Assembly: GCF_021917145.1 (NCBI RefSeq) | Contig: NC_061074.1 | Coordinates: 11,351,051 to 11,415,050 of the forward strand | DNA length: 64,000 bases | Source: Hypomesus transpacificus | Lineage: Eukaryota > Chordata > Actinopteri > Osmeriformes > Osmeridae | Direction: 5' to 3' | Shown: positions 1 through 64,000 of the stretch, piece after piece | How the letters are laid out: each line of letters begins with the position of its first letter | Numbering within the stretch: position 1 is the stretch's first letter | Notes under the pieces: generated by a model | The model's input: only the letters and a program-made list of their open reading frames with translations | Databases searched by the model: none | What the model was told of the DNA's origin: nothing | Translations under genes and position numbers: made by a program

Positions 1-3000
1 CATGAGAGTTCTTCCCACAGTTTACAATGTTCAGTGCTGTATTATATTGTATCTATACTGTCGCTATCCTACATTGTGTGACTTGGCCCAAACATTCTAA
101 TGGCCGTCATATACATCACCTTACCAGTTGTGAAACCGTATTTAGAATCTTCAGTTCTGAATCGAATTATGTGTTGCCAGTGATCCTCTTTTCACGAGAC
201 ATCACAACCCGACAATTGGTGACTCTTTTTATGCACAGTACAGATTTCCTTTGTGATGTTGCACATATGTCCAAATGAGTTCCTAGGTGTCCCTGTGAAC
301 AGAGAATGTAACGGAATCTTCCCGAATGATCTGTTTGTTTTGGTTTTGTTTTTCGAAGGGGAACATTGGAAAACCCCGATGATGCTTAGATGATGTCATT
401 TGAAAAAGGAACACTGCAGCTAGGCAATTGGGGGGGGCGTGTGTTCTTAAGTGTTTTATTACTAAACTGTGATTATATCTCTTTCAAATGTTTCAAGATG
501 GAATTATATAAATATATTTGAAATATATATGTATATTTCACTATTTAATATATATTTCAAAATATATACACATTGCATATATTTATTGTTAATTTATGTA
601 AATAGGAAAGTTATCAGAGTTCTAGACAGGTTTAAAGAATTTATAAGGAAAAGTGTTTTCTTGAGATAAGCATCCCAGGTATGTCTGTGACATATCTCGT
701 GTGCACGTGTGCTTGAGTGTGTATACTGTATGAGTGTGTGTGCGTGTGCACGTTGTGTGTGTTTATGTGTAGAGAGGGACGTTTCTACCATTCCACACTC
801 GTGTCTCAACATTTCATTTCCGGCACATGTAGCCAAACTGCCTTTTTGATGCCCATGCGTTTGAATGCAGCCTTGCATTGGCCTAACAGGCTACAGTTTA
901 CAATCTGCCCCACACGGGCAATCCAGTGTCAATGCCACGACCTGCAAGTGGCTTGATTCGACTACATACACACACGCGCAAACTTTGCTTATCGCCATCA
1001 TCCACATTTTATATTCCCATCTGCCCTAATAGTACATCCCAAAACTCCCCACACACGTAACAGTAAGTGTTTATACTGAAGGTATTCCCCTCACCAATTT
1101 ATATTAAACCAAAATTGAAAATATATTAAACCCCTCTAATATGTTAGTTATTCTCAGTATAATCAGAATCGAAAAGACAAATGACAAAATACTGTATGGG
1201 TCCATAGCAACCGTGAATTACTGAGGGAGGGATTAAAACACGTCCAAAAACACTTCCTGTATGAATGAGAGAGAAAAGCAATGCACTTTATAGACCTTCC
1301 AAATAATGAAGGAGAGAGAGAAGCACTTTGGTCTGTGGAGGCAGAGTGATCATTAGCAACTTCCCTAATTGAGATGGGATTCAAGCACTGTAACGTAGCC
1401 CATTTTCAAATTCCGTTGAACTCCAATCAAAAAACATATTTAGTTTACCCAAAGATTTGTGCTGACTATATCCCTTGATATTTAAATGATGCATGTGTTC
1501 ATTTCTTATGTCATAAAAGGCAGCATGACTCTGGTGTGCAGGTATACGGGCAAGCCGTTTTCCAGAAGTATCTCGAAATAGCAATTACAGACAGGTTGGA
1601 GTGACTGTTGCTCTCGAGTATTTCAGGGATTTGTGGGAGGGGGAGGTGTGTGGAGGGGAAAGATCTTGAATGTGTGATTGTGTTGGTGTGTTCCTAAACA
1701 AGGCAGTTGCTATCCTGAAACGATGCTGTTGGCTTGGATCCCCTGCAGAGTATGACGAGGGTGTACTGTTCATTTGAGAAAATCTCCAAAACCTGTATCC
1801 CCAAGTGGTTGGAGAAAAGATCCCTTTACCACACCAGATATATTTACACACACAAATATGATGTCCTGCTGTGGTTGTTTCATATATATGTTACACTACT
1901 TCCTATATATGAGGTGACTCTGAACGTTTGTTTTAAAGTGTATGGTCTCATTTCTTGGATTTTCCTAGATTTCTGGAAATTTGCTTGGATTTCTGTATTT
2001 ATGTAGGACTAATATTTGACCATTCTCAACGTATTAGAAAAACAAGTGTGGACATGCACGGTGAGCGAGTTTATGTCAGCAAATCATGTTTGCTGCAACT
2101 AATATGAAATCATTCCAGAATAGGGTTACTCTTCAATTTATCTCTGACATTTATATTCAAACTACTTTATAAACGTATGACGATAAGCTGTTAGTATGTT
2201 ATAGCCTGTTACAGCTATCCTCATTTTCACAAGAAAACAGCAACAAAATAGTCATGGCCCATACATCTCCCATAATGTTTAGAATGGTTTTATGGACATT
2301 ATCTCAAAAGGACCTGAGGTGAACAGTTTCCTTGTTCTTGTCTTGATTTTTTCATTTCCAGTTACAATGATTGTTGGATGAGTGTGAGATTTTCCATTGC
2401 ATTCAACATTCCAATCAAACATCTTGGTTACCCATCTAAAGACGTATGTAGACTGACAACAACTGCGCAATATCATAAATAGAACCAATCATTTCTTGTA
2501 GATGTGGTCTTATTTGTAGCTTGTTTTTTGTTCTATTGGTTTCCTTTTCTCTAATCTATATTTTCTGCTGTGCACTCACCCCGATATTGGCATTACCATT
2601 TGATGATTGTTTGATTTCAATTATTTCTAGACAGCTATGTAACCAAGGCAACTTGGAGGTGTCTTAATGTCACCGATTTGTTGGCATAGACAGCTAATTA
2701 ATTGTCATTTCCCCGACTTCATTAATTTCTGTTTGCCTCATTGTTGTGAATACGACAGAAGTGAGGCCCGATCCCAATCACACTCTGGTTAATGCACAAC
2801 AGGGAATCCCACTCCCCTCTCCTTAAAATGACTACTGAACACATTAATAGCAAGATTCCATTACTGGTGTGGCTTTGTTTAAAAAAGAAACCTGATGTAT
2901 GTTTTTTTTAGACCTGTTTTGATCTCTAGAGACAATATTAGATTTATACCTGATATACTGTAAGTATATGTTGTGTATCTGCAGTGTACCACACACTGAC

Positions 3001-3700
3001 AAAAGAATCAAATCTACGCTGTGCGTGGGTTTGGACTTGACGACGACTTTGCCTAATAGAGACTAAGATGCAGTGGCTTTCTGGTTCATGTGAAGTAGAG
3101 ATGGGAGGGATGAATAAAAAATATATTGAACAAATGTGAAGACGTTTTGATTATTTATTACTTTCGGCACTAATACTAAGTTAAGGTTGTTTGGTAGAAT
3201 ACTTATTGTAGAGCAATATCAAACATTAAAGTCATCTAGTCCTACAAAATAAATAGACCTACTAAAATATTGTAAAGACAAAGGCTTATTCCTTTTATGG
3301 ATCTTTGTGGTTTGGCTGCATACAAGTTTTGTCTAGCATTTTTATTATGTTTTTTGCTTAACCGATCCACTGACCACTAAAGGGGTACGCTTAGCATAAG
3401 ACATTTTTTAAAGAAGAAGAAATATATATTTAAAATAACTAACATTTAACTAAATGTAATAAATATATATATATATAGAAAAGGACAAGATAAAAAGATT
3501 TATAAATGTTAGTTGTAAAATATTTGACTAAAAATAATAATTCTTAGGCGAAGTAGCCTAGGCTATATTTGGGATATATTGGTTCAAACTTATTCAACCA
3601 CATCACTTGATGATTGATGCAATTATCTTTAGGCTAACGTAAATCCATGTTGTTTGAGGTTGGTTTAAAAAAAGTTAATAACCAATATCATGCCAAATGA
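1..3700. other. No gene recognised; AT-rich flank
   Basis: I find no coding exon here that I recognise. The stretch is AT-rich with short GT and CA runs. An AATAAA at 3113-3118 is followed by GT-containing sequence, so part of it could be the long 3' UTR of a plus-strand gene to the left, but nothing proves that. The segment 2560-2790 is not low in complexity and contains several homeodomain-like TAAT cores; it is treated as a finding. Confidence 0.4.
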
Positions 3701-3729
3701 GGGGATGGGCTAGGCGAAGACAGGGACTC

Positions 3730-3900
3730 TGTTATCCAATGAGGACATGGGAGCGCACAAGCATACCGTTTTAACAGTGTCTGTGATATAGGAACCAATG
3801 GACAACGCGAAAGGGCGGAGCACTAGTCTACGTTTGACAGCTGTGAACTGGAATGGTATATTGTAGCGCCTAGCGCGACGAAGGAACTCGGGGAAGAATC
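3730..3900 (+). promoter_or_regulatory. Putative dact3 promoter region
   Basis: Upstream of the dact3 start there are CCAAT boxes at 3736-3740 and 3795-3799 and a GC box (GGGCGG) at 3813-3818, within 210-290 bp of the ATG. No clear TATA box is visible. The placement fits a promoter without a TATA box; the transcription start is not determined. Confidence 0.4.
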
Positions 3901-4023
3901 TGCATGTTTACGCGTGCAAATTTATGATTATAGTTCGGTATGGATGAATTATGTTTTCTTGACAATTAGTTAAAGATCACATCAAAAAACAAGTTCAAAT
4001 TTTCCCGGAACACTAGAAGATCC

Positions 4024-7000
4024 ATGTACCGTGAAGTCTTCTTTCCGATGACTGTGGAGCGGAGTAGAAATAAGGAGCGCCTGGAGGCCAGTCTTGCCGG
4101 ACTGTGTGAGCTGGAGCTCCGCAAGCAGAAGCAGGAATGCTTGGTCCTTGGTGCTCTGACCCTTGGAGACCCCATGATAGAAAATGCATCTAGAAGTGAG
4201 CTATCAGGTTTCAGCAGCTGGGACCAAGACAACTTGACATTGAGACGTCAGCTGGTAAGTTAAGTTGAACTCAAAAGCAAGAGTTGATGTTTTGAAAATG
4301 TTCCTACATGAATATAATGTCGATTTATTTAATAATGTCGATTTTCGCAGAAATCACGGATAGGATCAGCCTTTATGACGGACGGTTCGTCCACGGTGGT
4401 TGCCACCTATTACACAATTTAACCCCAGTTTTACTCCTTAGTTTTACATCTGGCTGCTGAGAGTCTCAAGATCCAGGAAATTCGACTCTCGTTTCTAATT
4501 ACCGTGACCATTGGTCGAACAATAGCATTGAGATAGCCAACATCCTATTGTTAGGACAACACTCATCTGCAAGAAAAGTTACTTAACTTGATTAATAGGC
4601 TACCCTCTGAAATGCTTGAAGCGTTTCCATCCTTTGGGCTGAGATTTACATCGTTGGTTAGCGAAATGGGAGGGGGAACCAGTCGTTCGCAGTAGTCTAC
4701 CGTTTAATGACCCATTGTTCCCTTTTCATGGCACTAATAGTTTTTTTTGTAAGTGCGTATTCATAAATAACCGACCAGAAATTAAAAGCAAATTTGTTAG
4801 GGTCGTTAAACAGTCGAAACATTCCTACATAAGCACAACTAATACATTAGCTTGAAGAATCGGATACGGATTCTGGTCATAATATATGAAAGTTTTTCGG
4901 ACACGTTGGAATCCTTGTTGTACACACTGGCACGTGCAAATTTGAGTGAATTCCATAAATTGTACCGATATGTTTTACAATATAATTGCCTTGTAATAGG
5001 TTGATGCTATAGATGGCTTGCCAATGGTAAATTTGCACTTTGGCAATGCGAAACGAATTGGCATTGGATTGAAAAGGGCGACGTGTTAAGGAGTGATTTT
5101 CTTTTTTGCCCAACTTGCCTTTATCGTTTTCTGAAAGACATGGAAATAGGACAGTGCAGACTCTGACAACGCACAATCCGCTGTTTTCAAGACAAGCTTG
5201 AAAAAATAAATTAAATCAGCCGCCTCGTTTTTTCCCCGCCTCCCCCTCCGCGTCCCTTTCCGCTACGGCCCAAACAATAGGCGCATATGGAGTGGAATAC
5301 TAATGATCGCGAGGCTCGGTGCGAGTGGAGCCATGCATGTCTGCAAAAAAAGCACACACACTAGTGGAACGTATCACTCAAATGAGCTGTCAGCAGAGTT
5401 CAAACTGTCTGGCTTAGACTGTGGCAGACTGTGTCCCAAGACCCCCCGATGAGTGATTGGCTTTAGAAAGTGCGTAATTGTGCATTTCACCATATACTCC
5501 CAATTGAGAGATCTGTCATTGGATCAATGGCTATTACCCGCAATGACTATCCAAGCGTTCAAGTAATTAATGCATGGCATTTTCCTTGATATGGTCAAAA
5601 TTGACTCCAGGTGAGACCCCAGCATAGATTAAATATGAACTGTGTCCCCAACGGAAACCAGTCGTCTCTCACTAGAATATAGGTTCACGCAGAAACAGCT
5701 GACCCATGTTTGCTTCCCAGTGACGGAGCTTGGCCATGACTGTGGCCTCTGGCCTCCCTCTCCGCTGGTCTGTGGGGCTTGTGTGGAAGTGTTGACAGCC
5801 ATGCGACGCCAGACAGCAGCTGGGAAAGCACAAGCCACCGGCACCTCTGCTGTGTGCGTTGGAGGGGCGTGAGCAAGAGGAGGGTGGGGGGTGGGGATCG
5901 CTACGTTTGTGTCTGTACTCACCAGTGGCCTTGGCCTCGGTTTAGATTTCCCTGTGCCAGAGACATGTGTGCACCCATGTGTTTGAGAGAACCACTTTGT
6001 TAGTGAGAGGCCAATCAGGGGGCCCGTGACTGGAGGACACTGTCAGGCATTCGACAGAGCATAAATACAAGCGCGTGCACACACACACACACGCCCACAC
6101 ACACGTAAACACAAATACCAAACACACACACACACACGTACACACGTTTTAACAGAGCTTCCTCCTGATCCAGAAGGTCTCAGCTGGGTGTCACCTGAGC
6201 ACTGACAGAGAAGTCAGGCTGGAGTAAGTCCATTCATAGCCAGCTGTTCCAACTGAGGTTAAAGAGGAGAGGGCCCCGTGTTCTGCTTGCCTTTCACGCC
6301 TGCTACATCAACATGGCTGTGGGAGTGTGTCCCTGTACCAGGCCACTTGCATTCCTTTAATGTGTGTGTGCGAGAGAGAGAGCAAAAAAGACACGCGCAT
6401 GTTCGTGTGCGTGCGAGGGTAAGTCTATGTAGTGTGTGTGTGTGCGCGTGTGTGTGTGTGTTTAGGGGGAATGGTAGCTTAGTGAAGAGACTGAGTAGGG
6501 GGCAGGGGGCGGTGTGGCAGTTTCCGGCCTCCCACAGCCCCTTCTCTTTAAAGCCAGTCACAACACTGCTTCAATTATAGAGCCGTCTATGTGGGTATAT
6601 GGCTCTGTTTGTGTGTGTGTGCACTCTATTGCACGCCTCACTCCCCTACCGACTCACTGCCGCTGAAATTGCCTGTTTTCCCCCCCTCTCCTTTCCCAGT
6701 CACCCCTCCCCCACCGACGAGAAGCAAAGGAGGATGCAGTGAAATAGTAATGACACCAGCGTGCCTGGAGTCTGTGTTTGGAGGAGGTCATTAATAATGG
6801 AGCAGAATCAAAAGGTCTTGCCATCACCAGGGTCCCCGCAAGGCCCCCCCCCCTCCCCCTCTGGCACTGCGTGAGGTTGACAATATTAGCATCTTTTATT
6901 CGACGCGTCATTCTCGATTTCTGCATCTTTACGGTTGAAGGATCCTGCAGTCAGTGCGTCCGCCTCCCTCGCCTCTTTAGGTCGTAATGATCCGTGGGGA

Positions 7001-10000
7001 GAAAGTGTCCCACAATGGATTTGATTGATTTCCAATATCCTTTGTCCTTTTCTTTCTTTAGAACATGCCGTCATTAAAGAGGGACAACCAACATGATATT
7101 GTAGCCAAAGAAATATTCAACCTTTCCCAGAGATAATCTTGTAAAATAGAAATAGAAAGATGTTTGTGTTTAGGCGTGGGGTTTCTGTAGAGATAAACAG
7201 AATCACAGTTGTCCCACCAGACAAAGCATTAATCGCCTTCTCTCAACGCCATGTCGTCATCAGCCCACTATGGACTCATAGTTTTATACCCTATGGTAGG
7301 TGATATTAGCTTGTGTGTTTGACACAAGATACATTCTAGTCTGCTCATATTGGTTCCTGATAGGCCAAGATGACCAAGCACTCATCGATCTTTGTTCTAC
7401 TTACTGTATGAATTTGTTGTATACCGCAAACACACTCTACATGAAACGTGCCTCGTGTTAAATTCTTCATCGTGGATCTTTAACGTCGAGTGTTTCAGCA
7501 TTTTGTTGACCGTCGAGATATTCTGTCATCTATATCAGATCTGTCAAATCCGAGTTTGTGTGTTTGTGACCTCTATATGAGACAAGCAGAAATGTTTTGG
7601 CTGACTGAGCAAGGATGTCAAATTTCACTTCTCTACCCCCTGGTGGAATCTGTGCGTGTGCGTGTGTGTGTGTACCCACAAAAAGAACATCTCAACATTT
7701 TCCCTCACCGTGAATTATTCATGTTCCGGCTGACTGCACTTTGTGTCAGCTTATGCATTACATCTGGGGCTACATATAGGGAATGCCTAGATGTGCTGTG
7801 CCATAACTCGGTTCAAACCAATCAACGGAAAATTACGATGCGGCTTTCTGGAGCCAGGGTTGATCTAGAGTTGGTCATTCCCTAAAAAAAACCTAAATTG
7901 TTACTTCTGATCATTTCTGACACACTTGATGTACCTTGTCACTGAAAACTGTGTGTGACTCCTCCGTTAACAGTATGACTGTGTTTCAGAGTTCCCTCCA
8001 GAGCTCCCCCTGGGGGCTAATGTTGGCACTGGAGCAGCAGTTGGGTGAGCTGCGAGTGGACACTGACGACGTCCATTACGAAGGCAGCCAAGGAGATGCA
8101 GGCGATAGCCGGCCCAGCTCAGGTACCCATAAACCTCTGGGCTCAAACCGTTTCCTCACTTTCACTGTCAATTGTTCCAGCCAGTAGTGATTCCAGTTTA
8201 TTCAGAACTATAGTATGGCTTCTATGACATACACATTTTATATAATGAATCAGATTTTTATATTATTTGATTCTCATGCTCCAATTGTCAATGCCGGAAA
8301 GGGTTCTGGGGTTTGTAAAATGTGTAAAGGGGATTTCTTTTGTTAACTTGCCATGCAGTGCGAGTAGGAGCTCAGAAGTTGAGAGGCATACTGATTGACA
8401 AATCATCTGTGTTTTCTCCCAGGTTTCTATGAGTCCAGTGAGGGGCAGTCTCCAAAGGGCCAATCATGTTCCTCTGAGGGCACAGAGCCCGCCTCTACTT
8501 GGATGTACACCAATGAGAGACCCAAGTCACTGGGTAAGTTGACCAATTCTGCCAAGACTACAAAACAGCTGTTCATTATTACAGTATATGGAACAACAGC
8601 AACAACAAAAAACGAAATCTGTATGTTTCCGTGGGTTTAGGCGATTCCCTCCTACTGAACGAGGAGAGTATGATGGATCAGACCCCCCGAGCCCCTCTGC
8701 CACGCTCCTTCTCCGCCCCCTACCCCCCCTTGGAGGGCATCGCCGAGGAGGGCCCGCCGGACGAACCCTGGCAGTGGGACCCCCACTGTGCCCACCCGGA
8801 CTGGCACGACCACACAGACCCTGAGCAGGAGGACTACCAGCATGCCTTGCGGGTGGAAAGCTACATCCTGGGTCTCATCCAGCGGCACACTCTCGCTCCG
8901 CGGCCCTGCCAGCCCCGGACCAGGCTAAACCCTGACCCCCCACACCCCAGTGTCCTCAGACAAAGCAGCCTGCGCAGGCAAACGCCCTCCCACACCCCCG
9001 AGCACCGAACCCACGATCCCCGCGACCTTTCACCTGACCCCGAGGGCCAGGCCTGGGGCTGTGACCACCTAGGGAATGAGGTGGAGGAAGGGTACGGAGG
9101 GGAGGCCCCCTCCATAGAGGAGGACTGTTATCTAGCCCTTCCCTACCCCCACTCCCGACCCAACTCCCTGGCTGGGGGGATTCTGCCCTCCCTGGACCCC
9201 AGCTATGGAGCTTTTGACCCCTGTTGTGGTGGGGAGGCCCAGTGCCCCCAGCTCTATACTCTCCCTCACTCCCCAGCCTCACACAACCATTTAGTCAGTG
9301 CCCAGTTTATCCCTGGCCAAGCCTACCACGCGCCAGTTTGCTCCCCCATGCACTACAACCCCGAGCCCCCACAGCTCATCCGAGGGTGTTCATCGTCAGA
9401 GCAGCCCAGCTCCAAGACCAGGTCTGGGAGTAAGAAGGGCCCAGAGGAGCGCCAGAGCTCCAGAAAAGCCAGTCACCACAAGGCGAGCCACTCTCAGTCT
9501 GAGAACAGCCATCTGGCCCAGCGAGGTCTACCTGAGCGCAGGTACAGCACAACCGAGAGGCCCCAGGGTCGGAGGGGCCAAGCCCAGGGCCATGCCCAGG
9601 CCGGAGGCCCCCACCCTGGGAACGGCAGCAGCAGCAAGGGGGGCCGGCGCTGGTGCTCCAACCTGGAGCTCAGTCAGGATGAAGGAGAGACCCAGGTAGC
9701 ACAGTCCCACAGGAGGCCGACTCGCAGAGCCCGTCACGGCCACCCCTGCCCGCACTTCCACCCCCTCGCTCAGCCCCAGCACGCCAACTACCCAGAAAGG
9801 GTGGCTCTGAGCCGGGGAGAGGAGGGCTACACGGGGGCCGTCCCGGCCGAGTCTGAGTCCAGCATGAGCGAGGTCTACTCCCCGGGCTCCAGCTCTCTCT
9901 CCAGCGACTCGGACGAGAGTGGGGGGCTGGTGTGGCCTCAGCAGCTTCCCCCTCGCCTCGCCCCTTCCTCCTCCTCCTCCTCCTCCTCCCCCCAGGCCTC

Positions 10001-10115
10001 CTGTGAGACCCCCGCGCCGCCCAAAACCTTCGTCAAGATCAAAGCCTCGCACGCGCTGAAGAAGAAGATCCTGCGCTTCCGCTCAGGGTCACTCAAAGTC
10101 ATGACCACCGTCTGA
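4024..10115 (+). CDS. dact3: Dapper homolog 3 (Dishevelled-binding antagonist of beta-catenin)
   Basis: There are four coding exons, 4024-4254, 7990-8122, 8423-8533 and 8641-10115. All have GT-AG junctions and the phases fit, giving 649 aa. Exon 1 encodes the conserved N-terminal Dapper segment (residues about 10-60, including SLAGLCELE and RQECLVLGAL) that begins the leucine-rich coiled region, which continues into exon 2. The exon 2/3 junction gives DSRPSSGFYE, a family hallmark. Exon 3 ends in ERPKSLG and exon 4 opens with a serine motif RSFSAPYP. The C-terminus has SDSDESGGLVWPQQL, KIKASHALKKKILRF and the PDZ ligand MTTV, which matches DACT3 better than DACT1 or DACT2. Dapper proteins bind Dishevelled in the cytoplasm and dampen Wnt signalling. 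A poly-serine run near residue 605 is encoded by a (TCC)n tract. Which teleost paralogue (a or b) is not settled. Confidence 0.93.
4255..7989 (+). other. dact3 intron 1 with CA/GT microsatellites
   Basis: This 3.7-kb intron has a GTAAGT donor and a TTTCAG acceptor. It contains (CA)n at about 6079-6140 and (GT)n at about 6361-6462, which produce many spurious Thr-His and Cys-Val reading frames. The segment around 5440-5620 is free of simple repeats and might be regulatory, but only a cross-species alignment could show that. No other gene was recognised. Confidence 0.6.
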
Positions 10116-10614
10116 GGCTGGTGCTGGTGCTGGCTGGAGCGTTATCATTGCTTTAATGTAGCGCTAGCTGCAACCTTTCAGTAATTCCTGGACCATGGCT
10201 GCCACCTTCTCCCATTAACAGTCTGCGCTAACGCGATGAGGCCACACACTGGCTCTACCTCTGCTTGTCAGTGCAGCCGTGTTCTGGTGTGAGACCTGCC
10301 TGTTCTGATCAGATGTTAGAATGAGGCGTCGGTTTAAAACACATGCGTGACGGACGAGGGAGAGGAGCTACTGGCTCAGTGGAGAGTGGGCCAGTGCTTT
10401 TAGAGCATCTTTCCAATTGAAGGAATTTCAAGTTGTCATCCAACACAAAATGCATACACAAATGCTAGGAAGATTTATACTCTGAAAAAGATAAGTTATT
10501 GGCGCTGGTAGACTACAACAAAAAGAATCTGAAATGTCCATGTTCTCCAATACTAGCTAGTACAGTTAGTCAAAAAAAGACTTTGGCGTCTCTTGTCTGA
10601 ACACAGTGTTCTAT

Positions 10615-10936
10615 AATAAAATATGATTATTCTATCTTAAAAATGTATGTTATCAGTCTATCTATTAACTGTACCTCATACAGGACAATAGATTTGCATT
10701 GACTAAAGGACACTTCATTACATCAAACAAGGAGCTCTTCCTGCCATTTACACCTGTGGTCAGGGACCAGTGGACCAAACTGACAACACCACTCTTTTTT
10801 TTATAGCACTGGCCCTTTTTAGCGGACAGACTTTAGTGAGGGAGGTAAACACACAACCACACACTCACTAGCATGCACATAAACGTGTAAATATCAATGC
10901 GTGGCCTTGTTTATAGGAATGTACTTTGTAAATAAA
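10615..10936 (+). terminator. dact3 polyadenylation signals
   Basis: AATAAA occurs at 10615-10620 and again at 10931-10936, 0.5 and 0.8 kb after the dact3 stop. Both lie in AT-rich sequence with no following exon. Either could be used; the second is followed by GT-containing sequence. Confidence 0.5.
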
Positions 10937-11369
10937 GCTATCATCTGTTGAAACAGTGTTTAAGAATGAAGTATTTTTTGCCAAGCCTGGCTACATGTTA
11001 GGGGCAAGCGCAGAATCTTCCGGAATGACCCCCCACACACACACACGCAACACACACACCCCCTCCGCTATCTGCCTATGTGTAGGTGTATAAATTAATT
11101 GATATGTGTCCAGAAGAGAAATCAATTTGAGGGCTTTTTAGCAGCAAAATAATTGTAGAGCTAGTTGTACTTCCGTGTTGTCATAGCCACCAGTCATGTA
11201 AAGCAGGTGTTTTCAACTGGTTTTGTCCCAGGGACCACCATTCTTACTAGAAAGTAATCCCCGGCCCACTGATGTGCCTGCGCGTGTGTGTGTGTGCGTG
11301 CATGTGGATAGAAGGAAGTTTTAACATTTGGTTTTCCATGTAGCTTGAATTTAAAAACCTCAAACTAAT

Positions 11370-11566
11370 GTACATTCACATTTAGTTATTTAGCAGACGC
11401 TCTTATCCAGAGCAATTTACAGTAAGTAAGTCAGACATTCCCCCGAGGCAAGTAGGGTGAAGTGCCTTGCCCAAGAACACAACATAATTTGGCTCAGCCG
11501 GGAATCGAACTGGCGACCTTCAGATTACTAGCCCGATTCCCTAACCGCTCAGCCACGTGACTACCT
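11370..11566 (-). mobile_element. tRNA-derived SINE (minus orientation)
   Basis: Read on the minus strand, the element starts with a tRNA-like head. An A-box-like TGGCTGAGCGG is followed about 40 bp later by a B-box-like GGTCGCCAGTTCGATTC, the two internal RNA polymerase III promoter blocks. The body contains a segment ending in GAGCGTCTGCTAAATAA, a tail common in fish genomes. A second, more decayed copy lies at about 47345-47515 in the opposite orientation. Intact-looking promoter boxes do not show that it is transcribed. Confidence 0.75.
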
Positions 11567-11569
11567 AGA

Positions 11570-13076
11570 TATATATATATATACTGAAAAATAGGTAGTC
11601 CTATCTACTGAAAAACCTCAAACAATATACATAGAATCTGATTTTTTTTTATGTGTATGTGAGACTCTGAACAATTCTGAAAAATATGTGTAAAAAAAAA
11701 CACAAAAACGGTTGATTTTCAGTGCTTAAGAATTGAAAACTATTAAATTATTATTAAATTAATTTGCAGTTTGTAGTTGTAGTTGTTGTTCTAGCCCCAA
11801 GACGGTTTCATCACGTTTATATTATTTTAGACATGTTTTCTTATTTTAGATATTTGTCACGATACTCAAGAGTAATCGGGAAATGTGTTGAAATATCAAA
11901 GCAAATTTACAACTGGTGTTGCAGACCCCCTGCGATGCCGCCGCGGACCACCAGAGGGCCACAGACCCCAGGTTGAAAAACCCTGATGTAAAATTAACTT
12001 TCGTTTGTAAAAAATAACAATAATAAAACACTTTTGTTTATTTTTACAATCAGCTGTGTAGGTAGTTGAATGATGGCCTGAGAAAGTAACTTTGAATAAA
12101 GTTAGGGGCGTATTCAGGAACTGGCCTGGCGTGACACGGGTTAATTTCAGGAAATATTTGGAAGAGTTGAAAGCGCCAACAAATTCAAATGTTTTCAGAA
12201 AAGAAAACGTCCTTGACAATGTTGAGCAGTGAGAGATTCCAGTCTGCCGTCAGATACCGACCCTTACTACTTTATTTAATATTCTGTTGTTGTTATTGTG
12301 GCTTTGTAACTAGTGTCCTTTGTATTACACATTCATTGCATTGCGACAGGGCAGTGATGCCATTTATATTTTTATCAGAAACATTTATATCACACTGCAA
12401 AAGTAACATGGATACAATGTTACATATATTATCTATACCTGCTGACCTCCTCAAAGTGGACGTGTGATGTTTACAAATGATAACAATTGACAAAAATCTG
12501 TCAAATAATATACGAAAACAGGTCAGCAACCTGTTGCAGATTCACAAAAGGAAAAATGAAGTCATAAAATAGGGGTCGACAGAATAGTTGTGGATGTGTG
12601 TTTTAGCAATAGGAATGTTTTGTCATATCTCCCACACACAGGAGTAGATCAGCCTTCATCAGGAGTTTACCCATTCAAGGCCAAACATTGTGAACAGATT
12701 GGGACAAATGCTATTATGCTCAGTGACACTGTACATAAATATATTTCTCATATCCATGAGTGAAAATGTCTAATATCAATAATATACTTTGTGGTTAGGT
12801 TTAATTTAATCAATTTAGGAAGTCATCTTGCTACAAAAACTGAAAGTTTTATATAAAGTATTTATTCAAAATGCATTCAGAACACACAAAAATATTATTT
12901 TAGAAAGTGTTATTAACTATATTACTTAAGCTACACGATATGTTCAATCTAATTAATAACTAATAATTTAATAATTTGTATCAAAATCTTGTGGGCACGA
13001 GATGTTGACAAATGTAACAGGATCCTTTCAAAAGCAGTGCTATCTTTTGCAATATTAGGCAAGAGAAGAACATGGT
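11570..13076. other. Intergenic, no gene recognised
   Basis: This is AT-rich sequence between dact3 and c5ar1. It has short open frames without recognisable protein similarity and no further SINE-type boxes. Confidence 0.5.
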
Positions 13077-13280
13077 TTAACCTTGTGCAATCCTTTGGTT
13101 CATTGTGACCCTTCACTCACCGTCCTGTTGCAACCACTTTACCTAATATTAAAATAAAGTGAAGCATTTTCTTTTAACCGTCGCGCTGTCTCAGACCCCG
13201 CACAGCGCGAAGGTTAAAAGATAATGATTCACTTTGTTTTTGTATTGGGTAAAGTTGCCCGAAGGGAGCACAAGGGCTAA
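13077..13280. mobile_element. Palindromic MITE-like element
   Basis: The two halves are imperfect inverted copies around a short loop at about 13190-13202. The central stem pairs TTTTAACCGTCGCGCTGT with ACAGCGCGAAGGTTAAAA. The outer arms pair a segment starting AACCTTGTGC with one ending GCACAAGGGCT. TTAA lies at the left edge and CTAA at the right. The whole unit is about 200 bp and would fold into one hairpin. The layout is that of a non-autonomous DNA transposon; its superfamily is not assigned. It ends about 10 bp from the c5ar1 stop codon, so it probably forms part of that gene's 3' UTR. Confidence 0.65.
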
Positions 13281-13290
13281 GACACAGAAA

Positions 13291-14373
13291 TCACACCCTG
13301 ACCACAGCCTGGCTTTCCAGAGTGTTGGACCTGGAGGTGTACCTGGAAGTGTCTGTTCTGGTTACTGTCGACTCCTCGCCAATGACTTGGAATAAGCCGC
13401 GCAGGGAGCGGTTCATGCTCTGCTTGAAGCCCCTGCCCAGGCACACGTACAGCAGTGGGTTCAGGCAGCTGTTGAGATACGCCAAGCACAGTGCCACGGA
13501 ATGTAGCACGTGCACGTTGGCGCTGTGCGGTGACGTTCGGGGCGTGGCCAGTATCACAAAGTCCATCAGGTGCAGTGGGAGCCAACAGAGGAAGAAGCTG
13601 AGCACCACGGCGGCGATGACCTTCAGTGTGCGCCGGCTGCGTGCGCTCGTGGCTCTCGACGAGCCTGAACGCGCCCTGCTGTACACCACCCAGTGGCACC
13701 CTACGATGACCAGGAACGGCAGGAGGAACGCCGTCAGGAAGCGGAAGGACATGACGACCCAGCCGCTGGTCAAGCCATACACCTCCACGCACAGGGCCTT
13801 CGACTTGCTTAATTCCCTCAGTTTCACATAAACAAGTTGGGGGGTGGTGGCTAGTAGAGCCAGCAACCAGACTGCCGCACACACCCAGATAGCCTGGCGA
13901 GGCCTCCTCCAATTCTGACACCACACTGGCCGGGATACCATCAGCCAGCGGTCGACACTGATAAGCACCAGGAGTAGCACACTACAGTACAAGACCAGGT
14001 AGATGAAGCTCTTGAGCAGGGTGCAGGCTGTGGCACCATAAGGCCAGTTCTGGTCCAGGGCGATGGGCACCATAAGCAGGGGTAGAGACAGGCAGCAAAG
14101 CAGGTCAGCTAGGGCCAGGTTGAGGAACCAGAGAGAAGTGACGGTGCGCGGCATTTTGAAGCCCGTCACCCACACCACCAAGGCATTGCCAGGGACACCC
14201 AGAAGGCAGACCAGACCAAAGAAGACGAGCAATGCCACATGGCGCACTTCGAGAGCAGAGTTCAAGATTTCGGGGACGGGTATTTTATCGGAGAAGTTGA
14301 GTTGTTTGCGTTCCTCATCCGTGAAAAAAGAATCAAAGTCAATTCCTTCAAACATGTCTAGATCTAAACTCAT
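13291..14373 (-). CDS. c5ar1: C5a anaphylatoxin chemotactic receptor 1
   Basis: This is a 360-aa rhodopsin-family receptor with seven hydrophobic segments in one coding exon. The N-terminus is rich in Asp and Glu, as in receptors that bind basic C5a, and has a possible N-glycosylation site (NFS). TM1 contains GVPGNALVVWVT and TM2 contains LNLALADLL. TM3 ends in DRW, replacing the usual DRY. TM7 carries NSCLNPLLY, the NPxxY motif. Cysteines before TM3 (TACTLL) and in the second outer loop (ALCVEV) could form the conserved disulfide. The C-terminal tail has a Ser/Thr cluster for kinase and arrestin control. A splice acceptor (TTTTCAG) ends two bases before the ATG, so a non-coding first exon lies upstream. 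The receptor signals C5a through G proteins on phagocytes. C5ar2 is less likely, because C5AR2 lacks a comparable DRx motif. Confidence 0.88.
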   Translation of the reverse strand: MSLDLDMFEGIDFDSFFTDEERKQLNFSDKIPVPEILNSALEVRHVALLVFFGLVCLLGVPGNALVVWVTGFKMPRTVTSLWFLNLALADLLCCLSLPLLMVPIALDQNWPYGATACTLLKSFIYLVLYCSVLLLVLISVDRWLMVSRPVWCQNWRRPRQAIWVCAAVWLLALLATTPQLVYVKLRELSKSKALCVEVYGLTSGWVVMSFRFLTAFLLPFLVIVGCHWVVYSRARSGSSRATSARSRRTLKVIAAVVLSFFLCWLPLHLMDFVILATPRTSPHSANVHVLHSVALCLAYLNSCLNPLLYVCLGRGFKQSMNRSLRGLFQVIGEESTVTRTDTSRYTSRSNTLESQAVVRV

Positions 14374-14796
14374 GGCTGAAAAGGTATGGATAGAAGATAA
14401 ATATTATTATTATCATTATGGTCTTTTTTTATAATATATGAACGTTTAGCACACACATGCTAGTTAATGAATCAATCAAAGCATTCAACAACATTTCATG
14501 TGCAATGCGCTTTGTCAAAGTTCTTTACAGTCATTGAGATTGCAGGTCATCAAACAGCACTTGTATCAAGCAGACTTCAGAATCATACAAACCCACAAGC
14601 ATAGGGAGTCAAAATCCACAATCATAGAGAGGCACAATTCATTTCTTCTTAAATGTTCTTGCATCTACTAGTTATGAAATGTGTCCAATTACTGAATCAA
14701 ATTTCTTAATTTAAACTGTCAAGAATAGATCCCATTCATAATAGACTAAAAGACGTGGTCTATTATTGTACTGTGTATTTTCGATGTTTACCTTAC

Positions 14797-14880
14797 CTTT
14801 AATTCACTCTTGACTGATGTTGATGCGACAGTTCAGAAGGCTACAGGGGAACTGTTCCAAAAGTAGTTTTCTTCTCTTAT
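14797..14880 (-). other. Candidate c5ar1 5' UTR exon
   Basis: The c5ar1 coding exon begins with an acceptor, so a leader exon is expected. A good donor (AAAG then GTAAGG) lies at 14797/14796 on the minus strand, about 420 bp upstream. The 5' limit is a guess. RNA data would settle it. Confidence 0.3.
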
Positions 14881-15696
14881 ACATTTAGCAAGATCACATC
14901 ACACAACACTTCCTCAGAACGTGACTCATGTCCAGAAGACCAATTAGGTTTTGTATTTTTTTTCCATTCTAAGAAGAAGTTTACACTCCGTATTTTGTGT
15001 ACAAACTTCCCAAGTTTAATACTCTTTGATTATTGTTGGATTGGAACAAAAACAATGCTTTGTATTTGCCACTCATATGCACAAGTAAATTACAGGGCAA
15101 ACCTGTTGGTAGCATTTGTTTCTAAACATCATAGTAACATTATAAATAGCTAACCTGTGGATGAAATATCCCTTTAAATTAATAGTTATTCCAGCTAATC
15201 TTTGTAAAGTTGAGGTCTGTGCTGTATTTCCGACAGTAGATGCAGTGTAGGAATGATAATAATTGACATAAATCAGTCAACAGAATCAATAGAATGTAAG
15301 CAAGATCAGAGCAACAGTTTCAGATTGAGTTGTTGTGCTTGTAAAAGTGAGTAAATGCAAACGTCACTCAGAGCTTTAACATTATTTCACAATTACACAA
15401 TGTGTGCATGTGTGAATATGAGAATTTCCTTTTTTTCCAAGCACTTACACCAGTGCTATTAAATATGTACAAATACTTGACAGATATTTCTATGTATGCT
15501 AAAGTAAGACATATCAATTATCCTTTGCATAGAATACTAACACCACTCTTCAACTCCACATGGCTACAATCTGGTTTATGTGTTACACAAACATCTGTTA
15601 GTCCATTACGTCCAGGGATCTGTTGCCCATTGATCTCTTGTATCCTGGTGCAAAGTTTCCACAAGATAACAGCAGGGGTTCGATACTAGGAGGGGC
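14881..15696. other. Intergenic, no gene recognised
   Basis: AT-rich sequence between c5ar1 and the LBH-domain gene, both on the minus strand. It may hold the c5ar1 promoter at its left end and 3' UTR of the LBH-domain gene at its right end. No repeat or exon was recognised. Confidence 0.4.
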
Positions 15697-18480
15697 CTAG
15701 TGGCCTAATGCAGGTGCACTGTCAGGTGGTAGAGTAGGGGTGTCGTCTGTATATGCATCGGATTGAAGATCTGTCAGAAATATGAAAGGATATGTCACAA
15801 ATTTAGCACAATCGATCACTAAAGTGAAGTCAATTTTCTTGTAATGCAAGTGAACTTTAGATTAACTGTGAAAGAGTACGAACACACAAGCAGATTCACG
15901 CACACATAGCACCTACCTATGAGGGACATGTTTTGCTGGTTGTTGAAAATAATGGAGGTCTCCTCTTCCTCCTCTTCCTCCCCCCAGTCAGCAATGTTGG
16001 CCGGGGGGATGCACTGCTCCAGGAACAGGTCCTCGTCCTCCTCAAAGTCCATTTCTACCGGAGGCCAGCGTAGCTCGCCGCTCTCCACCTCGCTGACGTC
16101 GACAGGATCCACCACGATGGAGGGCAGGCGCTCCTTCTCGTGGTCGTAGTGCAGGCAGTGGAGAGAGCCCTCAGGCCCCAGGACCACCTCCACTGGGTCC
16201 GGGAAGATCTGGGGGAAAGGAGACGAGAGGCCTGTGTGGGTGGGTTAGAGGTGAGGGGTGTGGGAGAGGTGCATGTCGGTGCGTCAAGGATGAGGGGTGT
16301 GAGAGGTGCATGTTTAGAGGTGTGTGTGGGGGTGTTAGAGGTGAGGGGTGTGTGAGAGGTGTGTGAGAGGTGTGTGAGAGGTGTGTGAGAGGCGAGGGGT
16401 GCGTTGGGATGGGGTTGGGTGAGAGGAAGTGAGATATCATGGTGATAGGATAGACTGATAGACATCTTACCTGAAAAGGTATCCTGTCCACTTTATTCTG
16501 CAATGAAGTGTCCTCCATATTCGAATCCTGGCCAATCATTTCCCTGAAAAGCGAGAGATGTATTCAGCATAAACATAAAGGATAATGTAATTAACACATT
16601 ACATAAGGAGATAAGCTCATTCCAATTTAGCACATTTAAATGGCTGTGCTTTAATCTTTTTAATGTATTTATTAAATATAATTTGATGATACACAGACAC
16701 ACACAGAGATTCTAAGGACCCACCATGTATGAAGAAGAACTAATCATTTCAAGTATGTATAGTGACTTTCCTTATCCCTGCCTTTGAACTTCTAATTTGA
16801 GGGTTCAAATTTCTCACAACTCTCTGAATCTGTGCCACGCTGACCAGCAGGGGTGGGGAGGACAGCCAGTCTAGACGAACACACAGCTGTCAGGGACAGA
16901 TGTTCACATCCTCTATACCTCCCTTCCCACCTCTCCTCCTGCTGCCTCCCTCATCCCTCTCAGCTACATCCACCACTCTGGTGTACACACCTGTTCCAGG
17001 AAGAACCCTCAACCCTTGTCTGTCTGCTTGGAGTGTCCACACACACACAAACACATATGCAGACTCACTCCGGGGTGAGCTCCCGGATTAGAATGGCAGT
17101 CAGAGAGGGTTTGATCATTTCAAACTGGATTAAATCCTTTGCCATCCTCATATTTCATTATGTGATTGACTTGCAGTGGGGGCTATGGCATTTATAATCC
17201 AAAAAAAGGGTTATGCCTTGAGATGATAAGCCACCCTGCTTATCCAAACAGTTACTTTTCCAAAGTGACATCTGCCGCACATTGCGAGACTCCGACTTCT
17301 CGTCATTCCAAGTTAAGATTGAGTGCTGGATGCTACCCAAAACCTTTTGGAATATGATCACGTGCTATTGTGAAACTTCCTCTCTGCATTCGTGCTTGAC
17401 TTAGTCGTTTCCTTTAATTTAATCAGTTTAGGTTAACCAGAAAGGCTGAAAACGGATTTAAAAAGGGACTAAAGGTCAAAACGGAATCCTCTCTTAACCC
17501 TCTGCTAGGCTCCTTGCGTCTGGGGAATACAAGACACTCCTCATAAATGTCATATGCAGCTCTTGTAAACAGGTTATGTTGTGACAATCCTTTAATAGTT
17601 AAGGTAACAGACAGTGAAAGAGATATCTCATCTCTTATTATATGACTGTTTGTCAATTCTTGGTTATCATACAAGAAAGGGGCTTGGTTGTTTTATGAAA
17701 AGGGTTATGTGCCATTGGTGATGTTGTTTTGACCCAATTCATATTACGTTGACACAAATACAGCCCATGGTTTAAGCTGTTTGCGTGTCACCTGTGACCA
17801 AAAAAGTTTGAGCTCCTGTGATGTCGGTTCACTGGCTTAGCCCACATGTAATCCCTCTCAACCTCCTGCACGTTCCACACAACCTGGAAGCACCATTAAA
17901 GGGCTAACACAGTGACAGGCTGCAGTGAGTTCATGCTGACATCGGGAGGATTGGTGACATGAAACTGGGCCACGTGACAAGGTGTTAGTTGCCAGAGTTA
18001 ACAGGGCATAGACCTTATCTGACAACAATTTCCTAAACTGTTCCAGTTGAGACACTTAGGGCTTTCACCATCCACAACCCCATACCCACACATATCCTGC
18101 TTTTACATCAGTCACGTTACCTCTCCATACTCTTAAATCAATCCACACATTTACTTTTCTAAACATGCATTGTTTACATGATGCTAAAAGGGTCTTACCT
18201 GTCTGTGGTTAAGCTGATGTCATTGTTTACATGATGCTAAAAGGGTCTTACCTGTCTGTGGTTAAGCTGATGTCATCATCCTGGCAGAACTCCACGCAGG
18301 CCAAAGAGGGCAGTGCCACTGTGGGTGGAGGAGGCAGCGCGGGTGCAGCTGGAGGGATGCAGCTACCACAGCACTCACCCTCCGCCTCCACCTCAGAGGG
18401 GCAGTTGGTCTCCAGGACGACGCCTTGGGGTGAGGGGGGGGTGGGGGGTACGTAGTCCAGAGTCTGGGGTTCCGGGTCTC
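15697..18480 (-). CDS. LBH-domain-containing protein (5' exon not found)
   Basis: Four consecutive minus-strand exons fit together in phase: 18480-18252, 16543-16471, 16208-15917 and 15770-15697, ending in TAG. Together they encode about 222 residues. Exons two and three give IPFQIFPDP, then KERLPSIVVDP and VESGELRWPP, the signature of the LBH (limb-bud-and-heart) domain. After it comes an acidic stretch with a poly-Glu run (WGEEEEEEE). The first exon found encodes a proline-rich, cysteine-containing segment (DYVPPTPPSPQG) not present in LBH itself, so this is a longer LBH-domain relative, perhaps LBHD-like. LBH proteins are small acidic nuclear regulators; the role here is inferred only from the domain. 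The exon with the ATG must end in phase 1 and lie right of 18480; I could not find it. The 3' end of the first listed exon sits in a 53-bp duplication. Confidence 0.75.
18168..18273. repeat. Exact 53-bp tandem duplication over a splice donor
   Basis: Positions 18168-18220 and 18221-18273 are identical. The unit holds the last bases of an LBH-gene exon plus its GTAAGA donor, so two donors lie 53 bp apart at 18251/18250 and 18198/18197 on the minus strand. Using the farther donor would retain intron sequence that opens with an in-frame TAA. Confidence 0.95.
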
Positions 18481-18640
18481 CTGGGAAGTCAGAAGAGAAC
18501 TCTGGTACTTGTGGTCAGTGAGAATCTCCCGTCTTCCTGTGGGTCTTAACCAAGAAGCTGGCTAAAAAACATGGAACGTGTGTCCACTGACCAGTCTCAA
18601 GCTTCTCCAGCTGTCTACTGGACTACCATCTACGCTTTCT

Positions 18641-18726
18641 TTCTCCCTCTCTGTTTCTCTCCCTCCCTCTCCCTCTCTCTCTCTCCCTCTCTCTCTCTCC
18701 CCCCCCCCCCCCCCCTCTCTCCCTCT
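18641..18726. repeat. CT-rich tract with a poly-C run
   Basis: A pyrimidine tract of CT and CCT units, including a run of about 14 C. It lies next to the LBH-domain gene. Open frames rich in Leu, Ser and Pro across it are artefacts of the repeat. Confidence 0.9.
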
Positions 18727-19095
18727 CAGTGGAGATTTGGAGTGGAGCAGGATAGGATTAGCGTCCCTTTCGATTACGGAGACCAGCTGGGTGACGTCAG
18801 TAGTGCTTGACTGTCGCTCCGCCAAGTGGGCACACAGATTGGCATCACGGGAATATGAAGCACCAAACGTGGTGTGTGGTCAGTGGTTTGGTGTGGCCCA
18901 AAATTGGTTTCAAGAGCTGTCGGCGCTGCTGATATGGCTGCTTATATAAGTAACAACATGGAACTACATTTTTCCTCCATGGGATGAGATTTTGCCTCCA
19001 TTTCATTTGAACACGTTTTATTGGCATGAATGTCTAATTCATTCCCTGTGCTTTACTGACATGAATGTTCAAGTTATACAGTGTTTCAAAGCTTT

Positions 19096-19099
<4 letters not shown>

Positions 19100-19176
<77 letters not shown>

Positions 19177-19214
19177 TCTCTCTCCCTCTCTATCCCTCTC
19201 TCTCTCTCTCTCTC
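19100..19214. repeat. (CT)n microsatellite
   Basis: About 115 bp of almost pure CT repeat with a few interruptions near its right end. It encodes only repetitive Leu-Ser or Arg-Glu frames, none of which is a gene. Confidence 0.95.
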
Positions 19215-19291
19215 CTTTATGCGGATTTGGACAATGCTGGGAATTAGCCCGGGGATCAAGGGCTCAGGGATGGGCTGGGCTGGGCTGGGGA

Positions 19292-19299
19292 TATAAATA
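19292..19299 (+). promoter_or_regulatory. Candidate TATA box (TATAAATA)
   Basis: TATAAATA on the plus strand follows three GGGCT repeats and is followed by about 25-30 bp before a CA-rich start-like segment. It could serve the plus-strand C1q-type gene whose C-terminal exon starts at 22054, but no exon linking them was found. Confidence 0.25.
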
Positions 19300-20441
19300 G
19301 CTGCAACAGACCGGCCCTGTCCACACAGTCAGCATCAGTCACAACGCTGTATTCCCCACACTGGGCCATTAACGTAGATTTCACTGGGGAAGGAATGTAA
19401 CATCTCACGTTTAAACATTTTGCAATTGTTCAGGTTCACTTTTTCAATGACCTACATGGTTCGTGGGGACGCAATGCCTGCTGAGTCGACTATGCACACC
19501 AGTGAGTGATGAGCTAGCCCTGGACATTTCTAAATGATCACAACTCTTGCCAAATTGCTGTGATGTTGAAACTACAGAACCACTACTTCTGCATTGTTAC
19601 GTCCAAAAAACATTCTTGTGTTGATTGTGTAACATGATGACTACCCTGGTTTTGTATGAGACTGAAAACCAGTGTATAGATAAAGGCACGTGTGAACTCG
19701 ATATAACCATAGCTATGCCACCCTGAGACACAATTCATAACTTAAACTTGAACATGAATGTCTTTAGTATGCATGAACAAACCAATATATCAGACGTCTT
19801 CTGCTTTCTCCAGATCACTGAAACTATGTATTAGTTGCCTTTGCAAAGTATCTAAACCTGAAAAACCAGCTATGCCTGTCTTTCTCTGTCTTTCTCTCCT
19901 CACATAAGAATATCAGGACTATTCACAGCATGCACACTCATCTGCATGAGCTCCACAGGTAAAAGACCTGACGTGATCTCCTACTTCTTTTTCAACGATC
20001 AATTTCACCTGATTTGTCATCACTTCCAGTAAAGGGAGGCTCAGTGTGTACTGGTTTGGTCTATTCCAGAGGTCTGCCAAGTGCTAGCTGTGGTTTCAGA
20101 AGTCATGGATTGTGAGCCTGGTCGGGGAGACAGCGGAAGCGTCTGCAAGCCAAGTAATAACCCCCACACCAGTATTGACTTTATTGTTTACATTGAAATG
20201 GACGTAGTCACACGTTTTACCACTCAAAAATACAAACTTCAATAGTTATCCATGGTAGTGCAGTCCATGCAAGGCTGTGGTCTTTTTTGCTTTCACTGCA
20301 TTTCTGTTCCAAAAAAAGTATACAATTTTCCCATGGAACACTAACTCTTCATGTCTTTGAAAAAGTTATTATATTGTTATGTATGTGGTTTGCTTATCAG
20401 AATTATATTTATTACAAAACTGGAGTATTGTTGCACAGACA
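19300..20441. other. No gene recognised
   Basis: Mixed-composition sequence between the CT tract and the 20.4-kb transposon. A short open frame starts at 20106 (46 codons) but has no family I can name. An upstream exon of either the C1q gene (+) or the LBH gene (-) could lie here. Confidence 0.35.
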
Positions 20442-21731
20442 TAGCCTGGCTGCCAGCCCAACTTCTCCCCGCCCACAAAAGAATTTGGTCGGGAAGTTGG
20501 GTCTGGAGGGTCTCGTATTGTAGCCTGGCTGCCAGCCCAACTTCTCCCCGCCCAAAAAGAAAGGGAAGTTGGGTCTGGAGGGTCTCGTATTGGGGACCAA
20601 CTACAGAAAACCAGAATCTGGGCGAACCAATGAAATTGTCAGGGCGGGCTTTATACGATGATGGACAGATGATCAACAGTAACGTAATCACCTACGACAC
20701 AAAAGAGCGCTTAAGTTGAATTCGTTTTGAACAAACATGGCTACCGCTGGAGATCTGGGATGTTATGATTCTGCCATCGAGTCTGTTTTAGAAGACATCG
20801 ACAGCGCATTACTTTTGAAAGAGGAACAGAGAGACGCAATCAAGGCATTTGTCGATGGAAAATATGTTTTTGCCGTCCTTCCTACGGGATTCGCTAAAAG
20901 TTTCATTTATCAGCTGGCCCCGATGGTTGCGAAGAAGATGGGACACAATGAAACCCAGTGGCCATTGTGGTTTCTCCTTTTCTTTTGTGGAGTTGTAATC
21001 CTCAACGGAGAACTTGTTCGTATCTGCATTGCCCTTTATTGTTTCGCTCTAAAAGGTTGACCGTGTGAACAAGAACTCCCCCTACCCTTAAATGAATTCT
21101 ACAACACCGGCAAAAATCGTTTGTATTCATTCTTCAAGCATACTTCAAGTCTGCTTGCAGTTTAGTCAGTAAAGATTAAGCTGCCTCTCAGTTTAGTTCT
21201 GTTGACCATAGATATATATTTATCTATGCTGTTGACAACAACTATGCGGCGCTTAACATACGTCACATACTCTGTTGCTCTGATTGGTTGTAGATCTATC
21301 CAATTGAGCGAAGAGGCATTTGTTTTCCAGGCTGTTTGAAACACGCCTCGTAGTCAAAGCCCAACGGAGAGTTCTCAGACTCATATTCTGACTAGAATTA
21401 TGAGTATGACAACGTCAGGCTACTCGTATTGGGAACAACTACATAAAACCAGGATCTGGACGGACCAATGAAATTGCCAGGGCGGGCTTTATACGGTGAT
21501 GGACAGATCATCAACGGTAACGTAATCAACAACGTCACGAAAGAGCCCTTGGGTTGAATTCGTTTTCAACAAACAACATATTACGTTGCTCTGATTGGTT
21601 GTAGGTCTATCCAATTGAGCGAAGAGGCATTTGTTTTACGAGTTCGGTTGAAACAAGCCCGTAGTCACAGCCCAACGGAGAGTTCAGACTCATATTTTGA
21701 CTAGAATTATGAGTATGACAACGTCAGGCTA
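20442..21731. mobile_element. DNA transposon with 9-bp TSD and RecQ-like fragment
   Basis: The element begins TAGCCTGGCTG and ends CAACGTCAGGCTA, so its tips are short inverted repeats (TAGCCTG). The 9-bp sequence GCACAGACA occurs directly before it (20433-20441) and directly after it (21732-21740), a clean target-site duplication. The first about 80 bp are duplicated in tandem (from 20442 and from about 20521). The right part also holds two copies of a segment ending TATGAGTATGACAACGTCAGGCTA (at about 21421 and 21731). It carries a partial helicase frame and no transposase I can recognise, so it is a non-autonomous, internally rearranged copy. The superfamily is unresolved. Confidence 0.75.
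20737..21060 (+). pseudogene. RecQ-helicase-like N-terminal fragment inside transposon
   Basis: The 107-codon frame starts with an ATG after the duplicated element end. Residues 28-65 resemble the start of RecQ-family helicases: a KEEQRDAI segment, then a Walker A-like LPTGFAKS followed by FIYQLAPM. RecQ enzymes have Gly-Lys-Ser here, so the Ala before Lys is a likely damaging change. After about residue 70 the similarity stops and the frame runs into unrelated hydrophobic sequence. The remaining helicase motifs are missing. This is a decayed remnant carried by the transposon. Confidence 0.6.
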
Positions 21732-22400
21732 GCACAGACACTAAGCTGGACAGAACGTGCATACTGAATGGAACAGTCCTGTCAGAACACAACATCTGCT
21801 GTCAGCTATGTGTAATGTTTACCACCTGAATAACGCCAATCTTTCAATTATTTTTTACATCAGAACCTACTCCAACCAAACCTAAACCTGAAGAGGACAT
21901 TACTGATATAACCAGTCAAAGTACTTTCAAGCTTCATCTTTAACCAAAGTCTATAAAATACGAATTGACATTACACAAAAATGTAAAGAAATGGGACCCA
22001 ATTATATTAATTTTTATTGTTGACATTTCTTTCTGTAAATGTTTCCACTACAGACACAGTCGTTGCGTTTACAGCCAAACTACAAGTCCACCACAGCTAT
22101 CCAAAGCACGAGGGGGTCCTGAGGTTTACTGATGTACTAATCAACAAAGGAGGAGGTTACAGTCCTGACACTGGCATCTTCACCTGCCCTCAGCCTGGCT
22201 TCTACCACTTCACTGCTCACATGTCTACTTACGGCAAGGCTCAGTGTGGCATCTTTAAAAATGAAAAGAGTGTTGTGTCTATGTACCACAGCACCCTCCC
22301 CAACAAGCTCAGCCAGATGGCTAGTATCAGCAGTGTGATCCAGCTCCTTCCAGGAGACAAGGTTTGGGTCAACCTGTGGGTACCCTGTAGGAATGACATA

Positions 22401-24061
22401 CAGTGCCCTCCAAAAGTATTGGAACAGTGAGGCGAATTCCTTTATTTTTGCTGTAGACTGAAAACATTTGGGCTTGACATCAAATAATGAACGTGAGACC
22501 AGAGATCAACGTTTCAGCTTTTATTTCCAGGTATTTACATCAGGATCTGATGCACAACTAAGAAAATATCACATTTTGTTTGAATCCACCCATTTGTCAT
22601 GTGATCAAAAGTATTGGAACAGATATACTTAAAACATATTTAAGTGAATAAGACTTAATATTTAGTTGCAAATCCTTTGCTTTCAATAACTGCAGCAAGT
22701 CTGTGACCCATTGACGTCACCAAACTTTTGCATTCTTCCTTTTTGATGCTTTCCCAGGCTTTCACTGCAGCCTCTTTCAGTTGTTGTTTGTTTTGTGGGG
22801 TTCCTCCCTTCAGTCTCCTCTTAAGCAGGTAAAATGCATGCTCTATAGGGTTTAAGTCTGGAGATTGACTTGGCCAGTCTAATACCTTCCATTTCTTGCC
22901 CCTGATGAACTCCTTTGTTGTTTTGGCAGTGTGTTTTGGGTCGTTATCTTGCTGCATGATGAAGGCTCTGCCAATCAGTTTGGTTGCATCTTTCCTTAAA
23001 TTGGCAGACAAAATGTTTCTGTAGACTTCCGAGTTCATTTTGCTGCTGCCATCATGTGTTACATCCTCAATGAAGATTAATGAGCCCGTCCTAGAAGAAG
23101 CCATGCAAGCCCAAGCCATGACATTACCTCCACCGTGTTTCACAGATGAGCTTGTGTGTTTGGGATCATGAGCAGTTCCTTTCTTTCTCCAAACTTTAGC
23201 CTTTCCATCACTTTGGTAAAAGTTAATCTTTGTCTCATCAGTCCATAAAACTTTGTCCCAGAATTTTTGAGGTTCATCTCTGTACTTTTTGGCAAATTCC
23301 AGCCTGGCCTTCCTATTCTTCTTGCTGATGAGTGGTTTGCATCTTCTGGTGTAGCCCTTGTACTTTTGTTCATGAAGTCTTCTGCGAACAGTAGATAGTG
23401 ATACCTTCACTCCTGCCATCTGGAGGTTGTTGCTGATCTCACTAACAGTTGTTTTAGGGTCTTTCTTTACAGCTCTCACAATGTTTCTGTCATCAACTGC
23501 TGATGTTTTCCTTGGTCTACCTGTTCGACGTCTGTTACTTAGTACACCAGTAGTTTTCTTCTTCTTCAGGACATTCCAAATGGTTGTACTGGCTATGGCC
23601 AATGTTTCTGCAATGGCTCTGATTGATTTTCCATCTTCTCTAAGACTCACAATTGCTTGTTTTTCACCCAAAGACAACGCTCTGGTTTTCATGTTGTTTT
23701 CACCTCTGAATACAGTCTGCATAGACAAAACCTATCTTACCCAATCTGAACCTGAGTGTAGACATTCAGTGGTATTTATTGATTGAATAATGTATGTAAT
23801 AGGACACACCTGGGCAACAAAACACACCTGTCAGTCACATGTTCCAATACTTTTGCTCACGTGACAAATGGGTGGGTTCGAACAAAAAGGTGATATTTTC
23901 TAATTTGTGCATCAGATCCTGATGTAAATACCTGGAAATAAAAGCTGAAACGTTGATCTCTGGTTTCACATTCATCGTTTGATGTCAAGCCCAAATGTTT
24001 TCAGTCTACAGCAAAAATAAAGGAATTGGCCTCACTGTTCCAATACTTTTGGAGGGCACTG
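22401..24061 (-). mobile_element. Tc1-like transposon, copy 1
   Basis: This 1661-bp element starts CAGTGCCCTCCAAAAGTATT and ends in its inverse, with a TA on each side (22399-22400 and 24062-24063). The inverted repeats are about 220 bp long. Each carries the AAAAGTATTGGAAC motif twice, at the outer tip and near the inner edge, as in IR/DR-type Tc1 elements. The transposase is on the minus strand. It interrupts a C1q-domain exon and differs from copies 2 and 3 at only a few positions that I noticed. Confidence 0.95.
22655..23728 (-). CDS. Tc1-family transposase (copy 1), open frame
   Basis: The 357-aa frame has no break. Residues about 20-120 form paired helix-turn-helix DNA-binding folds, with an AT-hook-like GRPRK between them. 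The catalytic domain shows the DDE triad: D in LWTDETK, D in MQQDNDPKHTAK, and E in SPDLNPIEH with 34 residues between the last two (DD34E). The GRPR motif and basic segments could serve nuclear import. Translation may start at the first ATG or at the inner one (MKTRALSLG). The enzyme would excise and reinsert the element at TA sites. Protein sequence matches copy 3 exactly as far as I compared. Confidence 0.93.
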   Translation of the reverse strand: MSMQTVFRGENNMKTRALSLGEKQAIVSLREDGKSIRAIAETLAIASTTIWNVLKKKKTTGVLSNRRRTGRPRKTSAVDDRNIVRAVKKDPKTTVSEISNNLQMAGVKVSLSTVRRRLHEQKYKGYTRRCKPLISKKNRKARLEFAKKYRDEPQKFWDKVLWTDETKINFYQSDGKAKVWRKKGTAHDPKHTSSSVKHGGGNVMAWACMASSRTGSLIFIEDVTHDGSSKMNSEVYRNILSANLRKDATKLIGRAFIMQQDNDPKHTAKTTKEFIRGKKWKVLDWPSQSPDLNPIEHAFYLLKRRLKGGTPQNKQQLKEAAVKAWESIKKEECKSLVTSMGHRLAAVIESKGFATKY

Positions 24062-24194
24062 TATTTGCAAGTGTTGACAATGACACTGTTTTTGTTGGAT
24101 TCCGTTTAGGTTAGTCCACCTTTGTTCGTTGTGCAGTGTCTGATCAGATATTATACCATCCACACACTGTGTACATCACCATGTGGTTACTGTC

Positions 24195-24200
24195 AATAAA
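24195..24200 (+). terminator. C1q-gene polyadenylation signal
   Basis: AATAAA about 80 bp after the displaced C1q stop codon. It would still serve a transcript that reads through the Tc1 insertion. Confidence 0.55.
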
Positions 24201-24475
24201 TTGTTCTGAATTTCTCGCATTTGATGTCTTTTTGTATGGCAATAGCAAGACTAGTACGGTGTGTGAATTTGCTGGGTCTTGAAAAGGGTGCTTTTCAGTC
24301 CTCCACAACTAGAGGCGCAGTGCTGCAAACTTGTCTCTCGTTGCTTTGTTGCGCATGCGTACATTGTATGTTTTTTTACCGGGATTTTGCAAGGAGTGAC
24401 AACGACATCAGAAGCCAACTTGAAGTAACTAGTTGATGTGTGATCAGCCCTTTCGTCTATTTCTGTATATTTCAC

Positions 24476-26306
<1,831 letters not shown>

Positions 26307-27348
26307 GGAAGAGGTTGACGACTGCCTCCGCAGGTCCTGTTGTCTGTCAAGTCAGCTTCACCTTCTTACAAGGGTTTTGAAATGTCACTGTTTAAAACCA
26401 GATACTGGGAAACTGTGAGGGTCAAGCTTTTTTACTTTGCCCATGGAGTCTGTTCAAACTATGAAAAACGTGTGGTTTGTACGTAAATTAAAGTTAAGGG
26501 GAAAGTAAGAAGAAAGACATTATGGAGAAATGGCTACAGTAGGAACTGTATGGATATTGTGTTTATATTGAAGTAGTCTTAGTACTTTTTACTGATATGT
26601 ACCACCTATTTTTGTTTTTGAAATTTAAAATATTAAAAGAACAAATGTGTTCTCCACAAAAAGCAAAACATTGTTGGTCTGCACTCATTGCCTTGAAACA
26701 ATCCTGTGAGATCCAGAAGTTTGGTATTTTTCGCCTAGTTATGATGGTTTATTTTTCACATAAATCAAAAACACAATCTGCTACGATATAATTTATATTT
26801 ACTTGGTTACATTTATAAAAAGATGTGGAATATGAGGAACAAAAAATGGACAAGTTCCTGTTTGTATTTCCAGAGTAGTTTATACTGTGAAATCGACCAG
26901 CACAACTGCATCCTGGTCCTCATACTTGCGGGCTGTGCCACGATTGTATCAAGGTTTAGGTTAACAAGGCAAGTCTGTTTTCTCTGGTATTTCCTCATTT
27001 CAGGCCTATACCACAGCTACTGGCTAGTAGTAGATTTACAGAGTAGGCTATACTAGTACAGCGCATTGTGCAATGTCTTAATTTAAGGTGACAGACTTTG
27101 GTTTGATTTAAAAACAGTTCCGACCAAAGTAGGCGCGGAAGAGGGAATATCCACGATTTCCAACTCCACGAGGTGCTGCTACACCAACCGGAGTTATTAG
27201 TCACCTGTCTGTGTGACACGGAAACAAGGCGTGACTCTCAGTAACCTGTCATGGATTTACAAATAAATGGTCTGACTAACCTGAAGTGACGGCTGATGAA
27301 ACTATAGTGACCGAAGCGGTGGAAGGCAACTTCGGTCGTAATTGAAAC
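26307..27348. other. polr2i 3' UTR and intergenic sequence
   Basis: AT-rich downstream sequence of polr2i, then the leader of the PGRP gene. The last about 100 bp before 27349 contain an upstream ATG at about 27250 whose short frame ends before the proposed PGRP start. No other exon was recognised. Confidence 0.4.
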
Positions 27349-27352
27349 ATGG
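27349..27352 (+). CDS. Proposed first coding exon of short PGRP gene (ATG G)
   Basis: The sequence GAAACATGG is followed directly by a GTAGGA donor, leaving a 4-nt coding part (phase 1). The next PGRP exon, at 42292, needs exactly one base before it. Joining gives a protein starting MVTVVPRLQWGAV, and the ATG has A at -3 and G at +4. The intron would be 14.9 kb, but about 1 kb without the transposon at 27643-41574. No signal peptide would be encoded. The link rests on phase and position only; another first exon is possible. Confidence 0.45.
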
Positions 27353-27632
27353 GTAGGATTTGGTTTCTAAAGTATAACGAAGATATCGTTAAAGAATGCT
27401 GCGTGTTCAGTTTGTGAATGACTACGCGAAGGCGTAGCTTAGATAAACGTCTCTCTTATCACAGACAAAAGATAGCCACATCTAAATAATACCATTGCCT
27501 AGTCTATTTATCAAGGGCAGGTTTAAAATGTTTTTATTAGTTTCCGTATACTTCTTTTGGATTTTCAGAATAACATTATAATTAAACTTAGACGTAAACG
27601 TTTATTTTACAGTCATGGTTGTGAAGCAAGTG

Positions 27633-27642
27633 TAGCAAATAA
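27633..27642. repeat. Target-site duplication, left copy
   Basis: TAGCAAATAA lies directly left of the foldback element and recurs exactly at 41575-41584 directly right of it. Nine or ten bases are duplicated, depending on whether the last A is counted as part of the element. Confidence 0.85.
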
Positions 27643-28525
27643 CCGAGGTGAAGTTAGTTTCATATTCGACATTCGACATTCGTCTCACATTCGGAAGACG
27701 CTACTTTGCAGCGCCGAGTTAGGGACCGGGTGAAAATTACCCATACAATTTTGAAAAATGATGACATTTATAATATTTGTATGACTATAAAACCTCAAAC
27801 AAACAGCAGAGCATTCCAACAATGTCTGGCCTACTTCCAAACCCTTTACTTTTTTAATAAAACATTTAAAAAAATGATAGAAAATCGCTAATCTCTGAAA
27901 ATAGCATGAAATCATTGATAATCTCAATAACTTTTTCAAACTTGGGTCAAAAAATCTCGAATATACACCAGATTATTCTAATAGTGTCTGGCCTACTTCC
28001 ACACCCTTTACTTTTTCAATAAAACATTTAAAAAAATGATAGAAAATCGCTAATCTCTGAAAATAGCATGAAATCCTTGCTAATCTCAATATATTTTCCA
28101 AATTTGGGTCAAAAAATCTCAAATACACACCAGATTATTCTAATAGTGTCTGGCCTACTTCCACACCCTTTACTTTTTCAATAATGTTTTAAAAAAAATG
28201 ATAGAAAATTGCTAATCTCTGAAAATAGCATGAAATTGTTGATAATCTCAATATCTTTTCCAGACTTGGGTCAAAAAATCTCTAATATACACCAGATTAT
28301 TATAATAGTGTCTGTCCTACTTCCACACCCTTTACTTTTTCAATAAAACATTTTAAAAAATGATAGAAAATAAATCGCTAATCTCTGAAAATAGCATGAA
28401 ATCTTCACTAATCTCAATCAATAACTTTTATGGAACCCCATATATATTATGATTACAGCCTTTGCTTATTTTCATTGCCTGTTTCTTTTTTATCTTAAGC
28501 GTGCATTTAAACACAGTGGCACAAG
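27643..28525 (+). repeat. Left inverted arm of foldback element
   Basis: The arm is 883 bp with about four satellite units (marker TGTCTGGCCTACTTCC at about 27823, 27986, 28149 and, with one change, 28311). The outer tip and the inner end match the right arm in inverse orientation. An 84-codon open frame in the tip appears in both arms because the DNA is duplicated, not because a protein is encoded. Confidence 0.9.
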
Positions 28526-29052
28526 TTGTGGCAATGAGTTTTGCCAAACAAAGAACCAGATCTCTGACAATAAATGACAACACAACACCAGGCTTAGGTC
28601 TCAATCATGTCTCTCTCAGCTCTGAAAGCCGGAGGACCATCTTTTATAGGGCACAAGAATGTAAACATAGATTGTGACAGTCAGACAGTATTGACGTTAC
28701 GACAGACTCAGAGAAAGAGATTCACTGCTCCGAACACCATGACAACTCTCAGACTAGAGAGTTCATATGGAGCTCTAATTGTAGTCATGACAAGGAACGT
28801 TTAGCCAGAACTTTCTCCTGACCCCGAACATCTATTAATCCTGACACATAGACACAATCTACTCTTATTAATAGCAAGTTTACATGAGAACTTACTAACT
28901 AGTATCCAATGACTAGTTCTATTGATAAGTGAATAATGTAAGCACATAGGAAATCCCAATTTCTTCATAACTCTTCTTTCATTGGCTCCCTTGCATAGAC
29001 CTTGCGCGCGTGTGTGTGAGTGTTTGCGTCATCAACCCTAGTTGACCATATA
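28526..29052. other. Loop of foldback element, left part
   Basis: Unique sequence between the left arm and the nested Tc1. It contains short open frames with no recognised domain and no DDE signature. The rest of the loop is 30711-30975, which ends in a (CTGT)n/(CT)n run touching the inner end of the right arm. Confidence 0.5.
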
Positions 29053-30710
29053 CAGTGCCCTCCAAAAGTATTGGAACAGTGAGGCCAATTCCTTTATTTT
29101 TGCTGTAGACTGAAAACATTTGGGCTTGACATCAAACGATGAATGTGAAACCAGAGATCAACGTTTCAGCTTTTATTTCCAGGTATTTACATCAGGATCT
29201 GATGCACAAATTAGAAAATATCACCTTTTTGTTCGAACCCACCCATTTGTCCCGTGAGCAAAAGTATTGGAACATATGACTGACAGGTGTGTTTTGTTGC
29301 CCAGGTGTGTCCTATTACATACATTATTCAATCAATAAATACCACTGAATGTCTACACTCAGGTTCAGATTGGGTAAGATAGGTTTTGTCTATGCAGACT
29401 GTATTCAGAGGTGAAAACAACATGAAAACCGGAGCGCTGTCTTTGGGTGAAAAACAAGCAATTGTGAGTCTTAGAGAAGATGGAAAATCAATCAGAGCCA
29501 TTGCAGAAACATTGGCCATAGCCAGTACAACCATTTGGAATGTCCTGAAGAAGAAGAAAACTACTGGTGTACTAAGTAACAGACGTCGAACAGGTAGACC
29601 AAGGAAAACATCAGCAGTTGATGACAGAAACATTGTGAGAGCTGTAAAGAAAGACCCTAAAACAACTGTTAGTGAGATCAGCAACAACCTCCAGATGGCA
29701 GGAGTGAAGGTATCACTATCTACTGTTCGCAGAAGACTTCATGAACAAAAGTACAAGGGCTACACCAGAAGATGCAAACCACTCATTAGCAAGAAGAATA
29801 GGAAGGCCAGGCTGGAATTTGCCAAAAAGTACAGAGATGAACCTCAAAAATTCTGGGACAAAGTTTTATGGACTGATGAGACAAAGATTAACTTTTACCA
29901 AAGTGATGGAAAGGCTAAAGTTTGGAGAAAGAAAGGAACTGCTCATGATCCCAAACACACAAGCTCATCTGTGAAACACGGTGGAGGTAATGTCATGGCT
30001 TGGGCTTGCATGGCTTCTTCTAGGACGGGCTCATTAATCTTCATTGAGGATGTAACACATGATGGCAGCAGCAAAATGAACTCGGAAGTCTACAGAAACA
30101 TTTTGTCTGCCAATTTAAGGAAAGATGCAACCAAACTGATTGGCAGAGCCTTCATCATGCAGCAAGATAACGACCCAAAACACACTGCCAAAACAACAAA
30201 GGAGTTCATCAGGGGCAAGAAATGGAAGGTATTAGACTGGCCAAGTCAATCTCCAGACTTAAACCCTATAGAGCATGCATTTTACCTGCTTAAGAGGAGA
30301 CTGAAGGGAGGAACCCCACAAAACAAACAACAACTGAAAGAGGCTGCAGTGAAAGCCTGGGAAAGCATCAAAAAGGAAGAATGCAAAAGTTTGGTGACGT
30401 CAATGGGTCACAGACTTGCTGCAGTTATTGAAAGCAAAGGATTTGCAACTAAATATTAAGTCTTATTCACTTAAATATGTTTCTATATCTGTTCCAATAC
30501 TTTTGCTCACATGACAAATGGGTGGATTCAAACAAAATGTGATATTTTCTTAGTTGTGCATCAGATCCTGATGTAAATACCTGGAAATAAAAGCTGAAAC
30601 GTTGATCTCTGGTCTCACGTTCATTATTTGATGTCAAGCCCAAATGTTTTCAGTCTACAGCAAAAATAAAGGAATTCGCCTCACTGTTCCAATACTTTTG
30701 GAGGGCACTG
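29053..30710 (+). mobile_element. Tc1-like transposon, copy 2, nested in the loop
   Basis: This 1658-bp element is flanked by TA (29051-29052 and 30711-30712), with the same terminal repeats as copies 1 and 3. It is inserted in the loop of the foldback element, so it arrived after that element. Transposase is on the plus strand. Confidence 0.95.
29386..30459 (+). CDS. Tc1-family transposase (copy 2), open frame
   Basis: A 357-aa frame without breaks and with the same DD34E triad as copy 1 (WTDET, QQDNDPKHT, SPDLNPIEH). The only amino-acid difference I saw is Gly for Arg in MKTGALSLG, near the start. Being open in all three copies argues for recent spread. Confidence 0.93.
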   Translation: MSMQTVFRGENNMKTGALSLGEKQAIVSLREDGKSIRAIAETLAIASTTIWNVLKKKKTTGVLSNRRRTGRPRKTSAVDDRNIVRAVKKDPKTTVSEISNNLQMAGVKVSLSTVRRRLHEQKYKGYTRRCKPLISKKNRKARLEFAKKYRDEPQKFWDKVLWTDETKINFYQSDGKAKVWRKKGTAHDPKHTSSSVKHGGGNVMAWACMASSRTGSLIFIEDVTHDGSSKMNSEVYRNILSANLRKDATKLIGRAFIMQQDNDPKHTAKTTKEFIRGKKWKVLDWPSQSPDLNPIEHAFYLLKRRLKGGTPQNKQQLKEAAVKAWESIKKEECKSLVTSMGHRLAAVIESKGFATKY

Positions 30711-30936
30711 TAGGTGTCAAGCAAATGGTCACCAGAGTTTGCGTCTCCATCTATTCCAGGTTTGGGAGTAGGCCTCTCTTTCCACACAAGGAATGCTGAA
30801 CACAGTATCATTTTATACAGACTAAAAAAAGATACATCTTCAATTTTTCTGACAGGCAGACACTCAAAGTGATGGGGTGTGTCAAGGGGTTACATCAGAG
30901 TAATCTTACACATACCTCTCTCTCTAATTCGCGCTC

Positions 30937-30976
<40 letters not shown>
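30937..30976. repeat. (CTGT)n(CT)n run at arm/loop boundary
   Basis: Five CTGT-type units pass into a CT run that stops exactly where the right inverted arm begins. A simple repeat at this boundary is absent from the left side (28526 onward), so the two loop edges are not symmetric. Confidence 0.85.
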
Positions 30977-30977
<1 letters not shown>

Positions 30978-33900
30978 TGTGCCACTGTGTTTAAATGCAC
31001 GCTTAAGATAAAAAAGAAACAGGCAATGAAAATAAGCAAAGGCTGTAATCATAATATATATGGGGTTCCATAAAAGTTATTGATTGAGATTAGTGAAGAT
31101 TTCATGCTATTTTCAGAGATTAGCGATTTATTTTCTATCATTTTTTAAAATGTTTTATTGAAAAAGTAAAGGGTGTGGAAGTAGGACAGACACTATTATA
31201 ATAATCTGGCGTATATTAGAGATTTTTTGACCCAAGTCTGGAAAAGATATTGAGATTATCAACGATTTCATGCTATTTTCAGAGATTAGCAATTTTCTAT
31301 CATTTTTTTTAAAACATTATTGAAAAAGTAAAGGGTGTGGAAGTAGGCCAGACACTATTAGAATAATCTGGTGTGTATTTGAGATTTTTTGACCCAAATT
31401 TGGAAAATATATTGAGATTAGCAAGGATTTCATGCTATTTTCAGCGATTAGCGATTTTCTATCATTTTTTTAAATGTTTTATTGAAAACGTAAAGGGTGT
31501 GGAAGCAGGCCAGACACTATTAGAATAATCTGGTGTGTATTTGAGATTTTTTGACCCAAGTTTGGAAAAGATATTGAGATTATCAATGATTTCATGCTAT
31601 TTTCAGAGATTAGCGATTTTCTATCATTTTTTTAAATGTTTTATTGAAAAAGTAAAGGGTGTGGAAGTAGGCCAGACACTATTAGAATAATCTGGTGTGT
31701 ATTTGAGATTTTTTGACCCAAGTTTGGAAAAGATATTGAGATTAGCAAGGATTTCATGCTATTTTCAGAGATTAGCAATTTTCTATCATTTTTTTAAATG
31801 TTTTATTAAAAAAGTAAAGGGTGTGGAAGTAGGCCAGACACTATTAGAATAATCTGGTGTATATTCGAGATTTGTTGACCCAAGTTTGGAAAAGGTATTG
31901 AGATTAGCAAGGATTTCATGCTATTTTCAGAGATTAGCGATTTTCTATCATTTTTTTAAATGTTTTATTGAAAAAGTAAAGGGTGTGGAAGTAGGCCAGA
32001 CACTATTAGAATAATATGGTGTGTATTTGAGATTTTTTGACCCAAGTTTGGAAAAAATATTGAGATTAGCAAGGATTTCATGCTATTTTCAGAGATTAGC
32101 GATTTTCTATCATTTTTTTAAATATTTTATTGAAAAAGTAAAGGGTGTGGAAGTAGGCCAGACACTATTAGAATAATATGGTGTATATTCGAGATTTTTT
32201 GACCCAAGTTTGAAAAAGTTATTGAGATTATCAATGATGTCATGCTATTTTCAGAGATTAGCGATTTTCTATCATTCTTTTAAATGTTTTATTGAAAAAG
32301 TAAAGGGTGTGGAAGTAGGCCAGACACTATTAGAATAATATGGTGTGTATTTGAGATTTTTTGACCCAAGTTTGGAAAAGATATTGAGATTAGCAAGGAT
32401 TTCATGCTATTTTCAGAGATTAGCGATTTTCTATCATTTTTTTTAATGTTTTATTGAAAAAGTAAAGGGTGTGGAAGTAGGCCAGACACTATTAGAATAA
32501 TATGGTGTATATTCGAGATTTTTTGACCCAAGTTTGAAAAAGTTATTGAGATTATCAATGATTTCATGCTATTTTCAGAGATTAGCGATTTTCTATCATT
32601 CTTTTAAATGTTTTATTGAAAAAGTAAAGGGTGTGGAAGTAGGCCAGACACTATTAGAATAATCTGGTGTGTATTTGAGATTTTTTGACCCAAGTTTGGA
32701 AAAGATATTGAGATTAGCAAGGATTTCATGCTATTTTCAGAGATTAGCGATTTTCTATCATTTTTTTAAATGTTTTATTGAAAAGGTAAAGGGTGTGGAA
32801 GTAGGCCAGACACTATTAGAATAATCTGGTGTGTATTTGAGATTTTTTGACCCAAGTTTGGAAAAGATATTGAGATTATCAATGATTTCATGCTATTTTC
32901 AGAGATTAGCGATTTTCTATCATTTTTTTAAATGTTTTATTGAAAAAGTAAAGGGTGTGGAAGTAGGCCAGACACTATTAGAATAATCTGGTGTATATTC
33001 GAGATTTTTTTAAACAAGTTTGAAAAAGTTATTGAGATTATCAATGATTTCATGCTATTTTCAGAGATTAGCGATTTTCTATCATTTTTTAAAATGTTTT
33101 ATTGAAAAGGTAAAGGGTGTGGAAGTAGGCCAGACACTATTAGAATAATCTGGTGTGTATTTGAGATTTTTTGACCCAAGTTTGGAAAAGATATTGAGAT
33201 TATCAATGATTTCATGCTATTTTCAGAGATTAGCGATTTTCTATCATTTTTTAAAATGTTTTATTGAAAAAGTAAAGGGTGTGGAAGTAGGCCAGACACT
33301 ATTAGAATAATCTGGTGTGTATTTGAGATTTTTTGACCCAAGTTTGGAAAAGATATTGAGATTAGCAAGGATTTCATGCTATTTTCAGAGATTAGCGATT
33401 TTCTATCATTTTTTTAAATGTTTTATTGAAAAAGTAAAGGGTGTGGAAGTAGGCCAGACACTATTAGAATAATCTGGTGTGTATTTGAGATTTGTTGACC
33501 CAAGTTTGGAAAAGATATTGAGATTAGCAAGGATTTCATGCTATTTTCCGAGATTAGCGATTTTCTATCATTTTTTTAAATGTTTTATTGAAAAGGTAAA
33601 GGGTGTGGAAGTAGGCCAGACACTATTAGAATAATCTGGTGTATATTCGAGATTTTTTGACCCAAGTTTGGAAAAGGTATTGAGATTAGCAAGGATTTCA
33701 TGCTATTTTCAGAGATTAGCGATTTTCTATCATTTTTTAAAATGTTTTATTGAAAAAGTAAAGGGTGTGGAAGTAGGCCAGACACTATTAGAATAATATG
33801 GTGTGTATTTGAGATTTTTTGACCCAAGTTTGGAAAAGATATTGAGATTAGCAAGGATTTCATGCTATTTTCAGAGATTAGCGATTTTCTATCATTTTTT

Positions 33901-36900
33901 TTTATGTTTTATTGAAAAAGTAAAGGGTGTGGAAGTAGGCCAGACACTATTAGAATAATATGGTGTATATTCGAGATTTTTTGACCCAAGTTTGAAAAAG
34001 TTATTGAGATTATCAATGATTTCATGCTATTTTCAGAGATTAGCGATTTTCTATCATTCTTTTAAATGTTTTATTGAAAAAGTAAAGGGTGTGGAAGTAG
34101 GCCAGACACTATTAGAATAATCTGGTGTGTATTTGAGATTTTTTGACCCAAGTTTGGAAAAGATATTGAGATTAGCAAGGATTTCATGCTATTTTCAGAG
34201 ATTAGCGATTTTCTATCATTTTTTTAAATGTTTTATTGAAAACGTAAAGGGTGTGGAAGCAGGCCAGACACTATTAGAATAATCTGGTGTGTATTTGAGA
34301 TTTTTTGACCCAAGTTTGGAAAAGATATTGAGATTATCAATGATTTCATGCTATTTTCAGAGATTAGCGATTTTCTATCATTTTTTTAAATGTTTTATTG
34401 AAAAAGTAAAGGGTGTGGAAGTAGGCCAGACACTATTAGAATAATCTGGTGTGTATTTGAGATTTTTTGACCCAAGTTTGGAAAAGATATTGAGATTAGC
34501 AAGGATTTCATGCTATTTTCAGAGATTAGCAATTTTCTATCATTTTTTTAAATGTTTTATTAAAAAAGTAAAGGGTGTGGAAGTAGGCCAGACACTATTA
34601 GAATAATCTGGTGTATATTCGAGATTTGTTGACCCAAGTTTGGAAAAGGTATTGAGATTAGCAAGGATTTCATGCTATTTTCAGAGATTAGCGATTTTCT
34701 ATCATTTTTTTAAATGTTTTATTGAAAAAGTAAAGGGTGTGGAAGTAGGCCAGACACTATTAGAATAATATGGTGTGTATTTGAGATTTTTTGACCCAAG
34801 TTTGGAAAAAATATTGAGATTAGCAAGGATTTCATGCTATTTTCAGAGATTAGCGATTTTCTATCATTTTTTTAAATATTTTATTGAAAAAGTAAAGGGT
34901 GTGGAAGTAGGCCAGACACTATTAGAATAATATGGTGTATATTCGAGATTTTTTGACCCAAGTTTGAAAAAGTTATTGAGATTATCAATGATGTCATGCT
35001 ATTTTCAGAGATTAGCGATTTTCTATCATTCTTTTAAATGTTTTATTGAAAAAGTAAAGGGTGTGGAAGTAGGCCAGACACTATTAGAATAATATGGTGT
35101 GTATTTGAGATTTTTTGACCCAAGTTTGGAAAAGATATTGAGATTAGCAAGGATTTCATGCTATTTTCAGAGATTAGCGATTTTCTATCATTTTTTTTAA
35201 TGTTTTATTGAAAAAGTAAAGGGTGTGGAAGTAGACCAGACACTATTAGAATAATATGGTGTATATTCGAGATTTTTTGACCCAAGTTTGAAAAAGTTAT
35301 TGAGATTATCAATGATTTCATGCTATTTTCAGAGATTAGCGATTTTCTATCATTCTTTTAAATGTTTTATTGAAAAAGTAAAGGGTGTGGAAGTAGGCCA
35401 GACACTATTAGAATAATCTGGTGTGTATTTGAGATTTTTTGACCCAAGTTTGGAAAAGATATTGAGATTAGCAAGGATTTCATGCTATTTTCAGAGATTA
35501 GCGATTTTCTATCATTTTTTTAAATGTTTTATTGAAAAGGTAAAGGGTGTGGAAGTAGGCCAGACACTATTAGAATAATCTGGTGTGTATTTGAGATTTT
35601 TTGACCCAAGTTTGGAAAAGATATTGAGATTATCAATGATTTCATGCTATTTTCAGAGATTAGCGATTTTCTATCATTTTTTTAAATGTTTTATTGAAAA
35701 AGTAAAGGGTGTGGAAGTAGGCCAGACACTATTAGAATAATCTGGTGTGTATTTGAGATTTTTTGACCCAAGTTTGGAAAAGATATTGAGATTAGCAAGG
35801 ATTTCATGCTATTTTCAGAGATTAGCGATTTTCTATCATTTTTTTAAATGTTTTATTGAAAAGGTAAAGGGTGTGGAAGTAGGCCAGACACTATTAGAAT
35901 AATATGGTGTATATTCGAGATTTTTTGACCCAAGTTTGAAAAGGTTATTGAGATTATCAATGATTTCATGCTATTTTCAGAGATTAGCGATTTTCTATCA
36001 TTTTTTAAATGTTTTATTGAAAAAGTAAAGGGTGTGGAAGTAGGCCAGACACTATTAGAATAATCTGGTGTATATTCGAGATTTTTTTAAACAAGTTTGA
36101 AAAAGTTATTGAGATTATCAATGATTTCATGCTATTTTCAGAGATTAGCGATTTTCTATCATTTTTTAAAATGTTTTATTGAAAAGGTAAAGGGTGTGGA
36201 AGTAGGCCAGACACTATTAGAATAATCTGGTGTGTATTTGAGATTTTTTGACCCAAGTTTGGAAAAGATATTGAGATTATCAATGATTTCATGCTATTTT
36301 CAGAGATTAGCGATTTTCTATCATTTTTTAAAATGTTTTATTGAAAAAGTAAAGGGTGTGGAAGTAGGCCAGACACTACTAGAATAATCTGGTGTGTATT
36401 TGAGATTTTTTGACCCAAGTTTGGAAAAGATATTGAGATTAGCAAGGATTTCATGCTATTTTCAGAGATTAGCGATTTTCTATCATTTTTTTAAATGTTT
36501 TATTGAAAAAGTAAAGGGTGTGGAAGTAGGCCAGACACTATTAGAATAATCTGGTGTGTATTTGAGATTTGTTGACCCAAGTTTGGAAAAGATATTGAGA
36601 TTAGCAAGGATTTCATGCTATTTTCCGAGATTAGCGATTTTCTATCATTTTTTTAAATGTTTTATTGAAAAAGTAAAGGGTGTGGAAGTAGGCCAGACAC
36701 TATTAGAATAATCTGGTGTATATTCGAGATTTTTTGACCCAAGTTTGGAAAAGGTATTGAGATTAGCAAGGATTTCATGCTATTTTCAGAGATTAGCGAT
36801 TTTCTATCATTTTTTAAAATGTTTTATTGAAAAAGTAAAGGGTGTGGAAGTAGGCCAGACACTATTAGAATAATATGGTGTGTATTTGAGATTTTTTGAC

Positions 36901-39900
36901 CCAAGTTTGGAAAAGATATTGAGATTAGCAAGGATTTCATGCTATTTTCAGAGATTAGCGATTTTCTATCATTTTTTTTTATGTTTTATTGAAAAAGTAA
37001 AGGGTGTGGAAGTAGGCCAGACACTATTAGAATAATATGGTGTATATTCGAGATTTTTTGACCCAAGTTTGAAAAAGTTATTGAGATTATCAATGATTTC
37101 ATGCTATTTTCAGAGATTAGCGATTTTCTATCATTCTTTTAAATGTTTTATTGAAAAAGTAAAGGGTGTGGAAGTAGGCCAGACACTATTAGAATAATCT
37201 GGTGTGTATTTGAGATTTTTTGACCCAAGTTTGGAAAAGATATTGAGATTAGCAAGGATTTCATGCTATTTTCAGAGATTAGCGATTTTCTATCATTTTT
37301 TTAAATGTTTTATTGAAAAGGTAAAGGGTGTGGAAGTAGGCCAGACACTATTAGAATAATATGGTGTATATTCGAGATTTTTTGACCCAAGTTTGAAAAG
37401 GTTATTGAGATTATCAATGATTTCATGCTATTTTCAGAGATTAGCGATTTTCTATCATTTTTTAAATGTTTTATTGAAAAAGTAAAGGGTGTGGAAGTAG
37501 GCCAGACACTATTAGAATAATCTGGTGTATATTCGAGATTTTTTTAAACAAGTTTGAAAAAGTTATTGAGATTATCAATGATTTCATGCTATTTTCAGAG
37601 ATTAGCGATTTTCTATCATTTTTTAAAATGTTTTATTGAAAAGGTAAAGGGTGTGGAAGTAGGCCAGACACTATTAGAATAATCTGGTGTGTATTTGAGA
37701 TTTTTTGACCCAAGTTTGGAAAAGATATTGAGATTATCAATGATTTCATGCTATTTTCAGAGATTAGCGATTTTCTATCATTTTTTAAAATGTTTTATTG
37801 AAAAAGTAAAGGGTGTGGAAGTAGGCCAGACACTATTAGAATAATCTGGTGTGTATTTGAGATTTTTTGACCCAAGTTTGGAAAAGATATTGAGATTAGC
37901 AAGGATTTCATGCTATTTTCAGAGATTAGCGATTTTCTATCATTTTTTTAAATGTTTTATTGAAAAAGTAAAGGGTGTGGAAGTAGGCCAGACACTATTA
38001 GAATAATCTGGTGTGTATTTGAGATTTTTTGACCCAAGTTTGGAAAAGATATTGAGATTAGCAAGGATTTCATGCTATTTTCCGAGATTAGCGATTTTCT
38101 ATCGATTTTTTAAATGTTTTATTGAAAAAGTAAAGGGTGTGGAAGTAGGCCAGACACTATTAGAATAATCTGGTGTATATTCGAGATTTTTTGACCCAAG
38201 TTTGGAAAAGGTATTGAGATTAGCAAGGATTTCATGCTATTTTCAGAGATTAGCGATTTTCTATCATTTTTTAAAATGTTTTATTGAAAAAGTAAAGGGT
38301 GTGGAAGTAGGCCAGACACTATTAGAATAATATGGTGTGTATTTGAGATTTTTTGACCCAAGTTTGGAAAAGATATTGAGATTAGCAAGGATTTCATGCT
38401 ATTTTCAGAGATTAGCGATTTTCTATCATTTTTTTTAATGTTTTATTGAAAAAGTAAAGGGTGTGGAAGTAGGCCAGACACTATTAGAATAATATGGTGT
38501 ATATTCGAGATTTTTTGACCCAAGTTTGAAAAAGTTATTGAGATTATCAATGATTTCATGCTATTTTCAGAGATTAGCGATTTTCTATCATTCTTTTAAA
38601 TGTTTTATTGAAAAAGTAAAGGGTGTGGAAGTAGGCCAGACACTATTATAATAATCTGGTGTGTATTTGAGATTTTTTGACCCAAGTTTGGAAAAGATAT
38701 TGAGATTAGCAAGGATTTCATGCTATTTTCAGAGATTAGCGATTTTCTATCATTTTTTTAAATGTTTTATTGAAAAGGTAAAGGGTGTGGAAGTAGGCCA
38801 GACACTATTAGAATAATATGGTGTATATTCGAGATTTTTTGACCCAAGTTTGAAAAGGTTATTGAGATTATCAATGATTTCATGCTATTTTCAGAGATTA
38901 GCGATTTTCTATCATTTTTTAAATGTTTTATTGAAAAAGTAAAGGGTGTGGAAGTAGGCCAGACACTATTAGAATAATCTGGTGTATATTCGAGATTTTT
39001 TTAAACAAGTTTGAAAAAGTTATTGAGATTATCAATGATTTCATGCTATTTTCAGAGATTAGCGATTTTCTATCATTTTTTAAAATGTTTTATTGAAAAG
39101 GTAAAGGGTGTGGAAGTAGGCCAGACACTATTAGAATAATCTGGTGTGTATTTGAGATTTTTTGACCCAAGTTTGGAAAAGATATTGAGATTATCAATGA
39201 TTTCATGCTATTTTCAGAGATTAGCGATTTTCTATCATTTTTTAAAATGTTTTATTGAAAAAGTAAAGGGTGTGGAAGTAGGCCAGACACTATTAGAATA
39301 ATCTGGTGTGTATTTGAGATTTTTTGACCCAAGTTTGGAAAAGATATTGAGATTAGCAAGGATTTCATGCTATTTTCAGAGATTAGCGATTTTCTATCAT
39401 TTTTTTAAATGTTTTATTGAAAAAGTAAAGGGTGTGGAAGTAGGCCAGACACTATTAGAATAATCTGGTGTGTATTTGAGATTTTTTGACCCAAGTTTGG
39501 AAAAGATATTGAGATTAGCAAGGATTTCATGCTATTTTCAGAGATTAGCGATTTTCTATCATTTTTTTAAATGTTTTATTGAAAAAGTAAAGGGTGTGGA
39601 AGTAGGCCAGACACTATTAGAATAATATGGTGTATATTCGAGATTTTTTGACCCAAGTTTGAAAAAGTTATTGAGATTATCAATGATTTCATGCTATTTT
39701 CAGAGATTAGCGATTTTCTATCATTCTTTTAAATGTTTTATTGAAAAAGTAAAGGGTGTGGAAGTAGGCCAGACACTATTAGAATAATATGGTGTATATT
39801 CGAGATTTTTTGACCCAAGTTTGAAAAAGTTATTGAGATTATCAATGATTTCATGCTATTTTCAGAGATTAGCGATTTTCTATCATTTTTTTAATGTTTT

Positions 39901-41574
39901 ATTGAAAAAGTAAAGGGTGTGGAAGTAGGCCAGACACTATTAGAATAATCTGGTGTATATTCGAGATTTTTTTAAACAAGTTTGAAAAGGTTATTGAGAT
40001 TATCAATGATTTCATGCTATTTTCAGAGATTAGCGATTTTCTATCATTTTTTAAAATGTTTTATTGAAAAAGTAAAGGGTGTGGAAGTAGGCCAGACACT
40101 ATTAGAATAATCTGGTGTGTATTTGAGATTTTTTGACCCAAGTTTGGAAAAGATATTGAGATTATCAATGATTTCATGCTATTTTCAGAGATTAGCGATT
40201 TTCTATCATTTTTTTAAATGTTTTATTGAAAAAGTAAAGGGTGTGGAAGTAGGCCAGACACTATTAGAATAATCTGGTGTGTATTTGAGATTTTTTGACC
40301 CAAATTTGGAAAAGATATTGAGATTAGCAAGGATTTCATGCTATTTTCAGAGATTAGCGATTTTCTATCATTTTTTTAAATGTTTTATTGAAAAGGTAAA
40401 GGGTGTGGAAGTAGGCCAGACACTATTAGAATAATATGGCGTATATTCGAGATTTTTTGACCCAAGTTTGAAAAGGTTATTGAGATTATCAATGATTTCA
40501 TGCTATTTTCAGAGATTAGCGATTTTCTATCATTTTTTAAATGTTGTATTGAAAAAGTAAAGGGTTTGGAAGTAGGCCAGACACTATTAGAATAATCTGG
40601 TGTATATTCGAGATTTTTTTAAACAAGTTTGAAAAAGTTATTGAGATTATCAATGATTTCATGCTATTTTCAGAGATTAGCGATTTTCTATCATTTTTTA
40701 AAATGTTTTATTGAAAAGGTAAAGGGTGTGGAAGTAGGCCAGACACTATTAGAATAATCTGGTGTATATTCGAGATTTTTTGACCCAAGTTTGGAAAAGG
40801 TATTGAGATTAGCAAGGATTTCATGCTATTTTCAGAGATTAGCGATTTTCTATCATTTTTTAAAATGTTTTATTGAAAAAGTAAAGGGTGTGGAAGTAGG
40901 CCAGACACTATTAGAATAATATGGTGTGTATTTGAGATTTTTTGACCCAAGTTTGGAAAAGATATTGAGATTAGCAAGGATTTCATGCTATTTTCAGAGA
41001 TTAGCGATTTTCTATCATTTTTTTTAATGTTTTATTGAAAAAGTAAAGGGTGTGGAAGTAGGCCAGACACTATTAGAATAATATGGTGTATATTCGAGAT
41101 TTTTTGACCCAAGTTTGAAAAAGTTATTGAGATTATCAATGATTTCATGCTATTTTCAGAGATTAGCGATTTTCTATCATTTTTTTAAATGTTTTATTGA
41201 AAAGGTAAAGGGAGTGGAAGTAGGCCAGACACTATTAGAATAATCTGGTGTATATTCGAGATTTTTTTAAACAAGTTTGAAAAAGTTATTGAGATTATCA
41301 ATGATTTCATGCTATTTTCAGAGATTAGCGATTTTCTATCATTTTTTTAAATATTTTATTGAAAAAGTAAAGGGTTTGGAAGTAGGCCAGACATTGTTGG
41401 AATGCTCTGCTGTTTGTTTGAGATTTTATAGTCATACAAATATTATAAATGTCATCATTTTTCAAAATTGTATGGGTAATTTTTACCCGGTCCCTAACTC
41501 GGCGCTGCAAAGTAGCGTCTTCCGAATGTGAGATGAATGTCGAATGTCGAATATGAAACTAACTTCACCTCGCT
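30976..41574 (-). repeat. Right inverted arm of foldback element
   Basis: The arm is about 10.6 kb and is the inverse of the left arm: inner unique segment 30976-31085, satellite array about 31085-41395, then the unique tip ending at 41574. The tip shares the segment TACCCATACAATTTTG (inverse) with the left tip with few differences. Confidence 0.9.
31085..41395. repeat. 162-bp satellite array, about 64 units
   Basis: The unit period measured between GTGGAAGTAG markers (31661, 31823, 31985) is 162 bp. Units are AT-rich with about 90-99% visible identity and differ by variant bases such as TTTAAACAAG in place of TTTGACCCAAG. That variant starts at 33011, 36088, 37545, 39002, 39973, 40620 and 41268, spaced by close to 19, 9, 9, 6, 4 and 4 units. 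A separate block repeats with an offset of 2754 bp (17 units). Open frames inside are short. The array shows higher-order repeats made by unequal exchange. Confidence 0.93.
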
Positions 41575-41584
41575 TAGCAAATAA
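41575..41584. repeat. Target-site duplication, right copy
   Basis: TAGCAAATAA, identical to 27633-27642 on the other side of the foldback element. Confidence 0.85.
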
Positions 41585-42291
41585 ACAATGCAGAGTTGTA
41601 ATTCCCATCAACTTTGCCCGTTTTCAAATTACAGACTACTTTGACGTTGATGAAAGTAGAAAATAATGACATTTACATATAATACTAATTACATAACTAA
41701 TAACCTTTCAGTATGAAGACAACCATAAGTTATTGCCTATAGCCCACATGCGGTTAACAATGGGCACTTCATGACACTCGTCTCCTGATCTAATTCAATG
41801 ACCATGATCTTGTGATGTCTTGTCACTCGGTACAAGAACTATAGTCTACCAACTCTTTGAAAGCCTATTTTATTGTTGTTTTGTCTTTTGAAGATATTTT
41901 TCACTGAGTTCATTTTCTGTGTTTCGCTCGAAGATGTTTACACACAAGGTCTTGTTTTAGCCAAAATTATAAATAGGTTCAGATAGCAGTTTCCGTCTAT
42001 TGTCGAATTACAGTTCCTGGAGAACTACGGTCAACAATTGCCTGATATAAATTTTCACATCAGGCTATACATTTTTTATTTATAGCTGTGTAATAATTAA
42101 AAGTACTGACTCCTCTTTTGTTTTGCTGTGTCCAAACAATTATGTAAATTAATTTAAATATATATACTATTATTTTTTACAAATACCATCATGTCAGTGT
42201 AAAATAATATTTTTGCTACACATTTGCTCTATACACTTTTTTATAAACAAGAACTTAAGAATTATACATTTTCATATATTGTCTGTTTCAG

Positions 42292-43081
42292 TCACAGTGG
42301 TTCCGCGCTTGCAGTGGGGAGCGGTGGCCCCTCGGTGCCGTAAAAATTTGAAGGGTCCAGCCCAGAGAGCTGTGATACACCACACTGCGCTGAGCTACTG
42401 TGAGAGTCCCTGTGAATGTGTGGCAGAGCTCACCCGCATCCAGACAATGCACATGCAAGACAGAGACTTTGATGACATTGGATACAAGTATGCAAATCCT
42501 GTCCTTCCGTGTAACCTAAGGTTAAGGCATGACTAAATGTAGAATTAATAATATAATTTAGTTAGAACTGATACACAAAAATGTATTGCTTCAAATACAA
42601 AAATGATATGCTCTGTTTTAAACACAATTGGACTATGAGATATTTACTGATATTGGTATTGATTTATTTCAGCTTTCTTGTCGGTGGAGATGGTACTGTG
42701 TATGAGGGTCGTGGTTGGGGTATAGTCGGAGCACATGCCAAGGAAAACAACCATGATTCTGTTGGCATTGCATTGTTGGGCAACTTCAACAGTAAGAAAA
42801 ATACAAATTATAGTAAGATAGGACATACATAATGTAAGGAGAATGTTTTATCCATGAATTGTGCTGTATAGTGGTTCGAATACATGTTTTTCTATATTTT
42901 AGTTGATAGCCCCAGTCCTGCTGCCTTGTCTTCTGTCAGACAGCTTCTGCTGCACGGGATTTCACAGGGATATCTGGACACTAGATATATCCTACTTGGA
43001 CACAGTGACTTGAGAGACACTGAATGCCCAGGCAAACGACTTTATGCTTCTCTACATCAATGCAAGCCTACCGATTTTTGA
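42292..43081 (+). CDS. Short peptidoglycan-recognition protein, exons 2-4
   Basis: Exons 42292-42487, 42673-42791 and 42903-43081 join in phase. With the proposed 4-nt first exon the protein is 165 aa, about the size of one PGRP domain. Zinc-amidase residues are present: the first His of VIHHTA, the Tyr of the GYNF spliced between exons, the His of LLGHSDL, and Thr and Cys in DTECPG. The domain core includes GGDGTVYEGRGW and GIALLGNFN. These residues predict an N-acetylmuramoyl-L-alanine amidase that cleaves bacterial peptidoglycan. Two cysteines in SYCESPCEC could form the family's disulfide. It resembles vertebrate PGLYRP1 and the short fish type (pglyrp5-like). Without a signal peptide it would be cytosolic, which some short fish PGRPs are thought to be. 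The gene is syntenic with PGLYRP1 in humans. Confidence 0.88.
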
Positions 43082-44536
43082 TTTTGGAAGTGATTTATGT
43101 TCCACTAGGTGAAGCAACAGTTTTTTGGCCATAACCCTTGGATTAAGCTTGGCACATTATGATTTCTCACTGGAATAGAAAATGAACTATACTGATATAT
43201 AATTCATTCATACATTTATTAAATTTAATTTTTTTGTATTTAAGTAACAATCATGAGCTGTTTTATGAAGTTGAAAACAACATGACCGAAATATTAACTT
43301 ATGACTGAAAGTACTAGTTTAACATTTGTATGGTGTTCGGATCTCTTGAACCCTGTTCAATTCACACACACATGTTCACATATTTTTTCAACCATAGCTC
43401 ATTTTCTGTAAAGACATCTCCAATTGAAGTGTAATTAAAGTTAAGAAAAAAGGTGCCTTTCATTATGTTGCAGCCACCCTAGTGTGTGAAACCAAAACGT
43501 TGAATGGGGGCACATGTGCAATGTTATACAACATTATTTTGATGCAGGCCTACAGCTCTGGAAATAATTGAGAGACCACTGCACCTTTTTCTTTCATTTT
43601 CAACAGACCTCGGCCTCTTAAATTGTACCCTTCCGTTTCTCACTCAAAATTGTCCTTCTCAACTTTTTTGAAATTTAAGGAAAAGGTGCGGTGGGTTCGT
43701 AATTTTTTCCAGAGCTGTAGCCTATAGATAAATTGAAAAACATTTCCCAAATTCCACACCAGCGGCGTCCAAATTGGGGATTGGCATACATACATTTTTA
43801 TGGTTGCATTGTTTTAAATCCCAAATAATGGGTCATCAAACCTGCGATCACTGGAATAGTAACAAAACACAAACACTATAAGCTTATGATACCTATGGCA
43901 GTGTGCGCAACATTCCCGACATGTGCTCACTTGCATCGCATGTGGATTGTGGAGGGACCCCATATCAAATTAAGAAAAGAGTGAAAGCGTTGAACAGTAA
44001 CAGTTGCTTTATCCTGTAACACATTTTACCTGTCAACTGTTGGGCAGGATTGCCCTCGAGGTATAGACATAACAAGCTGGGAGCTGTCCCCATAACCATT
44101 CCTTGATTCTTTAAAGGTTTTCGAGTTGTTTGTTTGCTTAGAGCCTACTTTACGAGTTTACCCTTGGATTAGTTACACACCTTCACTTAATTCGTCTTTT
44201 GAGAGACTGATTGCCAAGTTATTGTGAAAACAGATAGAAAGGGAAGGAGGCGGTCCCAGGGCGAAACTCAGGTGAAAGGCTTGAGTTTCACGCTCTTCGG
44301 AAGTATTATAATTGAACCTGGAAGTTCATCGATCAGTCAACGAGATTGGCAGAGCACAAAAGTGATACTAAGCTTTGGTTGGCCATGCGCATCTGTTTGA
44401 GTAGGTTAGAAGACGTGTGCACGGGTGGTGCTCAAGTGTATTTTTCGAACATTTTTTAACACTTTTTCGGACACTTTCACCGTGCTTTATTTCTAGAATT
44501 CAAGACATTGCTCATTTCAGGCATTGCAAAGGGCTG
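43082..44536. other. PGRP 3' UTR and foxg1-type upstream region
   Basis: AT-rich sequence with a mariner-type MITE at 43553-43717. The last few hundred bases before 44537 are less AT-rich and probably hold the forkhead gene's promoter and leader. No further exon was recognised. Confidence 0.4.
43553..43717. mobile_element. 165-bp Tc1/mariner-type MITE
   Basis: It begins CAGCTCTGGAAATAATTGAG and ends in the inverse TTTTTTCCAGAGCTG, with TA on both sides (43551-43552 and 43718-43719). An inner pair, CACTGCACCTTTTT and AAGGTGCGGTG, extends the inverted repeat. It is too short to encode a transposase. Confidence 0.8.
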
Positions 44537-45778
44537 ATGATGAACATGGAGGATTTAAAAGCCCCCGTCAGATTTTTTCACAAATCTTCATTCAGCATCA
44601 GTAGCCTGCTATTCCAACGTGAGGGGGTGATGAGCGAGGTCGGCGCCGCACTGGAAGAGAACCTCTCCCGGAACAATAAGCCCCTGTCCCGAAAGCAGTG
44701 TTTTGGAGAGCCATCTAAAAATAAAGATACCGGCGGTCAAGATGAAAAATGTAGCTTCCATGAGGACAAACGCAGTGACACCAAAGTAAAACATTTGTCA
44801 AGAAAAAACGGAGAGCAAGTTGCGGGAGAAAGGAAGATAAATGGAGGGGTAGAAGGGAAATCTACACCCGAGAAACCTCCGTTTAGCTATAACGCACTTA
44901 TCATGATGGCCATCCGCCAAAGCCCGGAGAGAAGGCTTACACTCAACGGAATTTATGAGTTCATTATGGGGAACTTTCCTTACTATCAAGACAACAGACA
45001 AGGCTGGCAAAATTCAATCCGACACAACCTGAGCCTAAATAAGTGTTTCGTGAAAGTACCACGCCACTATGATGACCCAGGCAAAGGCAACTACTGGATG
45101 CTTGACCCCTCAAGTGACGATGTGTTCATTGGTGGCACTACTGGCAAACTCCGGCGGCGTGCAGCAGTGAGCTCCAGAACGAAGCTTGCTATTAAAAGAG
45201 GTGCCCGTTTAACATCCACCTCCGCAGCCGGTCTTACATTTGCAGGGTCATTTTACTGGCCTGTGCCATCTTTTTTAGCTCTACAACCACCCGCTCACCC
45301 ACACCCGGGCGGAGGGCCATACGTAGGGCATCATCATTCCAATTATGCCACTTCGGTTCTCTCACAACGGTCACATCACATGACTTCCAGTTCTGGAGCC
45401 GACCGTCTGTTCCAAACAAACCAGGAGACGTCTTATTTTGGAGTGAGTTGTGCACAATCCCATCGCCACCAGATGAGCGCAGCGGCAGCTACAACGTTTA
45501 CATCCTCGTCGCTACCTTGCGCTTTGTCTCTCCCTAATCCTTGCTCCCTCAACATGCTCTCTGGACAAGCCAGTTACTTTTACGCGCACCAGGTGCCTCG
45601 TTCAGCGACCTTCGGTATGTGCCAAGAAGATCCCTCCGTCTCCAAGACATCTCAAGTTGGACACTTGTCATCAAAGAATCCACCGTCGGAATATTTAGGA
45701 AGTCTTTATGCAGAGTTCCCTAATTATTTTCCTTCAAGTAGCCCCACGAGCTCCATTTCGTGGGATGCAGGGAAATGA
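44537..45778 (+). CDS. foxg1: Forkhead transcription factor, FoxG1 type
   Basis: A single-exon frame of 413 aa from the ATG at 44537. I preferred this start because it gives [10 protein letters not shown] followed by [12 protein letters not shown], matching the FOXG1 N-terminus. An in-frame ATG lies 120 bp upstream. The forkhead domain covers residues about 113-205 ([62 protein letters not shown], cut here at 20 or fewer). After it come KLRRR and KRGARLTST, as in FOXG1. The long His/Pro/Gln stretch of human FOXG1 is missing; instead there is a Lys/Glu/Ser-rich linker. FOXG1 represses transcription in forebrain progenitors and binds Groucho-type corepressors. Teleosts have several foxg1 paralogues; the short divergent N-terminus suggests one of the b/c/d group rather than foxg1a. 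Confidence 0.9.
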
Positions 45779-46849
45779 TTAATTTAACTTGAAAACATAG
45801 ATAAAGAGTATGCGTAATTGTCTGTTTTAGTCCATTGCTTGTACATTTGTCATGGCCTATCTTATCAATTTGTCATAGACAATAAAATCAACTTGAACTG
45901 CATAGATAATAGTTTAGAATTGTGACTTTAATGCTTGGGCATAAAACGAATCAAAAAGAAAATATTTGTACATTGCAGCTTGCAGTGAAAGAATAGCTTT
46001 TAATGTAGGCTGTGCTATTGAAATTACCCACTATATTTATTTTGCGCATACCGAAATGTAGCCTAGCTATATTTTGGTTTAAAACGCATAGCCTACTGTG
46101 CCGTGTTAGTGTAAAAAAAATCATTCGAGTTATGATTTTAAGGATTTACAAAAGCGAATTCCGCAGGACCGACGCCAAATGTGACAACCCTTAAATCAAT
46201 TCTCGTTTTAAACTAAACTAAAAAAAAAAGAAAACAAATATGACATAAATAGGTCCGAACTTGGTGTTCGATATTTTAATAATTGTATGCTTTGTCTTAT
46301 AGCCTATATCTTTGCACAAACTGCATGCACTTTCTTTGAGACCTGTCTTTACATATCCCATGTTTTCTTTATCTTCCCTCAAAGTATTGTGGCTTTGTGT
46401 GTTGTGCGTAATTGTGTCGTTTCGCTGTTTTATTAACTCATTAAAAGTTCTTTATTAACAAATCCCTCAGTGGTCTGAAACACAAATTAATGTCTGATTA
46501 CGGTTTTCAATAGCACGTAAATGTTGCACCGATAAACTGTTTAAAATGTTTATAAAACTGGAACACATAGGCGCTTACCCATATTTGATTACAAGTGGGA
46601 TGACGTCTAATCTCTCAATACAATAGTAGTTGAGTTTTTGAAACTGACTTCTTAGCCCATTTGCTATTGTGGAGCAGTTTTTAATTCAATGATTAGACTT
46701 TTTTGCATTATGGTTTATTAGAATTTAGCTTTAGGCCTTTATTCGCTTACCATAGAGCTCTTATGGTCTGCATTACAATTAGCCAAACTTTGTGGTTATA
46801 CCACAGTAAAGGCCTATTTCAGCTACCAATTAAGAGGATACCCAGCTAA
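45779..46849 (+). other. foxg1 3' UTR and intergenic sequence
   Basis: An AATAAA at 45881-45886 lies about 100 bp after the stop and probably ends the forkhead transcript. Beyond it is AT-rich sequence with no recognised feature. Confidence 0.5.
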
Positions 46850-47102
46850 CATAGTTACGTTGCCCTTACGTTGCCGCAACGTCAATCGTTGACCAAACAT
46901 ACGTTGCCGCAACGTCTTTGGCGACGTTGCGGGACCGTGCATCTGTGGGGCGCCAGTAGGTTGCCGCAACGTCATCTTGTGACGTTGCCAGTCCGTAACC
47001 GCAACGTCGTGGCAACGTTATTTTCCGACGTTGCCAGTCCGTAACCGCGACCTCCTAGCAACGTAATTTTGTGACGTTGCTAGTACGTAACTGCGACGTT
47101 AA
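46850..47102. repeat. Cluster of ACGTTGC / GCAACGT inverted motifs
   Basis: Over about 250 bp the words ACGTTGC and GCAACGT occur more than ten times in both orientations, in units of about 45-55 bp such as GACGTTGCCAGTCCGTAACCG. It starts near ACCCAGCTAACA, a sequence I associate with degenerate DNA-transposon ends in fish. The family is uncertain. Confidence 0.6.
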
Positions 47103-47344
47103 GGATTTACTTAAATATTAAGTAACATATTTCATATGCAGACCTCATTTTCCCAGAAGGCTACTTGTTTTGGTATAATAGATAGCCAACGTTCTAAAAA
47201 TCATAAACGAGGCAGCATTTCAGAATCAGAAAGTGTTTTAATCGCCATGAAAGTTTGCACAGACAAGGAATTTACTTTGGCAGGAAGGTATATACATTCA
47301 CCATATAGGAATCCTAAATATGTGGTCTACCTATACTAAAGGGG

Positions 47345-47515
47345 AGTCAGATGGCTGATCGGTTGGGGAATCAGGCTATTAAATCAGAAGGTTGCCAAAT
47401 GATGTGTCCTTGGGCAAGGCACTTCACCTTACTTTCCTCCAGGGAATATCCCTGTACTTACTGTAAATAAGAGCGTCTGCTAAAATGACAATGCACAAAG
47501 TATGCATGTAACATT
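47345..47515 (+). mobile_element. Decayed tRNA-derived SINE (plus orientation)
   Basis: It shares the head (ATGGCTGATCGGTT, an altered A box) and the tail (AAGAGCGTCTGCTAAAATGA) with the SINE at 11370-11566, but most of the B box is lost. A middle segment, CCTTGGGCAAGGCACTTCACC, is also shared. Confidence 0.7.
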
Positions 47516-47547
47516 TACAATAAAAACTAAAATGGCCAAAATATATA

Positions 47548-49208
47548 CAGTGCCCTCCAAAAGTATTGGAACAGTGAGGCGAATTCCTTTATTTTTGCTG
47601 TAGACTGAAAACATTTGGGCTTGACATCAAATAATGAACGTGAGACCAGAGATCAACGTTTCAGCTTTTATTTCCAGGTATTTACATCAGGATCTGATGC
47701 ACAACTAAGAAAATATCACATTTTGTTTGAATCCACCCATTTGTCATGTGAGCAAAAGTATTGGAACAGATATACTTAAAACATATTTAAGTGAATAAGA
47801 CTTAATATTTAGTTGCAAATCCTTTGCTTTCAATAACTGCAGCAAGTCTGTGACCCATTGACGTCACCAAACTTTTGCATTCTTCCTTTTTGATGCTTTC
47901 CCAGGCTTTCACTGCAGCCTCTTTCAGTTGTTGTTTGTTTTGTGGGGTTCCTCCCTTCAGTCTCCTCTTAAGCAGGTAAAATGCATGCTCTATAGGGTTT
48001 AAGTCTGGAGATTGACTTGGCCAGTCTAATACCTTCCATTTCTTGCCCCTGATGAACTCCTTTGTTGTTTTGGCAGTGTGTTTTGGGTCGTTATCTTGCT
48101 GCATGATGAAGGCTCTGCCAATCAGTTTGGTTGCATCTTTCCTTAAATTGGCAGACAAAATGTTTCTGTAGACTTCCGAGTTCATTTTGCTGCTGCCATC
48201 ATGTGTTACATCCTCAATGAAGATTAATGAGCCCGTCCTAGAAGAAGCCATGCAAGCCCAAGCCATGACATTACCTCCACCGTGTTTCACAGATGAGCTT
48301 GTGTGTTTGGGATCATGAGCAGTTCCTTTCTTTCTCCAAACTTTAGCCTTTCCATCACTTTGGTAAAAGTTAATCTTTGTCTCATCAGTCCATAAAACTT
48401 TGTCCCAGAATTTTTGAGGTTCATCTCTGTACTTTTTGGCAAATTCCAGCCTGGCCTTCCTATTCTTCTTGCTAATGAGTGGTTTGCATCTTCTGGTGTA
48501 GCCCTTGTACTTTTGTTCATGAAGTCTTCTGCGAACAGTAGATAGTGATACCTTCACTCCTGCCATCTGGAGGTTGTTGCTGATCTCACTAACAGTTGTT
48601 TTAGGGTCTTTCTTTACAGCTCTCACAATGTTTCTGTCATCAACTGCTGATGTTTTCCTTGGTCTACCTGTTCGACGTCTGTTACTTAGTACACCAGTAG
48701 TTTTCTTCTTCTTCAGGACATTCCAAATGGTTGTACTGGCTATGGCCAATGTTTCTGCAATGGCTCTGATTGATTTTCCATCTTCTCTAAGACTCACAAT
48801 TGCTTGTTTTTCACCCAAAGACAGCGCTCTGGTTTTCATGTTGTTTTCACCTCTGAATACAGTCTGCATAGACAAAACCTATCTTACCCAATCTGAACCT
48901 GAGTGTAGACATTCAGTGGTATTTATTGATTGAATAATGTATGTAATAGGACACACCTGGGCAACAAAACACACCTGTCAGTCATATGTTCCAATACTTT
49001 TGCTCACGGGACAAATGGGTGGGTTCGAACAAAAAGGTGATATTTTCTAATTTGTGCATCAGATCCTGATGTAAATACCTGGAAATAAAAGCTGAAACGT
49101 TGATCTCTGGTTTCACATTCATCGTTTGATGTCAAGCCCAAATGTTTTCAGTCTACAGCAAAAATAAAGGAATTGGCCTCACTGTTCCAATACTTTTGGA
49201 GGGCACTG
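47548..49208 (-). mobile_element. Tc1-like transposon, copy 3
   Basis: A 1661-bp element with TA at 47546-47547 and 49209-49210. Ends and inverted repeats are as in copy 1, and the orientation of the transposase is minus. It lies in intergenic sequence, right of a SINE. Confidence 0.95.
47802..48875 (-). CDS. Tc1-family transposase (copy 3), open frame
   Basis: An unbroken 357-aa frame with the same DNA-binding and DD34E motifs as copy 1, apparently identical to it in amino acids despite silent or non-coding differences, for example GCTAATGAG for GCTGATGAG near 48471. Confidence 0.93.
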   Translation of the reverse strand: MSMQTVFRGENNMKTRALSLGEKQAIVSLREDGKSIRAIAETLAIASTTIWNVLKKKKTTGVLSNRRRTGRPRKTSAVDDRNIVRAVKKDPKTTVSEISNNLQMAGVKVSLSTVRRRLHEQKYKGYTRRCKPLISKKNRKARLEFAKKYRDEPQKFWDKVLWTDETKINFYQSDGKAKVWRKKGTAHDPKHTSSSVKHGGGNVMAWACMASSRTGSLIFIEDVTHDGSSKMNSEVYRNILSANLRKDATKLIGRAFIMQQDNDPKHTAKTTKEFIRGKKWKVLDWPSQSPDLNPIEHAFYLLKRRLKGGTPQNKQQLKEAAVKAWESIKKEECKSLVTSMGHRLAAVIESKGFATKY

Positions 49209-49225
49209 TACATAAGTGATAAAAA

Positions 49226-49326
49226 GTGCCACTGCAAAACAAACACTGCAAAACAAACACTGCAAAGAAAAAAACACTGCAAAACAAACACTGCAAAACA
49301 AAAGTGCCAAACAAACAAAGTGCAAA
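49226..49326. repeat. Tandem repeat of a 14-bp CACTGCAAAACAAA-type unit
   Basis: About seven imperfect units of CACTGCAAAACAAA lie directly right of Tc1 copy 3. Not coding. Confidence 0.85.
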
Positions 49327-49660
49327 AAATGAATTAAAATCTTCTTCCAGTCCCCGCTATGAGTCCTGTCTGTTGGCCCTGACAAGGAAGCACAAAATAA
49401 GTTAGTGTTCGATTAACATAAACGTGTGAAAAGGGGCTATACAAGTCTTAAAAAATCACATCTAAAATAATATACATCATCAATTAAAATATTATGTGAT
49501 TCTAGATTTGTGTCATAGCCATGTGAAAGATTGGATATGGAAGTTGCAAACATGATTCATTCACCTGGCTGGTTTTGAATGGGCTGCCGGGATGTGTTTG
49601 AGTGTTTCCTCTATGCGGAGCTCCACAGCTTTCTCTCCCAGTCCCGTCTTCTACTCTACA

Positions 49661-50466
49661 TCACAGCGTCTGGAATTAGAAGTTAGCACCAATGTGAACG
49701 TTGAATGCGTGTAAGCCATAGTTTGTGGGATCTCCAAACACTTACCGCTCTCTTTCGCAACTCCAGCACCTTAAGGCGCTCCTCAAGGTCTTGAAGTTCA
49801 GCCTGTGTTTGGGCCACCTGTAGGTCCATCACTGGCACCTCTTCAGTGTGTCTGCCCTGTGGTCGCCTGAACAGGAGAGCCTCTCGCTGGTTCTCTTCCA
49901 ATGTCTCCATCTTCCGGAGCATAACCTGTAATGTGTCTGTAATTAAAGACAAGTAAAACAAGTTTACAAGAGTTTGCATGATTGGCATACACTGTGGTTC
50001 TTCTAGATTAGCTGTAACATTGATGTACATAACAAATGTTACCTTGATTGGTCTTTGCCCAAGATGGTACAGCTGAATGGGGTATACAAAGCATTAGTAA
50101 GACAACATTTGTTGTTTTGACAAATATGTTTCCCCCCACGATCAGAACAACTTAAGTATGCCTTACAATTAGGTATGCCTTACAATGGCAATGGTATGAG
50201 TATTTTTTTGAGTGTCTTATATTTGCACTTGCCTGGCTGCCAGCTGTTTTCCGGGGCGCCCTATGGGTTCTCCTCCACCAGACCAGAGTTGACACCTAGA
50301 GGTATGGCATCTGGTGATGCAAACGTTTTAAGTCATACTTTTGCTTCAAAGCATAGCCTTTAGGGTTGCCATGGCTCATACAATTATTGTCACTGTTATA
50401 AACGGTCATTCATTACTTTACCATAATTTCCAAGGGACACAGTACTTGTGATGGTGGTCGGATCAC
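49661..50466 (-). CDS. Unidentified small gene with coiled-coil C-terminus
   Basis: Four minus-strand exons fit in phase: 50466-50422, 50072-50043, 49936-49746 and 49669-49661 (Thr-Leu-stop). Together they encode about 89 residues. The third exon carries a heptad-like helix (ETLEENQREALLF, then AQTQAELQDLEERLKVLE) that should form a coiled coil. I do not recognise the family. It might be the tail of a SANT/Myb- or transposon-derived protein, but that is a guess. The first listed exon lacks a Met, so either a coding exon lies to the right or translation starts at the Met of QVMLRKME. Between exons one and two, a stretch at about 50244-50325 could be a phase-compatible extra exon with an in-frame TAG; it may be a dead cassette. 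Confidence 0.45.
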
Positions 50467-53004
50467 CTGTACAGAAATGAAAGTGGAATGTAGTTTACGT
50501 ACATAGTAGCCTATTAGTATTGATATTGAAGAAGCATCGTATATGTGATATGTTCGAAAGCAGGGCCCCACAGCGTAGCGTCGCACATGTGTGATTCTGA
50601 ACATTCCAACCAACTATTTTCCGATGGGCAGAAACTATATGATAAACACTACACAGTATGGCTTCAAAATGTACAATTAGTAGGCTAACAAGTAACACTA
50701 GCAAGTAGTAGCATTGGTACGAGTATTATCTTAGGTTGCTAGGTAACGGAAGCTAATTAAAGCTACATAGCTTCCGTTTTGGAAAAATAACTCACGTACT
50801 CTGGTGAAAGTGTCTGAAATATTTAGAACTCACGCATCTAAAGGTTAAAACGAATAAACTTATCCCAAAACAAATGTCATGTACAAATTGGAAGAATTAG
50901 TGACATGATACTTTTACAGACGCCATTGCTGTGCATGCCATGACCGACTGTGAACGTGATCAGCCACGCGCTAGCGTCTTTGAAAATTCAGGGCTAGCTA
51001 CTGTAGCTAAATAAACTATTTTGGGACAAGGTTTTCTAACAGTTCTGAACGTTTATTTTCACTGATTCTTTTGAGGGTGATTTTTCAGACGCTAAACTTT
51101 GATAACATGTATGCATTTTCAGTATGCATTATATATAAGCATATTTCAAGCAGGCTAGCCCATATTATGTTTTTACTTTTGTGATCAAAACTAACAGCTG
51201 GCCTCAAATCAAAGTAGTAGCCTACACACATTATTTAATGTCCTTAACGGTATTTCACTGTGTTTGATGCTGCACGTGTCATATTAAAGATCATCAAAAG
51301 TTCAAATCTGAAACTGCGAAGGTGTCAGTGTTACAGAGAGTTTGCAGGCCAATACGCCTAGACCACGATGTAAGTCAAGAGAGATAGACATCGCAGCAGG
51401 GTGATCTCATTGACCTGGTTCTACTGTTACACTGGCACATGACATCAAAGCCTGATGAACCTTCCCTCAACTTTCATGGACTCATAGGATATATAAGTTA
51501 ATAAAACAGACGTGTGAGGACACAGATATGGACAGTTTTCTGGAAGTGTGCCTCCGCCATGACAAAAGAGGCTTTATGAAGACTAACCACTACTCCAAGC
51601 CCGTCTCGAACACGGTAGGCTGCGGATATGCCAAATTGCTTTTGAGACGGATCATGTGACTACAGCGACTGTGTTGGAAAACTAATGGAGATACAAAGAT
51701 AATAACAATATTTTCATGACTCTGTGAATCCTTCTGATATAACCACAGAGTGGGATGGAACGACAGTTGGGGATCATCGAAGATACAGGGCATTATGTCG
51801 GGGCAACTGTAACACGATCCTAACTTTTGTAATAAATAACATATATTTTTTTGACAGTTACGGCTAAAAACCCACACCTATAAATCACCTTGCTAGGTCT
51901 CTACCACAGGCTAAAGAAAATGATTAATGGATGTAAAAGTCATCACACGTGTCTTTCATATGCACCCATGGGTGCACCCTGCAGCCAGGCCACACACACT
52001 CCCTCTTCTTCTTCTCCCCATACACACCACCCTATCGGCATACTTAAAGCCATGACTGAGAAGCTCACTTTACCTTTTAACACTGAAGTTTCAAGGGGCC
52101 CAATGGGGGAATTAATCTGAGGTTTATGACAGTCTCCCGTATTAACTAGGAGTGAGTGAAGAGGGGCAAGTGCAAGGCGTTTGGCTGAGGTATAAGCTAT
52201 ATGTTTCATAATGATAGTCAAGCTTTGTAAACCAATCCTTAACTTGGCCTCCCAAATCAGCACAAGGTGGGTGTGATTATCCCCTAGCAAGTGCCCCCAC
52301 AGGTAGAGTCGCCACCCTGTGAAATAAGGTGAGTTTGTGGTGCACCACTTGGGCGCCTGCATGTCTCTCTCTAGTAAGCCAATCTCTCAATGTCTCAGCA
52401 CTATGCATGTATTTCCATCTCTCTCAAACACTTTCCCTGTTTCTGTCACTGGAGACATACAAAAGAGCTACCTGTTCAATTCCCTGACAACTGCCCTTAC
52501 ATGGCTTGTGTTTATAATGGTTTGTCATTTAATTCACTCTCAGAAATGGTTTGAGGTAGATCTGGTTCCATTCATGTAAATTAAAGGCTACATGTGGCCT
52601 TACCTTTACTTCCCTTCAACATGGGCAAGGCTGAAGAGGTCAAGTCAGTGGCTTCACTTGTAGGATAGAGAACATGATAGAAATGTATATTAAAATATAT
52701 ATTTTTTGCGATCAAATGTTTTTATTCATTAAAATGGATTTGATGTTTAAATGATAGTAGTTGAACCGGTAATACCCAAACCAGAGCCAAGGGGAAAAAT
52801 AATTATTCTCTGACTCAAACTTGTTGGTAACCCGGAAATAATTACGACCATTTCAAAGAGCGCTCCACTGGTAACCCGGAAGTGGTAGTGGAGACTCAGA
52901 AGAGAACCACATGAACGTCGGCGCAACGATATAGAAGACGTAGAAACAAAAGTTGCCGGTTGAAATTTGACGATTACTCTGTTAAAAATATAAATACTGC
53001 AAAC
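50467..53004. other. No gene recognised; snrpd2 leader at right end
   Basis: Apart from a possible UTR exon for the minus-strand gene (donor GTGAGT near 50806) I see only unassigned AT-rich sequence. The right end (about 52850-53004) should hold the snrpd2 promoter and 5' UTR. No repeat was recognised. Confidence 0.4.
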
Positions 53005-53999
53005 ATGTGAGTATAAAAAATACGTTACATGCTGTATAGACTCAATAAATATTTCTTAAGACTTGATGAAAAATGAATGGAGAATGTCGACGGCTAAAAA
53101 GCTAGCCACAACATCTAGCATGCAAACAATCTCGATGACTTTACTAGCTTTTCACTGTAATTCGGCTACTAACTTGTTATTTTACATGGTTTGTATTTTA
53201 CTGCTAGATACTCCTTCTATTATATACCAGTAACATGAACCCAATCATGAAAATGGGTATAGTGCTTCAGCTACCAGGCTATTTGCTAGCTTCTTTATCT
53301 AAGCTACTGCTAAACTCATCAATAGTAGCTAACAAGTTCAAGAGTGCATTCCATATGCGATGTTGATTAGAGATATGTAGGCTAGTGGTGGTATTTTAAG
53401 TAATCCATTCATTCAATCGCGTCTAGCTTTCTTGATGTAACTGACTGTTCTCATGTCCCCTTACAGGAGTCTATTAAATAAACCCAAGTCAGAGATGACC
53501 CCCGAAGAGCTCCAGAAGAGGGAGGAGGAGGAGTTCAACACAGGACCCTTGTCTGTGCTCACCCAGTCAGTCAAGAACAACACACAGGTCCTCATTAACT
53601 GCCGTAACAACAAGAAGTTACTTGGCCGTGTCAAAGCCTTTGACAGGTAAAGTTTTAACTGCTAACAATGATCTATCCGTTGTACGGTAATTTATAGATC
53701 TCTTGAAAATGTACTATATCTAAGACCACATTCCAATGTAGCTGTCTTCATAATTTTCCTTCAAATTGTGCTTTTTTGCTGTTCTGTGACTAACATCAGT
53801 GCATTTTGATTCTTATCAATGCAGGCACTGCAACATGGTCCTGGAGAATGTAAAGGAGATGTGGACAGAAGTTCCCAAGAGTGGCAAGGGCAAGAAGAAG
53901 TCCAAGCCAGTGAACAAGGACCGCTACATCTCCAAGATGTTCCTGAGAGGAGATTCTGTCATTGTGGTCCTGAGGAACCCCCTCATTACAGGGAAATAA
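53005..53999 (+). CDS. snrpd2: Small nuclear ribonucleoprotein Sm D2
   Basis: Three coding parts, 53005-53006 (AT), 53467-53646 and 53825-53999, join to give 118 aa, the same length as human SmD2. The start codon is split: AT lies before the intron and G after it. The Sm1 motif is in [23 protein letters not shown] and the Sm2 motif in [13 protein letters not shown] (both cited in part). The basic insert GKGKKKSKP lies between them, and the protein ends ITGK. SmD2 is part of the heptameric ring around U1, U2, U4 and U5 snRNAs and is needed for splicing. ATTAAA at 54211-54216 is a likely polyadenylation signal. Confidence 0.97.
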
Positions 54000-54210
54000 A
54001 CTGCTGTCTAGTTGCCTGCCTTTGATAGAGATGCTAGCAAAGGGCTGTCCTTGTGGAAATTCTGTGTTGGATCATTGTGTGTGTGCCTGTTGTGCACCAC
54101 AGGTTGGTAGTGGGGGAAGACAATAACGGCAGACTTTGAATTGCTGATCAATGTGTAAGGCATGTACATTTTGTTTTGGGACATTTTGTCTTGTTTTTTT
54201 CATTTTGCTA

Positions 54211-54216
54211 ATTAAA
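54211..54216 (+). terminator. snrpd2 polyadenylation signal (ATTAAA)
   Basis: A common variant signal 212 bp after the snrpd2 stop, followed by G/T-containing sequence (GTGGTGGAG). Confidence 0.55.
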
Positions 54217-55535
54217 GTGGTGGAGAGGAATTGAAAAGACTTGCTGTCAAGATTTGTACTTTCCCATTCTGTATTTTACTAGATTATCTACAATGAATGT
54301 TTACTTTTTGCTGAATGCAGTAGATTTGACTATAAACAGCAGCCGTATTGGTTAAGAGGGCCACATATAATACATGATTTTAATTTGTATAATTCAAATT
54401 GATTGTTTGAATGAAAGTCTACTCGAGTGAGGGGTGCCAAGATCTCTCTAACTTCAGATTCTTTGTCTCTTCACCCACCCTCGCCATCACCTCTCTCCCC
54501 TCGTCTGTTTCCCCTGGCAGAAGCTTGGGTGTCAGTGTTGATTTCAGTCGTCAGCGCTCAATCTGCGACAAACTGCTGTTTAAAGAGGCCCTGCATTATT
54601 GATGAGACCAGATGTGCTGACTGACACTTCACACCCTGTTCTCTCCGTTTCAGTCTGTCCCTCGCCACCGTTCATCCCTGACCACTTTGTTAGTTGTCTG
54701 TAGCTTCTCTCCACTTCTGAGGGAGTTGGCACTTCACTCATGGCAACTGTATGGCATACACTGTCAGCATCGAGCTTCAGAGATGAGTTACTTTATTGGG
54801 CAAGTTTATGTGCAGGAACACTTAAGACTGCTTTGTAGGTCTCTTAAAATGACTGGTTTATCACCAGAAATGTGGAGGTTTGTGAGGTTACCTTGTTGCC
54901 TTTGGGGCATCAAGTTGGGGTCAGTTTGACATGATCACATTATGTCTCTATAATTGCTGCCCCCCATAACAGTTGCTGTTCTGGAAATGGACAGGATTGA
55001 TGAGTTTTGGAAATAATGTAATGTAAAAATGAATATTTTGGATTTTCAGTTTTATTTCAGGATATTCATGATATGTATGTGTTGGATTCCAATTTGACAT
55101 ATTTGCTATGATTGATTCCTTACTGCGGTGTGTTTTTTTGTGTGTGCATCTCCTCTATACAAGTCTATTTCAGACCCACTTGTCATGACTCATACCAAAT
55201 TTCCTGTCACTGCGCTTTTACCATGCTCTTTCTTCACCTTCCTTGCCATTCAAGCTTGAGGCTCCTTCGAGTATCAGGTATGTCTGATGGAACCATGATG
55301 GGCAAGTAATATCCTCTTCATGCCCTTCTATTCCCCTCCATTACACTGCCTTGAGGGGCCCAGCACCTGTGGTGACGTTCTCCCTTCAGCCTGTGTTTGG
55401 GTCGAGGTTGAGACTTTGATTTAAAGCTTTCAGGTGAAGCCTCCAGGGATGTTATGGTCTGTAAACTGTATTTGCAAGGATGATGGGCCTTGTAGAATGT
55501 TTGTGGCTAATTGTGTGCATTTAGTGAATCATTCC
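54217..55535. other. No gene recognised
   Basis: Mixed sequence right of snrpd2. Short open frames here have no recognisable domain and no splice pattern that I could build into a gene. Confidence 0.4.
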
Positions 55536-55540
55536 TGGTA

Positions 55541-55912
55541 GCAGGGCCGGAGTGGGACCCATTTTCAGCCCGTGTGTGTAATGGCCAAAACAAGCCCATC
55601 CCCACCAGGGGCCGAGCCATACATTGTAAACATTTGTGGCTTAGCCCGAACTTAAAAACCTAGTCAAGGTTTTGATGTGAGCTGAAGTCGGAACTTCACA
55701 TGAATGCTGAAAACTGCACTTTATAATGCACGTTCTGATCATGCGCTTATTTAAAGTAAAACCTAGAATAGTATTTACTTATCAGTCACACAGTAACTTA
55801 ACACACATCGTTTTATTCGGTACGTGAAAAACAAAACAAACAGAAAGCAGGCGATCTGCCGGCCCAATTTATGAGGGAATTCTCCCAATGGCCACTCCGG
55901 GCATGCCTGGTC
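55541..55912. mobile_element. Probable short hAT-like non-autonomous element
   Basis: The left edge CAGGGCCGGAGTGGG and the right edge GGCCACTCCGGGC are imperfect inverted repeats about 370 bp apart. A CCTGGT word lies on both sides, which could be a decayed 8-bp duplication. No coding capacity. Confidence 0.45.
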
Positions 55913-56099
55913 AAATGTTTGTGTAAATTATATGAGGATCTCCAAACAGTCATTGCTGAATGGTAGGGCAGGGCCATTGTGGAAAGAAGAAATTGAAATG
56001 ATCTTCTTTCACGTTTCCTCACTATAAGAGAGACTTAAAAAGTCCAGTTCCCTCCAGATTTTGGAGTGAGTAATCCACAACAGGAAGGGGGATGTTTTA

Positions 56100-56345
56100 T
56101 TCAGTAGGCGGGCGGGCAAAAGTAGCGATAAGAGGGGAAGTGTGATTATGATAGCGATCGGCCATGCGTCGATACTCTCCCATCCGCGCAACGCGACACC
56201 ACCGCCAGGCGCGGCTCGCACTCGCCATCGATCGGGCCCGGTAATACGAAGCGCCGCAGTTTGTTTCCAAGCAGATCTATGGTCGTGGTGTCAACGCCGT
56301 GAGGCAGGTGGAGAGTGGCAGAAGGTATCAACTCAGTATAAACAC
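56100..56345. promoter_or_regulatory. Short CpG-rich segment
   Basis: This stretch has many CG dinucleotides (for example GCGTCGATAC, CGCGCAACGCGACACC, GCGCGGCTCGC) in an otherwise CpG-poor area, and ends in a (CA)n run. It resembles a small CpG island or unmethylated regulatory site. No exon or start site could be tied to it. Confidence 0.3.
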
Positions 56346-56893
56346 ACACACACACCGCGCACGCGCTAGGTCACTCAAGAGAGCTGATTGTGAATGACAA
56401 AGTAGCCTGGTTATTTAACATGTGTGACTATACTGTCAAAATAAATTAAGTAGGCCTAGTTGTTATAATTGTCTGTCTTCGAAACGGTTTGATAGCCTTG
56501 CCTCAAACTGTAGTGTTGAGGGCAACATGTGAACGTGCAATGAAAAGGTAGAACATATTGGTCCAAGTGAATCTTGTTAGTCCAGTTAGACTATTGTTAT
56601 TTTACATGTTAATAATCAGATTAGTTTAAAAAGAGAAATATTGGCTACAACTCTCTGTGTCTACAGCGTTTATCGTATTAGTTTCCCCCCTAAACATGAT
56701 AGGCTACCACAATTTGCCAGATAAGACAACGGATTGGGACCACGATGTACAGACCATGATAAGAAGGATCGACTGCCATCTAACGGCAATGAATAAAGGT
56801 GCATGTTATTTAGTCACACTGTAGAGGGCGCTCTTACAATGCAAGTGGTGCAATGGGCATTCTGTATTGGCTATGCCCAGATCCACGTAGACT

Positions 56894-57108
<215 letters not shown>

Positions 57109-57639
57109 CGCTATACCCTTTACTACTTGCATACATTATTTTCATGAATCTAACATTACAGGCCAAATGCAAAACGAAATAGTGTACCTATTTTTGTTGC
57201 TTAAAATACAGATTATAACTTTGACACTCAGCTCAGTCTTTCCATATCCTCCTTTTGAAAAGGTCAAACATCTTGTCCAGGTCAACTGTGAGCATTACAG
57301 TTTTCTTCTGCTTGGCAACCAGCCCAGATCATACTCTGCTTACATTACCTTCCTGCCAGGTGTGTAGGCCTACACACCTTCTTTTGTCTTCATGCAATTG
57401 CATTTAATATCGTATTTAAAGTAGGATAATTATGTCATTGTTGTTTAGACAGTTTGCTGAATTTGACAATCTTGTCCATGCTGTAAACAATTCCTGGAAG
57501 ACTATAATACCAATTGTTTGTGTGCAAAACATCTCAATGTGGTTGTGTCATACAGTAAGCCTCATCCCCTTTAAGACTAATACTTAACCGGTCCCCATTT
57601 ACAGACGGATTGTCATGACCAAGTTGACTTTACCTTTCT

Positions 57640-57790
57640 GTAACATAGAGTGCTAGGTTTACATAATGCAGTCTCTGCAATGGACACAAACACACACAAA
57701 TGTAAGGGTCACCCCAAGCATGATTTCTGCCACAGTAAATTCTGTGTTTGTTTAAACGTACATGGCAATAAAAACAGATTCTGATTCCAT
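57640..57790. mobile_element. Possible LINE 3' tail fragment
   Basis: The segment ends CATGGCAATAAAAACAGATTCTGATTCC, which looks like the 3' tail of a fish LINE (AATAAA-like signal followed by ATTCTG repeats). No reverse-transcriptase sequence is visible. Weakly supported. Confidence 0.3.
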
Positions 57791-59133
57791 TGTTAGATCC
57801 TACTGTCCAGACACTCAAATATTTCCTTAACCTTTTCCTCAGTCTTACTTGAACACTACCCTTTTATGGAGCAAGAGAACTGACAGAAGGCTCTAGAAAA
57901 GTGACACAAGGAAGGAGAAATACTCAAACGGCTGCTGGAGAATTTGCTTGTGACTGATCCACTTTCTAAAAAAAAACACCAACATATACACCACAGTCCC
58001 AACCCACACAAACCATTTTTCTCTCCTGTCCTCCACAAAATGACACGCTTGATGGAGAAAAATCTGATTATATAATTAACATGAAGCTTACATAATGGCT
58101 CGGAATTTTATCATTTTTAAAGCATTGCTGTATGGTGCTGTTTTAGAGGCCAACCAAATGTAACACAAACGCCCATATGATATGACATACTATCAAGTTA
58201 CTCAGCAGGTTGTGGAATAGTCATCTGGGTGTGCGTGTTTGTGTGTGTGTTTGTGCTGATCAGTGCTCAGATGTTTACACATGCAATGCAGACATAATGC
58301 ATTCATTCCTCCTCTGCTCCAATGGGGAATGCAGTGTATTATTAGGCTATGTCACCTGTGTTACCTTCAATTTGGTTATGGAGATAGATACCAGGTTTTT
58401 CATGATGTCAAGTTGGCTAATAATCCAGAACACATTCGTATAGCATCCTGTGAGCCTTTTATCAGTAAAAGACAAATAAATGAAGTAATGCGTTTCTGTC
58501 CATCTATAATGCCTTTCACACACTTTGTGGTAGTCCTATGTATTTCAGTGGTTGAATGCACATCGGTGTGTTAGGCATATACAGTTCAGCCACTAGGGAA
58601 AGGATTTTTTTTTTTTTCATCAAGCGAGGGGAGGGGTAAACTTGGAATGAAAGCCTACTTCGGAGCTGGCGGCGGGTTGGGCCAGACACCAATGAATTAC
58701 ACCGACCTGCGACCGGGAGTAAAGTCTGGCAAAAAAAAAAAATCTCAGCTCTGTCGATCAAGAAACGTAAAGTAGTTTAGTCTTTGACAAAAAATATTTG
58801 TAAAAAAAAACACGTAGTTTTTGTTTGATCGGAGAAGGTTTAATCTCTTCGCGCGGACAGGCTATTTAGAAACGATGAGTCTTGGATACTGATTGGAGTT
58901 GACAAGCCCGCTCCTACTGTATCCACTCTTTCACCCCCACCCCCCCTCTTCAAAACCAGGAAATCGTCGAGGTGCTTGTCTTTATCCTGCTTGTGGCACT
59001 CACCTTTTTGCTTGTAGATGTGAATCTCGTCAAAAACTGTCGATTTGTATTTCTTTTTTTGCTTTTTAACCCCGGGCCGTAGATCTGAAGTCAACGAAAC
59101 TGCATCGGAGAGGATCTCCGCTCTCGCCTAACA

Positions 59134-59142
59134 ATGAGGTGG
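59134..59142 (+). other. Candidate short first coding exon (ATG AGG TGG)
   Basis: An ATG followed after two codons by a good donor (GTAAGC) ends a segment of about 300 bp that looks like a 5' leader. No downstream exon was identified, so this is only a suggestion. Confidence 0.2.
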
Positions 59143-61161
59143 GTAAGCGGGTCGAATCTGATCGTTCTTGTAGCCTACGCTATGTGTGGTTTTTGGACAA
59201 CCGTACAGTGCAGTCGAGGGACGGTTTTGCTTTTGTAGTCCACAATTTATAGCATAACATGGCTTAAGTTTTTCGTATGGGAGTTTATACCTCGGTTTTG
59301 ACTCAACTCAAGCTGTTGCATGATATGGCTCATCTCAATACCATGCAATAATTAAAGTAACCGTATTTTAGTTACAATTGATTTGTTTCACGGGCTTTCA
59401 TTTTGATCTGATCACTTTTTTTAGCTTGACGAAAATCCCTTCAAGTAGGAGCTAGGCGAACCAGAGCGGTTGGAGTTCCCAGCTCTGTCCGATATCAGTC
59501 CATAAGAAACTTCTGCCTGTTGAAACCGCTGAAACATGCCAAATTGTATTGAAACCTACCTGAAACCTTTCTTGCCATGTACCAAGTAATTTGAAAAATG
59601 ACTTACGTGAGTAGGAATATGAACTTTTGCCAGCGGCTTAAGGCCTAGTCGCCTTTCTGTCTGACATAGGCCTACATTTATTGGAAAATCATGTTTTTTT
59701 TATGGTAGATATGTTAGACAACGTTGCGTGTCAGTGATATTGTAGGCCTACGCAGGGTCGCTCATTGTGCACTATTATTAAAATGCAGCTGTCTGTCTGA
59801 CGTTCAGCACGACGAAGCCACTCTTTTTGGGATCCAAAAAGTGTTTGTTACCCGTGGGAGTTGACCAGGGTTGTACCCGGAACCAAATTGCCCCATGCAT
59901 AAAACACTCAAGTCCAGAAATTCCACATCCTGTCACAGCCTGTGCAGTTGGCAATTACTACTTTGAAGCTACAGCTCCTTGGTTAGGTCATTTCTGGGTC
60001 TTGCTTTTTTATTCAAACTGTTGGGCCCATGAATGAAAACCATACATTGTTTTCAACCAGACCGTTCATTGAGGATGCAGTTTGATGTTATGCCTGTTAT
60101 GATCTCCGTTAGTTGTACAACTGTACTGTACTGTTGTCTCTACAAAACAAACATGGAGAGCTGCTGGTGAGCTCTTCTCCTGTAACAATACACCTGTTGA
60201 TGTTGTTGTTTTGAACAAGAGTAGTCTTTTTGGTTTAACTAATGTCCCTCAGGAATGTAAAGAGAAAGAGGGGGATTGTGATAGAAGTGTCAGTAATCCC
60301 ATTGACTAGTATCTGGATAGTGCTTTGACTTTGTCAAAGCCAGCACTGACCTATAGCCTGCTGACTGAACGGTCTGCTATCCTAAAGCGGTCACTTCATT
60401 TACCTTGCTTGCATAATAGGTGAGGAAAGGAATGTGGTCACATATTCAGGTTCATTGTACTCCAGCGTCTCTACCGGTATGTGAGTGACACAACTTTTGA
60501 TTTGGTCAAGTGTTCAACACTTTCCAGTACTCCAGTACCGACTCCCAAGCTGACACAGCAACAGTAGAAATGCCCCCCTCATTCAGTCATCACAAACACA
60601 TAGACGGCTCTATTTTCGAACGAACTGGGTGAAATATGCAAATAAGCCACAATCCAACTTTCAATCTTTGGCGTCGCTTCCCTCCAGACTGTATAACCTG
60701 TGACACAGGAAGTAGTCTTTATCCGTATGCAATATAAATCATCTGGTGCGTCCCAGTGGGCTATATACTCTTTAGGATGGTAGACACTATATACATACTA
60801 TGTATTGGGGTAGGGATGGGTATTGGGACACATTGATGGTTGTTATCAAACCAACATCTGCTCTGAATTGTTTGTCATATCTGAGAAAGGCACAAACACC
60901 GTGTCAGTTGGCGCTGAAGTCAAACATGTGCTCTAGGTATGTGTGTTATGATGCGGGAGAATCAGTGTGTCGTCTCGCAATGCAGTGTGAGTTTAGACTT
61001 CCAGAAATGGATTTTGGCTTTTCCCTTTCCACAGTACTGTCAGTTGAGGTTGAATTTACCTGTCTGCCTCGGCTGGACAGTTGGTTCATGCTGTAACAGT
61101 AGAGACAATACAAAGTGGCTACAGAAACGAATGGATTGAAATTCTACTTGCACTTCCCCCG

Positions 61162-61163
<2 letters not shown>

Positions 61164-61192
<29 letters not shown>
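61164..61192. repeat. Poly-C run (29 bases)
   Basis: A homopolymer of 29 C. Its exact length is likely to be unreliable in any assembly. Confidence 0.9.
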
Positions 61193-63640
61193 TTCATCAT
61201 TGGTGACCCTGTGACCCCAGGCCAATGGCTGATGTTTGTATATTCTTCCAACTTTTTAGCGCCTCCCTACTTGGCAAGTCAAGTAATTAGTATATTGGCT
61301 AAACATTAGCAACACAGGATTAGCACTTAAATGTCCTATTGTTGTTTGATCTTTTTATCTTTTCACGCAGGGCCTCCGCCCACAAGCAATGCCCTCTACT
61401 TTTACATTTGATAACAATAAAACTCTGACCTAATTGTGCCTATGGAAAATCTTATCTGTAATGAATTAAGCAGTCGCTCTTTATTCCCAGCACCCGAAGC
61501 AGAAAGAGAAAGACAGTGAGGCTGTGCATGTTGATTAATTAATGATAAAAAATTCACCTCAAAAGAGCTTTTTCCACAGCTTGGCAATGTAGCCAGGTAG
61601 CTCTTCAAAAAGTTGATCTTTTCAAGGTATCTTGCTAATATAGAACTTTGAGCTTGCCTTGTGACATGTGTTTATGTCTAACACTTGATTAACCCTTACA
61701 TTTGAGCCCAATTGGTTCTACCTCGTCTCACGCATATAAATAGGCCTTTATGTGTGCCTGCCTCAGGATTAGACGCATTGCTACAGGAGTGGCTCAACAT
61801 ACAAAACAACAAATACAAATACTTCTATTGTCTCAGTAGTGACAAATCCAGTTTCCTCAGTTCTTTCTGGTTCTTTTTCTTCTTTTGTCTTGCGTTGAGG
61901 CTGCGATGTTCCCTCCGCTTGTTCAGGGCCGAAGCTCGCATATGGCCTGATCTGGGACTGTAGCCTGGGGTTGGGTTGGGTTGGGGGGTAAAATCCATCT
62001 CAATTGTGGATTCATCCCCCGCAAACCGAACAAAAACCCCACCTCAAAGTTCACATTTTGTCTTCAGCATCACCCCCGTATTGAGTGTTCCGCATTCACA
62101 TTTTTAGACCTGACTCCTGTGTGTGTGTGTGTGTGTGTGTATGGCTGTTTTTAAAATCCCTTGATACTTGTGATCTACTGTACGGTGGTTCACTAACGGG
62201 TCACCTAGCTTCTTCGTAGGATAATCCTTATGGCCGTGTACAAAGTCCACTGTCGGTTGTGTTTCTTTACAGATGGTTAAAGCAGGATCTGCACTCAGGA
62301 AACCTGTGTGGAAGCCAAGTGTGAGTGGCAATGACTGGACAGTCCTGAGCCCTGACATCATCGTTCTGCCAAAGCTTGTTGTGGGTAGCCATGCTGTAAT
62401 GATGTAATGCATGGTCAGCAATGGCCGCTTGCTAATGGCCGTGCAGGAGGGTTCAGGATGGTGCCACTCCATAATGGAGCATAATGGACGCGTGTGTGTG
62501 AAACGGTTTTATATTGTCAGGCATCACAAACGCACTCTCTCGTGTCAACTGAGCCTCACTTAGGGCACTGGATGAGCAGGACTGCAATGAGAGAAGGCTC
62601 TCCTCCAAAAAAGCTCTGTTTGATTGTGGTAGACTTAATTCATACATTTTTGATAGAGATTTAGTTTTCAAGGGTCAAATTAGGGTTTTGGGTTAGGGGA
62701 AATGATACTACATTTGAGCAATTTTTTTGTTCTCCCTCTGACTCTTCGTACACTGGCCTGGGTTAACTATGTTTAAATCATCATCAGCAAACTTGTCACT
62801 TCTCCATCTAAGGTTGTGTAATTTGCTGTGTGACACATCAATAACACACTCCATGTTAAGAAGACCACTGATCCTCATTCCATCGCTGCTCCCTCCAGAA
62901 ACACAATTTACACAGGCATGAATACTTTACGGTGACCACCGTGTTGGCCCAACACTTGAATCTGTGCTAAAAACGGAAAAAATACTAGCTACAGCTAACA
63001 TTCAGCCATGCCAAAATTCAAATGAAGGATTGTGGTTCGTGGTTCCACTTTGCTTATTGTGTGTGTATGTGTGGAGATATTGAGGTTCTGTCTATTGTTA
63101 CCTGGTCCCTAACGTTAAAATTATTACAGGGAACGAAAACAAACCGATCTTAGATGAAGAACCGGGATTATAGCACAGTTAGTGTGGTATATATGATATG
63201 GATTGGATATTTACACAGTTTCCATCACGGTCCGACTTTTAAGTCAGTGCAACCAAACGTGACCACACGGTATCCTCATCTCAGGACAACCAAGAGAGGC
63301 GTTTCTCTGTGCCGTCCAATACTAGGGGGGGGGGGGGCTTCTTCCCCAGGATGATGCTCATCAGCTATAGTCGAGAGAAGGGGCGCTTCGGCCTGTAAAA
63401 GGAAATTAAACACAGCAAGGAGGGGAGAGTGTAAGAAAGAGAGAGACGGCTGATTGTGTTGTTCCAAATAAGGGCATAGACCAGGCCGGTCACGCCCCTG
63501 CCTTTGAGAGCCGTGACGGCTAGAATTATACCTCCTCAACCCCTCCCCCTTTCCTCGACCCTCTCAAGTGGCTAGATCCTGGAGGAGGAGGAGGCCTGCC
63601 CACTGACAACCCAAGAAATGTGTGTGTGTGTGTCCCATCA

Positions 63641-63668
63641 TTTTTTTTTTGGGGGGGGGGGGGGGGGG
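63641..63668. repeat. T(10)G(18) homopolymer junction
   Basis: Ten T followed directly by eighteen G, next to a short (GT)n. The G run can form quadruplex DNA and is an assembly-error hotspot. Confidence 0.9.
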
Positions 63669-63796
63669 TCGGATGCCAGAAGAACACAGGCACTGATGAG
63701 TCAGCACACAAAGAATGCTGAGTGGTTTTATATCTCGAGTCTGACGGGGAGAGCAAGACCTCCAAAAAGTCTGTGTCTGAACCAAACTAAATGCAG

Positions 63797-63855
63797 ATGG
63801 CGGACAAAGCTAAAGCCGAATCGGAGCCTCAGGCGGCAGGGACGAGGAGACGGCG
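63797..63855 (+). other. Candidate first coding exon, unassigned
   Basis: An ATG opens a charged, alanine-rich frame (MADKAKAESEPQAAGTRRR) that stops soon after, but a donor-like GTAAAC overlaps its end. This is the look of a first exon whose gene continues outside the window. No family was recognised. Confidence 0.25.
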
Positions 63856-64000
63856 GTAAACGGTCCAGAAAGCCCACTTAGACGGTACTGTGTGGCTGAT
63901 TCTGAGAGCCCGGGGGAGAAAAAAAAACGATGGTCGGCAGCATGTGTGTTAGCAGCAGGCTAGAACCTGTGGAGCTTCAGGCATGAGAGAGAGAAAGAGA

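Follow-up and report, generated by a model that had tools for sequence, protein, structure and literature searches.

A satellite-bearing foldback DNA transposon with unequal arms in the genome of Hypomesus transpacificus

Several described transposons resemble, in part, the smelt element reported here. In Tetris of Drosophila virilis, associated with the TIR-220 satellite, each arm likewise consists of a flanking, a tandem-repeat and an inner domain around a non-coding middle part; its published description gives 8-10 bp duplications, derived arrays of up to 66 units and no known autonomous copy, and sets it apart from the smelt element by repeats of ~220 bp and by their amplification in beta-heterochromatin, which is suggested to disrupt the element (PMC4079207). 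Galileo of Drosophila willistoni, from the P superfamily, is similar in its long inverted repeats and in one copy with ~140-bp tandem repeats, unequal between the arms and with other TEs inserted; as described, it differs in its mostly 7-bp duplications, known transposase and at most 9 repeats per region (PMC4168063). In the Tm1 Mutator/foldback elements of root-knot nematodes, too, the inverted repeats are composite and vary in length, the duplications are most often of 9 bp, the outermost motifs are asymmetric and arm length differs with repeat number; Tm1 is distinguished by repeats of 13-15 bp and a known transposase-encoding group (PMC3169594). Rehavkus also makes 9-bp duplications and has a minisatellite near one end, but it encodes a PHD-finger transposase and is listed from arthropods and annelids (PMC6446971). 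Among vertebrates, Xenopus miDNA4, the Xstir MITEs and zebrafish Angel are comparable as non-autonomous DNA transposons tied to tandem repeats or foldback structure; they are MITEs, however, and the accounts consulted do not describe arms with tens to hundreds of array units (PMC12628747, PMC9659126).

Structure of the element in the window

The window analysed here is a stretch of 64,000 nucleotides of the Hypomesus transpacificus genome (C15:11351051-11415050), to which coordinates without a contig name refer. An earlier sequence-only reading had seen in it one inverted-repeat structure bounded by an exact 10-bp direct repeat, and our analysis confirms this observation with small corrections. 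The copy in the window is a single transposon of 13,933 bp (27,642-41,574), which from left to right comprises a tip, four satellite units, an inner domain, a centre interrupted by a Tc1 element, a second inner domain, 64 satellite units and a tip. The 10-bp string TAGCAAATAA is an exact direct repeat, with exactly two occurrences in the 64 kb, at 27,633 and 41,575. The duplication itself, however, is best read as the exact 9 bp TAGCAAATA on both sides of the element (27,633-27,641 and 41,575-41,583, + strand). Under this reading the ends are ACCGAGG on the left and AGCGAGG on the right, and the tenth repeated base is a chance match, belonging at one occurrence to the flank and at the other to the left end, whose first base it is. 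Between random pairs of places in the window, with a slack of 3 by 3 bases, a 9-bp match was obtained in 144 of 200,000 draws.

The inverted tips are 149 bp each, or 182 bp when counted up to the first satellite anchor: the left one (27,642-27,823, + strand) has an ACC-type end and four ATTCG motifs, the right one (41,393-41,574, - strand) has an AGC-type end, and 178 of the 182 bases are identical with one tip reverse-complemented. The arms pair as 27,640-28,371 with 40,845-41,576 (732 nt, 95% complementary) and as 27,789-28,525 with 30,976-31,712 (737 nt, 97% complementary). These alignments and the tandem-repeat calls bear out the claim that the arms have outer tips and a 162-bp satellite in common, and the early estimate of about 4 against about 64 units holds as well, with 3.9 copies at 27,789-28,418 and 63.9 copies at 31,083-41,427 by TRF, and 4 and 64 by anchor counting. 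With the tips taken up to the anchors, the left array spans 27,824-28,418 (+ strand), its last unit being partial, and the right array 31,083-41,392 (- strand), with higher-order blocks of ~9 units. No further occurrence of tip or satellite was found by blastn in the window outside the element; the exact tip and satellite patterns had no match in IMG/VR, nor had the exact satellite pattern in GTDB contigs.

Inward of the left array lie the inner domain of the c1-side (5') arm (28,419-28,531, + strand), which is found by blastn beside c1 in the fetched copies at 89-100% identity, and the centre part c1 (28,532-29,050, + strand). The centre part c2 (30,713-30,975, + strand) has a CT-rich microsatellite at its end and is followed by a second c1-side inner domain (30,976-31,082, - strand) in place of the usual c2-side one. 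Between c1 and c2, the interval 29,051-30,712 (+ strand) is occupied by a nested Tc1 (29,053-30,710) and its TA duplications (29,051-29,052 and 30,711-30,712). The nested element has inverted repeats of ~224 bp and an open frame of 358 aa from stop to stop (29,383-30,459, + strand) with HTH_Tnp_Tc3_2 and DDE_3 domains; TA duplication, inverted repeats and DDE_3 transposase together mark it as Tc1/mariner. The earlier statement that no transposase is present is therefore inexact: an intact transposase frame lies in the centre, but it belongs to a separate element that is absent at 25 of 27 c1-c2 junctions. The transposase frame is accordingly not the foldback element's own. At 22 of the 27 junctions the sequence is ATAGGT, the empty site in its clean form, and Tc1 excision footprints in the other copies were rejected on this ground. 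Classification of the whole 13.9-kb element as Tc1/mariner was also rejected, the ends showing the 9-bp duplication and TA being found only at the nested Tc1.

A Tc1 lies at the same centre TA in copy L010 (3177-4843), in the opposite orientation, reflecting either an insertion hotspot or an inversion via the Tc1 repeats. Three Tc1 copies occur in the window within 27 kb (22,398-24,064, 29,053-30,710 and 47,545-49,210), the 358-aa transposase frame being open in each; the nested one is 99.4% and 99.7% identical to the other two, with 2 to 7 substitutions between pairs, and the three near-identical copies are the product of a very recent Tc1 burst. A C1q-domain frame at 22,011-22,430 (profile match 1-105 of 127) runs into a Tc1 end and terminates in ...PPKVLEQ, which is encoded by the Tc1 tip, so Tc1 may have broken that gene copy. 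Elsewhere in the window, the frame 44,405-45,778 is a forkhead gene, 94% (388/413) identical to FoxG1c of Osmerus mordax; Dapper, GPCR and Lbh domains are present along with C1q, and a UnaL2 LINE 3' element lies at 11,380-11,433 (- strand).

Copies in the genome and probable exchange between arms

In the assembly searched (437,198,280 bases, 376 contigs), the left tip gave at least 41 matches, 40 of 428 candidates having been scored, and a 27-base tip pattern with at most 2 mismatches allowed located 297 tip ends, 145 of them forward and 152 reverse, against 0 for the reversed control. We fetched 28 stretches round the best-scoring tips, that is, round copies whose tips are most like those of the window. 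Both tips are held by 21 of these, which with the window make 22 complete copies; L021, L022, L026, L027, L028, L029 and L033, without both tips, were left out of the per-copy counts. The complete copies measure 3,139 to 13,933 bp (median 5,482), and the plan of tip, array, centre, array and tip recurs in all of them, with extra or nested pieces in L009, L016, L019 and L024. Exact 9-bp duplications flank 17 of the 22 and three more have one mismatch (20/22 at one mismatch or fewer); L015 has two mismatches and L016 no recognisable duplication. Flanks of up to 149 bp yielded a single 21-bp match and otherwise no homology.

The sequence-only reading had staked its interpretation on finding these tips at other loci with 9-10 bp duplications, and this is what the search returned, at places with unrelated flanks. 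Its view of a mobile foldback element that carries a satellite array to new places is thus supported by duplications at unrelated sites. Such duplications, together with long inverted repeats that contain tandem subrepeats and a middle domain, are features of the foldback-type structural class, and the family shows them all. The mean pairwise distance of c1 among 26 copies is 1.36%, which indicates that the sampled part of the family is young.

Array lengths and copy numbers are given here as assembled. L022 and L021 mark opposite ends of a single element of 39,607 bp (C22:5166924-5206530), with an exact 9-bp duplication, CTGAAGGCA, on both sides and satellite in the same orientation at all four interior places sampled; if unbroken between these four samples, its c2-side array would be 36,925 bp long, or ~228 units. 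Arrays in the copies sampled thus extend from 2.6 to ~228 units. In a copy on C367, satellite was found at 325, 321 and 317 kb, and the sample at 313 kb contained no unit anchor. The short extremes are a copy of 863 bp with an exact 9-bp duplication and one of 1,273 bp with a 7-of-9 duplication. Within the satellite array of L016, a different inverted-repeat element lies at ~1640-3020. Tips with little or no satellite were also observed. Four of them (L047, L049, L063 and L078) have the ~10 bases beyond the tip in common apart from one or two differences, and in another four (L055, L062, L072 and L080) these bases are likewise common to the group; such tips may be parts of larger repeats or form a satellite-free subfamily.

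One ACC and one AGC end are found per copy in 20 of the 22, the tips being otherwise near-identical in most copies. Relative to these ends, the centre has one orientation in 14 copies and the other in 6 (L016 and L034 are without the end pair), a distribution that would follow if the centre flips via recombination between the arms. On the c2 side there is usually a separate inner domain of ~150 bp, detected by an exact 18-base string in 16 of 22 copies; by length it is absent only in the window and L015, and partial in L034. The claim that the arms share their inner ends is correct for the window copy and does not extend to the other 21 complete copies: a c1-side inner domain with its marked unit on the c2 side occurs in the window only (1/22). 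There the two inner domains are identical at 106/106 aligned bases, and the adjoining 110-bp unit is identical as well, for which arm-to-arm copying over ~0.4 kb or more would be the simplest account. In this regard, the window copy suggests that foldback arms rewrite each other.

Probable growth and carriage of the satellite arrays

By 24 informative columns, the 64 units of the right arm fall under 26 labels (28 patterns across all 68 units), and the label string reads as a nine-unit block repeated with variations; it has 15 lag-9 label matches, whereas 5000 shuffles gave 2.7 on average and never more than 9. In four chosen pairs of blocks the differences amount to 5/1457, 11/1457, 8/1457 and 4/1620 bases; the pair R11-19 and R18-26, identical at 1414/1459, is older than these four. 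Growth by single-unit slippage was rejected, adjacent units being no more alike than shuffled ones (881/1000 shuffles reach the observed value). A half-unit period of ~81 bp is borderline (68/162 against a 95% null of 66).

Paired by position, the two arms differ at 14 of 884 bases (tips 4/182, inner edge 2/378, L1-R1 and L2-R62 8/324), are unequal in length, and have in L1-R1 and L2-R62 pairs that are not mutual closest units. In comparison with the two tips, the chosen blocks are more alike (uncorrected p 0.005, 0.012, 0.036 and 0.075), whereas in comparison with the inner edges of the arms they are not (p 0.32 to 1.0). On this ground, the proposal that block growth in the window copy is younger than the last arm exchange was dropped.

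Across the family, 65% of the 346 satellite units read from arms of at least 30 units have their closest relative in the same arm, against 5.9% expected by numbers, with the two ends of the giant array (L021 and L022) treated as separate arms; the share is 24% of 288 units in arms of 11-29 units and 4% of 136 in arms of up to 10. In a block lag test on 21 arrays of at least 13 units, none of 300 shuffles reached the best lag in eight arrays, with lags of 8 (L009+), 3 (L010-), 6 (L011+), 11 (L016+), 22 (L021+), 12 (L022+), 14 (L036+) and 9 (window). A weaker block signal, reached by 2 to 6 of 300 shuffles, was found in L023-, L031 (3), L035, L028 (5) and L027 (6), and the remaining eight arrays gave little or no signal. 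Since L021+ and L022+ are ends of one array, a single array can hold different blocks. Copy-specific higher-order blocks in several long arrays point to growth after insertion, and the units compared here, by their same-arm similarity together with the copy-specific lags, appear to favour amplification after each insertion, to which gene conversion inside the arms could add part of the same-arm similarity.

Array length is uneven between the arms. With the 22 complete copies oriented by their centre, the c2-side array is longer in 15, shorter in 4 and tied in 3 (sign test p 0.019, Wilcoxon p 0.0016), in a sample biased to window-like tips and as one of three orientations or correlates examined. 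The c1-side arrays have a median of 7.2 and a maximum of 21.7 units, against up to 63.6 on the c2 side. Size and arm asymmetry had been called unusual in the window copy, yet the asymmetry is not peculiar to it, all four arrays above 25 units in the complete copies being on the same, c2, side. No such bias follows the end type, the longer arm being at the AGC end in 8 copies and at the ACC end in 9, and the length of the CT tract, measured crudely, was rejected as the cause (rho -0.04, p 0.87, 20 copies). Should unbiased sampling bear out this preference for one arm, it would indicate a directional cause.

Taken together, our findings make it very probable that the family is a young, multicopy, non-autonomous foldback DNA transposon, inserted in trans, whose arrays grow after insertion, mainly on the c2 side, and whose arms recombine. 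Insertion is recorded in the duplications and the unrelated flanks; the enzyme would be a transposase acting in trans, from a class with 9-bp duplications, and the element that it inserts has 162-bp satellite units in each arm. Once inserted, the array would lengthen, mainly on the c2 side, as blocks of several units are duplicated by unequal exchange or by replication, leaving the copy-specific higher-order repeats that are observed; this would place their formation after insertion. Recombination between the arms would account for the flipped centres and, in the window copy, for the inner edge of one arm that reads as a copy of the other.

A different timing, in which arrays would lengthen in a small number of source copies and then be moved ready-made by transposition, long copies being long already at insertion, is unlikely, although part of the evidence agrees with it. 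Large copies of 13.9 and 39.6 kb retain exact 9-bp duplications, and L014 and L027, with unrelated right flanks, have a centre variant in common and c1-side arrays of 8.8 units in both, the two differing by 57 substitutions where 2,756 bases of their centre, arm and tip are aligned; it follows that arrays also travel with the element. Against ready-made arrays, the same two copies have 14.5 and at least 42.8 units in the other array, the block lag varies from copy to copy, and most units of long arms find their nearest relative within their own arm. For the window copy in particular, the long right arm might be ancestral and the left arm shortened by deletion: L3 and L4 best match R63 and R64 (0.988 and 1.0), and L1 and L2 have rare marks in common with R1 and R62, as a single deletion between units 1 and 62 would produce. 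We judge this to be rather improbable, given that L1 and L2 each have a closer match than R1 and R62 (best 0.975 against 0.969, and 0.988 against 0.981), that c1-side arrays are generally short in the family and that the right arm has an inner edge apparently copied from the left one. As for an assembly artefact, either a folded-over contig or a mis-assembled array, the 95-97% complementarity of the arms is what it would produce, but the arms are not identical in sequence or length, nor are the flanks alike, and other, unrelated places show the same plan with duplications, so a fold-over is not credible and an artefact of either kind is extremely improbable.

Growth in place after insertion would also give the family a wider meaning. 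The origin of satellite arrays and higher-order repeats is usually inferred from finished arrays; here, bounded and independently inserted arrays of one unit are available in one genome, in which expansion rate, block size and direction are measurable. We tentatively suggest, as a view with somewhat less in its favour than against it, that the family may be a natural time series of vertebrate satellite birth, each insertion starting with few units and building its own higher-order array in place, on one side, to tens of kb, with the ends and the duplication kept.

The mobilising enzyme and relation to known systems

No autonomous copy or transposase was found among the frames examined in the window centre, L028, L029 and one further satellite-free tip. 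The six frames of c1 gave no Pfam match, and the window copy has no frame of at least 110 aa except the Tc1 frame and its antisense. In L029, a tip with almost no satellite, none of six frames of at least 90 aa is transposase-like by eye, and three frames scanned beside the broken array of L028 had no Pfam match with an E value below 0.21. Two frames, 256 and 258 aa long, lie beside this broken copy (L028 2-1587), and the 258-aa frame has 3 homologues, one of them an uncharacterized Osmerus eperlanus protein. From 100 of the 297 tip places, 42 further short loci were obtained (40 single tips and 2 short pairs), 13 of them with less than 80 bp of satellite; one of the 13, read by frame length over 3.2 kb, has no frame longer than 118 aa.

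As no autonomous relative was found, the Mutator-like label suggested by the sequence-only reading is drawn from the duplication length and the long inverted repeats only, and it is quite possible, though not what we favour, that the mobilising enzyme comes from another superfamily. The observed 9 bp fall within the range of 8-11 bp given for MULE duplications in a 2019 review, which also holds that vertebrate MULE reports were mis-identified (PMC6446971). On the other side, the accounts of Tetris (PMC4079207) and of Tm1, the latter with its transposase group (PMC3169594), assign foldback elements whose duplications measure 8-10 bp to Mutator.

Compared by plan, from its published description, Tetris appears to be matched closely by the smelt element. 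The satellite and the tip of the latter show no significant similarity, unlike the Tetris repeats, which are described as sharing 37 bp with the flanking domain (PMC4079207); derivation of the smelt satellite from the tip was rejected, 47 of 300 shuffled tips reaching the local score. Among the search results listed, titles and abstracts, with weak coverage of subscription journals, yielded no foldback element with such arms from fish or other vertebrates. In the related Hypomesus nipponensis, the reported share of tandem repeats in the genome is 14.61%, compared with 3.26% and 5.83% for two further fish species (PMC12083275), and elements of this kind could be a partial explanation for that high share. 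The smelt element differs from Tetris in its 162-bp units, its fish host and a 39.6-kb copy with both ends and the duplication in place, and what it adds to that system is the host, the size, the one-sidedness of the arrays and the many copies at different stages.
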